From Phenylobacterium sp. (GTDB taxonomy: Bacteria > Pseudomonadota > Alphaproteobacteria > Caulobacterales > Caulobacteraceae), in assembly GCF_030693625.1 (NCBI RefSeq), contig NZ_JAUYAF010000035.1, positions 1 to 64,000 on the forward strand: a DNA stretch of 64,000 nt, given 5' to 3'. Shown piece by piece: positions 1-64,000 of the stretch. Position 1 is the stretch's first letter. Each line of letters opens with the position of its first letter. The position numbers and the translations under genes were made by a program. The notes below the pieces were generated by a model. That model was not told the DNA's origin. It was given only the letters and a program-made list of their open reading frames with translations, and did not search any database.

Positions 1-47
1 GCGCCGATCACACGCTCACGAAGATCAACTGACAGCGCCTTGCTCAT
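1..47 (-). pseudogene. IS630-family transposase, N-terminal end only (cut by window edge)
   Basis: Read on the minus strand, the first 47 bases start with ATG and encode MSKALSVDLRERVIGA, the typical N-terminus of the helix-turn-helix part of IS630-family transposases. The rest lies outside the window, so it cannot be said whether the element is intact. The IS end should fall in the roughly 30 bases between this start and the small gene at 78. Confidence 0.6.
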
Positions 48-77
48 AGGTGCCAGCCTCCGTCACCAGCACAGAGC

Positions 78-305
78 TTGAATCAGAATCCGCGGGCCCT
101 GGGAATCCCCAACGATTCAATCAGGTCGCAGAATGCTCTAGAGGCCGGAGAGGGATTGGCTGTCAGCAGCCTCGCCACCGCGCGCGGTGGCCTTAAAGCT
201 GCTGATGTTTTGAACGGCCTGAAGGCTGGCGTTGAGCGGGGCCTTCTCAAAAATGGTCCCAACGGGTTTATAATGCTCACCGAAGCAGGCTTCGCCGAGC
301 TCTGA
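78..305 (+). CDS. small winged-helix-like hypothetical protein (paralogue of 33878-34099)
   Basis: The 75-residue frame starts with TTG, so the start is uncertain. Its last ~30 residues, from GLKAGVERGLLKNGPNGF to the closing LTEAGFAEL, are almost the same as the C-terminus of the minus-strand gene at 33878-34099, which has a good ribosome site. The pattern of a helix followed by a Gly/Asn-rich turn and 'LTEAG' looks like the recognition helix and wing of a winged-helix DNA-binding protein, but I do not recognise the family. The N-terminal part aligns poorly with its relative and lies next to an IS630 end, so this copy may be 5'-truncated. Confidence 0.5.
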   Translation: MNQNPRALGIPNDSIRSQNALEAGEGLAVSSLATARGGLKAADVLNGLKAGVERGLLKNGPNGFIMLTEAGFAEL

Positions 306-441
306 GAACGGCGCTCAGGAAAAGAGCTACACAACACTGTGGGCGCCTCAGACGGGCAAGCTCCCGAACTCCTACACTGCGGCAAACAGCAAGCTGGACT
401 CAAAAGGTTGGCTTCAGGCCGTCGACTATCTCCAAAGCTAA
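274..441 (+). other. coding-like fragment without start codon
   Basis: A 55-codon open frame follows a stop and has no usable start. Its end, with LWAPQTGKLPNSYTAANSKL and a final WLQAVDYLQS, has protein-like composition and may be the C-terminus of a decayed gene. I do not recognise it. Confidence 0.2.
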
Positions 442-558
442 ACGCGAGAGCACGCCGTCCGACCGGACGCCCCCCTTAACATTCAGCGGCGCTTCCCAGT
501 CTTGGCCAGCGGGACCCGGCAGGCGCGCTGCGCCGTACCCATCCGGGGAGTGCCGCGG

Positions 559-1155
559 TTAGCGAGATTTGCGCGGCTTGCGAGCCCAACGTCCGACGAC
601 GCGTTGGATTGCGTCGTATCGATCCGTGGTGGGGTCGGCGATCGGATTGAACCTCGTCCCGAGGATGTCGAGGGCGTCGTGATGGCTCTCGTCAGCGGGG
701 TCAGTGTAGGCCTGGACGAGATCGGCGTAGCCGAACGGCCCGCCGCAGTCTTCCGGCGGACATGGCCCCTTGGCGTAGGCCAGGAACGTTGCGTCGATGC
801 CGGCGGGAAGGGTCTCGAACCGATCGAGCTTGACCGTGTGGCTCCAACCATCTCCGAAGTCGTAGAGGTAGGTGAACCGCTTGGCGCCCGTCTGGGTCAG
901 CGCCTGCTGGAGCGTGGTCTTGCGGGCGTCGAGGGGACCATCCCCAAACAGATTGTCCGGGTCGGCCGGCCCCCATCCGAGATTACGGATTCGGATTTCC
1001 CACAGGTGGCTATTGGTCCATCCCATGGCCGCCTGCAGCACTTCATGGAGTCGATCCAGGCGGATCCTGAGAGGAACGACGATCCAGCGCTCAACCTTGG
1101 GCTCGACATCGTCGAGGGCGATCTTGAGGCGCGCGATCTTCTGGTCTGCGGTCAT
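559..1155 (-). CDS. plasmid pRiA4b ORF-3 family protein
   Basis: The 198-residue product matches the pRiA4b ORF-3-like (IS1096 passenger-like) family: an early LDDVEPKVERWIVVP strand, then LDRLHEVLQAAMGWTNSHLW, the YLYDFGDGWSHTVKL core motif and a CPPEDCGGPFGY segment. The biochemical role of the family is unknown; it is often carried on plasmids and near transposases. The ATG overlaps the last 4 bases of the IS66 remnant upstream on the same strand, so it appears to have been captured behind a truncated transposase gene. The family assignment is firm; any function is not. Confidence 0.85.
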   Translation of the reverse strand: MTADQKIARLKIALDDVEPKVERWIVVPLRIRLDRLHEVLQAAMGWTNSHLWEIRIRNLGWGPADPDNLFGDGPLDARKTTLQQALTQTGAKRFTYLYDFGDGWSHTVKLDRFETLPAGIDATFLAYAKGPCPPEDCGGPFGYADLVQAYTDPADESHHDALDILGTRFNPIADPTTDRYDAIQRVVGRWARKPRKSR

Positions 1156-1856
1156 GCCGCCGTTTTAGCGCGCGCCTGGGCCGGGTCCCAGTCGCGGCAG
1201 GAGACTTTCTCGCGAACGGTCTGGATCACCTTCCACTGGCGCGGGATGACCTCCAGGGTCTCGGTGACGTCCTCGCCGAGCTTGCCTAGGCGCGCGCCGC
1301 CGCAGCAGGCGCAGGTCTTCGGCGCCTCGATCACCAATCGCTCGCGCGGCAGATGCCCTGGAAAGGGCTGGCGCGAGGGTGTCTTGCGGGTAAACGCCTT
1401 AACCGTGGTCGTGGCCCGAGCGGCGGCCTGCTCGGCGGCGAGTTCGTCCTGCGTGGCCGAGGCTTCCAGCTCCTGCAGCTGCAGCTCCAGCTGATCAAGC
1501 AGCCGGCTGGACCGCTCAGAAAACGTCCCGAACCGCTCGCGCTTGAGATTGAGCTTGGCGATCTGCAGCTTCAGATGGGCGATCAGCGCCTGGTCATCAG
1601 CGCGCTCGGCCTTGGCCGCGGCGACTTTAGCGATAGCTACGGCCGCATCCGCGCGGTCCAGATCACGATCGGCATGCGCCGCATCCAGCTCGGCCTGCAT
1701 GCTGGCCAGCGCCGCCTTCAGCGCTTCGACATCCTCTGGAACCGGGGCGGCCGGCAACGATGGCGCTGCCCCCGAACGCCTCGTCCAAATCGCCAGCTTC
1801 TGCTCGTCGGTCCACGTCCGGCGGCGCTCGCCGGTCAGCAACGTGAGCTGGCTCAT
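1152..1856 (-). pseudogene. IS66-family remnant: TnpA N-terminus fused to truncated TnpC
   Basis: The first ~24 residues (LLTGERRRTWTDEQKLAI) look like the start of IS66 TnpA, the small DNA-binding accessory protein. From about residue 40 the protein becomes IS66 TnpC: a coiled coil (DDQALIAHLKLQIAKLNLKRERFG, here with one inserted-looking residue), then the zinc-binding CACCGGARLGKLGEDVTE and LEVIPRQWKVIQTVREKVSCRD. It then stops. TnpB and the whole TnpC catalytic domain are missing. An internal deletion fused tnpA to tnpC and a second event removed the 3' part, leaving an open but non-transposing frame of 234 codons. Confidence 0.75.
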
Positions 1857-2088
1857 CCAGTGCTCTTACGCCCGCTCATACGACCGGCCATATGACCAGA
1901 CTTAAACGCTCAGCATCGCCAACCGTCTCAGGCCGGCAAGGCGGCCCTCACCGGAGGGATACGCTGCGCCCCGCGCGGACCAAGGGAGAAGATGGGCGTC
2001 ACTCAGAAGCGCGTGGATCATTTGGCATCGCTTAGCGACTTGGCACGTTGGCAGAACTCAGCAGCCTGCACCGCGTATCCGAGGTCCT

Positions 2089-2339
2089 ATGTCAGACGAA
2101 TCCACCCCCCCCCCGCAAAGCCGAAGGCCCGAAGGGGGTTTGCGGCGATGTCGCCCGAGCGGCGTCGGACAATCGCCATCAAGGGTGGGGCGTCTGTGCC
2201 AGCAGAAAAGCGCTCGTTCTCAATCAATCGGGACTTGGCGAAAGACGCTGGGCGCAAAGGCGGTTCAGCGGAAGCCAACAAGTACAAGCCGACCGACGAA
2301 CCACCTAAGGAACCGACGCGGCGCAGACGCCCGTTCTAA
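2089..2339 (+). pseudogene. KGG-motif stress protein gene, frame broken at a C10 tract
   Basis: The main frame carries a KGG-type stress protein (con-10/GsiB-like): RRGFAAMSPERRRTIAIKGG and later DLAKDAGRKGGSAEANKY, ending in a basic tail RRRRPF. The natural-looking start, ATG at 2089 giving MSDESTPPP, is in a different frame. The two join at a run of ten C residues (2105-2114); 11 or 8 C would give one continuous protein. The alternative in-frame start at 1992 gives an N-terminus that does not look like the family. This is either a phase-variable tract, a real frameshift or a sequencing error. Confidence 0.65.
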
Positions 2340-2499
2340 GCTCACTACCGCGCGGTGAGTGGGCGCGCCTTTACGCCCAACCGGGATTTGTCTTCCATCC
2401 CCGCTAGCCGGGCGCCGCTGGAAATTGGGAGGAGAACGAGCGCCGCCCATTCCCTGTCAGCCGTCTATGAGTGATCTTCCCCCTAATTTGTGGACGGGG

Positions 2500-3360
2500 T
2501 TAAGCCGCTCTTCGTTCGGCGTCGGCTGGACTGATATATCCCAGTGCCGAGTGCAGGCGGCAGGGATTGTAGAAGCCCTCGATGTATTGGAACAGATCGC
2601 GCCGGGCCTGGTCGCGGGTGGCGTAGACCCGGTGATGGACCCGCTCGGTCTTGAGGGTGTGGAAGAAGCTCTCCATCGGGGCGTTGTCCCAGCAGTCGCC
2701 CTTGCGGCTCATCGACGGCGTGATCCCCTGTCGGGCAAGGGCTGAGCGATAGGCCTCGGCGGCGTACTGGATGCCGCGGTCGGAGTGGTGGATCAGGCCC
2801 GGAGCCGGCCTCTGGCGTTCGACAGCCATGTTCAACGCCTCCAGAGCGATCTCGGTGTGCAGGGTCTGGCGCATGGACCAGCCGACGATCTTGCGGGTGT
2901 GCGTGTCGAGGATCGCGGCCAGGTACAACCAGCCTTCGCCGGTGGGGATGTAGGTCAGGTCGGCGAGCCAGATCTGGTTGGGCACCGCTGCGGTGAAGTT
3001 ACGGGCGAGCCTGTTCGGGGCGATCGGATAGCCATGACGGCTGTCTGTCGTCCGTGTCCGCCGCGGCAGGGCGGCCAGCCCGCGAAGCCCCGCGCGACGC
3101 ATCAGCCGCTCGATGCGGCAGCGTCCGACGCGGCGTCCATGACCGCGAAGAATGGCGTGCACGCGCGGCGAGCCGTAGGTCCCGCTACTCTCGGCATGGA
3201 TCAGGCGGATGTCGTCGAGCAGCGCCCGGTTGGCCGCTGCGCGCCGGCTCTCGGGCCTGCCCCGCCAGGCGTAATAGCGGCTGGCCGACAGCCCCAGGAC
3301 CGCGCACATCACCCGAACCGGCCAGACCTTGCGATGCTCATCGACGAACCCGAATTTCAT
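2500..3360 (-). CDS. IS3-family transposase OrfB (DDE integrase domain)
   Basis: This 286-residue protein has the full catalytic part of an IS3 transposase: an N-terminal HTH_21-like segment (TYGSPRVHAILRGHGRRVGR), then the rve core with WLADLTYIPTGEGWLYLA (first Asp), HHSDRGIQY (second Asp) and DNAPMESFFHTLKTE (Glu), ending in YNPCRLHSALGYISPADAE. Its start overlaps the orfA stop by 4 bases. In IS3 elements a -1 ribosomal shift usually fuses OrfA and OrfB into the active transposase. Confidence 0.92.
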   Translation of the reverse strand: MKFGFVDEHRKVWPVRVMCAVLGLSASRYYAWRGRPESRRAAANRALLDDIRLIHAESSGTYGSPRVHAILRGHGRRVGRCRIERLMRRAGLRGLAALPRRTRTTDSRHGYPIAPNRLARNFTAAVPNQIWLADLTYIPTGEGWLYLAAILDTHTRKIVGWSMRQTLHTEIALEALNMAVERQRPAPGLIHHSDRGIQYAAEAYRSALARQGITPSMSRKGDCWDNAPMESFFHTLKTERVHHRVYATRDQARRDLFQYIEGFYNPCRLHSALGYISPADAERRAA

Positions 3361-3671
3361 CGGGAGGTCGCTCCGAAGATGAGCGCGGCTTCTTTTAGGA
3401 TGTCGCGCTCCATCCGCAGCCGGTCGTTCTCACGTCGGAGCTGGGCGTTCTCCGCGGCCAGATCAGACGGCGACGGGGCCACCGCCTGCGTGTTGGGGCG
3501 CCGCGAGGTCCCCGTCGCCTGCGCCCCGAACTGGGTCATCCATCGTCGAAGCACCGTCTCGTGCAAGCCCAACTCCCGGGCCACGGCGCCGACCGACAGG
3601 CCGCTGCTCCTCACACGATCCACTGCCTCCCGCTTGAAGGCCTCCGGAAAAGCCCGGCGCGTACCACTCAT
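3357..3671 (-). CDS. IS3-family transposase OrfA (helix-turn-helix)
   Basis: This 104-residue protein starts with the usual Tnp_8/HTH pattern (RRAFPEAFKREAVDRVRSSG, GLSVGAVARELGLHETVLRRW) and ends in a leucine-rich coiled coil (LAAENAQLRRENDRLRMERD, LKEAALIFGA) that mediates multimerisation. It binds the IS ends. It lies just inside the right inverted repeat and overlaps orfB by 4 bases. Confidence 0.92.
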   Translation of the reverse strand: MSGTRRAFPEAFKREAVDRVRSSGLSVGAVARELGLHETVLRRWMTQFGAQATGTSRRPNTQAVAPSPSDLAAENAQLRRENDRLRMERDILKEAALIFGATSR

Positions 3672-3733
3672 CAGACACTCCTCTCCAGCTCCGAAAAGCT
3701 AGCATGGGTGTCCACTGAAACGAGGGAGGATCA

Positions 3734-3999
3734 GAGCCAACCTCCTTCGGCCCAACGTTTCAGGCAGGACTCGCGCTCTTTGCGGCCCTGCCCGTGATCC
3801 CGCTCGCGGTCTGGTCAGCATGCCGCGTCGCCGCAGCTGTCCTGACGGTCGTGAAATAGCCGACACGCCACAGTCAGCCCCCCCCCGCCGGGCCTAAGCC
3901 TGTCGGCTTGGTAAGTGTCGCTGTCGTCCCGCAGGCGCGCCTCCCACAGAGTTTGCGGCGCTGGATTTCGGACCGCTTGCGCGGGAAAAGGCGGAGCCG
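3734..3999. other. gene-free stretch right of the IS3 element
   Basis: I see no convincing gene. A short hydrophobic open frame on the plus strand runs from before the IS insertion point to about 3859 but has no start codon or family signature. A C9 run lies near 3880. Confidence 0.3.
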
Positions 4000-4245
4000 T
4001 CAGGCCTTGGGTCCCTGCGGTGGTTTCCAGAGCAGGATGATAACCGACAACATCGTGGCCCATGCCCACAATTTCGCCGCGACGAACGTAGCTTGCGAAA
4101 CTTCGGTGAGGTGACCGCGATTGTTGAGGAAGTAGCGCCCGAGCTCGAGTTTGCCCGTTAGGGCGTCCCCTGCCGTCAGCTGAACCACCATGAAGGAGAT
4201 GATGTTAACCCAAATCGCGATGCGGAAGAATCGCCACCTGTTCAT
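4000..4245 (-). CDS. small membrane protein, unknown function
   Basis: I chose the internal ATG at 4245 because GGGAGAGG lies at ribosome-site distance before it; the longer frame adds a basic low-complexity leader. The 81-residue product has two hydrophobic segments, FFRIAIWVNIISFMVVQL near the start and FVAAKLWAWATMLSVIILLW near the end, separated by a ~30-residue loop with a YFLNNRGHLTEV segment. No family is recognised. A second small membrane protein gene follows upstream on the same strand (4425-4598), so the two may be one transcript. Confidence 0.55.
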   Translation of the reverse strand: MNRWRFFRIAIWVNIISFMVVQLTAGDALTGKLELGRYFLNNRGHLTEVSQATFVAAKLWAWATMLSVIILLWKPPQGPKA

Positions 4246-4424
4246 CGGGCCTCTCCCTTTCCTCAAGCGTCTACGACGTCCGGCTCGGGCAGACGGGTTT
4301 GTGAACGCAGTCTCGCCACAAAAGCCCGTTTTCGGCATGGCGGCGCTGACGCCGGCCCAAGCTGAATTCATTGATGGCGCGACTTGACCCGGCCTGCGCG
4401 CGCGAAGCAACCCAAGGGGTTCGG

Positions 4425-4598
4425 CTACTCAGCGGCTAATAGGTGGCGGACCACTCCGGCCTGGACAACGACGAGCAACAAACCGCACACGGCGACTAGG
4501 TTCACGGTCCTGAAAAGCCACACCGCGACGGGGTGCTCACTCCATTGAGCCTCCGCTGGCACGGCACGGCCTTGAATATCCCATTCTGACGTTGTCAT
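4425..4598 (-). CDS. very small single-span membrane protein
   Basis: From ATG at 4598 (MTTSEWDIQGRAVP) the product is 57 residues with one membrane span (VWLFRTVNLVAVCGLLLVVV) and a short tail HLLAAE. An AAGGGT stretch precedes the start. The longer frame up to 4760 runs through a terminator-like hairpin and is unlikely. Function unknown. Confidence 0.4.
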   Translation of the reverse strand: MTTSEWDIQGRAVPAEAQWSEHPVAVWLFRTVNLVAVCGLLLVVVQAGVVRHLLAAE

Positions 4599-4745
4599 GC
4601 TCGACCCTTCTGTTCGACGGAGGATCTGCTGCAATAAAGACGCCAGATAGGTGCAGCGTCTTGATGTCCAGCAATGGGGACCTGTTGGATCCGACACACA
4701 ACAGGTGAGCGCTCCTTGCACCCGTCGAGCCACGAACAATAGAAA

Positions 4746-4771
4746 ACGGCGCGGCCACAAGGCCGCGCCGT
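4746..4771 (-). terminator. rho-independent terminator of the TonB receptor gene
   Basis: An 11-bp perfect stem (ACGGCGCGGCC / GGCCGCGCCGT) with a 4-base loop lies 23 bases after the receptor stop codon. On the minus strand it is followed by TTTTC, so it should end that transcript. Confidence 0.85.
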
Positions 4772-4794
4772 CCTCTACTTTAAGCCTCAGTCGG

Positions 4795-7221
4795 CTACCA
4801 CTTGTAGCTCAAGCGGCCATAGACGAACCGGCCGTTGAAGCCGAAGGGCGAGTAGCCGGGGAAGCCGATCGATCCCGTGGCGCCGCTGATGCTGGTGGGG
4901 GTCGAGCGGGGGTACTCATCAAGGATGTTGTTGGCGCCAAGCGCCAGGGTCACCCCCATCGGGAAGGTGTAACGCCCCTCCAGGTCCACCAGGGTCGCCC
5001 GACCCGTGCCGATATCGAAGGCCGGATTGTTGCTCGGCGACAGGACACCGTCATAGTCGGTAACCTTGGTGCTGAGGGCCAGGTTGTTGCGAGTCCAATC
5101 AGCGCTAAACACCAGCTTACGTTCCGGCGTGCCCTCTTCGTAGGTCAGGCGATTGGCCCGGTCGAAGAGGAAGGCCGGCTGCGGTAGGGCCGACAGGGTC
5201 GGCAGAGCCGGGGTCTTGGTCACCTCCGTGGAATTGAAGTTCGCCGCCGCCGTCAGGTCCAGGCGGCTGTCACCCAGGTCCATACGGTAGCGAGCCACCA
5301 CGTCGACGCCCTTTGTGGTGGTGTCCACGCCATTGATGAAGAAGCGCGCGGCGCTAACGCCGAAGGGGGCCAGCAGGGCGGTGATCGCCGCCGACGTCGC
5401 CGCAGGCGTGCTGGTGTTGGGCAAGTTCTCCGACAGGACGATGCGGTTTTCCAGATCGATCTGGTAGGCGTCGACGGTCAGCTCGAAGGCGCCCGCACGG
5501 TACACCATGCCTAGGGAGTAGTTGACCGAGGTTTCAGGCTCCAGCGGCTTGGCGCCAAGGGCGCGCGCCACGGGGCTGGACACCGGGAAGGTGCCCACCT
5601 CGATGAGCTGGAAGGTGGTGCCCACCAGCACGTTGTTGGTGGAGGTGTAGGTGAAGTACTGCTGCTGCAGGGCCGGAGCCTTGAAGCCCGAGGAGACCGC
5701 GCCACGCAGGGCGAAGGCCTCGTTGAAGTCGTAGCGCAGGGCAAGCTTCCCTGTGCCCTTGCCGCCGAAGTCCGAGTAGTCCTCGTAGCGGCCGGCGATG
5801 TCGAAGCCGAACTTCTCCGTAAGCTTGCCTTCCACGTCGACATAGACGGCGTAGTTGTGACGCGAGACGTCAACTTCGTTGGCGGGACGGAACCCGGGGA
5901 AGCCCTGGGAGACGCCAGCCTTGGTGGGGTCGGGACCCACCGTATAGGAGGCCGCCTCGCCCGCCCCGATCCCGAAGGACTCGTCACGGTACTCAAGGCC
6001 GCCCGCCACATTGAGCGGCTCCGCCAGGCCGACATCAAAGGTGCGCGACAGGTTCAGGTCGACGATCCACTGGGTGTACTCCAGGGAGCCGGCCCGGAAG
6101 GTTCTCGGCGAGGCCGCGCCATAGGAGGCGTTGATCGAGTTGACGACCGTGTATTCCAGCTCGTTCTTGCCGTAGTTGGCTGACAGATCGACCTTCCAGC
6201 CAGCGGTCTCACCCTTGATCCCGCCCTGCAGGGTGAGGTCGGCGATCTCGGTCTCGATCTGCGGCAGGAACCCGCCCGGATAGACCGCCGCCACGTTGTT
6301 GGCGTTGTTGTAGGCGCGCGCGGTGGCCGCGGCGTTGGTGTCGCGTTGCTGATAGCCCGCGAAACCGTAGACCGACCAGGTGTCGTTAAGCGGCAGGCCG
6401 GCATTGGCGAAGACCGTGTAGCTCTCAACCTTCGGATCGCCGTAGCGGCCGATGATGCGGCCGGGATTGTAGAGCGGAAGGGCGACGCGGTCGGCATAGT
6501 CGGAACGGTTGGTGGGGTTGCGCTTCACATACTCGCCCGACACCGTCAGGAAGCCGTCGTCGCCAAGGCCAAAGCCCTGCCAAGCCGCCAAGGACTGGGT
6601 GACGCCGTCCTTGGCGTCGCGCTTGCCCCGCGCTGTGCGCACCGTGGTGTTGTAGACGCCGTAGTTGTAGGTGGCGCCGCCACCGGAGGCGGCCTCGCGC
6701 AGGCGGATGTTCATGACACCAGCGATGGCGTCGGCGCCATACTGAGCCGAGGCCCCGTCTCGCAGAACCTCCACACGGTCAACGGTGACGGTGGGGATGG
6801 TGTTGAGGTCGAAGGCGGTGGAGCCGCGACCAATGGAGCCGTTCACCGCCACCAGGGCCGAGACGTGGCCGCGCATGCCGTTGACCAGCACCAGGGTCTG
6901 GTCAGGAGCCAGGCCGCGCAGGGTGGCCGGACGCACATGGTCGGTGCCGTCGGTGATAGCCGGACGCGGGAAGTCCAAGGCAGGCGTCAGGTTCGCCAAG
7001 GCCTGAGCCAACTCCGTAGATGCGCCTTGGCGCGAGATCGCCTCAGCGCCGATGACGTCGACAGGCGCCAGGGTGTCGAGACGCGAGCGGCCGACGGTGC
7101 GCGTGCCGGTGACAACCAGCTCGTCGACATTAACCTCCTCGGACGCGGACTGAGCGGCGGCCGCGCCGCTCCACAAAGTCATGGCGGAGGCGGCGGCGAA
7201 GAGAAGCGAGCGATAGCGCAT
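4795..7221 (-). CDS. TonB-dependent outer-membrane receptor
   Basis: The 808-residue protein has a signal peptide (MRYRSLLFAAASAMTLWSGAAAAQ), a TonB-box-like segment VDELVVTGTRT, a plug domain (residues ~50-165: LRGLAPDQTLVLVNGMRG, VEVLRDGASAQYGADAIAGV) and a long beta-barrel ending in an aromatic residue (GRLSYKW), as outer-membrane barrels do. It imports a ligand using TonB energy; the ligand cannot be read from sequence. It lacks an STN signalling domain, unlike the receptor at 17713. It stands alone with its own terminator, and the long upstream region should hold its promoter. Confidence 0.92.
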   Translation of the reverse strand: MRYRSLLFAAASAMTLWSGAAAAQSASEEVNVDELVVTGTRTVGRSRLDTLAPVDVIGAEAISRQGASTELAQALANLTPALDFPRPAITDGTDHVRPATLRGLAPDQTLVLVNGMRGHVSALVAVNGSIGRGSTAFDLNTIPTVTVDRVEVLRDGASAQYGADAIAGVMNIRLREAASGGGATYNYGVYNTTVRTARGKRDAKDGVTQSLAAWQGFGLGDDGFLTVSGEYVKRNPTNRSDYADRVALPLYNPGRIIGRYGDPKVESYTVFANAGLPLNDTWSVYGFAGYQQRDTNAAATARAYNNANNVAAVYPGGFLPQIETEIADLTLQGGIKGETAGWKVDLSANYGKNELEYTVVNSINASYGAASPRTFRAGSLEYTQWIVDLNLSRTFDVGLAEPLNVAGGLEYRDESFGIGAGEAASYTVGPDPTKAGVSQGFPGFRPANEVDVSRHNYAVYVDVEGKLTEKFGFDIAGRYEDYSDFGGKGTGKLALRYDFNEAFALRGAVSSGFKAPALQQQYFTYTSTNNVLVGTTFQLIEVGTFPVSSPVARALGAKPLEPETSVNYSLGMVYRAGAFELTVDAYQIDLENRIVLSENLPNTSTPAATSAAITALLAPFGVSAARFFINGVDTTTKGVDVVARYRMDLGDSRLDLTAAANFNSTEVTKTPALPTLSALPQPAFLFDRANRLTYEEGTPERKLVFSADWTRNNLALSTKVTDYDGVLSPSNNPAFDIGTGRATLVDLEGRYTFPMGVTLALGANNILDEYPRSTPTSISGATGSIGFPGYSPFGFNGRFVYGRLSYKW

Positions 7222-7555
7222 GAGAGAACCCCAAGATCATCCGGACTCGGCGGATTGTTGTGCAGCTTCTAGTCCCTCTCGCCTCGCGCTAGGGGCGTAT
7301 TTTTACAACAACTGCCAGAAACTTCGCAGTCGCATCGCATTCAAGTCAGGGCTTCCAGCGATCAACATTTCACTTTCTCCATGGTGACGCTTGTTTTGGC
7401 TTGGACAGATGCCCGCCGTTGGGCGGCGCCGCCCCGACCTGCGTAGACGTCATCAGGCCGGGCTATGCAGCTCGTGTTGGCGACTGGAGAACCAACAAAG
7501 CATCACGTGAAACAGCCCTGGCTGTTGCACGACCCCAGCCCGTCCGGGGGCTAGG

Positions 7556-7650
7556 TGTTCCCCCGAAATAGTGGACGGGGTTACGCCGCTCTACGTTCCT
7601 TCTCGGTTGGACTGATATAGCCCAGTGCCGAATGCACGCGCCGGGATTGT
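7556..7650 (-). mobile_element. solo end fragment of the IS3 element at 2472-3733
   Basis: About 95 bases closely match the left end of the intact IS3 element (for example GTGGACGGGGTTA, TTGGACTGATATAG, CCCAGTGCCGAATGCA against 2490-2575), including the inverted-repeat end and the last codons of orfB. The rest of the element is absent, and the match stops just before the palindrome at 7663. Confidence 0.8.
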
Positions 7651-7662
7651 GGCCTCGGCCAA

Positions 7663-7689
7663 CCAATGCATCCGGTCCGGATGCATTGG
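7663..7689. promoter_or_regulatory. 27-bp perfect palindrome
   Basis: CCAATGCATCCGG and its exact complement flank a single T. It lies ~80 bases before the antitoxin gene and right after the IS fragment. It may be an operator, or a hairpin. Confidence 0.5.
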
Positions 7690-7729
7690 TCCGAGCGTGG
7701 ACGGCCTCCTGGATCGCAGCCATGACGGA

Positions 7730-7757
7730 AGTCCGGAAAATCCGCATTTTACGGACT
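7730..7757. promoter_or_regulatory. inverted repeat before the Phd-like antitoxin gene
   Basis: AGTCCGGAAAAT and ATTTTACGGACT form 12-base arms (11 of 12 paired) around CCGC, ending 12 bases before the antitoxin start. Phd/YefM antitoxins repress their own operons through such sites. Confidence 0.6.
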
Positions 7758-7769
7758 ATGGAGGTCGCC

Positions 7770-8036
7770 ATGATCGAAGTCCCTGCAACCGAGATCGCCA
7801 AGCGCTTCTCACGCTACCGCCAAGCGGCTCAACGAGAGCCCGTCGCTGTGACCCACCACAACCGCGTCACAGAGGTCTTGATGTCGAAACACGACTACGA
7901 CGAGTTCGTACGGCTTAAGAGTCTGGCCACCCGCGCCCAATGGACCCACGAGTTGTCAGCGGAGTCGCTGGCGGCGCTCACCGAAGCGCGCGTCGACCCG
8001 GCGCATGAACACCTCGACGCCCTGCTGGACGAATAG
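7770..8036 (+). CDS. Phd/YefM-type antitoxin
   Basis: I start at ATG 7770 because GGAGGT precedes it. The 88-residue product has the Phd/YefM N-terminal DNA-binding fold pattern (IEVPATEIAKRFSRYRQAAQ, REPVAVTHHNRVTEVLMS, DYDEFVRL) followed by a C-terminal helical, acidic toxin-binding tail. Antitoxins of this type neutralise the partner toxin and repress the operon. The next gene starts 5 bases after its stop, as in a two-gene toxin-antitoxin operon. Confidence 0.8.
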   Translation: MIEVPATEIAKRFSRYRQAAQREPVAVTHHNRVTEVLMSKHDYDEFVRLKSLATRAQWTHELSAESLAALTEARVDPAHEHLDALLDE

Positions 8037-8041
8037 GTCCC

Positions 8042-8467
8042 GTGGCCCTTCCGAAGCCAGAAATCGGCCTCGTGATCCGGTTCAACTATCTCTGGCGATG
8101 TGAATGCGACCAGGGACGTGACAACGCCCGCTACCCGCGCCCTTGCGCGATCACTCTGTCGCATCGGCGCGCCGCCGATGGGCTGATGATCGTCATGGTC
8201 GCGCCAATCACCCACTCCGCACCGACCGCCGACAGATCGGCCTTGGAGATTCCGCCGAGAGTGAAGGAACATCTGGAGCTGGACGATGCGCGATCTTGGG
8301 TGGTCGCCGAAGAAGTCAATGAGTTCGCCTGGCCCGGATTCGACCTAGAACCCAACCAGGATGGCGAGATCGCTTACGGCATCCTGCCTCCACGACTCTA
8401 CAACAAGGTCAGAGACATGGTGATCGAGAGCGCTCGCTCCGGGAGCTTGGGTCGTATTCTTCGTTAG
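8042..8467 (+). CDS. probable toxin partner of the Phd-like antitoxin (PemK/MazF-like)
   Basis: The 141-residue product starts with GTG 5 bases after the antitoxin. Its pattern, LVIRFNYLW near the start, RPCAITLSHR, LMIVMVAPITHS, then ARSWVVAEEVNEFAWPG and a final YGILPPRLYNKVRDMVIE, resembles the SH3-like barrel of PemK/MazF RNA interferases (new strand, PxAITLS, VxPITS-like strand). The family is inferred from this layout and context; similar proteins are often annotated only as hypothetical. Its 3' end overlaps the convergent epimerase gene by 59 bases. Confidence 0.55.
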   Translation: MALPKPEIGLVIRFNYLWRCECDQGRDNARYPRPCAITLSHRRAADGLMIVMVAPITHSAPTADRSALEIPPRVKEHLELDDARSWVVAEEVNEFAWPGFDLEPNQDGEIAYGILPPRLYNKVRDMVIESARSGSLGRILR

Positions 8468-9602
8468 CGATGGCGGCGGCGATCGCCTCAGCGACGCTCG
8501 CCTGGTGCCGGCTCAGCTCCGCAATGGCGCAGATGATGTGGTAAAAGGAGCTGGCCGGTGCCGGCTCGTCGACGAAGGTCCCGTCGGGCCGGAGCTTGTC
8601 GTACCAGGCACCGGCGGCCGGGGTCTGCAGGTAGAGCCACAGGCCGTTCGCCGCCGCCAAGGCGTCGGCTTCCTGGCCCAAGGTCAGGGCGGCCTTCATA
8701 TATTCGGTCTGGGGCCAGAGCCGGGCCTCCGGCTCGCAGACCATGAGGTTGTCCCACAGCGCGTTTACGGCGATGCCGCGGGCGTCGACGCCGCGCTTGC
8801 CGTGCTCGAACAACTTTCGGGCGGCGTCGAGGGCGTCCTGGCGGCACCGCAGCCGTCCCCAGCGCGACATCAGCCAGGACCACTCAAACTGATGGCCTGG
8901 CTCGACCCGCCGCCCGTCATCTCCGGCCGCAGGCTTCCAGTCCTCGTCGAAGAACTCCCGCAGGAAGCCGCCGTCCGCGTCGATGAAGGTGGAGAGCGCC
9001 ATCTCGGCCATCTCGTCGGCGAGGCTGTCCCAGTCGCCCTCCCCCGCCTCGATCCAGGCCAGAGAGGCCTCCAGGACATGCATGTGGCAGTTGGACTGAT
9101 TGGGATGGTCGTCGGTCTCGCGGAACCCGGCGTTCGGGTGGCGCAAGGCCTGCAGGCCCGAGCGGGTCCGGGCCGCTTCGGCCGGCAGGTCGCGGCCATA
9201 GCCGCCCGCCGCGTGCATCATCGCCATGCCCAGCAGGGCAAAGGCTTGGTCATAGACCGCCACACCGTCGTCCAGCGCCTGCCCATCGAGGGACACCAAC
9301 TTGCGGACCAGACCATCTGGGCGTTGGAAGTGCTCGAAGGTGTAGTCCAGAGCGTGCCTCGCCGCCTGCTTCCAAGGCCCCGTCCAACCCAGGCTGCCGG
9401 CCGTCGTGAAGACATAGACCTGTCGGCCCTGCACCCGCCCGCGGCGCGGCGCGGGTGCAGGATCGCCCTGAACGGTGAGCGCTTCCAGGACGCCACCACG
9501 CTCATGGTCGACGCCGAGCCTCCACCAGAGCGGGAGAGCGGCGTCCTTCAGCCAGGCGTCGTAGGCGGCCAGGGCTTCGGAAAGCGTGTTGAAGGTCGCC
9601 AC
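8409..9602 (-). CDS. AGE-family sugar epimerase/isomerase
   Basis: The 397-residue protein is an N-acylglucosamine 2-epimerase/mannose isomerase family (alpha6/alpha6 barrel) enzyme. Family marks are YDQAFALLGMAMMH, a conserved-looking QSNCHMHVLEASLAW and EPGHQFEWSWLMSRW, whose His and Glu are at the active site. It interconverts aldoses or their phosphates; the substrate is not fixed by sequence. The GTG start follows the galE stop with no gap, so the two are translated together. The C-terminal ~18 residues (YDPSSRSERSRSPCL) look non-native and lie over the toxin gene, suggesting the original end was replaced. Confidence 0.85.
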   Translation of the reverse strand: MATFNTLSEALAAYDAWLKDAALPLWWRLGVDHERGGVLEALTVQGDPAPAPRRGRVQGRQVYVFTTAGSLGWTGPWKQAARHALDYTFEHFQRPDGLVRKLVSLDGQALDDGVAVYDQAFALLGMAMMHAAGGYGRDLPAEAARTRSGLQALRHPNAGFRETDDHPNQSNCHMHVLEASLAWIEAGEGDWDSLADEMAEMALSTFIDADGGFLREFFDEDWKPAAGDDGRRVEPGHQFEWSWLMSRWGRLRCRQDALDAARKLFEHGKRGVDARGIAVNALWDNLMVCEPEARLWPQTEYMKAALTLGQEADALAAANGLWLYLQTPAAGAWYDKLRPDGTFVDEPAPASSFYHIICAIAELSRHQASVAEAIAAAIANEEYDPSSRSERSRSPCL

Positions 9603-10589
9603 CTAGTCCTTCCCTCGCGCCGACTCGGCCTGATGCCAGCGCCACGCGGACTCTATGATGTCGTTGAGACGGTAGCGCGGGCTCCAGCCCAGGACCTCAC
9701 GCGCCTTGCGGTTGTCGGCCACCAGGGCCGGCGCGTCGCCGGGACGGCGCGGCGCGGTCTGGGCATCGAAACCGCCGCCCGCCACACCCTGGATGGCGGC
9801 CACCAACTCGCGGACGCTGGTCCCCGTGCCGGTGCCCAGGTTGAACACATCACTCCCGCCGCCCGCCAACAGGTGGCGCAGCGCCAGGACGTGGGCATCC
9901 GCGAGGTCGAGCACATGAATATAGTCACGCACCGCCGTTCCGTCGGCGGTAGGATAGTCGTCGCCGAAAATCCTGAAGCCGTGGTTCGAGCCCATGGCCG
10001 CGCGGATCGCCAGGGGGATGGCGTGGGTCTCCGGCTCGTGTCGTTCGCCGATGCGCCCCTCGGGATCGCAACCGGCGGCGTTGAAATAGCGCAGGATCAC
10101 CGAGCGGAAGCCAGAATAGCGGTCCAGATCGCGCAGGATCTGCTCCACCATCAGCTTGGAGTGGCCGTAGGGGTTGAGCGGCGCCTGGCGATGGCTCTCG
10201 TCCATCGGAACCTGCACCGGATCGCCATAGGTGGCGCAGGTCGATGAGAAGACCAGGGCGTTCACCCCGGCGCGACGGGCCGCCTCGATCAGGCTGACCG
10301 CGCCCGAGACATTGTTCTCATAGAAGCGGCCTGGATGCAGGACGCTCTCGCCAACCTCGATCAGGGCGGCGAAGTGGACGACAGCCGCGGGCTTGTAGAG
10401 GCTGAACACCTCGTCCAGACGCGCGGCGTCCCGGATGTCGCCCTCCTCCAGAGGTCCCCACTGGGCGAACGCCGCGTGGCCGTTAGACAGATTGTCGAAC
10501 ACCACGGGACGAAAGCCGGCTTCGGACAGCCTCAGGCAGGTATGCGAGCCGATATAGCCGGCGCCGCCGCTAACCAGGATTGTCTGCAT
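9603..10589 (-). CDS. galE: UDP-glucose 4-epimerase
   Basis: The 328-residue short-chain dehydrogenase has the NAD-binding GGAGYIGSH at the N-terminus, SSTCATYGDP and the catalytic YGHSK pair (Tyr-x3-Lys), then LRYFNAAGCDPEGRIGE and DYIHVLDLADAHVLAL, all diagnostic of GalE. It converts UDP-glucose and UDP-galactose in the cytoplasm, feeding surface polysaccharide. The AGE-family gene follows directly. A leftover C-terminus of a polysaccharide export protein lies just upstream, so the gene may once have belonged to an export cluster. Confidence 0.93.
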   Translation of the reverse strand: MQTILVSGGAGYIGSHTCLRLSEAGFRPVVFDNLSNGHAAFAQWGPLEEGDIRDAARLDEVFSLYKPAAVVHFAALIEVGESVLHPGRFYENNVSGAVSLIEAARRAGVNALVFSSTCATYGDPVQVPMDESHRQAPLNPYGHSKLMVEQILRDLDRYSGFRSVILRYFNAAGCDPEGRIGERHEPETHAIPLAIRAAMGSNHGFRIFGDDYPTADGTAVRDYIHVLDLADAHVLALRHLLAGGGSDVFNLGTGTGTSVRELVAAIQGVAGGGFDAQTAPRRPGDAPALVADNRKAREVLGWSPRYRLNDIIESAWRWHQAESARGKD

Positions 10590-10622
10590 CTCTCCCCCAG
10601 TCGCGGCGGCGATGACCGGCCT

Positions 10623-10685
10623 CTAGAAGAACCGTTCGGCGATCCGGATCGTGTCGCCCGGCGCAACCGGCGTGTTGGCGTCATA
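10623..10685 (-). pseudogene. C-terminal remnant of a Wza-type polysaccharide export protein
   Basis: Twenty codons ending in TAG encode YDANTPVAPGDTIRIAERFF, which fits the conserved end of Wza/GumB/HfsD-like export proteins (V.PGD.IR..ERFF). A stop precedes it, and the rest of the gene is missing. It sits 33 bases before galE on the same strand. Confidence 0.55.
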
Positions 10686-10982
10686 TCAGAAGGTTTCGCG
10701 AAGTTCAGTGAAAATCAGACCTAAAAGTGAGCGGCCGTTCGCCTGACGAGCGAACCTTCACGCGCCCGCCAAGCCCACTGGGCAGGGCGTGTTTGCTTTA
10801 GTGGGGTTGTTGAGCGGCGTCCATCACGGCGTCCGGCAAGACGACCGAAGCGGCGCTTATGTGTTCATGCGCGCTCGACACAGCTTGGACTCCGGGTCAT
10901 TTCGGGTCGCGGTCGCTACGCCCGTAGACAAATCGACCCAAAGCGGGACGCGCGCACCCCAATGCTATCGGTCCGCCCCGAC
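10686..10982. other. intergenic region without gene
   Basis: I see no supported gene. An imperfect stem (ACGCGCCC / GGGCGTGT, around 10760-10791) followed by TTTGCTTT could end plus-strand transcription. Confidence 0.3.
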
Positions 10983-11756
10983 CTAGGCCGGGATCTCGAG
11001 TTCCGCCACCTTCGCCACCCCGGCCGCCTCCAGCGCCGCGATCAGCTCCGCCACCGTCGCCTCCAGCTCCGCGGCGTCCCGCCCGCGCAGCACCAGGTTC
11101 GAGCCATAACCGCCCTCGCCGTAGAAGGGGTAGCTCCCCAGGCTCATGCCCGGGTGGGCCTTGGCCACCGCCTCCAGCGGCGCGGCGATGACACCTTCGC
11201 CCGAGCCTTCCACGCGCACCGTGCGGCTCAACACCACCGCCCCGCCCTTCAGCCGATGACCAACGTCCTCCAGCATGCCGCGCATGATCTGCGGCACGCC
11301 GGCCAGGACGAAGACATTGCCAATGGTGAAGCCAGGCGGGCCCTGGACCGGGTTCTTCACCAGGTCTCCGCCAACCGGCACCCGCGCCATGCGCCGGCGC
11401 GCGGCGTTGGGCTCGGCGCCCCACCGGGCGCTCATCATCGCGATGATGTCGGGGTGTTCGTAGAGCGCGACGCCGAAGGCCGCGGCCACGGCATCGGCGG
11501 TGATGTCGTCGTGGGTCGGACCAATACCCCCGGTGGTGATGACATAGTCGTAGCGGGTCCGCAGGGCGTCCAAGGCGGCGATGATGTCTTCATGCACGTC
11601 GGAGACGGTGCGGGCCTCCATCAGGTCCACCCCGTGGACGCCGAGATAGAGCGCGATGTCACGCAGGTTGGTGTCCTGGGTGCGGCCCGAGAGGATCTCG
11701 TCGCCGATGATCAGCACCGCGGCGGTCACCGCCCCCTGCCCCGCCGGACTACCCAT
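10983..11756 (-). CDS. CinA-like MoCF-binding domain protein
   Basis: The 257-residue product carries the molybdopterin-binding (MoCF) domain typical of CinA's N-terminal half: VLIIGDEILSGRTQDTN, VSDVHEDIIAAL, YVITTGGIGPTHDDITADAV and VFVLAGVPQIM. It lacks the C-terminal nicotinamide-nucleotide amidase domain of full CinA. The precise role of such stand-alone proteins is unclear; nucleotide pyrophosphatase activity has been shown for relatives. It is divergent from sfsA, with a 57-base shared promoter region. Confidence 0.88.
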   Translation of the reverse strand: MGSPAGQGAVTAAVLIIGDEILSGRTQDTNLRDIALYLGVHGVDLMEARTVSDVHEDIIAALDALRTRYDYVITTGGIGPTHDDITADAVAAAFGVALYEHPDIIAMMSARWGAEPNAARRRMARVPVGGDLVKNPVQGPPGFTIGNVFVLAGVPQIMRGMLEDVGHRLKGGAVVLSRTVRVEGSGEGVIAAPLEAVAKAHPGMSLGSYPFYGEGGYGSNLVLRGRDAAELEATVAELIAALEAAGVAKVAELEIPA

Positions 11757-11813
11757 CGCCGCTCTCCTCGCCTAGATCAGGCTTCCGCTTAGCGTATCGG
11801 ACGAGCCGCGCCC

Positions 11814-12533
11814 ATGGACTTCGACCAACCGCTCGTTCGTGGCCGCCTGGTCAGCCGTTACAAGCGCTTCTTCGCCGATGTGGTGCTGGACGACGGGACG
11901 GAGCTGACCACCCACTGTCCAAACCCCGGCGCCATGCTGGGGCTGAACACCCCGGGCTTCCCCGTGTGGATCTCGAAGTCGGACAATCCCAAGCGCAAGC
12001 TGGCCCACACCCTGGAGATCGTTGAGGTCGACGGCGGTTTGGTGGGGATCAACACCATGCACCCCAACCGGCTGGTGGCCGAGGCCCTGGACCTGGGCCT
12101 GATTCCGGAGTTGGCCGGCTACGCGTCGGTCCACCGCGAGGTGAACTACGGGGTCGCCAGCCGCATCGACTTCCTGCTGGAGAGCCCGGGTCGCCCGCCG
12201 TGCTGGCTGGAGGTGAAGAACAGTCACCTGAAGCGCGGCGGAACCCTCGCCGAGTTCCCCGACTGCGTGGCGGCGCGGTCGCTGAAGCATCTGGGAGAGT
12301 TGAAGGCCATGGCCGCCCAGGGCCACCGCGCGGTCATGCTGTTCGTGATCCAGCGCACCGACTGCGACGCCTTCGCCGCCTGCGCCGAACTCGACCCCAA
12401 ATACGCCGCCGGCCTGATCGACGCGGCGAAGGCGGGGGTTGAGGTTTTGTGCTATGCTTGCCACATCGGTGCGGACGCGATCCGCATCACCCACGCCATC
12501 CCCTGGCGCGACGCCCCGGCCGTCGCGGAGTAA
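11814..12533 (+). CDS. sfsA: DNA/RNA nuclease SfsA
   Basis: The 239-residue protein fits SfsA throughout: [20 protein letters not shown] (OB-like N-terminus), [31 protein letters not shown] and the nuclease-like core [14 protein letters not shown] followed by [16 protein letters not shown]. The family was named for sugar fermentation stimulation and is now described as a nucleic-acid binding/nuclease protein. map follows 5 bases after the stop, so the two form an operon, a common order in Caulobacterales. Confidence 0.93.
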
Positions 12534-12538
12534 CGAGC

Positions 12539-13363
12539 ATGACCCTGACCGACGTCCTCGAGGCCGAGACCCGCACCGGCGAGATCCGCCTCCATGGCCC
12601 GGAAGGGTTTGATGGCATGCGCGCCGCCGGCAAGCTGGCCGCCGAGTGCCTGGACATGCTAACCCCGCACGTCGTGCCCGGCGCCGTCACCGACGACCTG
12701 GACCGGCTGGCCCGCGAGTTCATCCTCGATCACAAGGCCCTGCCCGCCTGCCTGGGCTATCGCGGCTACACCCGGACGGTCTGCATCTCGGTCAACCACG
12801 TGGTCTGCCACGGCATCCCCGGGGAGCGGCCCCTGCGCGAGGGCGACATCGCCAATATCGACGTCACCGTCATCGTCGACGGCTGGCACGGGGATCATAG
12901 TCGCATGTACGGCGTCGGCGCCATCGCCCCGCGCGCCAAGCGGCTGATCGACGTGACCTATGAGGCCATGCAGCACGGCCTGGACGCCGTGAAGCCCGGC
13001 GCCCGGACCGGCGACATCGGCTTTGCGATCCAGCAGTATGTCGAGGCCCAGCGCTGTTCGGTGGTGCGGGACTTCTGCGGCCACGGCCTGGGCCGGGTGT
13101 TCCACGATGCGCCCAACATCCTGCACTTCGGCCACAAGAACAGCGGTGAGCTGCTGCGGCCGGGCATGTTCTTCACCATCGAACCCATGGTGAACCTGGG
13201 CAAGCACCCAGTGAAGGTCCTCGCCGACGGCTGGACGGCGGTGACCCGCGACAAATCGCTGTCAGCCCAGTGCGAGCATTCGGTGGGTGTGACGGAGACC
13301 GGCTACGAGGTCTTCACCCTGTCGCCCATGGGCCTGTTCAAGCCGCCGGTTCAGGGCGACTGA
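12539..13363 (+). CDS. map: type I methionine aminopeptidase
   Basis: I start at ATG 12539 (MTLTDVLEAETRTGEIRLHG), 5 bases after sfsA; the longer frame overlaps sfsA. The 274-residue enzyme removes the initiator Met from nascent proteins. The metal ligands are visible in NIDVTVIVDGWHGDHSRMY (two Asp), FCGHGLGRVFHD (His), TIEPMVN (Glu) and SAQCEHSVGVTE (Glu), and the substrate-binding His in NHVVCHG. Essential housekeeping function. Confidence 0.95.
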   Translation: MTLTDVLEAETRTGEIRLHGPEGFDGMRAAGKLAAECLDMLTPHVVPGAVTDDLDRLAREFILDHKALPACLGYRGYTRTVCISVNHVVCHGIPGERPLREGDIANIDVTVIVDGWHGDHSRMYGVGAIAPRAKRLIDVTYEAMQHGLDAVKPGARTGDIGFAIQQYVEAQRCSVVRDFCGHGLGRVFHDAPNILHFGHKNSGELLRPGMFFTIEPMVNLGKHPVKVLADGWTAVTRDKSLSAQCEHSVGVTETGYEVFTLSPMGLFKPPVQGD

Positions 13364-13366
13364 GGC

Positions 13367-13657
13367 CTAGAAGAACATCGCCCGGGCGGCGGTGATCAGC
13401 AGGGCCCAGCCCGCGAGACTGCCCACGGTGATGAAGGCCAGGGACCGGCGCGGCGACCAGCGGCGGTCATCATCCTGGTGTTGAGAGAGACTGGCGGCCA
13501 GATCGGCCTGCAGCTGGCGGGCCGGACTGTCGATCGGATCAAAGGCGCCGTCCGCCAGGCGCACCGGCGATGGCGCGAGAACCCAGGCGTCGGCGGGAAC
13601 CGGCGGAATGCCGAGGGCCTCATGGGCCGCTGCAACGCGTTTCTGTGGGCGGGCCAT
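13367..13657 (-). CDS. small single-span membrane protein
   Basis: Starting at ATG 13657 (MARPQKRVAAAHEALG), preceded by GGAG, the product has 96 residues: a Pro/Ala-rich cytosolic part with PADAWVLAPSPVRL, then a membrane span at the very end (RSLAFITVGSLAGWALLITA). It converges with map 3 bases from its stop. Function unknown. Confidence 0.6.
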   Translation of the reverse strand: MARPQKRVAAAHEALGIPPVPADAWVLAPSPVRLADGAFDPIDSPARQLQADLAASLSQHQDDDRRWSPRRSLAFITVGSLAGWALLITAARAMFF

Positions 13658-13844
13658 CGCTTGGATCTCCAAGAAGGACTCAACCTGACCACCTTGAGTC
13701 TAACAAATCATCTCCCTGCGTAGTTACTGAGCGGTTAGCTGCGTCGATCCGCCTCGCCCGCCCCGCGCCAATCTGGAACGAATAAGGAACATTACCCGGG
13801 CGAACCGTGGCGGAGCGGGTCCATGGCGGACGGTGGCGAACTTC

Positions 13845-13983
13845 AGGGCCTGGAGCGGGCGCCGACGTTCAGATGACCCGCGAGATCGTCGAGGCCGGTA
13901 AGACGCTGCGCATCGCCATCCATGACGACTTGGTAGTCGGCCGCGACGGGTGGCCAGCTTCAAGGGCGCTGGGATTGTTCTAG
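13845..13983 (+). pseudogene. RadC (JAB domain) C-terminal remnant 1
   Basis: The frame reads ADVQMTREIVEAGKTLRIAI, HDDLVVGRDG and then WPASRALGLF before TAG. This is the conserved end of RadC/JAB proteins (QAD..MTREIVEAGK.L.I.LHDHL.VGR.G.ASF.ALGL). Two compensating single-base changes (a lost and a gained G around the final VASFK motif) scrambled four residues. Everything upstream is gone. It runs 4 bases into the convergent SapC gene. Confidence 0.75.
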
Positions 13984-14705
13984 CGGTCGTTGCTCACCAA
14001 CAGGTCGCCAAGCCGGGCCCAGTTCAGCGCAGAGTGCATCTGCGCGTAGATGGCGCTCATCCATCCCTGACGGCGCAGCAGCAGGAAGACCTCGTCGGGC
14101 AAGGCACGCAGCTTGGCCTCGTCGATGGTGGCGAAGCCCGCCATCTTCAGATCACCGCCGGTGGGTAGCTGGATGGTGGCCGCCCGACCCTCGAGAATGC
14201 CGCAGGCCACCAGCGCTTCGACGAAGGGCGCGGTGGCGAGGTCCGCCGCGCGCAGTGACTTGCAGAAGTCGAAAGCCGACTTGACGATCCGCGACGGCTC
14301 TCCGTCGGCGAACAGGGGCTGACCCGCACCCTGCACCAGGATCTCCGGATGATCCTCAATGCAAAGCTGAACGCCCCGCTCTTCGCCTTCGCCATACTCG
14401 GCCAGGATGAAGGGATAGCGGCGGACATAGGCCGGAACATAGGCGCCCTCCAGCCAGGCGCCCTTGGCGTCGACGAACAGGTTCTCGTCCTGCCGCAAAC
14501 CCACCACGGCCACCGGCCGCGCGCCGCCCTCGGTAGTGAAGGCGATGGGATAGGACAGGGCGGCGATCGGAATCTCCGCCAGGCTGACGGGGATGGCGTT
14601 GGTCTTGCGCGCAAAGCCATAATCCAACGCCTCCGCCAGCCCCGCCGCGCCATGCGCGGTCGGGTGAAGGGCGACCGGATTCTGATAGAAAAGTGGTCTC
14701 ATCAC
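13980..14705 (-). CDS. SapC family protein
   Basis: The 241-residue protein matches the SapC family of alphaproteobacteria: the start LFYQNPVALHPTAHG, an early ARKTNAIPVSLAEIPIAALS, YPIAFTTEGGARPVAVVGLR, AYVPAYVRRYPFILAE, and an end LRRQGWMSAIYAQMHSAL. The family is named after a Campylobacter S-layer locus product; its biochemical role is not established. In Caulobacterales it often occurs near TonB systems or alone, as here. Confidence 0.85.
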   Translation of the reverse strand: MMRPLFYQNPVALHPTAHGAAGLAEALDYGFARKTNAIPVSLAEIPIAALSYPIAFTTEGGARPVAVVGLRQDENLFVDAKGAWLEGAYVPAYVRRYPFILAEYGEGEERGVQLCIEDHPEILVQGAGQPLFADGEPSRIVKSAFDFCKSLRAADLATAPFVEALVACGILEGRAATIQLPTGGDLKMAGFATIDEAKLRALPDEVFLLLRRQGWMSAIYAQMHSALNWARLGDLLVSNDR

Positions 14706-14857
14706 GTGACGAACAGCTCCCCCAAGCTATTCCGTCCGCAAACCTCAGGCGGCGGACGATTGCTCCTTTAATCATGGGTTAAGGACTGACGCCATCCCGC
14801 ATGCCACAGCATGGGTAACAACGGTCGCCGACCACCCGGGCCGCGCTTCCGCCACCT

Positions 14858-14943
14858 TGGTAGGGACACCGGGAGTCGAACCCGGACGGGCTATGCCCAA
14901 CGGATTTTAAATCCGGTGCGTCTACCAGTTCCGCCATGTCCCC
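14858..14943 (-). tRNA. tRNA-Leu (anticodon UAA)
   Basis: On the minus strand GGGGACA begins the acceptor stem, followed by TGGCGGAACTGGTAGACGC (D-arm of class II tRNAs), the anticodon stem GGATT-TAA-AATCC giving UAA, a variable arm TGGGCATAGCCC, the T-arm CCGGGTTCGACTCCCGG and TGTCCCT ACCA with encoded CCA. The long variable arm and anticodon identify Leu. tRNA-Leu genes are common integration sites; a recombinase fragment lies 0.3 kb away, on the 5' side. Confidence 0.95.
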
Positions 14944-15217
14944 GCGCCAGAAGCGCACTTACGAGCACGCAACAGACTGGAAAATCAGGCCTACAGCACG
15001 AAGCTTGCTGACGTCGAGAAGAACGATGCCGGCGACCTTACGGCAGGCCAGCCACCCGGGAACGATACCACAGCAAAAACAACAGACTGTCTGAAAATTC
15101 CGCTCGACTGCTCGGCCCTTCCTGAGCATCAATGTGCTTAGGACATGCCTTTGTTCGCGCCCCCGGGTTTTGGGGCTTCTGGCAGTGGGGCGCTCATCGC
15201 CGGCCAGGAGACGCTGC

Positions 15218-15490
15218 ATGACGCAATTTCAGATCACTCAATCTCGAACCTGGGGCCACAACCTCACCGCGACGGTGCGCGAGAAGCCAAGACTGCTCGC
15301 CTTCCCCCCGCCCCTCGGGCAGGAAGAAATCCGCGAGATTCTTACCCTCCAGCAGGCCCTTGATCGGTGCCTCGCGCGCTGTCGTCTGAAGGGTCGATCC
15401 GAAGCCACGATCCAAGGCTACCAGGACGTCATCACCCGCCGCGGTCGCGATTTGGCTGGGCCGGACACTCGACGAGTTGGGGCGCCGTAG
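15218..15490 (+). pseudogene. tyrosine recombinase (integrase), N-terminal fragment
   Basis: From ATG 15218 (MTQFQITQSRTWGHN) the frame reaches EEIREILTLQQALDRCLARC and RLKGRSEATIQGYQDVI, which resemble the SAM-like core-binding domain at the start of phage-type integrases (TL..AL..YL...LKGRS.AT...Y). The frame then ends without any catalytic R-H-R-Y domain. Together with its position ~0.3 kb from tRNA-Leu, it suggests the leftover of an integrated element. Similarity is judged by eye and is modest. Confidence 0.45.
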
Positions 15491-15749
15491 ACGCGCCTTT
15501 GTCGCTTGTCATACCTAAGCTCAGCTCGGGCCCAACGACGGACACCAGTTCATGCGCGCCTTCCGGGCGATCTATCGGCGCGCGCGCAGGTTTGACACAC
15601 ATCTCTCGCCGCCGCCAACGGACGTGATCGAGTACAATCCCGGGCGTCGGCGTGAGAGATCATAACCGACCGCCCGGGTGGCTTGCGACGGTCGAAGGCA
15701 GAGGAACCCATCGTCAGAACCTGGTACCCTGCCCCCCCGCCCGCTACAC

Positions 15750-15971
15750 CTATCTTAGATTGCTGCACAACTGCGCAACGCTGATCCCAAGAGCCTGAGC
15801 GAGCTTGAACATGCTCTTAATGCTAGCATTTCGCTCACCGCGCTCGACCAAGCCAACGTAGTTGCGGTGGAGATCGGCCCGCCCGGCCAGTTCCTCCTGG
15901 CTGATACCCTGCTGCTTCCGCCAATGGCGCAATGCTCGGCCAAATGCCTCAAGATCTGCGTCGCTAGTCAC
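15750..15971 (-). CDS. XRE-family helix-turn-helix regulator
   Basis: The 73-residue protein is almost only an HTH domain: FGRALRHWRKQQGISQEELA, a recognition helix in DLHRNYVGLVERGERN, and SIKSMFKLAQALGISVAQL. It starts with GTG at 15971. It is divergent from the ECF sigma gene of the lasso-peptide receptor operon (start 16072), and a perfect palindrome (16005-16023) lies in the gap, so it may repress both itself and that operon. This regulatory link is inference. Confidence 0.85.
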   Translation of the reverse strand: MTSDADLEAFGRALRHWRKQQGISQEELAGRADLHRNYVGLVERGERNASIKSMFKLAQALGISVAQLCSNLR

Positions 15972-16004
15972 CCACCAAAGGTTGCTTTTCCGCGCACGCC
16001 GAAC

Positions 16005-16023
16005 TACACACTGTGAGTGTGTA
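16005..16023. promoter_or_regulatory. palindromic operator between XRE gene and ECF sigma gene
   Basis: TACACACT and AGTGTGTA form 8-base perfect arms around GTG in the 100-base divergent gap. The symmetry and position fit binding of the XRE protein encoded next to it. Confidence 0.6.
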
Positions 16024-16071
16024 TTTCACCACTTGGCAATTCAATGCACTCGGACTTCGGAAGGGCGCGCA

Positions 16072-16566
16072 ATGAACGGAATGAGCGGCCATAGCTTGGA
16101 GACGGCGGGTATCACCGCAAGTTTCTTGCGGGAAGCCCAATGGCTCTCGCGCACCTTGCGTCAGCGTTTCAAGGTGCAGGGCGCTGAGGATATCGTGCAG
16201 GAGACCTACCTGAGGTTGGCCACTCAGACCGACGTCCAACACCCTCGCGCCCTCCTGCTCCGCGTGGCCGTCAACATCGCCCGCGATCAGCTACGACGGG
16301 CGATTGTGCGAGATCGTCACGCCGCTCAGGCTATTCGTTTCGGCGGCACTCTGTTGTCACCAGCCGATCAAGCTGAGACCCTACTGCTGAAACAGATCGT
16401 CCTCTCACTCCCCGCCGCGGATCGCGAAATCTTCGTTCTCAGTCGCTTCCGAGGTTTGACTTACGACGAGATTGCGCACCACTCTGGATTGTCCGTCAAA
16501 ACGGTGGAGTGGCGGATGTCGCGATCGTTGGCGCATTGCGCAAAGCTGTTGCGGGACACCGACTAA
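16072..16566 (+). CDS. ECF sigma factor, FecI-like
   Basis: I start at ATG 16072 (MNGMSGHSLETAG), preceded by GAAGGG. The 164-residue protein has sigma region 2 (FKVQGAEDIVQETYLRLATQ, HPRALLLRVAVNIARDQLRR) and region 4 (LPAADREIFVLSRFRGLTYD, HHSGLSVKTVEWRMSRSLAH). It directs RNA polymerase to promoters of iron- or ligand-signalling systems and is held in check by the FecR partner encoded 18 bases downstream. With the STN-type receptor and the lasso isopeptidase it forms one operon. Confidence 0.9.
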   Translation: MNGMSGHSLETAGITASFLREAQWLSRTLRQRFKVQGAEDIVQETYLRLATQTDVQHPRALLLRVAVNIARDQLRRAIVRDRHAAQAIRFGGTLLSPADQAETLLLKQIVLSLPAADREIFVLSRFRGLTYDEIAHHSGLSVKTVEWRMSRSLAHCAKLLRDTD

Positions 16567-16584
16567 GGCGACAGAGAGCGCGCC

Positions 16585-17589
16585 ATGGACGAAACGGCCA
16601 CGGACGACGCCCGCGCAACGAGTGAAGCAGCCGACTGGTTTGCTCGGCTTGGCGCGCGCTCCGTCACCAACAGCGACGTCGCGAACTTCGACATCTGGCG
16701 GCGAGATCCGCGCAATGATGCGGCATACGCCAGGATTGAAGCGCTGTGGCGAAAGGCCGACCGCCTGAAGGGCGATCCCGAGATCGAAGCGGTCGCCGAA
16801 ATGGCGATCCGCCCTAAGGAGCCCCCTCCCCCTACAAAGCCTGTCTCCGGCTTGAAGCTCCCACCCGCTACGGTGAAGTGGACGGGCCTTACTGCCATGG
16901 CCTGTGCCGCCGTGGTGCTAGCGTCGCAGTCAATCTGGCGCGGCGAGCTCTACTCCACTGAAACCGGCGAACAGAGGGTCGTAAGCCTCAGCGACGGATC
17001 TCAGATCAAACTGGATACGCGCACGCGTTTGCGGGTGCGGTTCAGCAAGAGCGCGCGACAAATCGAACTCGAAGGCGGCCAAGCCTTGTTCACAGTGGCC
17101 CACGACGCCAAGCGCCCGTTCTTGGTGGACGCGGGGGATACGGTGGTTCGCGCCGTCGGCACCCGCTTCGACGTCCGCCGGGACAATCACGACGTGAGAG
17201 TTGTCCTCGTCCAAGGCGTAGTCGAGGTGCACGACGAGAAGGCGCCGGCGAGCGCGCCTGTACGGCTTCAGGCTGGAGAAATGCTGACGCCAAAGGCCAC
17301 AGGCATGACCCCACGCGCCGCCGATATTGAGGCGGCTACGGGCTGGACCCAGGGCCGCATCGTGCTGCGCAGCGTGCCGCTTAGCCAGGCTGTCGCAGAG
17401 GTCAATCGCTACAGCCATGACCGGCTCGAGCTTGAACCCGGGCCGATCGGCGCGACGCAGGTGAGCGGTGTCTTCGACGCCGGCGACACCGAGGCGTTCC
17501 TGGCCGCGGTCAAGGACCTGCATGGCCTCGTGCCCGAGCGTCAATGGAACGGCGCCCTTCGTCTGCGGAGCCCGCCTCCGTCTAGCTAA
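16585..17589 (+). CDS. FecR-family transmembrane sigma regulator
   Basis: The 334-residue protein has an N-terminal DUF4880 helix region (ATSEAADWFARLGARSVTNS, FDIWRRDPRNDAAYARIEAL), one membrane span (LTAMACAAVVLASQS, residues ~105-120) and a periplasmic FecR domain (TGEQRVVSLSDGSQIKLDTR, FTVAHDAKRPFLVDAGDTVV, GTRFDVR) with a C-terminal STN-like extension. It passes the ligand signal from the outer-membrane receptor to the ECF sigma factor. Gene order sigma-FecR-receptor is the classic cell-surface signalling unit. Confidence 0.92.
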   Translation: MDETATDDARATSEAADWFARLGARSVTNSDVANFDIWRRDPRNDAAYARIEALWRKADRLKGDPEIEAVAEMAIRPKEPPPPTKPVSGLKLPPATVKWTGLTAMACAAVVLASQSIWRGELYSTETGEQRVVSLSDGSQIKLDTRTRLRVRFSKSARQIELEGGQALFTVAHDAKRPFLVDAGDTVVRAVGTRFDVRRDNHDVRVVLVQGVVEVHDEKAPASAPVRLQAGEMLTPKATGMTPRAADIEAATGWTQGRIVLRSVPLSQAVAEVNRYSHDRLELEPGPIGATQVSGVFDAGDTEAFLAAVKDLHGLVPERQWNGALRLRSPPPSS

Positions 17590-17712
17590 CCTTCAAGAGA
17601 ATTCGTGGTGCGCTCCAGGGTCAAGCTCGAGCTGGCGCGTCTACCCCACTGATCCGACGCAAGAGCCGCCGCGATATCGCAGGCGCCGGCGGCGGCCAGA
17701 GGGGAAACCATC

Positions 17713-20700
17713 GTGCCAAACATGTCGCGTCGCCTGTCCCGAGTCCTTGCTCCCAGCCTGCTGCTGGCCCTTGCCGCGGCGCCGGTCGCCGCTGTGGCGG
17801 CGGAGCCAAGAATCGCTTTCAGCATTCCCGGCGGTGGCCTGGAGCAGGCCCTGGTTGCGTTTGGCGCGCAGTCACGACTGCAACTGCTCTATCCCTCCGA
17901 GCTGGTCCGCGGGCGCCGGACGAGCGCCTTGCAGGGCCTATTTACGGCCGAGGACGCCTTGGCGCACCTGCTGGCCGGCAGCGGCATCGTCGTTCGCCGC
18001 AGCCGGCCAGATGTCTTGGTGCTTAGAGAGCGAGGATCGGGCCTGAGTTCAGGAGACAGCCAGACCCGCCCAGTGCTCGCGAGCCTTGGCGCCCTTCCGA
18101 CCGCGGCGGCGGCCGTGCCTGCGCTGACGGCTCCGGCCATTCTCGATGAAGTCGTGGTCACCGGCAGCCATATCCGCGGAAGTGGAGCTGGAGCCTCGCC
18201 GATCGTTGAGTTGAGCCGCGACTCTATCGACCGCTCGGGCTTTGCGACTGTGGCCGAGGCGCTGGGTGCGCTGCCGCAAGCCTTCGGTGGGGTCAGTTCT
18301 CCCACCAGCGCGATCACGGCGACCGACACGCTCGGCACCAATGGCGCGCTGTCCACGGGCGTCAATCTGCGCGGCTTGGGTAGCGACGCCACCCTGGTGC
18401 TGATCAACGGTCGTCGTATGGCCGGCACCGGCTCGCGCGGCGACTTCTCCGACGTCTCCGCTATCCCAACCGCGGCCATCGCCCGGGTCGACGTGCTGCT
18501 TGACGGCGCTTCAGCGCTCTATGGCTCCGACGCGGTGGGCGGCGTGGTCAACATCATCCTGCGCCGCGACTTCAAGGGCGCAGAGTCACGGTTCAGATTT
18601 GGTCACGCCGAGGGTGGCGCAGGCTCGGTGCAGTTTGGCCAAACCCTAGGGACCACCTGGTCCAGCGGCAGCGCCCTGCTCGCCTACGAATATGAGCAGC
18701 GGGAAGCCCTGCCCTATTCAGCCCGGGCCTACACGGCGACAGCTGACCTGCGAGGCTTTGGCGGGACCGACCACCGTACCTTCCTAGCACACCCCGGCAA
18801 TGTCCTTGTGCTGGCGGGCGGCGCCTATCAACCGCGATACGCCATACCAGACGGGCAAGACGGCCGGGGGCTGACGGCGGCAAGCTTCTTGCCCGGCCAA
18901 GTCAATCTGGCCAATCCGAACGCCGGAATGGATTTGACGCCGCAACAGACCCGCCAGGGCTTGTACGGAAGTCTCACCCAGAGCCTGGGCGAGCATGTGG
19001 AGCTGGCCTTCGATGGCCGCTTCAGCCGCCGGGAGTTTGCTTACCGCGGCGCGCCATCCGTCAGCACCATCACCGTAACGCCCGCCAACCCCCACTTCGT
19101 TTCGCCGACCGGCGGAGCAAGCACGGTGGTCGGCTACTCCTTCTTCGATGAGCTGGGCGCGAGCCGTGGTGGCGGCACGGCGGAGAGCTTCGGCGTCACC
19201 GCTGGCGCCGACATCCGGCTGGCCGGATCCTGGCAAGCCCAGATCTATGGCGCGCTGGCGCAGGAGCACAGCCAGACCCGGACTCAGAACGTCATCAACA
19301 GCCTGCTGCTGCGTGAAGCGCTGGGCGCGACGCCCGACAATCCGGCGACCGCCTTCAACGCGCCGCGCGATGGCTACTTCAACCCGTTTGGCGCAAGCAG
19401 CGGCAACTCACGCGCCATCCTGGACTTCGTGGGGTCGGGTTACACCGCGCCAGAATTCCGCAGCCGGGTGACCACCCTGAGCGCCCAGGCCGATGGCGAT
19501 CTCTTCACCCTACCGGCCGGCGTCGTGAAACTCGCCGTCGGAGCCCAGACCCGGCGCGAGACCTTCAAGCAGCACATCGTCACCTTCCGATCCACGGCGA
19601 CCCCGCTCACCCTGGTGACGCCCGACACCAAACGGACCGTGAGCGCGCTCTTCGCCGAAGCGCGCGCGCCGTTGATCGGCCCGGCCGACAACGCCTCAGC
19701 CCCGCGCCTGGAGATTTCGCTGGCGGCGCGGTTTGAGCGCTATGACGACGTTGGTGACAGCACCAATCCTAAGATCGGGCTGATCTGGCGCCCAACCCCA
19801 GACCTCCGCCTGCGCGCCACCTATGGCACGTCGTTCCGCGCCCCCTCGCTCACGGAGGTCAATCAAGCCTATAGCGTGGGGCCGACCTTCCTCAACCAGG
19901 GGGCCGCTCGCATCCTGACCCTGATCCAGACCGGCGGGAACACCAGCCTCAGGCCCGAGAGCGCCACCTCCTGGACAGCCGGCGCCGACTACGCCCCGGC
20001 TGCAATCGCGGGCCTGTCCCTCGGCGCGACCCTCTTTGAGACGACCTTCAACGACCAGATCGGCCAGCCTGTTCTCGCCAACCTGGCAGGCGCCCTCAAC
20101 GATCCGGCGCTCAGCGCCTTCGTCACGCCCCTGGACGCCAGTCGGCCAACCGACCTGGCTCTCATCAACGCCCTGATCAGCGACCCCAGCTACGGCGCCA
20201 GCACAACCTACCCGCCAGCGGCCTTCGGCGCGGTCCTGGACGCCCGTTTCGTCAACACCGCCAAGGTGCAGGTTCAGGGCCTGGATCTCAACGCGGGCCT
20301 CAGCCTTGACCGTGGCGCCGACCATTTCGATTTGGCGGCGAACGCGTCCTATCTCTTGGCCTATGCCCGCCAGCTGACGCCGACATCGGCCTCGAGAGAC
20401 CTTCAAGCCGTAGCTGGCAATCCGGCGCGACTGCGGGCGCGGGCCAGCGGCGGATGGAGCCATGGCCCGTACGGCGCAACCCTTTCGGTCAACTATCTCG
20501 GCGATGCGAAGACCTCGAGTGGCGTGGCCATCGACAGCTGGACGACCGCGGACCTGCAGTTGCGCTGGGCTCCACAGAGCTCGAGCGGTCCTCTGGCCGG
20601 GCTGATGCTCTCGGCCAGCGTTCAGAACCTCTTCGACAACGACCCACCCTTTTACGATGCCCCCCAGGGCATCGGCTATGACCCGGCGAATGCCAACGCC

Positions 20701-20742
20701 ATGGGTCGGGTCGTGTCCCTCCAGCTCACCAAGCGCTGGTAA
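17713..20742 (+). CDS. TonB-dependent receptor with STN signalling domain (lasso-peptide locus)
   Basis: The 1009-residue protein has a signal peptide, then an STN domain (residues ~32-105: IAFSIPGGGLEQALVAFGAQ, LQGLFTAEDALAHLLAGSGI), a TonB box (ILDEVVVTGSHI), a plug (GVNLRGLGSDATLVLINGRR, VDVLLDGASALYGSDAVGGV) and a barrel ending LQLTKRW. The STN domain contacts FecR, so this is a transducer receptor. Receptors in this position in Caulobacterales and sphingomonad lasso-peptide loci are thought to bind the cognate lasso peptide or its metal complex. Followed 76 bases later by the isopeptidase gene. Confidence 0.92.
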   Translation: MPNMSRRLSRVLAPSLLLALAAAPVAAVAAEPRIAFSIPGGGLEQALVAFGAQSRLQLLYPSELVRGRRTSALQGLFTAEDALAHLLAGSGIVVRRSRPDVLVLRERGSGLSSGDSQTRPVLASLGALPTAAAAVPALTAPAILDEVVVTGSHIRGSGAGASPIVELSRDSIDRSGFATVAEALGALPQAFGGVSSPTSAITATDTLGTNGALSTGVNLRGLGSDATLVLINGRRMAGTGSRGDFSDVSAIPTAAIARVDVLLDGASALYGSDAVGGVVNIILRRDFKGAESRFRFGHAEGGAGSVQFGQTLGTTWSSGSALLAYEYEQREALPYSARAYTATADLRGFGGTDHRTFLAHPGNVLVLAGGAYQPRYAIPDGQDGRGLTAASFLPGQVNLANPNAGMDLTPQQTRQGLYGSLTQSLGEHVELAFDGRFSRREFAYRGAPSVSTITVTPANPHFVSPTGGASTVVGYSFFDELGASRGGGTAESFGVTAGADIRLAGSWQAQIYGALAQEHSQTRTQNVINSLLLREALGATPDNPATAFNAPRDGYFNPFGASSGNSRAILDFVGSGYTAPEFRSRVTTLSAQADGDLFTLPAGVVKLAVGAQTRRETFKQHIVTFRSTATPLTLVTPDTKRTVSALFAEARAPLIGPADNASAPRLEISLAARFERYDDVGDSTNPKIGLIWRPTPDLRLRATYGTSFRAPSLTEVNQAYSVGPTFLNQGAARILTLIQTGGNTSLRPESATSWTAGADYAPAAIAGLSLGATLFETTFNDQIGQPVLANLAGALNDPALSAFVTPLDASRPTDLALINALISDPSYGASTTYPPAAFGAVLDARFVNTAKVQVQGLDLNAGLSLDRGADHFDLAANASYLLAYARQLTPTSASRDLQAVAGNPARLRARASGGWSHGPYGATLSVNYLGDAKTSSGVAIDSWTTADLQLRWAPQSSSGPLAGLMLSASVQNLFDNDPPFYDAPQGIGYDPANANAMGRVVSLQLTKRW

Positions 20743-20818
20743 GCGACCGGTCTCTCACGCCATTCGCCCGGGTCCCCACCTCGGCTCGGCGTGAGAGATC
20801 GGCATCGCGCTACCCACC

Positions 20819-23056
20819 ATGTGGCAGCCCGTCAAACTCGTCTTACCCGTGCTTTCCCTGGCTCTGGCGACCCCGGTCATGGCGAGCCTCGATGTCGGTG
20901 GCTCTGGCATAGGCTCCCCTGCCCTGCCGGCGCGCCTGACAGCGGTCGACCACCGGCCAGGAGCGACCCGGGGCTGGACGCTCTCCGACATCGTGGAGGT
21001 GACCCGGATCACCAGCGTTGCGATTAGCGCTGATGGCGCGCGATGGGCTTTCGTCGTCAAACAACCGTCGCTCGATTTGGCTGAGAGCCGCTACGGCCTC
21101 TATGTCGGTACGGGGGACGGCCCTGCGCGCAAGGTGGCTGACAGCGCCTACCTGGCAGATCTGCAGCCGCGGCCAGGCCATAAGACCTGGACCCTACGGG
21201 GCGAGTTTGGTCACGGGGTGCAAGTCTACGACATCGACGATGCCGGCCGACGCACTCCCCGGCTGGTGCATCAACCTCTGTCGCAGGTGGGGGGCGACAC
21301 CAGTCTTGCCCCAAGCGCTAGCGAACCTGCACGCGCCACAGGCGTCCTGGCCTTCGGCTGGAGCCCTGACGGTAAAGCCCTCTGGTACGCGACGCTGCGC
21401 CCCCGCTCGGCCAAACGGCAGCGGGCTTGGCGCGAAGAAGGTCTCGCCTATGTCGATGGCCGGACGACCGCGACAGACTTCTACGCTGAACCTCCCGCGG
21501 AGGCGGTAGAGCTCTGGGTGCGCGAGACACGGTCAGGTCGCGACCAGTTGGTTGCCCAATCACCCGGGGATCGCAGCACCGCCTCTGTGGCCTTCCGAGG
21601 CGGCTCGGTCTTCTGGGATGGCCCGCAGGGTCTGGTCTACCAGCGTCCCGGCCTCTCAGAGACTGGAGCACCAAACCAATCGTCCTGGCGCTTTGACGTA
21701 GCCACAGGCTCATCTGCACCTCAGCCGCAGAGCGGCGGTGTAAGAACCGCCTCAGGCCGGCTGAGGCTCACGCGGCTCGACGGCGGAAAATACGAGCTCT
21801 CCGAGGTTTCGTCCCTGGCGCGCGCGCTCACCTCCCTCGGGTCGGTAAGCTACAGCGGCATGGGCGGCGCGCTGGGGGTTTGGCGAAGCCCAGGCGGCCA
21901 AGTCCTATACGGTGTGCGGCAAGCCGATCGCCTTGGCTTGGCGGCTTACCCGGCGCAGACACCTCTCAGCCAGGTGAGGGAGAGTCTCCATCCCTGCGCA
22001 TTCGACGAGAGCCTTCGGGTCGGGGTCTGCGGCCGCGAAAGCCTGACCCGCGCCCCGGAGTTGGTGAAGGTGGGGCCGTCCACCGGAGCTGTCCGTGTTC
22101 TTGCGCGGCCCAATGCGCGCTATGACACCATCTCGCCGCTAACCAGCGAGCCTGCGACGTGGACCAACCGTTTCGGCACGGTCAGCGGCGGCTACATAAC
22201 TTACCCGCGCAACTACCAACCAGGGCGGCGCTACCCCGCCATTGTCATCACCCACGCGGCTGACGCCCGAAACCTGTTCGCCGCTGAGACTTTCCAGTGG
22301 GCCTTCCCGCTGCAAGTCCTGGCCGAGCGCGGCTATGTGGTGCTCTCCGTCAATGAGACGACCTCCGATCTGTCGGTCTCAGACGCCTATGGGTCGGCCC
22401 ACAGCAATCTGTCTCCCGCCCGAATGCAACAGGGCATGGGGCTGGACGCCGTGGCCACGATGGAGGCTGCCGTGGCTGACGCTGTCGCCCGCGGTCTCGT
22501 GGACCCACAACGCGTCGGCATCGCCGGCTACAGCCGCGGCGGGATCGTCACGACCCTGGCGCTGAGCCAATCGAAGGTGTTCCGGGCCGGCATAAATGCA
22601 GACACATCCTTCTTCAGCGCCGGCGGCTTTTACCGGGGCGGCATGGTGCGAGAAATCTATCGCGGGCTGTTTGGTGGCCCTCCCCTCGATCCGAGATATG
22701 CCGCCGCTTATCGCGCCTTTTCACCCTCGGCGCGGGCGGACCGGTTCGCCGGCCCCCTCCTACAGTTGTTCACAGGCCGGTCTGCAGCCAGCGCCCTGGA
22801 GTTGGACCAAGCTCTTAAGGAGGCCAAGATCCCGACCAAGCTCATCGCCTATCCCGGCGAGACACACATTCTACATCGGCCACGCACCGCAATGGCGGCG
22901 ATGAAGGCGAGCCTCACCTGGTTTGAAACGTGGCTCGCGGAAGGGGCAGATGGCCGTCAGGTTCTCCCGGTGGGGAGCGGGGCCGGCGACAAGGTGGCCT
23001 TCGACCTAAAACTTGAAGGCGGCGCGGGTGAGATCACCGCGATCACCAAACAGTAG
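20819..23056 (+). CDS. Atxe2-like lasso-peptide isopeptidase (S9 serine peptidase)
   Basis: The 745-residue protein starts with a likely export signal (MWQPVKLVLPVLSLALATPV), then a beta-propeller (DIVEVTRITSVAISADGARW and repeats) and an alpha/beta-hydrolase domain with the nucleophile motif GIAGYSRGGIVTTLAL (Ser572) and His683 in PGETHILHRP, 111 residues later. Its place after an STN receptor and FecIR and near lasso A-B-C genes identifies it as the lasso isopeptidase, which cuts the macrolactam bond and linearises the peptide. Oddly, the segment where the triad Asp is expected reads LLQLFTGRSAASALEL, with no acidic residue until further on, so activity should not be assumed. A plain prolyl-oligopeptidase-like enzyme is the alternative. 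Confidence 0.85.
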   Translation: MWQPVKLVLPVLSLALATPVMASLDVGGSGIGSPALPARLTAVDHRPGATRGWTLSDIVEVTRITSVAISADGARWAFVVKQPSLDLAESRYGLYVGTGDGPARKVADSAYLADLQPRPGHKTWTLRGEFGHGVQVYDIDDAGRRTPRLVHQPLSQVGGDTSLAPSASEPARATGVLAFGWSPDGKALWYATLRPRSAKRQRAWREEGLAYVDGRTTATDFYAEPPAEAVELWVRETRSGRDQLVAQSPGDRSTASVAFRGGSVFWDGPQGLVYQRPGLSETGAPNQSSWRFDVATGSSAPQPQSGGVRTASGRLRLTRLDGGKYELSEVSSLARALTSLGSVSYSGMGGALGVWRSPGGQVLYGVRQADRLGLAAYPAQTPLSQVRESLHPCAFDESLRVGVCGRESLTRAPELVKVGPSTGAVRVLARPNARYDTISPLTSEPATWTNRFGTVSGGYITYPRNYQPGRRYPAIVITHAADARNLFAAETFQWAFPLQVLAERGYVVLSVNETTSDLSVSDAYGSAHSNLSPARMQQGMGLDAVATMEAAVADAVARGLVDPQRVGIAGYSRGGIVTTLALSQSKVFRAGINADTSFFSAGGFYRGGMVREIYRGLFGGPPLDPRYAAAYRAFSPSARADRFAGPLLQLFTGRSAASALELDQALKEAKIPTKLIAYPGETHILHRPRTAMAAMKASLTWFETWLAEGADGRQVLPVGSGAGDKVAFDLKLEGGAGEITAITKQ

Positions 23057-23085
23057 GGTGCGATCGGGCTGGTTGGCGATGTGAG

Positions 23086-23130
23086 TTTGCCTGGAATGTC
23101 GCCAGCTTTAAGGCTCTGGGGTTGATCTAG
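23086..23130 (+). pseudogene. RadC C-terminal remnant 2
   Basis: Fifteen codons ending in TAG read FAWNVASFKALGLI; VASFKALGLI is the invariant end of RadC/JAB proteins. It lies 30 bases after the isopeptidase stop and just before the convergent HipA gene. A second RadC tail is at 13845-13983. Confidence 0.55.
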
Positions 23131-23151
23131 CTGCGGCGGCCTTGATCACGG

Positions 23152-24414
23152 TCAGGGCGGCGGCGGTTCGGGCCGAAATCCCGGATAAACGAAGGCTCCC
23201 GATATCAGCTCGCAGTCGGGCGCGTTCACGCCGGCGCTGCGGGCGACATCGTACCACGTGCTCGCCACCCGCTGCTCCATGTCCGCGATGATGGCGGCAG
23301 CCTCGTCGGGCTTGAGCAGAAAGCGTGGGCTTTGTGAGATCAGGTTTTCCGCCGTGGCGATACGGCCAGCGTCTCCGATCACCAGCGCCAGATCACGGCG
23401 TTCCAGGCTGATCGGGGTCGATGGCGTCAGGTCGTAGGCCGGCGACAGCCGCCAATCCCTGGCCTTGGCGATCATCGCGTGATTGCGCGGGTGATCGTCG
23501 GCGTTGGAGATCAGCGCATTGAAGGCCATCCGGCGGAAAAGCTCGCGCGCATCCCTGGCGGGCTCGGCGCTGACCCGGCGCAGTTCCTCGGCCAGCAGCA
23601 CATAGGACCATCGATCCCGCGCCCGATGGCTGTCCTCCGTCCGCAGGAGGGTCAGGGCGCTGATCATCCGGGCGCGGGTGTAGCCTGCCGCCACGCGGTC
23701 GCGGTCAAAGCGACGGACCATCAGAACGTCTCGCCGTCCCGCCAGCACGACCTTGCTGTCGGCGGCTTCCAGGCCGCAGGACCGGGCAAGCGTGAGCATG
23801 GCGTGTTCGACCCGGGCGCTGTTCCAGCGGTCATCCTGGCGATTGAACTTGGCGATCCATAGAGCGCCCTCGCCCTCGACGACGGCCTTGGGCCTGGCCC
23901 CGCCCATGGAGGTGCCGACCAGAAGCAGATCCTGAATCTGCTGGTTGGCGGCGTCGGGCGCCAGCTCTTCGTCGGCGATCAGGGCGTCGGCGATCCGCTG
24001 CAGCTTCTCCAGTGCGACGGTCTGGTTGAAGTCGCGGCGCGGCGCCGGGGGCTCCGCATTGAGGCCGAAACCCAGGGCGCCGGCGCGGTCGTCGGCGGAG
24101 TGCAGCAGGTAGTCGATTTCTGCGAGTTGCGGCTTGCCGGCATGTTTGTCGATGACGCGGCGGCCCCAATAGTCAGGGCTGGCGTCGCGCAGGGCGCCGA
24201 ACACGCCGCCGAGCGCGGCGGTCTCGTAGGTGCGGGGTGCGAGCTTCAGCTCGACCGGATCGATTTCAACCGCTTCAGGATGCGCCAGGTAGCGTCGGCC
24301 ATAGACGAAGCGTCCGACGGACGTGCCGGTCCTGTCGGTCTCCATGACAAAGCGACCGGCGGTGATCGGCTCAACTGCCCCTGGAAGGGTGATATGGACA
24401 AAGGCCTCTGGCAT
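23152..24414 (-). CDS. HipA-family kinase toxin, module 1
   Basis: The 420-residue protein has the HipA layout: N-terminal couple_hipA region with SVGRFVYGRRYLAHPEAVEI and LRDASPDYWGRRVIDKHAGK, the P-loop-like GTSMGGARPKAVVEGEGALW, catalytic NADDHPRNHAMIAK and metal-binding RLSPAYDLTPS. HipA enzymes phosphorylate protein targets such as aminoacyl-tRNA synthetases and stop growth. The HTH partner lies 5 bases upstream (24420-24761). The pair is inserted between the two halves of the lasso-peptide locus. Confidence 0.9.
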   Translation of the reverse strand: MPEAFVHITLPGAVEPITAGRFVMETDRTGTSVGRFVYGRRYLAHPEAVEIDPVELKLAPRTYETAALGGVFGALRDASPDYWGRRVIDKHAGKPQLAEIDYLLHSADDRAGALGFGLNAEPPAPRRDFNQTVALEKLQRIADALIADEELAPDAANQQIQDLLLVGTSMGGARPKAVVEGEGALWIAKFNRQDDRWNSARVEHAMLTLARSCGLEAADSKVVLAGRRDVLMVRRFDRDRVAAGYTRARMISALTLLRTEDSHRARDRWSYVLLAEELRRVSAEPARDARELFRRMAFNALISNADDHPRNHAMIAKARDWRLSPAYDLTPSTPISLERRDLALVIGDAGRIATAENLISQSPRFLLKPDEAAAIIADMEQRVASTWYDVARSAGVNAPDCELISGAFVYPGFRPEPPPP

Positions 24415-24419
24415 CGGCC

Positions 24420-24761
24420 TTAGAAGTCGTTGTCTAAGGCTTCACCGCGCCGCGCGCGGATCCGGGCCTTGGAGCGTGCAAGAACCTGTCCTTCCTGGTC
24501 GCGAGCTGGGTCGGCCAGGCTGTGCATGTCGGCCAGAAGGTCGAAGGCCCAAAGCAGGGCGGCATAGATCGCGACACTGGTTGTTGGCTTGCCACGTTCG
24601 GCGTCCGACACGGCGCGGCGACCCGCTCCAATCTTCTGAGCGACCTCCTCTACGGTCAGGTTTCGACGCAGGCGCGCTGTCCGCAGGTTCGCCCCGAGTT
24701 CTGTCAGGGCAAGCGCCACGGGATAGGGCGGCGCGAGGAGCAGCATGTTGCGGGCAGGCAT
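24420..24761 (-). CDS. HipB-like XRE antitoxin, module 1
   Basis: The 113-residue product has an XRE HTH (LGANLRTARLRRNLTVEEVA, KIGAGRRAVSDAERGKP, VAIYAALLWAFDLLADM) and a basic C-terminal tail. It should bind the HipA encoded 5 bases downstream and repress the operon. The N-terminal ~15 residues are hydrophobic and the true start might be slightly later. Confidence 0.82.
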   Translation of the reverse strand: MPARNMLLLAPPYPVALALTELGANLRTARLRRNLTVEEVAQKIGAGRRAVSDAERGKPTTSVAIYAALLWAFDLLADMHSLADPARDQEGQVLARSKARIRARRGEALDNDF

Positions 24762-25001
24762 GGGCGTTCAAGAGCCAGTTAGGAGACTTGTTGTGCGTCG
24801 AAACGCAAACCACAATTCCGCAGAGCTTGCAAGGCGCACGCTCTTGAACGTGCTTAACGCCGCCTATCGGGCTTTCAAGAGCGCATTACGAGTGATGGCC
24901 ATAGGAGCGGGCCTTTTTTGGAGCGGGTCGCGGATGTCGGCGAGGGGAGCCCGCGCGGCCGGCGTTGTGATTGGCCCGGTCAGCTGGACTCCTAGGTCAG
25001 C

Positions 25002-25106
25002 GCGGGCATGGACGGGCACGTGGCCAAGCCGATAGATGCGGCAGTACTCTATGCGGCCATGGAAGCCGCGCTTGAACCGGCGGCAGGGCTAGAAGAGGCG
25101 ACGTGA
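25002..25106 (+). pseudogene. C-terminal piece of a response-regulator receiver domain
   Basis: The frame reads AGMDGHVAKPIDAAVLYAAM then EAALEPAAGLEEAT and stop: the last beta-strand/helix of a REC domain with the conserved Lys-Pro, as at the end of a hybrid histidine kinase. No upstream part remains. Confidence 0.6.
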
Positions 25107-25353
25107 GTCGGCCGTAGCCGTGGCAGGCTCTGCAACCGCCGGTGAATAGGGGAGGCCCTTGCCGAAAGCGGTATCGGGATGTCCGCCTTGGGCGGATTGT
25201 GCAGGTACGTGGCCCTCGAGTGAAAACTTGTAGGACAGCGCCGCCTGATCGATCCGATCGATCACCCATCATGGCCGACTTTCCTTCCCGCAAAGGAAGT
25301 GAATCAGCGCCGCATCACGGCTTCAACCCGCCTTTTTCAACACAATCGGTGGA

Positions 25354-25767
25354 TTGCCGCCCTTAGGCGTCGGTCCGGAGGCGCCGTTGCCGGCGCTGCG
25401 CATCCTTATGGCCGAGGACTCGCCCGATAACTGCACGATCGCGCTCGCCTATCTTGAGGACACGCCCTACATCGTCGACGTGGCTGAGACCGGCGTGCTG
25501 GCGTGCCAGATGTTCAAGGCCGGGCGCTACGACCTGGTGCTGATGGACCGCCAGATGCCGGCCATGGACGGCCTGACCGCCACGCGGACCATTCGAGCGT
25601 GGGAACAGGCGAACGATCGGCCGCCCACACCCATTATCGCCCTGACGGCGTCAGCGTTGAAGGGGGATCGAGAAACCTGCCTGGCGGCCGGATGCACGGC
25701 CTATTTGACCGAGATGTTGGCGTTTGCGGTGCCCGGGATTGTCTGGACAGGAATCTCCGCTGGCTAA
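25354..25767 (+). pseudogene. response-regulator receiver domain, 3'-truncated
   Basis: The REC domain runs from LRILMAEDSPDNCTIALAYL (acidic pocket) through DLVLMDRQMPAMDG (phospho-acceptor Asp) and PIIALTASALKGDRETCLAA (conserved Thr/Ser) to GCTAYLTE, where a family member would continue with Lys-Pro-x-Asp. Instead the sequence changes into IS-derived DNA. The TTG start is not convincing; LPALRIL looks like the linker before the last receiver domain of a hybrid kinase. Probably a non-functional fragment. Confidence 0.6.
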
Positions 25768-26150
25768 GTGGGATCTCTGCCGGTTGTGTTTCGCCGGGGT
25801 TGGTGCGTCCCGCAGGGAGGGCCTAGCTCGACTGGAGTGACGCTCCAACCCCGGCGGCGAAAGGCTCATGCCGCCAGGGCCCTGGGGCTGGCGGTCGAAA
25901 TTGGCCTGGTCCGGGGTGCGGGCGCCCAGGCTCGAATGTGGGCGCTTGCGGTTGTAGAACTCCAGATAGCGGCCGCTCGAGGCGCGGGCCTCGGCGACGC
26001 TGTCATAGGCCTTCAGATAGACTTCCTCATACTTGACCGATCGCCAGAGCCGCTCGACGAATACGGTGTCGCGGCCGGCGCCCATGATCAGTGGAATGCG
26101 CATTGAACACCTCCAGACTAGCGCTGACGATGGGCCGTTGACGCTTGTGG
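25712..26150 (-). mobile_element. IS3-family remnant (different from the 2.5-kb element)
   Basis: Minus-strand codons at 25867-26085 encode the end of an IS3 OrfB: GAGRDTVFVERLWRSVKYEE with the catalytic Glu, VYLKAYDSVAEARAS, then YLEFYNRKRPHSSLGARTPD. The first two thirds of the transposase and orfA are absent. The left limit is taken where the receiver domain is interrupted; the right limit is approximate. It lies directly after the 3' end of the lasso C gene. Confidence 0.7.
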
Positions 26151-26167
26151 TTGTGTAAAAAAGTTGG

Positions 26168-27946
26168 TTAGCCTCGGGTGGCCAGATCGCTGCAAGCCGC
26201 CTCCCAGCGTCCAACCCAGGCCTCAAGGACAGCTGCAAATAGGATGGAGACGTAGTCCGCGCCCCAAGCCAACTGCTCAGGTGTAAGCACCGCCTCGAGC
26301 CTGTCGCGGTCAATAATCCTCTGCCCCGCCAACCGCCCGTCGAGCAGGAAGCCGCGTAGAAAAGGCAGGCTCGCGCTCACCCACCGACCGTAGTGGCTGG
26401 TCATATCTCCCTTAGACCTGCGGTGCAGCAAGGCGTCCGGCAGTCGCGAGGCGAAGGCTCCACGCGCAAGAGCACGGTCACGTTTAAGCCCGGTCAGTAC
26501 GTCGATTGGAATGTTTAGGCAGAACTCCACCAGCGGCTGAGAGAGCAGCGGGTGAATGAGATCAGCCTCCCGCGACCTTCGGCAGTCGCCAGTCACCAAC
26601 TGAGCTTGCGCCAGCCGCTCGATCTGCTGGCGCTTGCCAGGAGGCGTTTGGTCCTGCGCGCAAAGCCAAGGATGGACCTCCACCTGGGCGCGCCGCGCGC
26701 CATCGGTCATGAAGCTTGGCCCATTGCCCTCTTTGGCGGGCGCCCGCCGCGAACCTCCGGCCAGCGCTTGGCCCAAGACAGTCCACGCTGAGCTGCCGGT
26801 CCAGTCGGCGAGATCGCGCACGCTGCCTAGCCGCAAACTTCCCAGGCCCTCGCGGCGCAGATGGTCGGTGAGCGCCAGGGCCGTGAGCCTCTGGCCAAAG
26901 ACCGCGTCTCCACCCTGGCCCGTGAAAATCGCGCTTGCGCCCGCGAGGCGGCGCCGCTCGGCCACGTCGGCGTCTCGAAGGTAATCAAGTCCGATCAGCG
27001 AAGGCCGTAGGGCGCCGGCGTTTATCGCAAGGCCCTGCGCATCAATAGGCAGGAACGGCTTGGCCACGCTTGTGATCGAGAAGCCATGCAAGGCGCCTAG
27101 CGCGTTCGCGTAGACCCGTTCGTCGCTCTCGGCGCCGTGGGAATAGTAGTTCAGCCACTGCCTGACCTCCACGTCGGTCCGCCTGGCGAGCGCCGCGGCG
27201 ACAATCGCCGAATCCAGGCCACCCGACACCTCGGCGAGCACAGGGCCACGGCCGCTCGCCAAGGCGCCCACGACTTGGTCGGTAAGCCTCACCAGGCGCC
27301 CCTGGAGGATCGCAGGAGGTTCGTGATCGCCGGTGACAAAGGCGTCGGGCCGCCAGATGGTTGTGCGCACAAACTGGCTGCCCGCCTGCTGCAGCAACTC
27401 GCCAGGCGCGACGGCCGTGATCCCCCGCAGCGCGAGAGGTCCGCTCAGGCTGGTCGGCACAGCCAGGTAACCGGCGATGCGATCCCAATCGAGGGTCATC
27501 GGCGGGGCGAGCAGGTCGACCAGGTCAGCTGGGAGGCTAGAGGCGATCACCGTTAGTCCAGAGCGCGTCCAGGTGAACGCCTCCAACCCGCCCGACGGAT
27601 CTCGTAAAATCGCTGGCCTGTCACCATCAGCCAGGATCGCCACATAGCGGCCCCAGATTCCCGCGCAAAGCGCACGGACCTGGGCTTCGAGAGAAGGACT
27701 GGCCAGCAGCTTGGGGAGGTCGAGCTCAGTGTCACCACCGCGGGTCCAAGCCTCGCCCACCAAGAGGCCGCGGCCATCGGGGAGCACTCGTGTGACCGGC
27801 GCCCTTTGGGTTCTAACCAGGACCGCTGCGCTCGACGTCTTCGTCGCCCAGGTCCAGCGGCCCGACGACGCCTCAGTCAGCGCCATCACAAGGATTGTGG
27901 CAGGCTCTGTGCTGAGATCTCCCCAAAGAGCGACATAGTCTGACAT
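26168..27946 (-). CDS. lasso-peptide macrolactam synthetase (C protein, asparagine-synthetase-like)
   Basis: The 592-residue protein has an N-terminal Ntn-type domain without a Cys at position 2 and an asparagine-synthetase-type ATP-binding domain with EVSGGLDSAIVAAAL (PP-motif at residues 241-246), then NYYSHGAESDERVYANALGA and a later FTGQGGDAVFG. In lasso biosynthesis this enzyme adenylates the side chain of the ring Glu/Asp and closes the isopeptide bond to the new N-terminus. It starts 4 bases after the B gene and ends beside an IS3 remnant. A true asparagine synthetase is unlikely, given the missing Cys and the operon. Confidence 0.9.
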   Translation of the reverse strand: MSDYVALWGDLSTEPATILVMALTEASSGRWTWATKTSSAAVLVRTQRAPVTRVLPDGRGLLVGEAWTRGGDTELDLPKLLASPSLEAQVRALCAGIWGRYVAILADGDRPAILRDPSGGLEAFTWTRSGLTVIASSLPADLVDLLAPPMTLDWDRIAGYLAVPTSLSGPLALRGITAVAPGELLQQAGSQFVRTTIWRPDAFVTGDHEPPAILQGRLVRLTDQVVGALASGRGPVLAEVSGGLDSAIVAAALARRTDVEVRQWLNYYSHGAESDERVYANALGALHGFSITSVAKPFLPIDAQGLAINAGALRPSLIGLDYLRDADVAERRRLAGASAIFTGQGGDAVFGQRLTALALTDHLRREGLGSLRLGSVRDLADWTGSSAWTVLGQALAGGSRRAPAKEGNGPSFMTDGARRAQVEVHPWLCAQDQTPPGKRQQIERLAQAQLVTGDCRRSREADLIHPLLSQPLVEFCLNIPIDVLTGLKRDRALARGAFASRLPDALLHRRSKGDMTSHYGRWVSASLPFLRGFLLDGRLAGQRIIDRDRLEAVLTPEQLAWGADYVSILFAAVLEAWVGRWEAACSDLATRG

Positions 27947-27950
27947 GCGA

Positions 27951-28601
27951 CTAGGCGGTCATCAGCGGCTGATAGGCCGCCAAACCCGTCAAAGGATCGT
28001 CCAACACCGTGCTGCCAATCTGAAGCCAGCAATGGGCCTCAAACGGATAGGTGCGCACGCCAAAAACCCAAGCCGCGTCACACCCCGCCTGGCGCAGTTG
28101 GGTTAGAAGCAGAAAGGCGCGGTGTAGGCAGAGACCGCGACCCACGGCCCAGGGCCAGCGTCGCTGAAAGCTGCTCACGACCGCGATGGCCCGCTTGCAA
28201 GGTATGGCGCTGGGATCAGGCGCGCCCGAAGGCCGGCGACCCGCCCAACTGACCAGCTCGGAAAATGGCAGCCCGTAGCGACGTGCAGGCGCCGTCGCCC
28301 AAGTCATCATCAATCCGCTGAGGATATCGCCGCCCGACACCGGGCGTTCCTGCCGTTCTAGGGCTCGGTCTGCCGGCGGCGCCATCTGGCGGGCGAATAT
28401 GACGTCGCCGGTCAACCCGGCCTGTCCAAGGGCCTCGCCGAGGGCAGGCTGCAGAATTTCGATCTGGGAGCCCCCATTACAGAGGCGCCCCGCCTCGGCC
28501 GCCCCCGCGAGGCAGACATAGGCGTCACGCGCCACATCGAGGAAGACAAGGTCGGCGCCGACCCTTGCCGCATGGATCGAAGCCGCCAATGGCGTCATCA
28601 T
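27951..28601 (-). CDS. lasso-peptide leader peptidase (B protein: RRE plus transglutaminase-like domain)
   Basis: The 216-residue protein joins two parts. Residues ~1-80 look like the RiPP recognition element (DLVFLDVARDAYVCL strand pair), which binds the precursor leader. Residues ~95-216 are the transglutaminase-like cysteine protease with Cys158 in GRGLCLHRAFLL, His190 in FEAHCWLQIG and Asp201/202 in VLDDPLTG. It removes the leader after the Thr-x site and hands the core to the C protein. As in other proteobacterial loci B is one fused protein, not split into B1 and B2. Confidence 0.9.
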   Translation of the reverse strand: MMTPLAASIHAARVGADLVFLDVARDAYVCLAGAAEAGRLCNGGSQIEILQPALGEALGQAGLTGDVIFARQMAPPADRALERQERPVSGGDILSGLMMTWATAPARRYGLPFSELVSWAGRRPSGAPDPSAIPCKRAIAVVSSFQRRWPWAVGRGLCLHRAFLLLTQLRQAGCDAAWVFGVRTYPFEAHCWLQIGSTVLDDPLTGLAAYQPLMTA

Positions 28602-28633
28602 GTTGAGGTCTCTTCAATTTTGCGCGGGAAGTT

Positions 28634-28655
28634 GGCGCCGGCTGTCGCCGGCGCC
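28634..28655 (-). promoter_or_regulatory. strong hairpin between lasso A and B genes
   Basis: GGCGCCGGC and GCCGGCGCC form a 9-bp perfect stem with a 4-base loop, 6 bases after the precursor stop. It is not followed by a T-run, so it is more likely an mRNA-stabilising or attenuating hairpin that raises A over B/C than a full terminator. Confidence 0.6.
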
Positions 28656-28661
28656 GGGCCT

Positions 28662-28766
28662 TCAGCCGAAGTAGAGCAGGCCTTCGTCTTCGACCTTGTT
28701 CCCCTCGATCTCGCCTTGCGTGAGACGCTTGGCGCTGCCGAGCCGAATGAGCTTGAAGATGGACAT
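28662..28766 (-). CDS. lasso-peptide precursor (A gene)
   Basis: A 34-codon gene with AGGAGA 10 bases before its ATG. The leader is MSIFKLIRLGSAKRLTQ, with the LGSAK motif common in Caulobacterales precursors and Thr at position -2. The predicted core is GEIEGNKVEDEGLLYFG: Gly1 would be joined to the side chain of Glu9, giving a 9-residue ring and an 8-residue tail in which Leu13, Leu14, Tyr15 or Phe16 could lock the thread. Asp10 would need a 10-residue ring and is unlikely. It lies 60 bases before the B gene on the same strand. The exact sequence does not match any lasso peptide I remember. Confidence 0.88.
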   Translation of the reverse strand: MSIFKLIRLGSAKRLTQGEIEGNKVEDEGLLYFG

Positions 28767-28836
28767 GGGAATGTCTCCTGTGGGCCGCCGGAATGACGGT
28801 CTCTCAAGCTGAGTGGCTCGAGCAGACATCTACAAC

Positions 28837-29559
28837 CTATATCTGCACAATACTGTCACGCGATCCCAGGTCGCGCAGAACGCGCGCGATGAGTTCGGCG
28901 CCGTCGCGCCGTCTACGATGAAATCCAGCCACCGCGCGAGCCTGCTCACCGGGGTCGGTAGCTCTCGTAAGATTTTCTATGAGCCCGCGCGCTTCAGCCT
29001 CGACATCCCCAAACACCACCGCTTCGGCGCGCCGCGCCCATGTCAGGCGCTGGGCCAGACTGCGACGCCAGGCGAGTAAGACGTGGTTTCCGCAAGCTCG
29101 GACCAGGGCGTCGAAGGCGGCTTCGGTCAGCGCCAGAACATCGCCATCCTGGTCTTGCGCACTGACCACGGCGACACCGCGCGCCGGCTCGTTCACCAGC
29201 AGTCGCAAACCCGACAACAGGGCGCACAGATGAGCCTCGTAGAGGTCAGCCAAGTCTACAGCGTCGGCTGGCCAGAGACGGTAGCCGCCGCCCTGTCGCA
29301 CCTCGATCAAACCCTCTCCCGCCAGTCTGGCTAAGGCTTCCCGGATCGGCGTGGGGCTGAGCTTCAGCTCAGCGGCGATGTCCTGAATGATGAGGGGCTG
29401 ACCAGGCCAGACCGCCCCCGTCGCAAGCTGCTGGCGAAGATAGCCGATGGCCAAACCAAAAGGATCTCGACGCAAACTCAAAGCCGTCCCGCCACCAACC
29501 TTAGCGCCTCCCAAGCGATGAGACGGAAGGTTAGGCGGGGAGAACAGCCGACCGCTCAT
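28837..29559 (-). CDS. GntR-family regulator upstream of the lasso genes
   Basis: From ATG 29559 (MSGRLFSPPNLPSHRLGG) the product has 240 residues: a GntR winged helix (FGLAIGYLRQQLATGAVWPG, IIQDIAAELKLSPTPIREAL, LIEVRQGGGYRLW) and a helical FCD-like C-terminal domain. The frame is open to 29808, but the extra part looks non-coding, and a GGTGCA-C-TGCACC dyad lies at 29574-29586 before this start. It reads in the same direction as A-B-C and ends 70 bases before the A gene, so it may control the locus or belong to its operon. Confidence 0.8.
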   Translation of the reverse strand: MSGRLFSPPNLPSHRLGGAKVGGGTALSLRRDPFGLAIGYLRQQLATGAVWPGQPLIIQDIAAELKLSPTPIREALARLAGEGLIEVRQGGGYRLWPADAVDLADLYEAHLCALLSGLRLLVNEPARGVAVVSAQDQDGDVLALTEAAFDALVRACGNHVLLAWRRSLAQRLTWARRAEAVVFGDVEAEARGLIENLTRATDPGEQARAVAGFHRRRRDGAELIARVLRDLGSRDSIVQI

Positions 29560-29852
29560 ATATCTGGGAAATAGGTGCACTGCACCGCCAAGCCCTTGCG
29601 GGCCGTGTCTCAACCGACCGATCTTCCGCACATCCAGGTTGTAGACGCTTTGAGATAACGCCGCTCTCCGCGGACCCGGCGCGCGCCACCTCGCCCCCAA
29701 CTCCTCCGCAACAATCTTGCGGAGTTCACTGACCCGCCTTGCAGGCGTAGCGGTTTGACCTTGCCGATGTGCAACGCCCCAGCGATCAGCGGCCTGGAAC
29801 AACCGCAACTCGGCTTCAGAGAAAAAACACTCTAGGATTGTTCTGTCGCAGT

Positions 29853-30353
29853 ATGATGCTTCTTTCGCCCAAGACCCTCTCGGCCGCCCTCAAGAGCGTT
29901 CGACGCCACCGCAGGCTCACCGTCCAGCAGGTGGCCGATCGGATGGGGCTCGCCAAGCGGACGTACGAGTATTTTGAATCTGATAAGGGCGGCTTGCGTC
30001 TTGATCACCTCGACGCCTTCGCCGAGGCCACCGACAGCGACGCGCGCGCCATTCTCGTCGCGGCCCTGAGCGGCGCGCCCGACTTTGCCTCCGCCTGCGC
30101 CGACACAAAGGCGATGGCGATCCTGTTCTCCACCGTGGCCCGGGTCGAACCCTACTTCACGAGCGCATTGGCGCATCTCACCACGCGCGACCTGGCCGGC
30201 GTTTTCAGTGCAGCCTTCGCCGACTTGATCGGCACCGGCCAGGAACGGCGGGACCAAACCGCGCCGACCACAGTCACGCCACAGACCCAATGTCCCGACG
30301 ACCCACCTCCATCGCCCCCGCAACCCCCAGATCCAGATCGGAGCCGATCATGA
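29853..30353 (+). CDS. XRE-like helix-turn-helix regulator
   Basis: Starting at ATG 29853 (MMLLSPKTLSAALKSV), the 166-residue protein has an HTH in VRRHRRLTVQQVADRMGLAK and RTYEYFESDKGGLRLDHLDA, a helical middle part and a Pro-rich end. Its last 4 bases overlap the start of the LuxR-type gene, so the two are translationally coupled. Coupled regulators of this kind sit at the edge of conjugation regions in related genomes; that they control transfer here is inference. Confidence 0.7.
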   Translation: MMLLSPKTLSAALKSVRRHRRLTVQQVADRMGLAKRTYEYFESDKGGLRLDHLDAFAEATDSDARAILVAALSGAPDFASACADTKAMAILFSTVARVEPYFTSALAHLTTRDLAGVFSAAFADLIGTGQERRDQTAPTTVTPQTQCPDDPPPSPPQPPDPDRSRS

Positions 30354-30601
30354 CCCCCTCTGGCCCGCCGCCACCCTACCTGCCGCAAACCTGGCCACGG
30401 GTGAGCACCCGCCAACTTCAGTGCCTGTTTTGGGTTCAGGAGGGCAAAAGCGCCAATGACATCGGCGCCATCCTAGGCATCTCAGGCCGCACCGTAGAGG
30501 GGCATCTGCAGCAGGCTTGCGAGTTGCTTGGCGTCCGGACGCGCTTCCAAGCCGTACTGCGCGCCCGGGATCTGGGTCTCCTGGCGCCTGAACATGGCTA
30601 G
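30350..30601 (+). CDS. LuxR-type HTH protein
   Basis: The 83-residue product (MTPSGPPPPYLPQTWP) is essentially one LuxR/GerE HTH: STRQLQCLFWVQEGKSANDI, AILGISGRTVEGHLQQACEL, GVRTRFQAVLRARDLGLL. It has no sensing domain. Its ATG overlaps the preceding regulator's stop (ATGA). Confidence 0.85.
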   Translation: MTPSGPPPPYLPQTWPRVSTRQLQCLFWVQEGKSANDIGAILGISGRTVEGHLQQACELLGVRTRFQAVLRARDLGLLAPEHG

Positions 30602-30761
30602 TGAGATGCGCCCATTGGCGCAGCTCGCTCTTCACGAGCCCCCGCCCTGGGCTGGCACACGACTATGGCCTCTCCTGCAGGCGCGACAACTGGCGCCCGG
30701 TCCCTGAAATCAACCAGCGGCGCGCTTGAGCGCTGCAAGCAAGCCCGTTCGCAGGAACCTC

Positions 30762-30893
30762 ATTGCACCATAAACAGTGCCTTATCTGTCTTTAAGCGCT
30801 TTTTTTAGTGCGCATCTACGTTAGTCGGCTTGTAGGAAGCGGGATTGCACCATAAATGTTGCATTATCCTCATTAAGGCTCCTGTTTTGGTGC
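30762..30893. repeat. two ~50-bp direct repeats before hipBA module 2
   Basis: 30762-30811 and 30844-30893 share ATTGCACCATAAA, TGC-TTATC, TTAAG, a T-run and final GTGC at the same spacing, offset by 82 bases. They lie directly before the hipB-like gene and look like duplicated operators or promoters. Confidence 0.75.
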
Positions 30894-30897
30894 AATC
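30843..30897. promoter_or_regulatory. inverted-repeat operator ending at the hipB start codon
   Basis: GATTGCACCA (30843-30852) and TGGTGCAATC (30888-30897) are exact 10-base inverted arms; the second touches the ATG at 30898. No ribosome site is visible there, so the message may be leaderless or poorly translated. Confidence 0.65.
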
Positions 30898-31227
30898 ATG
30901 AAGTCTTCCAAGGCCCAATCTGCTCTGCCATTGCCAGTTCGCCGCGCCCTGGCGAACCTCGGCCGTGATATCTCCACAGCGCGCCGCCGTCGCAGCATGA
31001 CCATAGCCACCCTGGCCGAACGCGCCTTTGTCGGCCGCAACACCATCACCCGCGTTGAGAGAGGCGACCCAGGCGTGGGCCTCGGCATCTACGCGACGGT
31101 TCTGTTTGTCCTGGGCCTGGCTGATCGGCTCGGCGCCTTGGCCGATCCCGCTACCGACCAAGTCGGCCTGACATTGGCGGCGGAGCAATTGCCACAACGG
31201 GTTCGCACCGCGGCGAAGGTCCGCTGA
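30898..31227 (+). CDS. HipB-like XRE antitoxin, module 2
   Basis: The 109-residue protein has an XRE HTH: LANLGRDISTARRRRSMTIA, ERAFVGRNTITRVERGDPGV, and LGIYATVLFVLGLADRLGAL with an ADPATDQVG segment typical of HipB partners in this order. It overlaps nothing and is followed 2 bases later by hipA. It is similar in layout to module 1 (the shared pattern IYA.L.....LAD....LADPA.D..G). Confidence 0.85.
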   Translation: MKSSKAQSALPLPVRRALANLGRDISTARRRRSMTIATLAERAFVGRNTITRVERGDPGVGLGIYATVLFVLGLADRLGALADPATDQVGLTLAAEQLPQRVRTAAKVR

Positions 31228-31229
31228 CG

Positions 31230-32468
31230 ATGGACCGCGAGATCGACGTTCACATCGACTGGGCAGGCGCCACCCGACCCGTGGGCCGCCTCTGGGCGCG
31301 CGCCAGAGGCGCGCGTCAGACCTGCTCGTTCGCTTACGACCCTGCCTGGCTGGCCCTTGGTGGCGCCTTTCCGCTCGACCCAAACCTCCCCCTGGTGCGC
31401 GGTGACGCCCATTGGGACGGCGGGCTGTTCAACGCTCTCAGCGACCCAGCGCCCGACCGCTGGGGCCGAAATCTAATGGGCCGTCGTGAGCGTGCCGCAG
31501 CTGCCGCCGAAGGCCGGGCGCCCCGCACTCTTCTAGAGGCCGACTTCCTCATGTTGGTGGAGGACCAGACGCGCCTCGGCGCCCTACGCTTCCGTGATAA
31601 GGACGCCCAAGCTTTCCAGGCGGCAGGCACCTCTCCCGTGCCACCGCTTATCGCACTGCCCAAACTGCTCGGAGCAACGCGCCGGATCCTCGACGATAAG
31701 GAGACCGATGACGATCTGCGCTTGCTGTTGGCCCCCGGCAGCTCGCTGGGCGGCGCCCGGCCCAAGGCTTCTGTGCTTGGAACCGACGGCCAACTGCTGA
31801 TGGCCAAGTTCCCCAGTCAGACTGACGACTGGCCCATCCCGACCTGGGAGTCGGTGGCCCTGACCCTGGCCAGACAGGCTGGCGTCCTTGTTCCCACCTT
31901 CCAGCTGCGTCAGGTGGCCAAGCGGCCGGTGCTCATGATGGCCCGCTTTGACCGTGCGCCGGACGGCCGCCGGCCGTTCTGCTCGGCGCTCACAGCGCTC
32001 GGCGCCGCCGACGGCGAAACACGTAGCTATATGGAACTTGTCGATTTCCTTCGGCAGGACGGTGAGGACGCCCCAGGCGACGCCGCTCAGCTTTGGCGGC
32101 GGATGGTGTTCAACATTCTTATCTCCAACACCGACGATCACCTGCGAAACCACGGCTTCTTACGCGAGAAGGGCGGATGGCGGCTATCGCCTGCCTACGA
32201 TCTGAACCCCATGCCCACGGACGTAAAACCCAGGGTGCACGCCCTGGCTCTCAATGAGACCGATCAGGACGCCTCACTCGACACAGCTTTCAGCGTCGCC
32301 AGCCACTTCAGGCTTAGCAAGGCAGAGGCGAGCACGATCGCAAAGAGCGTCGGCCAGGTGGTGGCGAGGTGGCGCGATACGGCGGCCCAGCATAACCTTA
32401 CCGTCAACCAGATCGAGCGGATGGCCAGCGCCTTCGAACACGACGATCTGGAGGCCGCCACAGTCTGA
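31230..32468 (+). CDS. HipA-family kinase toxin, module 2
   Basis: The 412-residue protein has GRLWARARGARQTCSFAYDP and ALSDPAPDRWGRNLMGRRER in the N-terminal region, the GSSLGGARPKASVLGTDGQL P-loop region, the catalytic NTDDHLRNHGFLREKG and RLSPAYDLNPMP. All kinase motifs appear intact. It is predicted to phosphorylate a cellular target unless bound by HipB. It resembles module 1 in several motifs (SPAYDL, DDH.RNH), but the N-terminal half differs, so the three modules here are not recent duplicates. Confidence 0.9.
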   Translation: MDREIDVHIDWAGATRPVGRLWARARGARQTCSFAYDPAWLALGGAFPLDPNLPLVRGDAHWDGGLFNALSDPAPDRWGRNLMGRRERAAAAAEGRAPRTLLEADFLMLVEDQTRLGALRFRDKDAQAFQAAGTSPVPPLIALPKLLGATRRILDDKETDDDLRLLLAPGSSLGGARPKASVLGTDGQLLMAKFPSQTDDWPIPTWESVALTLARQAGVLVPTFQLRQVAKRPVLMMARFDRAPDGRRPFCSALTALGAADGETRSYMELVDFLRQDGEDAPGDAAQLWRRMVFNILISNTDDHLRNHGFLREKGGWRLSPAYDLNPMPTDVKPRVHALALNETDQDASLDTAFSVASHFRLSKAEASTIAKSVGQVVARWRDTAAQHNLTVNQIERMASAFEHDDLEAATV

Positions 32469-32581
32469 CTTGGCCAAGAGCGGCGCCTCGGTTCGTCATC
32501 GCCGCCCGCACACTAAATCCCTACACGTTCATCGGTCTGACGCCTCCTTCGATCAGCAATGATGGCAGGTTGGCCGAGCCC

Positions 32582-33172
32582 CTATGACCTGGCAAAATCT
32601 AGCAGAGGGCCGATGTCATGGTTGTCGGCTGCGCGAACGGCTGCGATGTAGCGTTTTCGCAACTGATCGGCAGCGATCAGGCCGCCGCCGCCCCAGCTGA
32701 ATCTGTCGCCGCCGAGTTGAACCGATAACAGGTCGGCCGCGAGACGGGCGTGTCGACCGTTGCCGTTCGGAAATGGATGGATCCAGGTAAGTTGTGCGTG
32801 AAAGCGAAGGGCTATCTCATCACGTGGGAAGGTCTCGTGCTCGATCCAATAGCCAACGTCATCGAGTAGCCGTCGCAGCTCGACGGCGATCATGTAGGCC
32901 GGCACTCCGATGTTGCGCTCCGTGACCCTGAAGGCGCCGGCCCACTTCCAAACGGCGTGAAACATCGTCCTGTGGAGTTGGAGGAGGAAGCGTTCGTCGA
33001 GCGCATCACGTTTGCGGCTGAAAGCCCAGCGGTCCGCCTCAGCGATGCCGAGTTGCTCAATCTCGTTCAGTTCGTCCCGATTGGTGATGTAGCTTGGGAT
33101 GAGGTCATGTCGCTCCTCTGGATCGAGGGGCGTTGAAGCGTCGTCCTCCGCATCGATCAGCGGGTCGATCAT
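32582..33172 (-). CDS. Fic/DOC family protein ('mobile mystery protein B')
   Basis: The 196-residue protein has the Fic motif HPFPNGNGRHARLAAD (His132), so it should transfer AMP or a similar group to target proteins. The N-terminus (DLIPSYITNRDELNEIEQLG) and WAGAFRVTERNIGVPAYMI match the family named mobile mystery protein B, found on many mobile elements. Its ATG overlaps the stop of the HTH partner upstream. The pair looks like a toxin-antitoxin system, though this has not been shown for most members. Confidence 0.88.
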   Translation of the reverse strand: MIDPLIDAEDDASTPLDPEERHDLIPSYITNRDELNEIEQLGIAEADRWAFSRKRDALDERFLLQLHRTMFHAVWKWAGAFRVTERNIGVPAYMIAVELRRLLDDVGYWIEHETFPRDEIALRFHAQLTWIHPFPNGNGRHARLAADLLSVQLGGDRFSWGGGGLIAADQLRKRYIAAVRAADNHDIGPLLDFARS

Positions 33173-33642
33173 AGATCCGCCCAGAGGCGCCGATCACTAC
33201 GCAATAGTTCGCCCGCCAGCGCTTCGCGCGCGCGTTCCATGCGCTGCTTGCTCACCCCTTGATTCTCAAGGTGCATCGTGTGGCTGGTGCGCTCGAGCTG
33301 CAGCTGAGCGACATATCGCGCGCGGTCTTTCACAACGTCCTCAAGGGGTTTTCGAGGAACGATCGCATAGACGAAGTCGCAATCGAGCGCCTCGGCCGCC
33401 TGGCGCAAGCTTTTGAGGGTCACCACTTCATTGGCTTCGGCGCGCTCAAGCGCAGCGACGCGTGGCTGCGAGACGCCTAATCGCGATGCGAATTGACCCG
33501 TCGTCATTCCGATAGCTTCTCGAATGGCGCGAATCCAACCGCGGTCAGGCCGAATAGGGGGCTTTATGTCCCGCATTGGCTTGAGCTGGACGTCTATCGC
33601 CCAGCGCGCGAGCGGGTTCGAACTACGCCTCGCAGAACTCAT
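33169..33642 (-). CDS. HTH protein ('mobile mystery protein A')
   Basis: The 157-residue product has an XRE HTH (WIRAIREAIGMTTGQFASRL, GVSQPRVAALERAEANEVVT, LKSLRQAAEALDCDFVYAIV) followed by PRKPLEDVVKDRARYVAQLQ and LERTSHTMHLENQGV, matching mobile mystery protein A. It is coupled to the Fic gene by a 4-base overlap. A 15-base inverted repeat covers its start codon and upstream region, as expected for autoregulation. AAAGG lies 8 bases before the ATG. Confidence 0.88.
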   Translation of the reverse strand: MSSARRSSNPLARWAIDVQLKPMRDIKPPIRPDRGWIRAIREAIGMTTGQFASRLGVSQPRVAALERAEANEVVTLKSLRQAAEALDCDFVYAIVPRKPLEDVVKDRARYVAQLQLERTSHTMHLENQGVSKQRMERAREALAGELLRSDRRLWADL

Positions 33643-33680
33643 AGATTATACCTTTCGGGATATTTTATAATCTATGAGTT
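33636..33680. promoter_or_regulatory. 45-bp operator with 15-bp perfect arms at the mobile mystery operon
   Basis: AACTCATAGATTATA (33636-33650) and TATAATCTATGAGTT (33666-33680) are exact inverted arms with a 15-base spacer. The first arm contains the start codon of the HTH gene, and each arm contains a -10-like TATAAT. Binding would block both transcription and translation start. Confidence 0.8.
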
Positions 33681-33877
33681 CCAATAATGCAATTCAAATT
33701 GAATCTGTAAGTTATAGCCCTAGTCCGCAATTGGCTTGAAATGACGCTTTACACACCGTCGCAGAGCGCGAGCACCTAATCAAAATGAAGGCTGCAAAGG
33801 GCCTACTCGAAGAGCAGACGGGACGCTCCGCCCGATGGCATCGGCTGGGCTCTTGGCCTTGGGTCATTTGGGCACTG

Positions 33878-34099
33878 TTAAAGCTCAGCGGACCCGGCTT
33901 CGGTGAGCATTACGAACCCATTGGGGCCATTTTTGAACAAGCCGCGCTCCATTCCAGCCTTCAGCCCAATGAGGATACCAGAGGTTCTGAGGCCTTGCTG
34001 GCTGTTGAGCAGCATTCCCTCTCCGGGCTGCAATTTGCGAGCCTTGAAGATATCAAGGACCATTCGCAATCCTTCGTCGGCGGTGGGCAGCTCAGCCAT
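33878..34099 (-). CDS. small winged-helix-like protein (paralogue of 78-305)
   Basis: The 73-residue product has a clear ribosome site (GGAGGAG, 3 bases before ATG 34099), so it is likely a real gene. It begins MAELPTADEGLRMVLDIFKA and ends GLKAGMERGLFKNGPNGF then VMLTEAGSAEL, nearly the same end as the gene at 78-305. Helix-turn-wing pattern suggests DNA or protein binding; the family is not recognised. It lies between the Fic pair and the conjugation operon. Confidence 0.65.
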   Translation of the reverse strand: MAELPTADEGLRMVLDIFKARKLQPGEGMLLNSQQGLRTSGILIGLKAGMERGLFKNGPNGFVMLTEAGSAEL

Positions 34100-34782
34100 T
34101 TACTCCTCCATGCTAAGAGCAAGCATACAGGAGCCGATCCCGGCGAGCGAGCAATAGCCTCGTCAAGCCGGCCCCATTTCAACTGAGACACCACCCGGTG
34201 GGCAGCTTCGACCTCGGCGCAGAACCGAGATCAGGCCAGCCGCAAATTTCGCTCCATTGAGTAAGGCAACGATCGGGGCATCGAGGTAGTGAAGCGCAGA
34301 GGGCAAGCGGTGCGAGGTCCGCCTCCCCGCCTCGAGGTGACATCAGCCATCGCTGAAGGTTTCTCACAAACCATCGCCCAGTCCGTCATCATCCGCAGCG
34401 CTACTAGAACAGGTCCCGCGCCGATAGGCCGCCCCCACCTTTCGCCAATAGTGCGCGATCACCATCTCGACCGCGTCACGTGGAACAGTTGGTTGGCTCC
34501 ATAGGCGAATCCCGATCACCCGGAACGGTCCAGACACCTGCCGTTAGGGCAATCTCACCTATCGCGCTCGACCTCGCCCGAACGTGCGGCGGTGTGACTG
34601 CGCGTGAAACGCCGGACATCAACGATTCATCCGCCACACGCCCGCATCAGTGAGTCCGAAGCGAGGGAGCACCGTAAGTCTACCCGGCCTAGGCGCGTAG
34701 GCTTACGCCTGTCGTCGCGCGGCCACACCACCAAGAATGTCGAGACCCGCCGCCCTTGAGCGGCCCAAGGCCGACAGACGCC
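34100..34782. other. 683-bp region before the conjugation operon, no gene seen
   Basis: Open frames here are short and show no family features. An imperfect inverted repeat, GTAAGTCTAC (34674-34683) and GTAGGCTTAC (34697-34706, 9 of 10 paired), lies ~77 bases before virB1 and may be a control site. The operon promoter should be in this stretch. Confidence 0.4.
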
Positions 34783-35379
34783 ATGATCTTGCCTCTACCC
34801 ATCTACCTAAGTCTCGCAGCCACCTGCGCGCCCCATGTGGCGCCCGACGTGCTCCAGGCGATCATCCAGGTTGAAAGCGGCTTTGACACCCTAGCGATCG
34901 GGGTCAACGGAAAACCTCGCCTTGAGGTGCGCGCAAGGAGCCCCCAGGACGCCGCCATCCAAGCTCGCGCCCTGATCAAGCAAGGGCGAAGCGTCGATAT
35001 GGGATTGGGCCAGATCAACAGCGCCAACCTCGATAGGCTCGGCCTCTCTGTCGAGCAGGTCTTCGAGCCCTGCCTCAACTTGACGGCCGCAGGCCGCATC
35101 CTGGCCGATGGCTATGCCTGGGCGCGCCCGCGCCAGTCCGATGACCAGGCAGGGCTACGAGCGGCACTTTCTATCTACAACACGGGCAGCCCGACACGGG
35201 GCCTGCACAATGGCTACGTGGCGAAGGTGCTACGCGCCGCGCAGCAGCCCGTCGATGCGCAACAAGCACCTCGTCAAGAGCCCGCCAGCTGGGACGTCTT
35301 TGGCCGCGGCCAGCCCCCCGGCGTCTTCCTCATCACCCTTTCAGCGCCCCAGCCGGCAGTAGCGGCAGAGACACCATGA
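34783..35379 (+). CDS. virB1: VirB1-type lytic transglycosylase
   Basis: I start at ATG 34783 (MILPLPIYLSLAATCAPHVA). The 198-residue protein has the SLT fold pattern: LQAIIQVESGFDTLAIGVNG with the catalytic Glu, DMGLGQINSANLDRLGL and LSIYNTGSPTRGLHNGYVAK. It opens peptidoglycan for the type IV secretion channel in the periplasm. First gene of the virB operon; its stop overlaps virB2. Confidence 0.88.
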   Translation: MILPLPIYLSLAATCAPHVAPDVLQAIIQVESGFDTLAIGVNGKPRLEVRARSPQDAAIQARALIKQGRSVDMGLGQINSANLDRLGLSVEQVFEPCLNLTAAGRILADGYAWARPRQSDDQAGLRAALSIYNTGSPTRGLHNGYVAKVLRAAQQPVDAQQAPRQEPASWDVFGRGQPPGVFLITLSAPQPAVAAETP

Positions 35380-35684
35380 AAAAGCACCCTCGGCTCACCG
35401 GCCGACTTCTGATCCTCAGCCTGGCGGCGTTCGCCCTGGCCACACCGGCCTTAGCCCAGAGCTCGTCGGTCGGAGGCAACATTGGGGCCTTCATCGAAAA
35501 CATAATTGAGCTGCTCAACTCCAGCGTCATCCGGGGATTGGCCATCATCGCCATCATAATCACCGGCATCGCATGGATGTTCGGGCACCTCGACATGCGC
35601 CGCGCCGGCACGGTCGTCATCGGCATCATTGTAATCTTCAGCGCCACGGCGATCGTCGATCTCATCGTGGGCGGCGGAGGCTAG
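35376..35684 (+). CDS. virB2: VirB2-type pilin
   Basis: The 102-residue protein has a signal peptide (RLLILSLAAFALATPALAQ) and two membrane spans (SVIRGLAIIAIIITGIAWMF; AGTVVIGIIVIFSATAIVDL) with a short basic loop (GHLDMRRAG), the standard VirB2/TrbC pilin form. It builds the conjugative pilus. Overlaps virB1 by 4 bases. Confidence 0.9.
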   Translation: MKKHPRLTGRLLILSLAAFALATPALAQSSSVGGNIGAFIENIIELLNSSVIRGLAIIAIIITGIAWMFGHLDMRRAGTVVIGIIVIFSATAIVDLIVGGGG

Positions 35685-35688
35685 GCGC

Positions 35689-36021
35689 ATGCAAGAACGC
35701 CTTACCGAAGACACGCTATTCCTGGCCTGCACTCGGCCCGCCACCGTAGCCGGCGCGCCAATGGAGGCGATGGGTATCAACCTCATCGTCTCGGCCACCC
35801 TCTTCCTAGCCGCCGGCAGCCTCCTCTATCTCCTGGTCGCTCCCGCGCTGCACATGGTCTTCCGCGAGATCTGTCGCCACGATCCGAACGCCTTCCGGGT
35901 CCTCTGGTTGTACCTGGTCACCAAGGGTCGCTGCCGCACCCGAAAGGCTTGGGGCGGGAGCTCCAGCACACCCCTGCCCCTTCGCCGCCGTTACGTCGAA
36001 CTGGAACTAAGCCGTGGCTGA
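35689..36021 (+). CDS. virB3: VirB3-type protein
   Basis: The 110-residue product has LTEDTLFLACTRPATVAGAP, then a membrane segment (INLIVSATLFLAAGSLLYLL), and HMVFREICRHDPNAFRVLWL, matching the VirB3 family. It sits in the inner membrane and works with VirB4. It starts 4 bases after virB2 and overlaps virB4 by 8 bases. Confidence 0.88.
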   Translation: MQERLTEDTLFLACTRPATVAGAPMEAMGINLIVSATLFLAAGSLLYLLVAPALHMVFREICRHDPNAFRVLWLYLVTKGRCRTRKAWGGSSSTPLPLRRRYVELELSRG

Positions 36022-38407
36022 GCATGTCGGGGCTGTGAGCCGCCTCGCCCGGCTAGAGCAGGATCCTCGCCCCAACCTGCCCTATGCGCGGCACGTGACA
36101 GAGCAGGTCGTGGCCCTCGATAGTCAGGCTCTGATGCTCTGCTTCCAGCTGGACGGCGTCAGCTTTGAAACAGCCGACGTCTCAGACTTGAACGACTGGC
36201 ATCGCAGGCTGAACAACGCTTGGCGCAACATCGCGAGTGAACAACTCGCCATCTGGCATCACCTGGTCCGCCGCGAACATCATGGCTACCCCACTGGCGC
36301 CTTCCGATCGGCTTTCGCCGCACGGCTCGACGCCCGCTACCAGGCTCGGCTGGGCGCGCAGCGGATGTTCGTCAACGACCTCTTCCTGACCCTTGTCCTG
36401 CATCCCGCCCGCCACGCGGCCGATCGGCTGGGCGCCTGGGCTGCACGCCGCGACCGTCCCACCGCGTCGCTGGGCTGGGAAGACCACCAGGTGCGACTGC
36501 TGGAGGACGCTGGGCGTGACCTTGCGCAGCATCTCGGCCGCTACGGCCTGCGTCCCTTAGGCCTCTACCAGCACGGCGGTCTCTGGTTCTCCGAGCCCCT
36601 GGAAATGCTGAAGCTGGTGCTGACTGGCGAACCCGAGCGTGTCCCTCTCGTCCGCGGCCATCTTGGTTGCGCGCTGTGCGATGTACGCCTCATCTTTGGC
36701 CGTGAAGCCTTCGAGATCCGGGGCGCGGCGCAAGCCCGCTACGGCGCAATGTTTGGGCTCAAGGAGTACCCCGCGACGACGCAACCGGGCCTCTGGAACG
36801 GTCTGCTCTCGACCCCCTTCCCCCTCGTCGTCAGCCAGTCCTTCAGCTTCCTCTCCAAGCCCGCGGCCCGAGCCGTGATGGAGCGTAAGCAAAATCAGAT
36901 GGTCTCAGCACGCGACCGGGCCGTCTCTCAGATCGCCGCGCTGAACGAGGGGCTTGATGACCTGATCTCCAACCGGTTTGTCATGGGCGACCACCAAGCC
37001 TCAGTCCTCGTCTATGGTGAGACGCCAAGCGATCTGGCCAACCATCTCTCCAAGGCCCGCGCCATCCTGGCGGAGTCAGGACTGGTGACCGCCCGCGAAG
37101 ACCTGGCGCTCGAGGCTGCCTTCTGGGCCCAGTTCCCCGGCAACTTCGCCCACCGCGTGCGGCCCGCGGCAATCACGTCACGCAATTTCGCAGCCCTCGC
37201 CCCCTTCCACACCCATCCCGCCGGCAAGGCTGAAGGCAACCACTGGGGTTCGGCGGTCGCCCTGCTGCGCACATCGGCCGGATCGCCCTTTCACTTCAAC
37301 TTCCACGTCGCTGACCTTGGCCACACCTTCATCTGCGGCCCCTCAGGTTCAGGCAAGACGGTCGTGCAGAACTTCATGCTGGCCCAGATGGAGAAGTTCG
37401 CGGCCCAGCAGGTCTTCATCGACAAAGACCGTGGCGCCGAGATCTTCGTCCGCGCCTGCGGCGGGACCTACCTGACGCTTCGCAACGGCCAACCAACGGG
37501 GTTCGCACCCCTAAAGGTCCTAGGCGCCAGCGCCGCGGACCGCGTCTTCCTGGGCCAGCTCATAAGACGGCTCGTCCAAGCGTCCGACCGGAGTCTTTCG
37601 CCTCAGGATGAGCGCGCCATCGATGAAGCCATTGCGGCCTTGTCAGCGCTGCCGCCTGCGCAACGTTCCGTCTCAGCCCTGCGTGTCTTGCTGGGTCAGC
37701 GCGACGCTGCGGGCATAGGGGCCCGCCTGGACAAATGGCGTCAGGGCGGCTCGCACGGTTGGGTGCTGGATAATGAGGTCGACGTCTTGGCCTTCGCACC
37801 CCGGTTCGTCGGGTTCGACATCACCCAGGTGCTCGACAATGACGAAGTTCGCACCCCGGTGATGATGTACCTGTTTCATCGCCTGCTCAGCCTGGTGGAC
37901 GGACGCCGGCTGGTGATCGACATCGACGAGTTCTGGAAAGCGCTCGGCGACGAGGCTTTCCGGGGCCTGGCGCAGGACGGCCTAAAGACCTTCCGCAAGC
38001 AAAACGCGATGATGGTGTTTGGCACTCAGTCGCCGGCCGACGTGCTGAACTCTCCCATCGCCCACACGATCCTGGAGCAGTGCGCCACCAAGATCTTTCT
38101 GCCCAACCCACACGCAAACCCGCAGCACTATGTGGACGGCTTTGGCCTGAGCCATCGCGAGTTCGAGCTGGTCCGCGAAGGCCTGACGCCGGAATCCCGG
38201 CGTTTCCTCATCAAGCAAGGCCTCAACGCCGTGGTGGCCGAACTGGCCCTGGACGGCCTGGACGACGATCTAGCGATCCTCTCAGGTCGCACTGAAACCA
38301 GCGACCTGCTCGACCAGGTCCGCGCCGTCCATGGCGATGATCCGACCGACTGGATGGCCCCCTTCCAAGCTCAGCGTAGGCGGCTCACATTAGACCTCTG
38401 CTTTTGA
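36014..38407 (+). CDS. virB4: VirB4-type secretion ATPase
   Basis: The 797-residue protein has the VirB4/CagE N-terminal domain and a C-terminal P-loop ATPase with Walker A in FICGPSGSGKTVVQNF (about residue 442), Walker B in LVIDIDEFWKAL and FGTQSPADVLNSPIAHTILE further on. It powers pilus assembly and substrate movement. The GTG start lies inside the virB3 end. Confidence 0.93.
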   Translation: MAEHVGAVSRLARLEQDPRPNLPYARHVTEQVVALDSQALMLCFQLDGVSFETADVSDLNDWHRRLNNAWRNIASEQLAIWHHLVRREHHGYPTGAFRSAFAARLDARYQARLGAQRMFVNDLFLTLVLHPARHAADRLGAWAARRDRPTASLGWEDHQVRLLEDAGRDLAQHLGRYGLRPLGLYQHGGLWFSEPLEMLKLVLTGEPERVPLVRGHLGCALCDVRLIFGREAFEIRGAAQARYGAMFGLKEYPATTQPGLWNGLLSTPFPLVVSQSFSFLSKPAARAVMERKQNQMVSARDRAVSQIAALNEGLDDLISNRFVMGDHQASVLVYGETPSDLANHLSKARAILAESGLVTAREDLALEAAFWAQFPGNFAHRVRPAAITSRNFAALAPFHTHPAGKAEGNHWGSAVALLRTSAGSPFHFNFHVADLGHTFICGPSGSGKTVVQNFMLAQMEKFAAQQVFIDKDRGAEIFVRACGGTYLTLRNGQPTGFAPLKVLGASAADRVFLGQLIRRLVQASDRSLSPQDERAIDEAIAALSALPPAQRSVSALRVLLGQRDAAGIGARLDKWRQGGSHGWVLDNEVDVLAFAPRFVGFDITQVLDNDEVRTPVMMYLFHRLLSLVDGRRLVIDIDEFWKALGDEAFRGLAQDGLKTFRKQNAMMVFGTQSPADVLNSPIAHTILEQCATKIFLPNPHANPQHYVDGFGLSHREFELVREGLTPESRRFLIKQGLNAVVAELALDGLDDDLAILSGRTETSDLLDQVRAVHGDDPTDWMAPFQAQRRRLTLDLCF

Positions 38408-39084
38408 CGGCCATCCTCATCGGCCTGGCTCCCGCCGCCCAGGCCCAGACCATCGTCCATGACCCCACCAGCTACGCAAAGCTGCTGGAGCAGGCCCGAA
38501 CCTCGCTAGAGCAGCTGCAAAGGCTGCAGACCCAGGTCGAACAGGGTCAGACCTTGCTCAAGAGCCTCAACGAGGCCTCGAACCTTGGCAGCTTGGCCGC
38601 GGCCCTAGAAAGCCCCGTCCTGCAAAACGCCCTCCCGGATGCTGCCGCCTTTGTCGGCGCAACACCCTCCGATGTGGCCGCGCTCGGCGGGTTGGGCCAG
38701 CGCGCCCAGGCGTTGCGGGACGCGGCGCGCATCTACGCACCTGCTAAGCCCAATCCGGTTGACCGCGATCTGGAGGCCAGCGGCCTACGAAGCGCGCGCG
38801 ACTTGGCGCTTGGCGAGGCGGTCAGCCAAGCTGGCCTCCAGCGCCAGCTTGGCCTGCAAGCTCTGCGGGACGCCATTGACGCCGCGCCCACCGCCCGCGC
38901 TGTCCTGGATCTCCAGGCTCGGCTGGCTGCTGAGCAGGCGATGGTCGCCAACGACCAGATGCGCCTGCAGGGGCTGGCCATCACCCAGGCGGCGCAGGCC
39001 CATCAGCAGGCCCAGCGCCAACGCGAGCAGGCCGCGGCCGCGCGCGCGGCGCGCATGGACTATTACCGCCGGGGATTTGAGTGA
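38404..39084 (+). CDS. virB5: VirB5/TrbJ-type protein
   Basis: The 226-residue product matches VirB5/TrbJ pilus-tip proteins: a signal-like start ending APAAQAQ, TIVHDPTSYAKLLEQARTSL, EQLQRLQTQVEQGQTLLKSL and a helical, Gln/Ala-rich C-terminus. With the TTG at 38404 (overlapping the virB4 stop) the signal peptide has no basic residue. Reading back to an in-frame ATT at 38389 gives MRPLLLTAILIGLAP, a better signal; the true start is therefore unsure. Confidence 0.8.
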   Translation: MTAILIGLAPAAQAQTIVHDPTSYAKLLEQARTSLEQLQRLQTQVEQGQTLLKSLNEASNLGSLAAALESPVLQNALPDAAAFVGATPSDVAALGGLGQRAQALRDAARIYAPAKPNPVDRDLEASGLRSARDLALGEAVSQAGLQRQLGLQALRDAIDAAPTARAVLDLQARLAAEQAMVANDQMRLQGLAITQAAQAHQQAQRQREQAAAARAARMDYYRRGFE

Positions 39085-39126
39085 TGGGCGCGGCAAAGAG
39101 CTGCAGAAAACCCAAGCCCTGCGACC

Positions 39127-40074
39127 ATGGAAGCCTCAGCCATGGATGATCGCCTCCAGATCTTCCAGCAGACCTATCAATTCGTCGACGCCAAGCTGGA
39201 CACGTTCCTAGACGATCGCGCCGGGGCGATGATCGCAGAGATCTCGGGGCCACTGCGTGCTGCCCTTGTGCTCTATGTGCTGCTCTATGGGTTTGCGATC
39301 CTGCGTGGCGCGATCAGTGAGCCGGTGCTCGACTTCGCGGTGCGCAGCATCAAGCTCAGCCTGATCTTCCTGCTGGCGAGTACGCCTGCCTATTCCAGCT
39401 TCGTCGGCGACGCTCTGCTCCACGGCCTGCCAGACAGCCTAGCGCGCGCCGTCAGCGGAGCCGCAGCGCCCGATGTCGGAGCCGCCTTCGACGCCTTTTT
39501 CTCGCGCGCGGCCTATCTGGCCGAAAAGATCGCCGAGGAGGCCAATTTTCAAAACCCGCTACCCTGGCTGCTGTCTGCCTGCGTCTTCGTGATCGGAGCC
39601 TTGGCTGCCGCCATGGGCTTCGGCGTGGTCATGATCGCCAAGGTGGCGCTCGCGATGCTTGTCGCGCTGGGGCCGATCTTCATCGCCTGCGCGCTGTTCG
39701 ACGCCAGCCGCCGCTTCTTCTTCGGCTGGCTGGCCCAGGCGGTGAACTACGTCGTCCTCTTTGGCTTGATCATTGTGATCTTCCAGCTGGTCCTTTCATT
39801 GGTCGACCAGCAGTGGGGGCAGATCGACGGACAGGACCCCATCGCGGGCGGCCTGATCTTCATCGCCCTTTGCTGCCTTGGGATGATCTTCTTCCTGCAG
39901 ACGCCCGCCATCGCCGCAGGCATCGCCGGCGGCGCCAGTGTCGGCCTCTCCGACTTTGCGAACGCGATCACACCCAAGGCGAGCGCGTCGCGCCGCAATG
40001 GGCCGCAAGAGGCTGAGCGCGCGCCGCCAAGTTCGGGCGCCGATCGCCGACCCGCCTCAGGAGCCACAGCATGA
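39127..40074 (+). CDS. virB6: VirB6/TrbL-type membrane channel protein
   Basis: The 315-residue protein has about five membrane spans (such as AALVLYVLLYGFAILRGAIS, WLLSACVFVIGALAAAMGFG, VALAMLVALGPIFIACALFD, NYVVLFGLIIVIFQLVLSLV, GGLIFIALCCLGMIFFLQTP) and the VirB6 motif LGPIFIACALF. It forms part of the inner-membrane pore. ATG at 39142 (MDDRLQIFQQ) is an equally good start. The C-terminus is hydrophilic and overlaps the lipoprotein gene. Confidence 0.9.
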   Translation: MEASAMDDRLQIFQQTYQFVDAKLDTFLDDRAGAMIAEISGPLRAALVLYVLLYGFAILRGAISEPVLDFAVRSIKLSLIFLLASTPAYSSFVGDALLHGLPDSLARAVSGAAAPDVGAAFDAFFSRAAYLAEKIAEEANFQNPLPWLLSACVFVIGALAAAMGFGVVMIAKVALAMLVALGPIFIACALFDASRRFFFGWLAQAVNYVVLFGLIIVIFQLVLSLVDQQWGQIDGQDPIAGGLIFIALCCLGMIFFLQTPAIAAGIAGGASVGLSDFANAITPKASASRRNGPQEAERAPPSSGADRRPASGATA

Positions 40075-40295
40075 TCGCGCGACACTGCCCCTGGTTGGCC
40101 TTGCTGGCGCTCTCGGCCTGCGCTCACCTGGTGACCAGCGAGAGGGCACCGATCTGCGACGGTCGCGAACGTCGACCCGCCAACCCCCATGGCTCGGTTC
40201 TGACGGCCAGCCCAACAGCAGGCGCCGGCACAGGCGTCACGGCCAGCGAGGACCCGACGGGCGGGCCTCCTGGCGGGTTTGCGAGCTGTCCATGA
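40071..40295 (+). CDS. virB7: VirB7-like lipoprotein
   Basis: The 74-residue product has a lipoprotein signal with lipobox LSAC (MIARHCPWLALLALSACAHL) and then RAPICDGRERRPANPHGSVL. Position between virB6 and virB8 and 4-base overlaps on both sides point to the VirB7 role, which stabilises VirB9 in the outer membrane; sequence alone would not prove it. Confidence 0.7.
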   Translation: MIARHCPWLALLALSACAHLVTSERAPICDGRERRPANPHGSVLTASPTAGAGTGVTASEDPTGGPPGGFASCP

Positions 40296-40972
40296 CCGGC
40301 GCGCCGGGCCCCGACCTCCAGGTCTATTTCGGGGAAGCCCAAAGCTGGGACGCTGATCGGTTGCGTACCGCTGAGCGATCGCGCCGGCTGGCCTGGATCG
40401 CCGCAGGGGCGGCGGGGTTTGTCGCCGCCGCCGCGGTTGGCGCCGTTGCGGCGCTCACACCCCTTAAGACCGTCGTCCCCTACGTGGTGCGCGTCGACCG
40501 CAGCACCGGGGCGGTGGAGGTGATGACGGCGCTCACCTCCACACAGCCGGTCACCTATGACGAGGCGGTGACCAAGCATTTCCTGGCCCAATACGTGCGG
40601 GCTCGAGAGGGCTGGTTGCCTCCGGCGGCTGAGGCCAATTTTCGCCAAGTCTCGATCATGTCGAGCCCCGCTGAACAGCAGCGCTGGGCGCAGGACTTCC
40701 GGCCCAGCAATCCGCAAAGCCCCCAGATAAGGCTGGGCGCGGACGGCGAAGCCCAGGTGGAGGTGCGCGCCATCAGCTTCATCAGTCCGGGCGTGGCCAA
40801 TGTGCGCTTCCACCAGTCGCTGCGGCGCGGGGCGCAAATGGAGTCGGCAGACGCCATCGCCACCCTGGCCTTCACCTATTCTCGAGCGCCGATGGCCGAG
40901 GCCGATCGCCTCCTCAATCCCCTCGGGTTCCAAGTCACCAGCTATCGTTCCGATCCGGAGGTGGTCCGATGA
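40292..40972 (+). CDS. virB8: VirB8-type assembly factor
   Basis: I start at ATG 40292 (MTGAPGPDLQVYFGEAQSWD), overlapping the lipoprotein stop. The 226-residue protein has one N-terminal membrane span (LAWIAAGAAGFVAAAAVGAV) and the periplasmic VirB8 domain (TPLKTVVPYVVRVDRSTGAV, VTYDEAVTKHFLAQYVRARE, GWLP). It nucleates assembly of the channel. Confidence 0.9.
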   Translation: MTGAPGPDLQVYFGEAQSWDADRLRTAERSRRLAWIAAGAAGFVAAAAVGAVAALTPLKTVVPYVVRVDRSTGAVEVMTALTSTQPVTYDEAVTKHFLAQYVRAREGWLPPAAEANFRQVSIMSSPAEQQRWAQDFRPSNPQSPQIRLGADGEAQVEVRAISFISPGVANVRFHQSLRRGAQMESADAIATLAFTYSRAPMAEADRLLNPLGFQVTSYRSDPEVVR

Positions 40973-41799
40973 TCGCCCGCGCCTTGTTCATCGCACTGGT
41001 CCTGACTGGCGGGGTCGCCCAAGCCGCACAGATTCCCAAGCCTGGGCCCGCTGATCCTCGGGTGCGATCTGTGGACTACGACCCCTGGCAGGTTGTCAGG
41101 GTCAATGGAGCTTTGCGGACCGCCACCCAGGTCCTGTTTGGGCCCGGCGAGGTGATCGCCAATGTGGCGGTCGGCGACAGCTCCGGTTGGGAGGTGGCCG
41201 CAGAGGGGGCGAGCCTATTCCTCAAGCCGCGAGCACCCAGCGCCCCGACCAATCTGATTGTCACGACCCGGCGCGGGGCGGAAACTCGTCACTACGCCTT
41301 CGCCCTCACCGTCGGCCCGGCCGCGAAAGCCACCGAGGTGTTCGTGGTGCGCTTTCGTTATCCGCAGGATGAGCGAGCCCTCTTGGCCGCAGCGCTGGCG
41401 GCGCAGTCCAAGCTCCTGGAGCGTCGGCTCATCGACCTGAAGCTCGATCACGCTGTCGTCGACGGCGCCCGAAACCTTGCCTACGAGGCGCAAGGCGCCA
41501 GCGACCTGCAACCTTCAGAAGTCTCCGACAACGGGCGCTTCACCCTTCTGCGCTTTCCCGCCAACCAACCCATGCCGTCGATCTATCAAGTCGACGCCAG
41601 AGGCGTCGAAAGCCTGGCCAGTTTCGACGTGCGCGGTGAGTTCGTGGTCCTCCACACGGTCGCGCCCCAATGGCGATTGCGCCGCGGCCGCGGCGTGCTG
41701 TGCCTCTACAACCAAGCCTACAATCCCTACGGCGTCTCGACAGGGACTGGCACCACCTCGGCCGATGTGACGCGCGTTGAAAAGGCGCCGACGCCGTGA
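40969..41799 (+). CDS. virB9: VirB9/TrbG-type channel protein
   Basis: The 276-residue protein has a signal peptide ending VAQAAQ, then DPRVRSVDYDPWQVVRVNGA, FGPGEVIANVAVGDSSGWEV and the C-terminal beta-domain with FTLLRFPANQPMPSIYQVDA and LHTVAPQWRLRRGRGVLCLY, all VirB9 marks. It forms the outer-membrane core with VirB7 and VirB10. Overlaps both neighbours by 4 bases. Confidence 0.92.
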   Translation: MIARALFIALVLTGGVAQAAQIPKPGPADPRVRSVDYDPWQVVRVNGALRTATQVLFGPGEVIANVAVGDSSGWEVAAEGASLFLKPRAPSAPTNLIVTTRRGAETRHYAFALTVGPAAKATEVFVVRFRYPQDERALLAAALAAQSKLLERRLIDLKLDHAVVDGARNLAYEAQGASDLQPSEVSDNGRFTLLRFPANQPMPSIYQVDARGVESLASFDVRGEFVVLHTVAPQWRLRRGRGVLCLYNQAYNPYGVSTGTGTTSADVTRVEKAPTP

Positions 41800-42845
41800 G
41801 TGAGACCCCACTCCCGGCCGGCCCCGACGCACCGCCTCTGCAAAGGACCATTTCGCCGGTCTCCGGCAGACTTGCTCCGGCCCGCCTAGGCGCCTTGGTG
41901 GTGCTCGCGGGGGCAGTGCTGGGTTGCGGTGTGCTCATCATGGCCACTTGGCGACCTGGCTCCCAGAGCTCGAGCCCGCCGTCGGACCAAGCGGCGCGAC
42001 AGGTCGTGGCGTTTGAGGCGGCGCCCACAAAGGGCCCCACCTTGAATACGCCAAGTCCGCAGGCGCCAAGTTTGAGCGATCAGCCCCAGACGACCGTCCC
42101 AGCCTTGCAGCCAAACCCTCAGCCGCCAAGCCACGCTCAGACACCAGCAGCCGCACCCCTGATCGCCTACAGCCAGGGCTCGCCCCCCGGGGCGGCACGC
42201 CCGAGCGGCGCAGAGCCCACGCCGCCTGCGCCCACAGAGCTCGACGCCCTTCGGCGAAGCTCAGCCATCAACCTCGCCCGCGCGACGCGCCTACCCAACC
42301 GTGACTTTCTGACCCTGGCGGGCTCCACCCTGCCCTGCATTCTGCAAACCGCCATGAGCAGCGCCACGCCAGGCTATGTCAGCTGCGTGATCCCCCGCGA
42401 TGTGCTGTCAGAGACCGGGCGGGTCGTCCTTCTGGAGAAGGGGACCAAGGTCATGGGCGAGTATCGCGCCACCCTGCGTCAGGGCCAGAGGCGGATGTTT
42501 GTGCTTTGGACCCGCGCGGTGACACCGACCGGGATCTCCGTACCGCTCGCCTCACCCGCCGCCGACGCCCTTGGTCGCGCTGGCTTTGACGGCGTGATCG
42601 ATACTCATTTTTGGGATCGTTTCGGCGCCGCCCTCCTCCTGAGTCTGGTCGATAGCGACGCTCGCGACGTAAGCCAAAATAGGTCGAGTCAAGCCGAGCG
42701 ACTGCCCTCGGACGCGGCGGGCGTGGCTCTTGAAGCCGCCGTCGACATTCCACCAACCCTGACCAAGCCTCAGGGCGGTGAGGTCTCGATCTTTGTGGCC
42801 CAGGACCTCGACTTTTCCAGCGTCTACGAGTTGGCGGGCCGCTGA
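41796..42845 (+). CDS. virB10: VirB10/TrbI-type channel protein
   Basis: The 349-residue protein has a short cytosolic part, one span ([20 protein letters not shown]), a Pro-rich stretch (~residues 60-150) and the TrbI domain ([60 protein letters not shown]). It spans the envelope and links VirB4/VirB11 energy to the outer core. GTG start overlaps the virB9 stop. Confidence 0.93.
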
Positions 42846-43847
42846 ATGGTCCAGGACAGCACTGTCCTGCAGCACTATCTGCAGCCGCTGCAGGGTCTGC
42901 TCGATCCCCCAGACGTCACCGATCTGGTGATCAACCGTCCTGGCGAGATCGCCGTGGAGCAGGCGGGCCACTGGCGCTGGTTTGAAGCGCCTGACCTGAC
43001 GCCGGCCTGGCTATCGACGCTGGCCATCGCAGCCGCGGCCTTCACCGCCCAGGACATCACGCCCCAGACGCCGATCTGCTCCACCGTCCTGCCACGCGGC
43101 GAACGCTGCCAAATCGTCCTGCCTCCTGCCGCCGAGCACCTATCGATGACGATCCGCCGCCCCGCCGCGGTAGATCTCAGTCTCGACGACTTGGCCGGCC
43201 GCGGCCTGTTTGAGGCCGTCCGACGCACCTCGTCTGAAGCTGAAGGGCAAGAGAGCGAGCTCTTGGCGCTGCACGGCGCCGGCGCCTGGCAGTCCTTTCT
43301 CCGACTGGCGGTCCAAGCCAAGCGCAACATCCTGATCTCGGGCGCGACGGGCTCGGGAAAGACCACCTTGGCCAAGGCCCTCGTGCGCCTCATTCCGGCT
43401 GAGGAGCGGTTGCTCACGATCGAAGACACGCGGGAATTGACGACACCGCAGCGCAACGTCGTCCACCTGCTCTACGCAAAGGACGGCCAGGGCATGGCCA
43501 AGGTCGACGCGACCGCGCTCTTGGAGTGCGCGCTTCGCATGCGACCCGACCGCATCCTTCTCCAAGAGCTACGAGACGCCTCGGCCTTCACCTACCTACG
43601 GTCGGCCAATTCAGGCCACCCCGGCTCCATCACCACCGTCCATGCCGACAGCGCCATGCTGGCCTTCGAACAGGTCGCGCTCCTGATCAAAGAGTCCGAC
43701 GGCGGCCGAGACATGAGCCGAGACGAGATTGGCCACTTGCTGCGCTTGCTCGTCGACATCGTGGTCCAAGTCCGGCGTGTCGAGGGACGTTTTCGGGTCA
43801 CTGAGGTTTGGTATGAGCCGGTTCGGCGACGCCCCATGGTGGCTTAA
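42846..43847 (+). CDS. virB11: VirB11-type traffic ATPase
   Basis: The 333-residue protein starts directly after the virB10 stop. It has Walker [17 protein letters not shown] (about residue 165), the Asp box [10 protein letters not shown], Walker [15 protein letters not shown] and the His box [15 protein letters not shown]. It is the hexameric ATPase at the channel base. The last 35 bases overlap virD4. Confidence 0.94.
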
Positions 43848-45696
43848 GTCCGCCTACCTCCTGGGTCTGGGAAGCCTGGCCGCTGGAGCCTTGCTGACGC
43901 TCACCGTGCTGGTCGCCTTGGCGGGGCTAGGTCGCCTCTCCGTGGATCTTCAACTGGCCGAAGCGCCAGCCTGGCTCTGGTATTTTCGGGCAGACCCTCA
44001 GGTGCGCCGCTGGGTCGCGATTGGTCTGATGAGCGGGGTCATGACAGGCCTGCTGACGGGAGTCGGCGTCGCCAAGAGCCGGCGCCCTCCCCTGCATGGC
44101 GCGGCGCGCTGGGCCTCGGAGGCGGACCTTCATCGAGGGGGACTGCGCGCAACTCAAGGGGTGCTCCTGGGCCGCAAGAACGGACGGCTTCTGGTTTCCG
44201 GGGGCGAAGAGCACGTCATGCTCTATGCCCCGACGCGAAGCGGCAAAGGGGTTAGCGTGGTGATCCCCAACCTGCTGAACTGGCCAGACTCCACCGTGGT
44301 GCTCGACGTCAAACGCGAGAATTGGCAGGCGACTGCGGGCTTTCGGGCTCAACACGGACAGCAGGTCTTCCTGTTTGATCCGCTGGCCCCCGACGGTCGC
44401 ACAGCGCGCTACAATCCCTTGGGCCATATCGATCGCCACGATCCGATTGTGGTGATGGACGAGCTGCAGAAGCTTGCCGTCATGCTGTTTCCCACAACGC
44501 CCCGGGCCGACCCCTTCTGGTCTGAAGCCGCGCGCACAGGGTTTATTGGCGTCGGCGCCTTTGTCGCAGGTAGCGACATGCCCTTCAGCCTTGGCGCCAT
44601 CTACGGCGAACTCACCAATGGAGATCCACGCACGCGCCTTCCTGCGGAAATCCAGGTCCGACAAGCGGCAGGAAACCCCGTAAGCGCCCTCTGCGCCCGG
44701 GCTCTAGCGGACTTTTGCTCGACGTCCGATGGCACCTTCGCCGGGATCAAGCAGACCCTGACATCCAGGATGAACCTCTTCCTCAATCCGCGGGTCTGCG
44801 CCGCCACCGAGACCAGCGATTTCAACCTCGCCGACCTGCGCGACCGGCGGATCTCGATCTATCTCGGGGTCTCTCCAGACAACCTTGCGCGGGTGGCGCC
44901 CCTCTATAGCCTCTTCTTCCAGCAGCTGATCGAGATCAGCTCGCGAACCATGCCGGCCGGCGACCGCCACCAGGTGAAGGTCTTGGTGGTGCTCGACGAG
45001 TTCGCGCGCCTAGGCCACGCCGAAGCCGTCGCCCGCGGCTTCTCCTATATCGCGGGATACGGCCTGCGCCTTCTCCCGGTCCTGCAAAGCCCCGCCCAGT
45101 TGCGCGGCGAGTACGGCGCTGACCTGGCCCAGGACATCATCAGCAACTGCGGCGTGGAGATCGCCTTTGGGCTCAAGGAGCTTCATGTGGCCCAAGAGCT
45201 CTCCGAACGCCTGGGCTACTACACGACCACCGGCCGCGCGCGCAGCAGACCCGCTCTCCTGTCGCGTGGCAACCGCAGCCTGACGGAGTCCGATCAGCGC
45301 CGGGCATTGATGCTGCCGCAGGAGCTGATGCAGATGCCAAGCGATCAGCTCCTGGTTCTGCGCGCATCGATGCCGCCCGTTCTTGGTCGGAAGATCACCT
45401 ACTGGAAGGAACGCGCCTTTCGCCAGCGTGTCGCCCCACCCCCCTCCCTGCCAGAGGCGATCAGTCTCTCCCCGGCAAGCCATCCAGCGCCGCCGGGCGA
45501 CGGCTCTGAGGCGCAAGCCTCCAGCCAGCCCGACCGCCTTCGCTTGCATCTCGCGCCAGGCGTGACCGACCCCGAAAAGATAGATCCTGCCACCGCGACG
45601 CCTGAGGAGCGGCGACGCTGGGTCAAGGCCCAACTGGATCGAGGCGCCCTCAAAGCGCCGGTCGGCAAGGGCAGGACCAAGGGGCGCGCGCAATAG
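43813..45696 (+). CDS. virD4: VirD4/TraG-type coupling protein
   Basis: I start at ATG 43813 ([20 protein letters not shown]); a longer frame would overlap virB11 further. The 627-residue protein has two N-terminal spans, HGAARWASEADLHRGGL, Walker A LYAPTRSGKGVSVVIPNLL (about residue 140) and Walker B VLVVLDEFARLG. It recruits the relaxase-DNA complex to the channel. The relaxase gene follows on the opposite strand, tail to tail, 6 bases away. Confidence 0.93.
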   Translation: MSRFGDAPWWLKSAYLLGLGSLAAGALLTLTVLVALAGLGRLSVDLQLAEAPAWLWYFRADPQVRRWVAIGLMSGVMTGLLTGVGVAKSRRPPLHGAARWASEADLHRGGLRATQGVLLGRKNGRLLVSGGEEHVMLYAPTRSGKGVSVVIPNLLNWPDSTVVLDVKRENWQATAGFRAQHGQQVFLFDPLAPDGRTARYNPLGHIDRHDPIVVMDELQKLAVMLFPTTPRADPFWSEAARTGFIGVGAFVAGSDMPFSLGAIYGELTNGDPRTRLPAEIQVRQAAGNPVSALCARALADFCSTSDGTFAGIKQTLTSRMNLFLNPRVCAATETSDFNLADLRDRRISIYLGVSPDNLARVAPLYSLFFQQLIEISSRTMPAGDRHQVKVLVVLDEFARLGHAEAVARGFSYIAGYGLRLLPVLQSPAQLRGEYGADLAQDIISNCGVEIAFGLKELHVAQELSERLGYYTTTGRARSRPALLSRGNRSLTESDQRRALMLPQELMQMPSDQLLVLRASMPPVLGRKITYWKERAFRQRVAPPPSLPEAISLSPASHPAPPGDGSEAQASSQPDRLRLHLAPGVTDPEKIDPATATPEERRRWVKAQLDRGALKAPVGKGRTKGRAQ

Positions 45697-45702
45697 CCGA
45701 AG

Positions 45703-46725
45703 TCACCGCAACATCGCCCGATGGTGTTTGGCCCGCTCCTTCAGCACTTCGGCCAGTTCGCGCAGCTGACGCGCGATTTCCAGGCGCCGCGTGTCGGGAG
45801 GCGGCATGGCGGCGACGAAAGTCCGCAGTCCCTCGGCCTGGCGTTGATCGCCAGGATCGTGCGACCGCGCCAGGACTTCAGCCTGCCGCAGATATAGCCC
45901 CCGCACGTTTGACTGGGTTTGGACAATCCTCAGCTCCCAGGGCCGCGTCGTGTCACCGGGATCGAAGGCGGCGTCGGCGGCCTCCACGTAGGCTGCCTCC
46001 AAGGTCCGCGGCATAGGCCCCTCCCCACGTTCATATTGCTCGCGCATCTTGCGGATTGCGATGGGCTCAGCCTTCCGCGTGACCCCACGAGAAACCCGTG
46101 ATGTCGCCTCCGCCGCGACACCGCGGTCGCGCAGCGCCTCGGAAAAGCTCTCGCGCGTCTGCCTCAGGTCGGCTCTATCGGGGGTGTAGCGCTCGCCCTG
46201 CGCGCCCAATGCGCGGATCACGAGGTGAGCATGGGGATGGGAGGTGTCTGCGTGACGCACCCATGCGTACTCAAACCGCTCACGCCACAGCTGGATGGCG
46301 GTCTCCCTCACCGCGTCTTCCAAAGCCTTCGGGTCTGTTCCAGGCGGCATCGAAAACACCATCGTGCGCCCAATTGGACTGTTGGGACGCCGCAAGCTGT
46401 CGACAGCCGCAAGGCCTGCCCAGTCCTCGGTGAGCTCCTTGGTCGCCTCGCGCCCGCTCAGCCAATGGCCGTCCTGATCCTCCAGTTGAAGGGCGCCATG
46501 GCGGGTGATGTAGTCGAGGTGGCGAGCCAGCTGCGGGCGGCTATGCACAGCCCCGGTCACCATGAACATCACCTCCCGAGCACCGGCGACAACGCGACTT
46601 AGGCGCTCAGCCGGCATTGGAAATTCAAGGCTCGGACGCTGCAGGGTTTGCGGAGTTCTCCGCCCCCGGGCTGGCCTGGAGCGCCAGTCATCCTCAAAAC
46701 CACGCGCTCGGCCAAGGTCACTCAC
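45703..46725 (-). CDS. VirD2-type relaxase
   Basis: The 340-residue protein has the relaxase pattern: HLDYITRHGALQLEDQDGHW with a candidate catalytic Tyr72, TMVFSMPPGTDPKAL, and the metal-binding HPHAHLVIRALG (residues 163-167) that marks Ti-type relaxases. It nicks oriT and stays bound to the DNA end during transfer. It is short for a relaxase and has no helicase domain. Its start overlaps the mobC-like stop. Confidence 0.88.
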   Translation of the reverse strand: MSDLGRARGFEDDWRSRPARGRRTPQTLQRPSLEFPMPAERLSRVVAGAREVMFMVTGAVHSRPQLARHLDYITRHGALQLEDQDGHWLSGREATKELTEDWAGLAAVDSLRRPNSPIGRTMVFSMPPGTDPKALEDAVRETAIQLWRERFEYAWVRHADTSHPHAHLVIRALGAQGERYTPDRADLRQTRESFSEALRDRGVAAEATSRVSRGVTRKAEPIAIRKMREQYERGEGPMPRTLEAAYVEAADAAFDPGDTTRPWELRIVQTQSNVRGLYLRQAEVLARSHDPGDQRQAEGLRTFVAAMPPPDTRRLEIARQLRELAEVLKERAKHHRAMLR

Positions 46726-47141
46726 GAGGCGCCATTCCAGTTGTCCAGATTGCCCTGGAAGGCCGCCCGAAGGCGCGCGAGCTGGAGGCGGATTTCGCCG
46801 GCTTGCTCACGGAGCTGACGCAGATGGTCGGGATTGGCGCCCGCGGTCTCCTGGATCGCGTTCAGCACATGATGGATGTGCACGCCGATACGCCTCAGTT
46901 CGACCTGCACCTCGATGAAGGCCAGTTCGTCGGGCCGGCTCAGCGTCTGCGCATGAAGAAGACGGCCGCGAATCAGGGCCTCGATCCATCGCGATGGGAC
47001 CATGTCCATCGACTTGGCCTGCAGTTCCAGCGCGACAGCCAATTCGGCTCCGATCTTCACCGAGACCCGCTCTGGCCAGCCTTGAATGCGATGACTGGCC
47101 CGCTTGGAGGCGGAGCCAGACGACGAGGCCGACCTATTCAT
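46722..47141 (-). CDS. MobC-like relaxosome accessory protein
   Basis: I start at ATG 47141 (MNRSASSSGSASKRASHRIQ); the longer frame adds non-coding-looking sequence. The 139-residue product has a ribbon-helix-helix-like part (RVSVKIGAELAVALELQAKS) and a helical C-terminus (RRIGVHIHHVLNAIQETAGA) like MobC/TraJ-type proteins that help the relaxase bind oriT. Same strand as and 4-base overlap with the relaxase gene. Confidence 0.8.
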   Translation of the reverse strand: MNRSASSSGSASKRASHRIQGWPERVSVKIGAELAVALELQAKSMDMVPSRWIEALIRGRLLHAQTLSRPDELAFIEVQVELRRIGVHIHHVLNAIQETAGANPDHLRQLREQAGEIRLQLARLRAAFQGNLDNWNGAS

Positions 47142-47503
47142 CAACGGCGCCCCCAGGTCGCCAATGGCAGGACGCCCTCGCCCACCCGTGACCCCACATG
47201 GCCGTCCCAACTCGGTCTCCACCGCGAGGGCAACCCATTGTCGGTCTCCATAGAAAGCTAGGCGGGCGAGTAGTTCAAACCTCGCCGGCCGCGCTGACAA
47301 CACGCAAGTCTACGTGCTCGGGCGTCCGCCCTGATGGCGCCTGGCTCGCCTGCATGTCGAGCTCGGCCCGCATTGGCTGAGACCTACGGTGAGCGGCAGT
47401 CGGTTCGGGGGCGCCTGCTGCTGGCCCTGGCGGTTGCTAGGGGCGCTACGCCATCACAGCAAACCGGTTTGCTCCGCCTGGCGACCGATGAGAGTGTTGT
47501 GGG
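47142..47503. other. 362-bp region upstream of the mobC-like gene, expected oriT
   Basis: The position before mobC-relaxase is where oriT normally lies. I could not identify a nic sequence with confidence. A perfect 16-bp palindrome is at 47458-47473. No gene is seen. Confidence 0.3.
47458..47473. promoter_or_regulatory. 16-bp perfect palindrome
   Basis: AGCAAACCGGTTTGCT reads the same on both strands and lies 30 bases before the small gene at 47504. It may be an operator or part of oriT. Confidence 0.45.
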
Positions 47504-47677
47504 ATGCAAGAGCGATATCACGTGCGCAATGATGGCCCGGACTGGGAAGTCTATGACAAGTTCACGGGTGAAACCGTGGCCATCGCGACCGTCCAGCAGG
47601 CCGGGCTATGCTACTCGGATGCTGTGGCCCTTGCGCACATGCTCAACACCCGCGCCCAGCGCGCCGTCCTTCAATAG
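47504..47677 (+). CDS. small hypothetical protein
   Basis: A 57-residue frame from ATG 47504: MQERYHVRNDGPDWEVYDKF, then TGETVAIATVQQAGLCYSDA and VALAHMLNTRAQR. The ordered alternation of charged and hydrophobic residues and coding-like third positions suggest a real gene. Proteins with RNDGPDWEVYD-like starts occur near mobile regions of related bacteria as far as I recall; no function is known. Confidence 0.55.
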   Translation: MQERYHVRNDGPDWEVYDKFTGETVAIATVQQAGLCYSDAVALAHMLNTRAQRAVLQ

Positions 47678-47803
47678 CCAAGGCTGATGGGCCCCGTTGG
47701 GGGACCAGAAGCCCCCAGAGACATGGGTTCACGGCGCGCCGTATTCGAGCCGAAACCTTCGCGAACCTGCCAAACGGCGCCGGCGAGACAGGCGTTTGCT
47801 AGC

Positions 47804-48637
47804 TCAGGAGATCGTGATCCGCAGCGGCTCACGCCGCCGGGCGATAGCTGCAGCGATGTCCTTGAAGGCTAGGGGCAGCAGGCCCCAGGGCTCAAGGCAG
47901 TAGCGCGCGAACATCCGACGCGGCTCCTGGGCCAGTCGGAAAGCCCATACCAGGCCAGCGTCGCTCATCCAGGGCGGCGGGGCGATTTGGACGTCGGCCT
48001 CATAGTCGAAGGCCGCCCCCACCGGCATGATCACGCAGTCGGGCAAAGCCTCGAGATTGGCATCGATCCACAGCTCCTGGCGCGGCATGCCCATGCCGAC
48101 GAAGAGGATGTCAGGCTTGAAGGCCGCGATCTCCTCCAGGGCCTCCGTATTGCCGGCCGAGCCGGGCGTGGCGTCAAAATAGCCGTCGCGGCCGCCGATC
48201 ACCGCGCCCGGATACTTGGCCATCAGCCGCTCCGAGGCCGTCTCCACCACCCCCGACGCGCCGCCGATGTAGAAGACGCGGTAGCCCTTGGCCGCCACCA
48301 TGCTCCAGAACAGCGGACGGAAGTCCACATAGCTGCAGCGGTGGAATGTGCGGCTGGGCATCCCCAGCAGGCGGGCGAAGAAGATCACCGGGGTGGAGTC
48401 CATCTCGATGATGTCGGCCTTGGCGAAGAAGCTGGCCAGCTCGGGGCGCGTCTTCAGCAGGTACAGGCTATGGCTGTTGTGGTTGGCGATGATCGCCTTG
48501 CGGCCCGCGGCGATGAACCGCCCGATGTGATGCATCACCTCCTGCGGCCGCATCAGGTCGATGTCGCCCCCCAGGATGCGGATGCGTTCCGTCGTCCGGC
48601 GGGCGGTGCGGAATGGGGCAGGCTGGGCGCCGTCCAT
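47804..48637 (-). CDS. WecG/TagA/CpsF-family glycosyltransferase
   Basis: I start at ATG 48637 (MDGAQPAPFRTARRTTERIR); the frame is open far upstream across the divergent kinase gene, which is an artefact. The 277-residue protein has the family marks IIANHNSHSLYLLKTRPELA, IIEMDSTPVIFFARLLGMP, GYRVFYIGGASGVVETASER and DILFVGMGMPRQELWIDANL. It transfers an N-acetylhexosamine to a lipid-linked sugar in surface-polysaccharide synthesis at the inner membrane. Confidence 0.9.
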   Translation of the reverse strand: MDGAQPAPFRTARRTTERIRILGGDIDLMRPQEVMHHIGRFIAAGRKAIIANHNSHSLYLLKTRPELASFFAKADIIEMDSTPVIFFARLLGMPSRTFHRCSYVDFRPLFWSMVAAKGYRVFYIGGASGVVETASERLMAKYPGAVIGGRDGYFDATPGSAGNTEALEEIAAFKPDILFVGMGMPRQELWIDANLEALPDCVIMPVGAAFDYEADVQIAPPPWMSDAGLVWAFRLAQEPRRMFARYCLEPWGLLPLAFKDIAAAIARRREPLRITIS

Positions 48638-48685
48638 GGCGTATGGGCTTCCGTCAGTGGCGTTCAGAGGCGAGAGACTAGGGCG

Positions 48686-49483
48686 ATGGCGCTTAACAAA
48701 GGGCTGAGGGTCCGAATCGAACGGGTGTTGGCGGCGACGGGGCGGCCCGGCGGCAGGGCGCCGACCCTCGTCGGCCACGGCCAATCGGGCGACCTGGTGG
48801 CCCGCTGCGGCGACGCCTTCGTCAAGGTCACCCAACGGTCCCACGTCTGGAACAGCCAGGCGCTGGAGCGAGAAGCCGAAGTCCTGCGCTGGTTGGCCGG
48901 AAGGGCGCCGGTTCCGAGGGTGCTGTGGTTTGGCCAGGTCGATGACGATCTGGCCCTGGTCACGCTGACCGCGCCGGGAACCGCGGTCTCCCACGTCGGG
49001 GAGCCTGAGGCTGAAGCCGCGCTTGTGGCCACCATCGCCACCCTGGCCGCCCTGCACGCCACGCCCATTGCCGACTGCCCCTTCGACCTGCGGCTTTCGA
49101 TCAAGCTGGCGGAGGCCCAGGCCCGCGTGGAGGGCGGCGCGGTGGACGAGACCGACTTTGATCCCGAACGGCTGGGCCTGACCGTCCAGCAGGCCTGGGA
49201 CCAGCTCACCGCTACGCTCCCCGTCACGGAGGACCCCGTCCTGGCCCACGGCGACGCCAGCCTGCCCAACTTCGTCTGGAACGGCGGGGCGCAGGTCACC
49301 CTCATCGATGTCGGCCGCTTCGGGGTCGCCGACCGCTATCAGGACCTTTCGCTGTTCCTACGCTCGGCCAGGCGCAACCATCCCCACGTCGACGCCGTAC
49401 ATCTGCTGGCGCGCCACTATCGCCTGGCCGATCTGGACCAGGCGCGCCTCGACTTCTACCGGTTCCTCGACGAGTTCTTCTGA
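48686..49483 (+). CDS. APH-like phosphotransferase
   Basis: I start at ATG 48686 ([20 protein letters not shown]). The 265-residue protein has the aminoglycoside-phosphotransferase fold: [20 protein letters not shown] (N-lobe with Lys), catalytic [16 protein letters not shown] and [20 protein letters not shown] (metal-binding Asp), the APH(3')-type pattern. Substrate unknown; chromosomal copies often act on sugars or small alcohols rather than antibiotics. Divergent from the glycosyltransferase gene and joined to the photolyase gene. Confidence 0.82.
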
Positions 49484-50940
49484 TGTCCCCACCGATCATC
49501 GTCTGGTTCCGCCGCGACCTGCGCCTGGCCGACAACCCGGCTCTGGAGGCCGCGATGCGCGCCGGCGGGCCGGTCATCCCGCTCTATGTGCTGGACGAAA
49601 CCCCGGGCCTGCGCGCCCCGGGCGCCGCCTCCCTGTGGTGGCTGGACAAGTCCCTGGCCTCGCTGGCTGCAGATCTGGAAGCCGCCGGATCGCGGCTGGT
49701 CCTGCGGCGCGGGGTCGCCGCCGACATCGTCCTGCAGCTCGCGCGCGAGACCGGCGCCGCCGAGGTGCTCTGGAACGCGACCTTCGACCCTGGCCACGGC
49801 GAGCGCGACAAGGCCCTGGCCGGGGCCCTGAAGCGCGAGGGCGCCGAGTCCCGACGCTTCAACGGCGGCCATCTGGTCAACCTCGATGAGGTGAAGACCA
49901 AGGCGGGCGGCGACTTCAGCGTCTTCACCCCCTTCTGGCGCACGGCCCGCCAGGCGGTCATCGACGGCGGGTCGATCCCGGCGTCCTCGGCCCTGGCCGC
50001 CCCCGCCGCCTGGCCCGCCTCCGAACAGCTGTCGGACTGGCGCCTGCACCCCACGGCGCCGGACTGGTCCGGCGGCTTCAGCGATTGGCGGCCCGGCGAG
50101 GCCGGCGCCCACGACGCCCTGGAGGCCTTCACCGCCCAGGCCCTGAAGACCTATTCCACCGGGCGCGACCGGCCGGCCATCAATGGCACCTCACGCCTCT
50201 CCCCCCACCTGCACCTTGGCGAGATCAGTCCCAAGGCCTGCTGGCGCGCCGCCCAGGTCGCCGCCCATCACGGTCAGGCCAGCGACGGGGAGGCCGAGAA
50301 ATTCCTGGCTGAGCTGGGCTGGCGGGAGTTCAACGCCGCCATCGCCCGCGGCGCCGATCTCGCCAAGACCAACTTCGACCGCAAGTTCGACGCCTTCCCC
50401 TGGCGCGACGATCCTCAAGGCCTGGAGGCGTGGAAGCATGGCGTCACCGGTTACCCCATTGTCGACGCCGGCATGCGCCAGCTCTGGTCAACCGGCTGGA
50501 TGCACAACCGCGTCCGCATGATCACGGCCTCCTTCCTCACCAAGCACCTGCTGATTGACTGGCGGTTGGGAGAGCAGTGGTTCTGGGACACCCTGGTGGA
50601 CGCCGATCACGCCTCCAACGCCGGCAACTGGCAGTGGGTGGCGGGGTCGGGCGCCGATGCGTCGCCCTATTTCCGCATCTTCAACCCCATGCTCCAGAGT
50701 GAGAAGTTCGATCCGCCCGGCGATTATATACGCCGCTGGGTTCCCGAACTCGCGCGGCTGCCGGCCAAGCTGATCCACGCGCCGTGGACCGCGACCGCCC
50801 CTGTGCTGGCGGGATCGGGAGTGCGGCTGGGCCACACTTACCCCCGGCCCATCGTCGACCACGCCTTCGCCCGACAGCGGGCCCTGGACGCCTATGCCGT
50901 GATCCGGGCCGGTCCAGGACCGGCGAACACTGAAGCCTGA
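49483..50940 (+). CDS. phrB: DNA photolyase (CPD class I type)
   Basis: The 485-residue protein has the N-terminal antenna-binding domain ([20 protein letters not shown]) and the FAD domain: [65 protein letters not shown] and [20 protein letters not shown]. It repairs UV-made pyrimidine dimers with blue light. Its ATG overlaps the kinase stop (TGATG). Confidence 0.94.
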
Positions 50941-51256
50941 TCCTGCGGGCTTTTTCGACGCGGCGCCGGCGACCAGCTGGCGCTTGGCGCGGTAGCGGTC
51001 ACTTTCCCTGACGAAGCCCGCCGTCAAGTCAGTCAACTGCGGCGAAAAATCTGCATTGATCTGAGGCCCTCCTTGCGAATGGCATCCGCAAGAGCTCAAC
51101 AGTCCCAACTCGGTTGTATCCGCGAGGCGAACCCTCGGAGCCCGCGCAGCGGCGGGTCCGAGCACCCCCTACGACAGTTGTCGTTCCGATCTCCTATAGA
51201 AGCGACGCTCATGAATGGCGCTATTTGGACAATTATCTTGCGAGAATGCAAATAAG
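50941..51256. other. intergenic region before hipBA module 3
   Basis: No supported gene. A minus-strand frame ending near 50945 contains FVRESDRYRAKRQLVAGAAS, protein-like but unidentified, possibly the end of a lost gene. TTGGAC at 51225-51230 may be part of the module 3 promoter. Confidence 0.3.
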
Positions 51257-51272
51257 TGTCCATATATGGACA
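51257..51272. promoter_or_regulatory. palindromic operator before hipB module 3
   Basis: TGTCCATATATGGACA is a perfect 16-bp palindrome directly before a GTG start; another TGGACA half-site lies at 51226-51231. HipB proteins bind such symmetric TCC/GGA sites. Confidence 0.65.
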
Positions 51273-51608
51273 GTGCTACAAACCCCGGTCGAAATCCTTC
51301 ATGAGCTTGCGAGTCGCATCAAGGCGCGGCGCGTCGCCCTGGGCTGGCCGCAGCTTGAAGCCGCCCAACGCGCCGGCGTCGCCTATCGAACCTGGCGGCG
51401 GCTGGAGACCGAAGGTCAGGCGTCGCTGGAGGATATGGTCAAGGCCGCCGTCGCCCTGCGCTGCGAGGAAGGCCTGGCCGTCCTCTTTCCACCTCCCGCA
51501 GCCAGCAGTCTCGATGATCTCCTGGCGCAGCAAGCCGCCAAAGCAGCGACGCGCCCGATGAGGTTACGGGCGCCGCGGTCACGCCCACCTAAGGCGCATC
51601 GCCCGTGA
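51273..51608 (+). CDS. HipB-like XRE antitoxin, module 3
   Basis: I prefer the GTG at 51273 because the palindrome lies just before it; ATG 51246 is possible but would place the operator inside the gene. The 111-residue product has an XRE HTH (LASRIKARRVALGWPQLEAA, QRAGVAYRTWRRLETEGQAS) and a C-terminal part with FPPPAASSLDDLLAQQ. It overlaps hipA by 4 bases (GTGA). Confidence 0.82.
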   Translation: MLQTPVEILHELASRIKARRVALGWPQLEAAQRAGVAYRTWRRLETEGQASLEDMVKAAVALRCEEGLAVLFPPPAASSLDDLLAQQAAKAATRPMRLRAPRSRPPKAHRP

Positions 51609-52864
51609 AGCTCGTGCCTGGGACGCCGCTGGCTGCCAGCCTGGCCTTTGACGAGGACAAAGCCGCCTTACCCGTCGGCCGCCTGGCCATGGCCAGCGGC
51701 TTGGCGCAACTGGAATGGGCCCCCGAGCTGGTCGCGGCGCCCCTGCCGGTCTCGGCCCTGCTCTACCCGCCTGAACCGGGCCTGCATCCCGCGCGCAGCC
51801 ATGATTTTGAGGGTCTGCACGGCTTTCTCTCCGACAGCCTGCCGGAAGGCTGGGGCTATCTGGTCATGCGGCGGCGCTTGAGCAAGCTTGGCGTCGGCAT
51901 CGAGACCCTGAGCCCTCTCGACCAACTGGCGCTGGTCGGTGACCACGGCCGCGGCGCCCTCACCTATCGGCCGGCGACCGCGCCGCCGCCGGAGGTCGAA
52001 AGCCTCGACCTCGACGCGCTGGCCGCCGAGTCCATGGCGATCCTGGCCGGCCACGAGGGCAAGCTTGCCGACACCTTGGCCGCCCTGGCTGGAGGCTCGG
52101 GCGGCGCGCGGCCCAAGGTTCATGTCGGGTTCGACGCCGAGGGTCGGGTCTCAGTCTCAGAGTGCCAAGCCGCCGCCGGCCACGAAGCCTGGATCGTCAA
52201 GTTCGCCGCGACCAACGATCCGCCTGACATCGGCCCTATCGAGGCGGCCTACGCAGCCATGGCCATGGCCGCTGGTTTGGACATGGCGCCCTATCGCCTG
52301 CTGCCATCCAAGTCAGGCGCCGGATACTTCGCAACCCGCCGGTTTGACCGGCCTCGCCCCGGCCAGCGCCTGCACATGGTCTCGCTGAGCGGCGCGGTCG
52401 AAGCCCCCTGGCGCACTCCGGCAAGTTACGACCTCTTCCTGCGGGCGACCCAGGCCATCACGCGCCATGCCGACGACTTGCACGCCGCCTTCCGACGCAT
52501 GGTCTTCAACGTGCTGGCCAGCAATCGTGACGATCACACCCGCCAGCACAGCTACCTGATGGACGACCACGGCCAATGGCGACTGGCCCCTGCCTATGAC
52601 CTGACCTATTCGGCCGGCCCGGGCGGTGAGCACTATCTCGACGTCGAGGGGGAGGGCAAAAATCCGACCCACAAACAGGTCAGCGCCTTGGGGCGCCGCC
52701 ATGGCCTGCCAGACCGCTTGATCGAAGCCATCATCGATGAGGTCCGCGCAGCCGTGTCGGATTGGACCCGCTTCGCCGATGAGGCCGGAGTCACCAAGGC
52801 GTCGCGCGCGGAGATCCTAGTCGCCCACCAGGCTGTGGCCGCCCGCTTCCGGGCCAGAGCCTAG
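51605..52864 (+). CDS. HipA-family kinase toxin, module 3
   Basis: The 419-residue protein has VGRLAMASGLAQLEWAPELV and FLSDSLPEGWGYLVMRRRLS in the N-terminal part, GGSGGARPKVHVGFDAEGR, catalytic NRDDHTRQHSYLMDD and RLAPAYDLTYS. The Asn that usually follows DDHxx is Gln here, which occurs in one HipA branch but should be checked for activity. It belongs to a different branch from modules 1 and 2. Confidence 0.9.
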   Translation: MKLVPGTPLAASLAFDEDKAALPVGRLAMASGLAQLEWAPELVAAPLPVSALLYPPEPGLHPARSHDFEGLHGFLSDSLPEGWGYLVMRRRLSKLGVGIETLSPLDQLALVGDHGRGALTYRPATAPPPEVESLDLDALAAESMAILAGHEGKLADTLAALAGGSGGARPKVHVGFDAEGRVSVSECQAAAGHEAWIVKFAATNDPPDIGPIEAAYAAMAMAAGLDMAPYRLLPSKSGAGYFATRRFDRPRPGQRLHMVSLSGAVEAPWRTPASYDLFLRATQAITRHADDLHAAFRRMVFNVLASNRDDHTRQHSYLMDDHGQWRLAPAYDLTYSAGPGGEHYLDVEGEGKNPTHKQVSALGRRHGLPDRLIEAIIDEVRAAVSDWTRFADEAGVTKASRAEILVAHQAVAARFRARA

Positions 52865-53028
52865 GCGGGCCGCACGACGTATTCGCCCGCCGGCGGGCAA
52901 TGGCCCGAACCTCTATCGCCTGAGCGTATGTATGCTGGAGGTCCTGGTGCGAGGCATGGCCCCGGTTGGTGAGCTGTCTCGGAACCCCGCAGTCGGGCGA
53001 TGGAGCGGTTCCGAAGAATGAAGACCCT

Positions 53029-53262
53029 TCAGAAATTCGTGGCCGTACTCGGCACCGATTCGAGACGTCCGTCGTAAACCGCCGGCGAGATGAAGCGGCA
53101 CACCGCGGGGTGCATCCGGCGCGTGACCGGCAGGAACACGCCCCGCTCGGGCGGCGCCGTGGACGCGCCTCGCAGAAGATGGTCTAGCGTCGAACACCCC
53201 GAGCCCCCGGGGTGGACGCCCTGGATCGGCTGGGAAAGCTGCATCTGGTCACCCACCCGCAA
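53029..53262 (-). pseudogene. SF1 DNA/RNA helicase fragment
   Basis: The 78-codon frame reads RVGDQMQLSQPIQGVHPGGS, STLDHLL, then ERGVFLPVTRRMHPAVCRFI and SPAVYDGRLESVP. GDQMQLSQP and RRMHPAVCRFIS are consecutive motifs of UvrD/DNA2-like helicases of the TM0106 (RecB-like nuclease-helicase) type. Both the ATPase start and the second RecA domain are missing. Confidence 0.65.
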
Positions 53263-53374
53263 CCAGGTTGCGGGCGCTCAGCCTATCGCCACCACGTTCG
53301 TGAGACTCAACCTAGGTGAACGCTCAGTAAGGCGGCGAGCTACTACGTGGGTCTAAGTTCGAGTTGATGCCGAA

Positions 53375-53399
53375 GAGCTGACCTTGCCAAGGTCAGCTC
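53375..53399. terminator. 25-bp perfect hairpin downstream of the RTX protease gene
   Basis: GAGCTGACCTTG and CAAGGTCAGCTC pair exactly around one C, 108 bases after the protease stop. There is no T-run, so it may only be a 3'-end stabiliser or a bidirectional stop signal. Confidence 0.45.
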
Positions 53400-53506
53400 C
53401 CGGCAGGGGTCCATAGTGGCTAAACATTTCTGAACCAGGTCCATGAACCTGTCGATGCGTGGATTGCTGCACAGGTTCGTGGACCGACGCACGCATTGCG
53501 CTTCGA

Positions 53507-55123
53507 CTATGCCGCCATGATCCATCCTGCAGGGAGGCTTGAGGCCGTGACGCCGACCAAGATCATGCGATCCCCGGCTCCTAGATCCACCACGGTGTCA
53601 GCACCCACTTGGATGATCGTGTAGGTGCCGGAGTCGACCACCACGCGGTCGCCCTCGGTGAAGAGGAAGTCCGTCACACGATCGAGACCTGCGCCGCTGA
53701 AGGTGTGGAAGGTATCAGCGCCAGATCCGCCCGTGATCGTGTCATCGCCGCGATCACCCCAGAGCAGGTCCGCCCCCCCACCGCCGTGGACCACGTCATT
53801 GGCCTGGCCACCTCGGACCCAGTCGTCGCCGTCGCCCCCGAAACAACTGTCCTCACCAAGGTTTCCGTAAACGATGTCCCCGCCGGCATCTCCGTAGAGG
53901 AGGTCCCCATCCTTGCCGCCGACCACCCAGTCGTTTCCGTCACTACCGTGCGCGGTGTCATTGCCCATGTTGCCGTTGATGTCGTCAAATCCAGAGCCGC
54001 CGGCAATCTGATCGTTGCCCTCGTCGCCGCGCAGGTAGTTTGCGCCGCCACCCCCCGAGATTGAATCGTCTCCTGCTCCACCAAATATCTGATTGGCCAG
54101 GTCGTTGCCGTTCATTGTGTCTCGACCCGCGCCTCCAAGCGCATTCTCAATGTCCGCTCCGACCGCGATCGACACGTTCGCCACCAGTCCGCCGACATCC
54201 GAAAAGGCGCCCTGGCGCAGGTCTATGAGCTGGTTTTGGTTGTAACCCGAGACATCAAGAAGGTCGGTTCCGCCCGCATCCCAAATGGAGAAAACGACGC
54301 GATCGGTTGCTGAGCCGATCGAATACCAGACCCGATCTGCGTTCGAGTGGAAGCCGTAAACCGTGTCGCCAAGGCGGGTGGACATATTGGCCCCGTAGAG
54401 ACGCTGCGCGGCGCCTATATCATCGAGCTGCGGGGCCATTGGATTGGTGGGCCAGAACGCACCACCCGTCTGGTCCTCCCCCCAATAGGTCATCACCGTA
54501 TACTGCTTGCTGTCCTCAAAGTATTCCGCTGCACCGGAATAGGTGAGACCATCTCCATTATAATCACCGGGGTGCGCGAGACCGATCGCGTGACCGATCT
54601 CATGAATCATGTTTCTTGGTCCAAAGACGAAATTCTGAGGTGACGTGTTGGCGGTGTTTCCGCCGTTTATCCACACATCGCCCGCGGAGGACGAGGCCGC
54701 GCGGCTTCCCGGATAGAACGCTTGGCCGTCTGGCCCGGAACCGTAGTTTCCGAACAGCATCGTCGCATCGTCAGAATAGGCCGATGGACCAGACGTTCCT
54801 GCTCCAACACGGACAAAGGTGATGTTGGCGACGTCCGACCACGCTTGGAGCAGCAGATCCGTAAGCTGGATCTGGGCTGCGTTGAACTGGCCAAATGGAC
54901 CAGTGTTGCTCGGCATGGGGTCCGCAGCGGTTGCACGAAAAGCGTATGTGACGCTCGCCGCCTGCCCCAGACCGGGGGACCAGGATAGATTGATGCGAGT
55001 GAGCTGCTGCGCTGCCTCCGCAACGGTCAGCGAGTCCTTGCCATTGGGGGCCACCCCACCGCGCTCAAGCGCATCGAATCCAGAAGAACTCGCAAGCACC
55101 TGACCAACAGCAAGTTCAGCCAT
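53507..55123 (-). CDS. serralysin-like secreted metalloprotease with RTX repeats
   Basis: The 538-residue protein has an M10 zinc protease domain with HEIGHAIGLAHPGDYNGDG (His174, Glu175, His178, His184) and a Met-turn at VMTYWGE (Met211), then about ten GGxGxDxxx calcium-binding nonapeptides (residues ~330-480, such as IFGGAGDDSISGGGGANYLR) and a C-terminal M10_C-like end. Such proteases leave the cell through a type I system that reads the C-terminus; no such transporter is in this window. There is no N-terminal signal peptide, as expected. Confidence 0.93.
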   Translation of the reverse strand: MAELAVGQVLASSSGFDALERGGVAPNGKDSLTVAEAAQQLTRINLSWSPGLGQAASVTYAFRATAADPMPSNTGPFGQFNAAQIQLTDLLLQAWSDVANITFVRVGAGTSGPSAYSDDATMLFGNYGSGPDGQAFYPGSRAASSSAGDVWINGGNTANTSPQNFVFGPRNMIHEIGHAIGLAHPGDYNGDGLTYSGAAEYFEDSKQYTVMTYWGEDQTGGAFWPTNPMAPQLDDIGAAQRLYGANMSTRLGDTVYGFHSNADRVWYSIGSATDRVVFSIWDAGGTDLLDVSGYNQNQLIDLRQGAFSDVGGLVANVSIAVGADIENALGGAGRDTMNGNDLANQIFGGAGDDSISGGGGANYLRGDEGNDQIAGGSGFDDINGNMGNDTAHGSDGNDWVVGGKDGDLLYGDAGGDIVYGNLGEDSCFGGDGDDWVRGGQANDVVHGGGGADLLWGDRGDDTITGGSGADTFHTFSGAGLDRVTDFLFTEGDRVVVDSGTYTIIQVGADTVVDLGAGDRMILVGVTASSLPAGWIMAA

Positions 55124-55429
55124 CAGACTGCTCCCCGTATTTGGCGAAGTTAGTTCAAAATTCGGTAAGCAAGGACGCTCTTCAACGAATTTTGCGGAAC
55201 TGAGCAGATCGCTTAGACCACATCAACATCGCCTTGTCGCCTGAGGACAGTCGCTCCCCGATCTTCTCCAGGGAACCTTGGTGCGCGCCGCAGTTGCCCA
55301 TCCCGGGAAGGCTGCGTCCGCGCCCGGCGCCGTCTATGGGCCACCCTGGCCGCAACTCGCGGTGGCGGTCTCACGGTCGCACCAGAAGATTCCGAAATGC
55401 GAGGTCAGCGTCTATCGAGCGCCCCTGCT
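55124..55429. other. intergenic region upstream of the protease gene
   Basis: No gene seen. The stretch to about 55200 is AT-richer than its surroundings and should hold the protease promoter. Confidence 0.3.
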
Positions 55430-55633
55430 CTAGCGCCTCGATCCCGCCCAACCATTGCCCGGGAAATCATACGAAGCGACGACCTTTCGCTTCTTGTCCA
55501 GGATGCGGGCCGAGGTGGCTCCGAAAGGCTGAGCCATGACAAGCGCGTGCTGTTTGGCGGCTTCCAGCCCCAAGTCCGTCTTCTTCAATTGGCAGAGTTG
55601 CTCACCCTTGTAGAACTCGACCCAGTAGATCAT
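55430..55633 (-). CDS. small hypothetical protein
   Basis: From ATG 55633 the 67-residue product reads MIYWVEFYKGEQLCQLKKTD, LGLEAAKQHALVMAQPFGAT and ARILDKKRKVVASYDFPGN. This looks like a small conserved alphaproteobacterial protein; function unknown. The longer frame to 55795 overlaps the SRAP gene start and is Pro/Gly-rich, so it is unlikely to be translated. Confidence 0.55.
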   Translation of the reverse strand: MIYWVEFYKGEQLCQLKKTDLGLEAAKQHALVMAQPFGATSARILDKKRKVVASYDFPGNGWAGSRR

Positions 55634-55787
55634 GCCCAATAATATCGAGGGCGATTGCTGGAGCCAAGCCTGCTTGCGAGCGTCGAGATGACCCGATGGA
55701 CGCCCTCCCAGGCCCCTCGCGCCGGGTGGACTTCGAGACCCTCCCAGCTCGCCGCCTCGACCAGGAGGCACAGGGCGATTTGGCCCG

Positions 55788-56297
55788 ATGTCCAACGAAT
55801 ATCAGCTCCGGGTCCGCCGCGGCGACTTTGACTGGCAGTTCTCGGAACTGAACGTGCCGATCCGTTGGGCCGACGCCGAACCCAACCGCCCTCTCGACAG
55901 GCCGTTCAAGCCCACCAACAGGGCAACCATAATCCGCGCCATCGATCCGTCAGATCCGATGGCCGGGGTCGAGGGCCTGGAGGCCCGCTGGTGGATGGCG
56001 CATTTCTTCCACAAGGGGCCGGTCTCGGCCTGGAAGGCGATGTGCACCAACGCGCGCCTGGAGACCGTCGACACGACGGCCGTGTTCCGCGAGCCCTATA
56101 AGCGCGGGCGCGCGCTCATGTCGTTCTCCCAGCTTCATCGAATACGACGAGCCCCCAGGCTGGAAGAAGGGCGAGCCGAAGCGCCGCTAGCAAGTCAGTT
56201 GGACGCCGAAGGACGTGCATGATCGTGTCTAGTACTTCGCCGGCCTCTGGGACACTGCACATCGGGCTGGCTTTAGCGCTAACGATGATCGCTAAGG
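55788..56297 (+). pseudogene. SRAP (YedK/HMCES-like) peptidase gene, broken
   Basis: The start MSNEYQLRVRRGDFDWQFSE, then PLDRPFKPTNRATIIRAIDP, EARWWMAHFFHKGPVSAWKA and NARLETVDTTAVFREPYKRG match SRAP proteins, which covalently protect abasic sites through Cys2. Here residue 2 is Ser. After GRALMSF the frame shifts; the true continuation FIEYDEPPGWKKGEPKRR follows in another frame, then TAG where a Trp is expected, then YFAGLWDTAH. A lost active-site Cys, a frameshift and a stop make this a pseudogene. Confidence 0.8.
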
Positions 56298-56332
56298 CGT
56301 CTAGGTCGTTGTTTGCGGAGAATGTGGGAATT

Positions 56333-56414
56333 AATCCCCGCAAAAGATGCGGCGATTAAGATTGAAGCTTGCGGTGAATATCAGTTATAATCTCCGCAAA
56401 AGACGCGGTGATTA
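56333..56414. repeat. two 26-bp direct repeats overlapping the Fic gene promoter
   Basis: 56333-56358 and 56389-56414 share AATC-CCGCAAAAGA-GCGG-GATTA with three differences, 56 bases apart. The second copy reaches the start codon. They look like paired operator sites. Confidence 0.7.
56362..56391 (+). promoter_or_regulatory. sigma-70-like promoter of the Fic gene
   Basis: TTGAAG (56362-56367) and TATAAT (56386-56391) are separated by 18 bases. Transcription would begin ~15 bases before the ATG at 56414, inside the second repeat, with no room for a ribosome site. Confidence 0.6.
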
Positions 56415-57526
56415 TGGCGACCTATATCCACGAACGAACTGACTGGCCAAACCTGACTTGGCGCAACGACGCGCTTGAAGAGCAGCTTGGCGCCGTTCGT
56501 CACCGCCAAGGCCGGCTAATCGGCAGAATGGAATCCTTAGGGCTAAGCCTGCGCCAAGAAGCCCATTTAAGGGCGCTAACCGAAGAGGTCACGAAGTCCA
56601 GTGAGATTGAAGGCGAGCATCTGGATCAAAAGCAGGTTCGCTCTTCGATCGCTCGCAAACTCGGAATGGATATCGCCGGGCTGACGCCGAGCGATCGAAA
56701 CGTCGATGGCGTTGTCGAGATGCTCGTTGATGCGACGACCAACTTCGACAAATCGCTCACGAAGAAACGTCTCTTCACCTGGCACTCAGCGCTGTTTCCA
56801 ACCGGCCGCAGCGGTCTCGAGAAAATCATCGTCGGCAAATGGCGCAATGACACAACAGGGCCGATGCAGGTTGTCTCAGGCGCGCGCAGTCAGCGCATTC
56901 ATTTCGAAGCGCCGGCCGCGGAACGTCTCGACGACGAGATGGCCGCCTTCCTGAAATGGGTCGACGCAAAGCCTGACACGGATGCCGTCATCAAGGCCGG
57001 CATCGCCCATCTATGGTTCGTCACTATTCACCCGTTCCAAGATGGTAACGGCCGGATCGCGCGCGCCATCGCCGACATGTGCCTCGCGCGCTCGGAAAAC
57101 AGCGGGCAGCGTTTCTACAGCATGTCCTCGCAGATCCGCGCGGACTCGAAGGCCTACTATGAAATCCTTGAAGCGACGCAGCGCGGCGACTGCGACGTCA
57201 CCGGTTGGCTGACGTGGTTTCTGGAATGCCTGAACCGCGCGTTCGATCGAGCTGAAGGGATCCTGGGCGACGTTCTCGACAAGGCGGCTTTCTGGGAGGA
57301 GTTCGGGGACATCAAGATCAACGACCGCCAGCGCATCGTACTCAACCGGCTGCTCGACGGCTTCGAAGGCAAGCTCACCAGCTCAAAATATGCGACGCTC
57401 GCCAAGACATCGCCCGACACGGCGCTGCGCGACATCGAGGCGCTTATCAAGGAAGGCATGCTCTTCAAACAGCCAGGCGGCGGGCGCAGCACGAGCTATG
57501 CGATCGTCGAAATCGCTTGCAGATAA
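56414..57526 (+). CDS. Fic-family protein, class II with built-in inhibitory helix
   Basis: I start at ATG 56414 (MATYIHERTDWPNLTWRNDA); an in-frame GTG lies 6 bases before. The ~370-residue protein has a DUF4172-like N-terminus, the inhibitory motif SSEIEGE (residues 62-68), the active site HPFQDGNGRIARAI (His206) and a C-terminal winged helix (YATLAKTSPDTALRDIEALI, LFKQPGGGRSTSYAIV). It AMPylates target proteins; the inhibitory helix keeps it off. Codon use and the AT-rich upstream region differ from neighbours, suggesting transfer. Confidence 0.92.
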   Translation: MATYIHERTDWPNLTWRNDALEEQLGAVRHRQGRLIGRMESLGLSLRQEAHLRALTEEVTKSSEIEGEHLDQKQVRSSIARKLGMDIAGLTPSDRNVDGVVEMLVDATTNFDKSLTKKRLFTWHSALFPTGRSGLEKIIVGKWRNDTTGPMQVVSGARSQRIHFEAPAAERLDDEMAAFLKWVDAKPDTDAVIKAGIAHLWFVTIHPFQDGNGRIARAIADMCLARSENSGQRFYSMSSQIRADSKAYYEILEATQRGDCDVTGWLTWFLECLNRAFDRAEGILGDVLDKAAFWEEFGDIKINDRQRIVLNRLLDGFEGKLTSSKYATLAKTSPDTALRDIEALIKEGMLFKQPGGGRSTSYAIVEIACR

Positions 57527-57687
57527 AATCAGCTCTCCAGGCGGCTATCACCCCGAGGCGCATTCCCCACGTACCAGGCGGCCTCCCAAACGCATCGGTT
57601 CACCTGCCACCTCATCGCCCGCCCTCAAGCGGCAGCGTTATCTTCGGAATTTCTGCAACAGACACTGCCCAGGCGGGTTAGGGCTGG

Positions 57688-59013
57688 ATGCCAGCAGTTG
57701 AACCCAGCCTCTACATCCTTGCCTTGACAGGACTGGGTCTGCTGATCGCGCTTGTCGCGTGGCTGCCCCTGGCGTTGAAGCGCCTGCCCCTGTCGCTGCC
57801 GATCATTTGCATCGCCTTGGGCGCTGGCCTGTTCAGCCTGCCGCAGGTCGGCCTGCGCCCCCTGCCCTTCAGCTATCCGGAGATCACCGAGCGGTTCACC
57901 GAATTCGTGGTGATCATCGCCCTGATGGGGGCGGGCCTGAAGATTGATCGTGTCTTCCACGTCCGCCGCTGGGCCGTGACCTGGCGGCTCCTGGCCATCA
58001 CCATGCCGCTCTCCATCGCCGCGATCGCCCTGCTAGGCGTTTGGGCCGGCCTGCCCTGGCTGGTCGCCCTGCTGCTTGGTGCAAGTCTCGCCCCCACCGA
58101 CCCCGTGCTGGCAGCCGACGTCCAGGTGGGACCGCCCAAGACAGGTGAGGAGGACGAGGTTCGGTTCGGCCTGACGTCAGAAGCGGGCCTCAATGACGGC
58201 CTGGCCTTCCCCTTCGTCCACCTGGCCATCGTGCTGGCGCTTTCCAGCCAGACCGGAGAGCCCTGGCTGGTCGACTGGCTGAGCTACAACCTCGCCTGGA
58301 AGCTCGCCGCCGGGGTGCTGGGCGGTTGGGTCATCGGCAGGCTGTTCGGTTGGCTGACCTTCCGCATCCCGTCGGAGAGCAAGCTCGCCCGCACCGGCGA
58401 CGGCCTGATCGCCATCGCCGCGACCTTCGTGTCCTACGGCGCAACGGAGATGCTGCACGGCTATGGGTTCCTGGCGGTGTTCGTGACCGCCCTGACCTTG
58501 CGCCACTCCCACCGCCAGCACGAATTCCACCGGGAAATGCACGACGTCACCGAACAGGTTGAGCGCCTGGCGATGATGGTGCTGCTGCTGCTGTTTGGCG
58601 GCGCGCTGGTGAGCGGACTGCTCAGGCCCCTGACCCTGGTCGATGTGGGGCTCGCCATCGCGGTGCTGCTCGTGGTCCGGCCGGCCGCCGGCCTGATCGG
58701 CATGATCGGCCTGAAGGCTGATCGGGGCGAAAAGCTCACCCTGGCCTTCTTCGGCATCCGTGGGGTCGGCTCGATCTACTATGTGGCCTACGCGCTCAAC
58801 CACGCCGCCTTCCCGGACGCCGAGCGGCTGTGGGCCATCGTGGGCCTGATCATCCTGTTGTCGATCCTGATCCACGGCCTGACCGTCACGCCCATCATGC
58901 GCAAGCTCGACCGCAGCCAAGGCCGCGACCCGGACGCGCCCGAGCGCCCTGATGAGGAGCCCCCACCCGTCCTGGCCGATGCGCCCCCTGAAGGCCAGAC
59001 CCGCGAAGCCTGA
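57688..59013 (+). CDS. CPA1-type Na+(K+)/H+ antiporter
   Basis: The 441-residue protein has about 12 membrane spans with the CPA1 marks: ITERFTEFVVIIALMGAGLK, LLLGASLAPTDPVLAADVQV (ion-site Thr-Asp), FGLTSEAGLNDGLAFPFVHL (Glu-Ala-Gly-Leu-Asn-Asp) and FFGIRGVGSIYYVAYALNHA. The hydrophilic C-terminus is short and Pro-rich. It exchanges monovalent cations for protons across the inner membrane. Confidence 0.92.
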   Translation: MPAVEPSLYILALTGLGLLIALVAWLPLALKRLPLSLPIICIALGAGLFSLPQVGLRPLPFSYPEITERFTEFVVIIALMGAGLKIDRVFHVRRWAVTWRLLAITMPLSIAAIALLGVWAGLPWLVALLLGASLAPTDPVLAADVQVGPPKTGEEDEVRFGLTSEAGLNDGLAFPFVHLAIVLALSSQTGEPWLVDWLSYNLAWKLAAGVLGGWVIGRLFGWLTFRIPSESKLARTGDGLIAIAATFVSYGATEMLHGYGFLAVFVTALTLRHSHRQHEFHREMHDVTEQVERLAMMVLLLLFGGALVSGLLRPLTLVDVGLAIAVLLVVRPAAGLIGMIGLKADRGEKLTLAFFGIRGVGSIYYVAYALNHAAFPDAERLWAIVGLIILLSILIHGLTVTPIMRKLDRSQGRDPDAPERPDEEPPPVLADAPPEGQTREA

Positions 59014-59088
59014 CGCCGGCGTAACAGGTTCTGGCGCACGGCCAAGCTCCTGGCTATCGTGGCCCGGTATCTGTTGGGGGACAGAGTG

Positions 59089-60540
59089 ATGGGAAATGCA
59101 GGCGAACGCCTGTCGGGGCGCCGAGGGTTGTTCGTCCTGGGTCTGGCCGCCTTCAGCATCGTGGCGACATCGGCCGACGCCGCCGCCAAGCGCCGGCGTC
59201 CCGCCGCCAAGCCTGCCCCCGCGCCGGCGGCGCCCATCGATCCCCACGCCACTGAGCGCGCGCAGATCGCCGGATGGCGTGACCGCCTGTTGTCCTCGAC
59301 CTTCGCTCCGGAGCGCACCCTGGCCATCCTCGCTGACGGGACCATGCCGAGGTTCGGTCAGAAGGCCTGCGACAAGGAGGCGGCCCCCGCCACCGTGGCG
59401 CTGGAGATCAAGCCCAAGGCCGGGAAAGGCCGCCCCGGCGAAGACCATCGGATGATCGGCTACCGGGGCGACAGCGGCGCCTGGTGCATGGCCGCCGGCG
59501 TCGGGGTCATAACCTTCGCCGATGGGTCGCGCTGGCTGGGCCAGGTGTCGACGGTGGGCGACGGCGGCGGCGGCCGCAACTTCCTGCCGCGCCCCGACGG
59601 GCTGGGGGAGCTGATCGCCCAGGATGGCGCCCGAACGCCCCAGAAGGTGGCCGCCCGCGCGGACATCCTGTGGGGCTTTGATGTGCGCGAAGCCCTGCCT
59701 CCGCCCCCGCCGGGAGCCATACCCATCTCGCTGGCAGCCACGCCTCCGGCCTCGACAGCCATCGCCAAACCCCCGGCGAAGCCCGTCGAGAAGACTCCGG
59801 CCAAGCCCGTCGTGAAGCTCACGGCCAAGGCCCCGCCCGCTCCGGCTCCAGTTCCGGCTCCGACTCCGCCCGCCGCCGCGAAGTCGCCCATGGGTCTGCT
59901 GGCGGGCCTTGCGGCCGCAAAGTCCGCCGCGCCGCCTGCGGCGGGCCAGGACAAGCCGGCGATGGCCGGCATGTTTGGCCTGGTGGGGGGTGCGCCCTCG
60001 CGCGCCGCCGCGCCAAGTCCAGTCACCCCGGTGAAGCTGACGGCCGCCCCGCCTCCGGTCAGGGTTTCGCCGTCCCCGGCGGCCGCCAAGGCCGGCCCGG
60101 CGCAGGCGCGCCAGGCCTTTGACGTCGTCGACGGGACCACCGGCCTCTACATGTCCCCTTTCACCTCAGACGGCGTCACCTCGGCCTGGATCACCAAGTC
60201 CATGCAGGTGAAGGCCGCGGGGCAGATCGGCTCGATGGCCGGCAACTATCTTGGTCAGAAGGCGATGGAGCAGGTGCCCTTCGTCGGCGGTTTCCTGGGC
60301 AAGAAGGCGGGCGCGGCGGTCGGCCGCCAGGTGGCGCTCAGCGCCATCGGCGGCGAGGCGTTCCTGCGCTCATCGACCGACCTCTCCTTCAACAGCGCCG
60401 AGGCCCTGGTGGGCTGGACCCTGGCCAACCACGGGTCGCGCGAAGACATCGGTCAGGTCATGCAGGCGGTGATCGCCATCTATCCGGATGTCCAGACACC
60501 CTATCTGGTGGCGGCCCAGCAGATGAAGAAGAAGCCCTGA
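59089..60540 (+). CDS. exported Pro/Ala-rich hypothetical protein
   Basis: I start at ATG 59089 (MGNAGERLSGRRGLFVLGLA), with GGGGAC before it. The ~483-residue product has a signal peptide, a folded N-terminal part (EDHRMIGYRGDSGAWCMAAG, FADGSRWLGQVSTVGDGGGG), a long Pro/Ala/Lys linker (residues ~215-345) and a C-terminal domain with small-residue helices (QIGSMAGNYLGQKAMEQVPF, GGFLGKKAGAAVGRQVALSA) ending VAAQQMKKKP. Likely in the periplasm or envelope. Family not recognised. Confidence 0.75.
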   Translation: MGNAGERLSGRRGLFVLGLAAFSIVATSADAAAKRRRPAAKPAPAPAAPIDPHATERAQIAGWRDRLLSSTFAPERTLAILADGTMPRFGQKACDKEAAPATVALEIKPKAGKGRPGEDHRMIGYRGDSGAWCMAAGVGVITFADGSRWLGQVSTVGDGGGGRNFLPRPDGLGELIAQDGARTPQKVAARADILWGFDVREALPPPPPGAIPISLAATPPASTAIAKPPAKPVEKTPAKPVVKLTAKAPPAPAPVPAPTPPAAAKSPMGLLAGLAAAKSAAPPAAGQDKPAMAGMFGLVGGAPSRAAAPSPVTPVKLTAAPPPVRVSPSPAAAKAGPAQARQAFDVVDGTTGLYMSPFTSDGVTSAWITKSMQVKAAGQIGSMAGNYLGQKAMEQVPFVGGFLGKKAGAAVGRQVALSAIGGEAFLRSSTDLSFNSAEALVGWTLANHGSREDIGQVMQAVIAIYPDVQTPYLVAAQQMKKKP

Positions 60541-60554
60541 GACCGTGCCGTGGG

Positions 60555-60914
60555 CTAAGCTCGAGCTTCGGCCTCGGACCTGGCGCCGGCGACAGCAGCG
60601 AGGGCGCAGAGGGTCAGGATCGCGAACAGAACAAGGCCAAACAGTACCTGTCCGGCCGGGTGCAGCCAGTAGAGCAAAGTCATGAAGATCGTGGTCATCA
60701 CGTTCGTCGCCAGGGCGAGACCCCGGCCAAGTCCAGTTGGCTCTCGCACGGCCAGCAGGTTGAGCAGGCCTATGGCGAACAGTCCTAATCCTGTTCCCGC
60801 GAACCAGAGCGCAGGGACAGTCAGGTCTGCATAGAGACGAGTTGTCATATAGATGTGACCAACAGCAAGCAGAAGCGCCGCCCAGGTTCCAATCCAATGC
60901 ATCCGCGCGAACAT
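60555..60914 (-). CDS. four-span membrane protein, unknown
   Basis: The 119-residue product has four hydrophobic segments (GTWAALLLAVGHIYMTTRLY, LWFAGTGLGLFAIGLLNLLA, GLALATNVMTTIFMTLLYWL, GQVLFGLVLFAILTLCALAA). No family is recognised. It converges with the preceding gene and is divergent from the GFA gene. Confidence 0.7.
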   Translation of the reverse strand: MFARMHWIGTWAALLLAVGHIYMTTRLYADLTVPALWFAGTGLGLFAIGLLNLLAVREPTGLGRGLALATNVMTTIFMTLLYWLHPAGQVLFGLVLFAILTLCALAAVAGARSEAEARA

Positions 60915-61050
60915 GGCGTCATCCCTCTACCTTAGCCACCCACTGCGCCGCGTCCGACTGACTGGCCGCAGCAAGGGATTGTCTTGGACACGACTTGCGC
61001 AACGGCGCAATGACGGCGTGTTCCGCGCCGCCTGAAATTGAAAGACGCAA

Positions 61051-61554
61051 ATGGCTCCCAATCCCACCAAAGACACCCGTCTCGCCTGTGAATGCGGCGC
61101 CGTGGAGTTCAGGGTGTCTGGGTCGCCGATTCTCGGGGCCGCGTGTCATTGCGGAGATTGCACCGCGGCGGCTGCGCAGTTTGAAGCCCTTGGGGGAGCC
61201 CAGTCCCTGCGCGACAGCGAAGGCGGCACGCCGTGCATCCTGTTTCGCAAGGATCAGGTCACCTGCCTGAAGGGCCACGACCATCTGCGCGACCATCGGC
61301 TTGACCCCCAATCGCTGACGCGGAGGGTCGTCGCCACCTGCTGTGAAAGCCCGATGTTCCTGGACTACGAGAAGGGGCACTGGTTCTCGGTGTACCGCGC
61401 CCGGCTGGGGCCGGACGCCCCGCAGCTTCAGATGCGCATACAGACCGGCAAGATGTCACGGCCCGCGGGACCCTTGCCGAGCTACACGGGCTATCCGCCC
61501 AGATTCGTGCTCAAGCTGATGGCCGCCCGTCTCGCCATGATGATGGGCCGGTGA
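61051..61554 (+). CDS. GFA-like zinc-binding protein
   Basis: The 167-residue protein has paired Cys motifs of the GFA fold: TRLACECGAVEFRVSGSP, AACHCGDCTAAAAQF and VATCCESPMFLDY. GFA proteins bind zinc, and some act on S-hydroxymethyl-glutathione; this member, with a longer basic C-terminus, may be of the DUF6151 type. Substrate unknown. The Rrf2 gene follows 19 bases later. Confidence 0.75.
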   Translation: MAPNPTKDTRLACECGAVEFRVSGSPILGAACHCGDCTAAAAQFEALGGAQSLRDSEGGTPCILFRKDQVTCLKGHDHLRDHRLDPQSLTRRVVATCCESPMFLDYEKGHWFSVYRARLGPDAPQLQMRIQTGKMSRPAGPLPSYTGYPPRFVLKLMAARLAMMMGR

Positions 61555-61573
61555 ACGCGAGCGCCCTTCGTCC

Positions 61574-62032
61574 ATGCGACTGACCGTCTATACCGACTTC
61601 TCGCTGCGGGTGCTGATGTACGTGGCCCTGCATCGCGACCGCCTACCCACCATCGCCGAGATCGCCGCCAGCTACGGCATCTCCAGGAACCACCTCATGA
61701 AGGTGGTCTATGAGCTCGGCCTGGCCGGCTACATCGAGACGGTGCGGGGCAAGAACGGCGGCCTGCGCCTGGCCCGCGAGCCCGAGGCGATCATCCTGGG
61801 GGAGGTGGTGCGCCGCACCGAGCCCGACATGGCCCTGGTCCCCTGCTTCGATCCCGTCAATGGCGCCTGCGTCATCACCCCGGCCTGCAAGCTCCGCCGC
61901 GCCCTGCACGAGGCGCGCGCCGCCTTCCTCCAGGTCCTGGATGGCTACAGCCTGGCCGACCTGGTGGAGAACCAGGGCGCCCTGCAGGCCCTGTTGGCCC
62001 GGGGCCCGCCCGCCGAGATCTCCGACCCCTAG
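61574..62032 (+). CDS. Rrf2-family regulator, NsrR-like with Fe-S ligands
   Basis: The 152-residue protein has the Rrf2 winged helix (MRLTVYTDFSLRVLMYVALH, IAEIAASYGISRNHLMKVVY, IETVRGKNGGLRLAREPEAI) and three Cys in CFDPVNGACVITPACKL, the NsrR pattern for an NO-sensing Fe-S cluster. It likely represses NO-detoxification genes until the cluster is damaged. The truncated haemoglobin and Nfu genes nearby fit such a regulon. Confidence 0.88.
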   Translation: MRLTVYTDFSLRVLMYVALHRDRLPTIAEIAASYGISRNHLMKVVYELGLAGYIETVRGKNGGLRLAREPEAIILGEVVRRTEPDMALVPCFDPVNGACVITPACKLRRALHEARAAFLQVLDGYSLADLVENQGALQALLARGPPAEISDP

Positions 62033-62079
62033 AGCATGTGAGGCGCAAGGCGCCGGTTCGCCGCCCGGACATGCTCTAG
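62029..62079. repeat. inverted repeat at the end of the Rrf2 gene
   Basis: CTAGAGCATGT (62029-62039) and ACATGCTCTAG (62069-62079) are exact 11-base arms around a GC-rich loop that contains a smaller GGCGC stem. It overlaps the stop codon. It looks like a dispersed intergenic palindrome. Confidence 0.6.
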
Positions 62080-62090
62080 ATTCAAGAAGT

Positions 62091-62143
62091 TAGACCCCTT
62101 TTTGTCCGATCAGGTTGATTCAACCTGATCCGGAAAGGGTCTA
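62091..62143. repeat. nested palindrome, REP-like, between convergent genes
   Basis: GATCAGGTTGA and TCAACCTGATC (62108-62130, one-base centre) are nested within TAGACCC...GGGTCTA outer arms. It ends at the Nfu stop codon. The form is like the repeated intergenic palindromes of Caulobacterales; it may act as a terminator for both genes. Confidence 0.6.
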
Positions 62144-62815
62144 GACGCGCTCGGGCGTGATCGGCCGGCCCTGGTGGCTGAAGGCCGTGCGGGCTGGCGG
62201 TCCCGGTCGGCCGTCGAGGCGCGCGGGCCAGGCCTTCAGACGCTCGCCCACCGAGACGGTCGCCGACGGCTCGGCCTCGACCTCCTCCACCCCGGCCACC
62301 TCGGGCACGTAATACTGGACGATCCGCTGCACCCCGCCCTTCAGGGTCAGGCGCGCCGACGGGCAACCGCCGCAGGCGCCGCGCATGTGGATCCAGAGCA
62401 CGCCGGCCTGGGAGTCAAAGCGATCGAACTCGATATCTCCGCCGTCGCGCGCCACGCCGGGCCGCACATGCCGGTCCAGCACGCCGCGGATCTCCGCCTC
62501 CAGATCGGTGTCGCCGGAGGTCTCGGACGCGCCCGCCGGCGCGGCGCCCCGTGGCGGCGCGCGGACCTCCCGTTCCAGGACGACGCTCAGGGCGGCGACG
62601 ACCTCCGGGCCCAGCCGGGCCCAGGGCCGACCCTGGACCCGGGTCACAGTCACGAAGCCTGGCGCGACAAAGACCCCGCCGACCCCCGGAAGCGCCAAGA
62701 GCGCGACGGTCAGGACGCTTTCCAGAGCCTGGAGCCCCTCCCCGCCCCCGGCGTCCGCCGAGGGTGAGAACTTCATGGCGTCCGGATTGGGCGTCGGTTC
62801 GGTGGTGATGAACAC
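62141..62815 (-). CDS. Nfu/NifU-type Fe-S carrier
   Basis: The 224-residue protein has the Nfu N-terminal domain (MFITTEPTPNPDAMKFSPSA, VFVAPGFVTVTRV) and the C-terminal NifU domain with the cluster motif GACGGCPSARLTLKGGVQRI. It carries Fe-S clusters to target proteins. It has an additional ~40-residue C-terminal tail (LKAWPARLDGRPG...), and the linker after residue 85 is long and Ala/Gly-rich. Confidence 0.9.
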   Translation of the reverse strand: MFITTEPTPNPDAMKFSPSADAGGGEGLQALESVLTVALLALPGVGGVFVAPGFVTVTRVQGRPWARLGPEVVAALSVVLEREVRAPPRGAAPAGASETSGDTDLEAEIRGVLDRHVRPGVARDGGDIEFDRFDSQAGVLWIHMRGACGGCPSARLTLKGGVQRIVQYYVPEVAGVEEVEAEPSATVSVGERLKAWPARLDGRPGPPARTAFSHQGRPITPERV

Positions 62816-62877
62816 GGTCGCTCCTGCCCGCAGGCGCGCGCGGCCGATCCGCGCGAGGCCTAGCCAGGGTTAAACCA

Positions 62878-62890
62878 GTATTGTAGATAC
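62878..62890. promoter_or_regulatory. dyad GTAT-N5-ATAC before the haemoglobin gene
   Basis: GTATTGTAGATAC lies in the AT-rich gap between the divergent Nfu and haemoglobin genes, 33 bases before the haemoglobin ATG. It could be a site for the nearby Rrf2 regulator; this is a guess from position. Confidence 0.3.
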
Positions 62891-62922
62891 ATGTTCAAAT
62901 CGCAACCTGAACAGATGCCCCC

Positions 62923-63372
62923 ATGAGCTCCCCGTCCATTTCCGCGTCCTCTCCCCGCCACGGCCCCGGCGTGGCCGTGGGGGTCACCGAGGCGATGATC
63001 GGCGACCTGGTCCACGGCTTCTACGCCACGGTCCGGACCGACCCCACCCTGGGCCCGATCTTCAACCGGATCATCGGCGACGAGTGGGACGCCCACCTGG
63101 CCAAGCTCTGCGATTTCTGGTCCTCGGTGATGCTGATGACGGGCCGCTTCAGGGGCTCGCCCATGGTCGCCCACAGCAAGATCCCCGAGATCGCGCCGGC
63201 CCACTTCGTCCGCTGGCTGCACCTGTTCCGCCAGAGCGCTGAACGGCTGTGTCCGCCGCAGGCTGCAGCTCTGTTCGTCGCCAAGTCGGAGATGATCGCC
63301 CAGAGCCTGCAGTACGGGCTCGAGGCTGCCCGCGGCGAGCTTCCGCCCCTTACCGGCGCGACCCGATCATGA
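62923..63372 (+). CDS. group III truncated haemoglobin
   Basis: The 149-residue protein fits group III truncated haemoglobins: VTEAMIGDLVHGFYATVRTD, LGPIFNRIIGDEWDAHLAKL, DFWSSVMLMTGRFRGSPMVA, then HSKIPEIAPAHFVRWLHLF with the haem-binding His. Such globins bind NO or O2 and are often under NsrR/Rrf2 control. It is followed by a small membrane protein and a ferredoxin on the same strand. Confidence 0.93.
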   Translation: MSSPSISASSPRHGPGVAVGVTEAMIGDLVHGFYATVRTDPTLGPIFNRIIGDEWDAHLAKLCDFWSSVMLMTGRFRGSPMVAHSKIPEIAPAHFVRWLHLFRQSAERLCPPQAAALFVAKSEMIAQSLQYGLEAARGELPPLTGATRS

Positions 63373-63403
63373 CGCCCGCCCCCGCCCCATGGAAGGACTG
63401 ACC

Positions 63404-63562
63404 ATGCTCCATTTCCTGATGCTGCCCGCCAACGCCGTCTGCGACGCGCTTGGCGTCGTCGACGAGCACGAGCGCGGCATGATCCGCATGCTCATCAACA
63501 TGCTGCTCTGGACCACCCTGGGCGCCGTGGTCTTTATGGTGGCCTGGGTGCTGGTGGTCTGA
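63404..63562 (+). CDS. small single-span membrane protein
   Basis: From ATG 63404, preceded by GGAAGGA, the 52-residue product reads MLHFLMLPANAVCDALGVVD, a polar EHERGMIRMLIN stretch and a membrane segment LLWTTLGAVVFMVAWVLVV. It lies between the globin and ferredoxin genes, whose start region it overlaps. Function unknown. Confidence 0.6.
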   Translation: MLHFLMLPANAVCDALGVVDEHERGMIRMLINMLLWTTLGAVVFMVAWVLVV

Positions 63563-63906
63563 TCCCCTCGACCGCTCACGGCGTCACCTTCATCACCCAC
63601 CAGGGCGAAGCCTATCGCCTCCCCCTGCGTCCGGGATGGACGCTGATGAACCTGGCGCGGCTGGGCAAGGTCCCCGGCATCGACGGGGTCTGCGGCGGCA
63701 ATTGCTGCTGCGTCACCTGCCATGTCCATGTCGACCCGGCCTGGCGCGCCCATGCGGGCGAGCCGTCGGCCATGGAGGAGTCCATGCTGGACTTCGCCAG
63801 CGACGTCGACGCCGGCTCGCGCCTGGCCTGCCAGATCAGGATCACCGAGGACCTGGCCGGCCTCGTGGTCCGCCTGCCGGAGCAGCAGTTGGTCCTGGGC
63901 CTCTGA
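63562..63906 (+). CDS. 2Fe-2S ferredoxin (plant/adrenodoxin-type)
   Basis: The fold starts with HGVTFITHQGEAYRLPLRPG, WTLMNLARLGKVPGIDGV, then the cluster motif CGGNCCCVTCHVHVDP (Cys-x5-Cys-x2-Cys), PSAMEESMLDFASDV and SRLACQIRIT with the fourth Cys. It carries single electrons. No ATG, GTG or TTG exists before the first strand; the first ATG (63646) would delete it. The frame is open upstream, so the start may be the CTG/ATC at 63559-63564 or there may be a base error. The given start is approximate. Confidence 0.82.
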   Translation: MPSTAHGVTFITHQGEAYRLPLRPGWTLMNLARLGKVPGIDGVCGGNCCCVTCHVHVDPAWRAHAGEPSAMEESMLDFASDVDAGSRLACQIRITEDLAGLVVRLPEQQLVLGL

Positions 63907-63909
63907 GCC

Positions 63910-64000
63910 TCAGGCTTCGATGATGTGCGGGACGAACCGGGCCAGGTTCTTGGTGATCACGCTGTCGTCCTCCCGCACGCCCACCCCAGCCGGCTCGGCG
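63910..64000 (-). CDS. C-terminal end of an unidentified protein (cut by window edge)
   Basis: The last 29 codons read GVREDDSVITKNLARFVPHI and IEA before the stop, 3 bases after the convergent ferredoxin stop. The composition is protein-like; the family cannot be told from this piece. Confidence 0.45.
   Translation of the reverse strand, partial: AEPAGVGVREDDSVITKNLARFVPHIIEA

What the first reader, a model, noticed from the sequence alone, without database searches (positions are those of the whole stretch)
26168..28766. New lasso-peptide locus with precursor core GEIEGNKVEDEGLLYFG
A 34-codon gene missed by ordinary length cut-offs lies in front of clear lasso B (RRE plus Cys158/His190/Asp protease) and C (asparagine-synthetase-like) genes. 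It has a ribosome site, the LGSAK leader motif, Thr at -2, core Gly1 and Glu9, which together define a class II lasso peptide with a 9-residue ring. The tail DEGLLYFG is unusually acidic and ends in bulky residues plus Gly. I recall no characterised lasso peptide with this sequence.
Basis: partly seen in the sequence, partly recalled or inferred. Interest (0 to 1): 0.92.

Follow-up and report, generated by a model that had tools for sequence, protein, structure and literature searches.

The report
Lasso-peptide cluster with swapped opener gene
A Phenylobacterium-like bacterium carries, in a stretch of DNA missing from the same place in two relatives, a gene set predicted to make and take back a knotted 'lasso' peptide, and the gene for the enzyme that would open the knot groups with a different branch of lasso clusters than its neighbours do, which would make a good test of how such enzymes choose their knots.

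Summary
A 34-codon gene (28662-28766, minus strand) with a ribosome site precedes lasso B and C genes and encodes MSIFKLIRLGSAKRLTQ|GEIEGNKVEDEGLLYFG. In 47 of 50 further loci of the genus a like leader precedes B; Thr stands at -2, and an acid at core position 8 and/or 9, in 42 of 42 distinct precursors. So this is a predicted class II lasso peptide, most likely with a Gly1-Glu9 ring. The core is in no paper searched; its acidity and tail are ordinary for the genus.

Unusual: E falls in the sphingopyxin-I-isopeptidase branch, while C and the receptor fall with clusters that carry another isopeptidase type (AU tests p 4e-5, 2e-4, 0.003). That makes the cluster a mosaic. It lies in a ~33 kb island beside tRNA-Leu with a near-complete VirB/D4 conjugation set; the site is empty in two relatives. 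Production, threading, import and cleavage are untested. New variant of a known kind.

The parts
28662..28766 (-). precursor gene A, 34 codons: leader MSIFKLIRLGSAKRLTQ (28766-28716), core GEIEGNKVEDEGLLYFG (28715-28665), stop 28664-28662
   Evidence: leader motif and Thr(-2) shared with 42 distinct precursors of the genus
28774..28779 (-). AGGAGA, likely ribosome-binding site of A, 7 bases before the ATG
   Evidence: read
27951..28601 (-). lasso B (leader peptidase; putative N-terminal RRE + transglutaminase-like Cys protease)
   Evidence: NCBIfam NF033537 67.5 bits, Pfam PF13471, C158/H190/D202, model mean pLDDT 89.3
26168..27946 (-). lasso C (asparagine-synthetase-like macrolactam cyclase, SGGLDS at residue 241)
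   Evidence: Pfam PF00733
28837..29526 (-). GntR-type regulator upstream of A; the ORF is open further upstream, start uncertain
   Evidence: Pfam PF00392 52 bits
20819..23056 (+). E: lasso isopeptidase of the sphingopyxin-I branch (S9; Ser572 in GYSRGG, His683, candidate acid Glu661; catalytic roles inferred)
   Evidence: PDB 5jrk 274 bits full length, AtxE2 73 bits C-terminal only; tree; positions
17713..20742 (+). TonB-dependent receptor with N-terminal STN domain
   Evidence: Pfam STN, Plug, barrel
16585..17589 (+). FecR anti-sigma factor
   Evidence: Pfam PF04773 + DUF4880
15862..16566 (+). ECF-type sigma factor (ORF; true start probably downstream)
   Evidence: Pfam Sigma70_r4_2, r4
23152..24761 (-). 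hipBA pair (HipA 23152-24414, HTH 24420-24761) lying between C and E, not part of the usual lasso layout
   Evidence: Pfam HipA_C, HTH_31
25880..26120 (-). 3' remnant of an IS3-type transposase directly after C (approximate limits; IS3 by reading)
   Evidence: Pfam rve_3 45 bits in ORF 25651-26313
34756..46725 (.). conjugation genes: VirB1-like SLT, VirB2, B3, B4, B5, B6, B8, B9, B10, B11, TraG/VirD4 (+) and relaxase (-); VirB7 not sought
   Evidence: Pfam
14949..47811 (.). island holding all of the above, between tRNA-Leu (14858-14943) and a WecG-type gene; limits approximate
   Evidence: site empty in G065 and G008

Best explanation
This locus is a lasso-peptide gene cluster, A-B-C with its own isopeptidase and TonB-receptor/FecR/sigma unit, that is predicted to make a 17-residue class II lasso with a likely Gly1-Glu9 ring and then to take it back and open it with an isopeptidase whose gene groups with the sphingopyxin-I branch, unlike the rest of the cluster. 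Shown here: gene content and order, family membership of B, C, E, receptor, FecR and sigma factor, conservation of the leader motif, Thr(-2) and ring acid in related clusters, the conflict between the E tree and the C and receptor trees, and the empty site in two relatives. Inferred from established lasso biochemistry: B binds the leader and cuts after Gln17, C activates Glu9 with ATP and joins it to Gly1 around the threaded tail, with Leu14/Tyr15/Phe16 as likely steric locks; the peptide leaves the cell, returns through the TonB receptor, whose STN domain would signal through FecR to the sigma factor, and E (Ser572/His683) hydrolyses the isopeptide bond to release a linear peptide and any bound cargo. 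The E gene most likely entered by recombination between clusters that travel on mobile DNA.
For: A/B/C. Precursor family: 51 precursors in 47 of 50 genus loci, sought by leader motif without asking for Thr, Gly or an acid; 42 distinct; Thr(-2) 42 of 42; acid at 8 only 17, at 9 only 18, at both 7. The layout, with GntR before A and E-TonB-FecR-sigma on the facing strand, is the one described for isopeptidase clusters (PMC9266682, passages) and recurs in many of the fetched loci. E: 5jrk matches over residues 45-714 with 274 bits, AtxE2 only its C-terminal half with 73 bits; 5jrk is the sphingopyxin I isopeptidase (PMC11878206, passage). E tree: window + 5 other SpI-type proteins one clade, 100/100. 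C tree: holding the four SpI-type clusters together is rejected, p 3.9e-5; receptor tree, six SpI-type rows, p 1.8e-4; the E tree rejects putting window and L151 with the 'long' type, p 0.003. In the genus, 42 of 50 other loci had an E found: 40 best matched by the own genome's other E (long type), 2 of the AtxE2 type, none of the SpI type. A B homologue and an E homologue of 87% each come from contigs of the same stated length, 28,661 bases, probably one contig. Site empty in G065 and G008, which also gave no B match.
Against: No product has been seen. The trees hold 33 to 44 chosen rows with long branches; the C and receptor trees and the E tree are quick ones, warns that long branches meet in the receptor tree (L096 with L149 and others), and the groups for the AU tests, though defined by E type, were tested after the trees had been seen. 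Whether window and L151 C proteins are sisters is undecided (p 0.56). C scores below the NCBIfam lasso-cyclase cut-off. Asp202 is not in the 90% list of the 29-protein B alignment. A hipBA pair, a receiver-domain ORF and a transposase remnant lie between C and E, so the two halves may be regulated apart. Asp10 and Glu11 adjoin Glu9 and could compete as ring acceptors. The metagenomic near relatives (B 97% and 87%) could not be read as DNA, so conservation of this very core is untested.
Confidence: 0.85

Rival explanations
1. The cluster makes a lasso peptide but E is an ordinary divergent descendant of the local isopeptidase, and the tree conflict is a long-branch artefact rather than a gene swap.
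For: Branches are long; window B and C are themselves only about 40% identical to other genus members; long branches meet in the receptor tree.
Against: E aligns full length with 5jrk (274 bits) and S. indica E (301 bits), but gives only about 50 bits to the own genome's other E, while the window's receptor gives 968 bits to that same cluster's receptor. AU tests reject agreement of the trees three ways.
Confidence: 0.1
2. The peptide is chiefly an antibiotic against relatives, spread by the conjugative island, with E serving as self-immunity.
For: Lasso peptides such as microcin J25 kill (PMC7549694, passages); the island also carries toxin-antitoxin-like genes.
Against: The review passages read say that known isopeptidase-cluster lassos, astexin-1 apart, lack antimicrobial activity and that the role is enigmatic (PMC9266682); the receptor has an STN domain and FecR/sigma partners, which points to sensing and uptake; none of the genes named between 15862 and 29526 is an ABC transporter.
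Confidence: 0.2
3. The cluster is decaying: insertions between C and E have uncoupled it and it no longer makes or recycles a peptide.
For: hipBA, a receiver-domain ORF and a transposase remnant lie between C and E.
Against: A, B, C, E, receptor and FecR are all open full-length frames with family signatures and, for B, C and E, active-site motifs; homologues of 97% for B and for E exist in other samples; L151 also has a gene (Fic) between C and E.
Confidence: 0.07

Closest known systems
Caulobacteraceae isopeptidase lasso clusters (caulosegnin/caulonodin kind) and the 50 Phenylobacterium-genus loci fetched here
   Same: A-B-C, GntR before A, facing E-TonB-FecR-sigma; LGxAK/R leader in most, Thr(-2), acid at core 8 or 9; C and receptor group with them
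   Different: their E is the 'long' type (mostly 760-920 aa where complete and unfused) in 40 of 42 cases; this E is another type. Core sequence differs. That caulosegnins and caulonodins are of this leader type is recalled, not tested
Sphingopyxin I isopeptidase (SpI-IsoP, PDB 5jrk) and the lasso plasmid clusters of Sphingopyxis indica pMC4 and Blastomonas sp. RAC04
   Same: isopeptidase of the same clade (the plasmid ones 33% identical); same gene set
   Different: their leaders are of an LGA(A/V)QDET kind, their C and receptor lie outside the window's group, and they are plasmid-borne
G109 cluster (L151), another genus of the same family
   Same: same mosaic: E 47% identical, C 38%, B 37%; core GLSVGLIPEEAAKPYNGG; a foreign gene between C and E
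   Different: Fic instead of hipBA; core unlike; contig ends inside the receptor
Astexin-2/3 isopeptidase AtxE2 (PDB 5txc, 5txe)
   Same: S9 isopeptidase of lasso clusters, C-terminal hydrolase domain alignable
   Different: only 73 bits; NCBIfam Atxe2 model 188.6 bits against a cut-off of 400

Membership tests
lasso peptide cluster | B protein: transglutaminase-like leader peptidase with Cys-His-Asp | tested here: met
   NF033537 67.5 bits over cut-off 33; C158, H190, D202 invariant in 11; D202 not in the 90% list of 29
lasso peptide cluster | RRE domain that binds the leader (fused to B here) | tested here: inconclusive
lasso peptide cluster | C protein: asparagine-synthetase-like cyclase | tested here: met
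   PF00733 76.8 bits over gathering 21; below NCBIfam lasso cyclase cut-off
lasso peptide cluster | precursor with Thr at -2, usually Gly at 1, acid at core 7-9 | tested here: met
   sequence; Thr and acid in 42 of 42, Gly1 in 28 of 42 distinct genus precursors
class II lasso peptide | no disulfide | tested here: met
   core has no Cys
class II lasso peptide | threaded isopeptide-bonded product | not testable with these tools
   needs mass spectrometry
isopeptidase-containing lasso cluster | GntR before A, isopeptidase, TonB receptor, sigma/anti-sigma pair | tested here: met
   definition from PMC9266682 passages
Atxe2 family isopeptidase (NCBIfam NF033523) | score over curated cut-off 400 | tested here: not met
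   188.6 bits
SpI-IsoP type isopeptidase | full-length similarity to SpI-IsoP and clade with SpI-IsoP-like proteins | tested here: met
   (5jrk itself was not a row of the tree)
SpI-IsoP type isopeptidase | cleaves its cognate threaded lasso only | not testable with these tools
   biochemical assay needed
integrative conjugative element | conjugation genes and relaxase on a discrete insertion | tested here: met
integrative conjugative element | site-specific integrase and att repeats | tested here: inconclusive
   no site-specific integrase among the ORFs scanned; not every island ORF was scanned; no convincing flanking direct repeat

The most novel reading that the evidence does not exclude
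A conjugative island carries a complete make-export-sense-import-open lasso circuit in which the opening enzyme was replaced by one from another lasso lineage and has been retuned to a new knot, showing that isopeptidase specificity evolves as a swappable module, separately from the receptor and the biosynthetic genes.
Probability: 0.5. Interest if true: 0.6.

Novelty: new variant of a known kind. Interest (0 to 1): 0.42.

Why it matters
Isopeptidases are reported to open only their own lasso (of 24 lassos tested with SpI-IsoP only SpI itself was opened), with the loop shape as the main recognition element, and why alphaproteobacteria make, import and open these peptides is unknown (PMC9266682, passages). 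A natural cluster whose isopeptidase lineage was exchanged, in a genome with a second cluster of the usual type, gives a direct test of what sets specificity, and its place on a conjugative island suggests how such exchanges happen. The precursor itself adds one more predicted core to a family that is rich in this genus (B matches in 37 of 101 genomes).

Tried and rejected

Rows left out: of 55 rows the window's own and three weak ones (G036:C11, G048:C185, G026:C1) were not fetched, and one more lies inside L095. In one search the leader rule also asked for a Met, a length range and closeness to B, and two candidates were dropped by name; L065, L091 and L092 gave none by that rule (L091 and L092 show variant leaders; L065's contig begins at B). 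Trees used 41 loci plus the window (E: plus L152, L153), or 32 plus the window (receptor and E: plus L152, L153), after leaving out near-duplicates, short contig-end pieces and four loci with fused ORFs; the C tree and the trees are quick ones, and the receptor build failed. Loci that came automatically were mostly not used.

Full report
Observation. The minus-strand frame 28766-28662 encodes MSIFKLIRLGSAKRLTQ GEIEGNKVEDEGLLYFG, with AGGAGA seven bases before the ATG; B (28601-27951) and C (27946-26168) follow. B is lasso_biosyn_B2 (67.5 bits, cut-off 33) and Transglut_core3; C is Asn_synthase with SGGLDS at residue 241, though below NCBI's lasso-cyclase cut-off. Cys158, His190 and Asp202 of B are invariant in 11 aligned proteins; in 29, fragments included, Asp202 falls below the 90% list. 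An AlphaFold2 model of B has mean pLDDT 89.3 and a beta-rich N-terminal domain plus a mixed C-terminal one; its RRE identity stays open.

Is it more than chance? The combined leader-core pattern occurs once in the window and once in total in 20 simulated windows. Independent evidence comes from relatives. Searching 101 genomes of the genus with B gave matches in 37. I fetched 50 loci. With a leader rule that does not ask for Thr, Gly or an acid, 51 precursors were found in 47 of 50 loci, 42 of them distinct: Thr at -2 in 42, first core residue Gly 28, Ala 11, others 3, acid at core position 8 only 17, 9 only 18, both 7.

The core. Glu9 is the likely ring acceptor; Asp10 and Glu11 are the alternatives. 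Similar cores in the genus are GELDGNAVEIDDRLYFKP, GNPDGDEVEIDEQLYFKP and GFDDGSKEEPDMTLYFP; the first belongs to the best hit, after the window itself, of a precursor search in 390 family genomes (48% identity, E 1e-4). The predicted lasso mass is 1849.873. The core string is in no held paper.

The other half of the cluster. A GntR gene lies before A (28837-29526); on the facing strand lie a sigma factor, FecR, a TonB receptor with an STN domain and an S9 peptidase (15862-23056). This is the layout that a review describes for isopeptidase clusters (PMC9266682, passages). The same passages say that AtxE1, AtxE2 and SpI-IsoP act on lassos of their own cluster, that variants and a chimeric lasso with the right loop shape can still be accepted, that the known lassos of such clusters, astexin-1 apart, lack antimicrobial activity, and that their role is enigmatic.

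The odd isopeptidase. The window's E aligns over residues 45-714 with PDB 5jrk (274 bits) but only by its C-terminal half with AtxE2 (73 bits). 5jrk is the sphingopyxin I isopeptidase (PMC11878206, passage). The own genome's second cluster on contig C36 (core GQQSGTKNELDERPYNPAG) has an 807-residue E that shares only 50 bits with the window's E, although the two receptors share 968 bits. Among the 50 other genus loci an E was found in 42: 40 best matched by that long type and 2 of the AtxE2 type, which score 520 and 482 bits on the NCBI Atxe2 model. In 390 family genomes a full-length SpI-type E was found in four (own, G109, G256, G329; a fifth hit, G120, covers the C-terminal part only), and in a sample of 385 class genomes only in its own.

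Trees. For E, six SpI-type rows form one clade (100/100) in which the window pairs with L151 from G109 (100/99). For C, the window and L151 lie with the long-type clusters (SH-aLRT 98, quick tree), and a tree that holds the four SpI-type clusters together is rejected (p 3.9e-5). For the receptor's C-terminal 460 residues holding six SpI-type rows together is rejected (p 1.8e-4), and the E tree rejects putting the window and L151 with the long type (p 0.003). Cautions: long branches, quick trees, groups tested after one search was seen. The data do not decide whether window and L151 C proteins are sisters (p 0.56). The simplest reading is that E was exchanged in an ancestor of, or separately in, these two clusters. 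Homologues of B (97% to about 56%) and E (97% to about 44%) exist in metagenomes, with matching contig lengths for two pairs, so the pairing is probably older than this strain.

The island. In G065 the left flank (SapC gene, tRNA-Leu) and the right flank (WecG-type gene) are about 1.0 kb apart; in G008 tRNA-Leu and the WecG-type gene are about 0.2 kb apart, with the SapC stretch rearranged nearby; here the distance is 32.9 kb. Neither relative gave a B match. The extra DNA holds the lasso cluster, two hipBA-type pairs, a Fic gene, ten VirB-type genes, TraG and a relaxase. No site-specific integrase was found among the ORFs scanned. The SpI-type clusters of S. indica and Blastomonas are on plasmids, one typed conjugative, one mobilizable. 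Movement of clusters on such elements would give the chance for an exchange of E; this step is inference.

Verdict. A real, predicted-functional class II lasso cluster of a known layout, with a new core and a mosaic isopeptidase. The core alone would be one more member of a rich family; the mosaic is what a specialist would want to test.

Noticed in passing
G000 contig C36, L048:9660-19372: A second lasso cluster in the same genome: core GQQSGTKNELDERPYNPAG, long-type isopeptidase, receptor, FecR, sigma factor. The identical core occurs in G037 (L057).
   Followed up: partly
window 14949-47811: Island beside tRNA-Leu; the site is empty in G065 and G008; near-complete VirB/D4 set and relaxase but no site-specific integrase seen.
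   Followed up: partly
L152 (G256:C1:630000-648000) and L153 (G329:C186:343000-361000): SpI-type isopeptidase + TonB receptor + FecR/sigma genes with no lasso B or C match within the 18 kb held: possible orphan uptake-and-open sets that would use lassos made by others. Both genomes have other lasso B genes elsewhere.
   Followed up: partly
window 23152-24761, 30898-32468, 32582-33642: Two hipBA-type pairs and a Fic/HTH pair around the lasso cluster; in L151 a Fic gene lies in the same C-E gap.
   Followed up: partly
L154, L155, L090, L085, L054, L096, L007, L010, L014, L015: Clusters with two precursor genes of different cores before one B gene.
   Followed up: no
window 53507-55123: Serralysin-like M10 C-terminal domain and RTX repeats.
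   Followed up: no
NCBIfam NF033523: Neither the SpI-type nor the long-type lasso isopeptidases scanned reach the Atxe2 model's cut-off (8 of 10 proteins: 43 to 193 bits against 400; the 2 AtxE2-type ones pass), so annotation pipelines are likely to miss them.
   Followed up: partly
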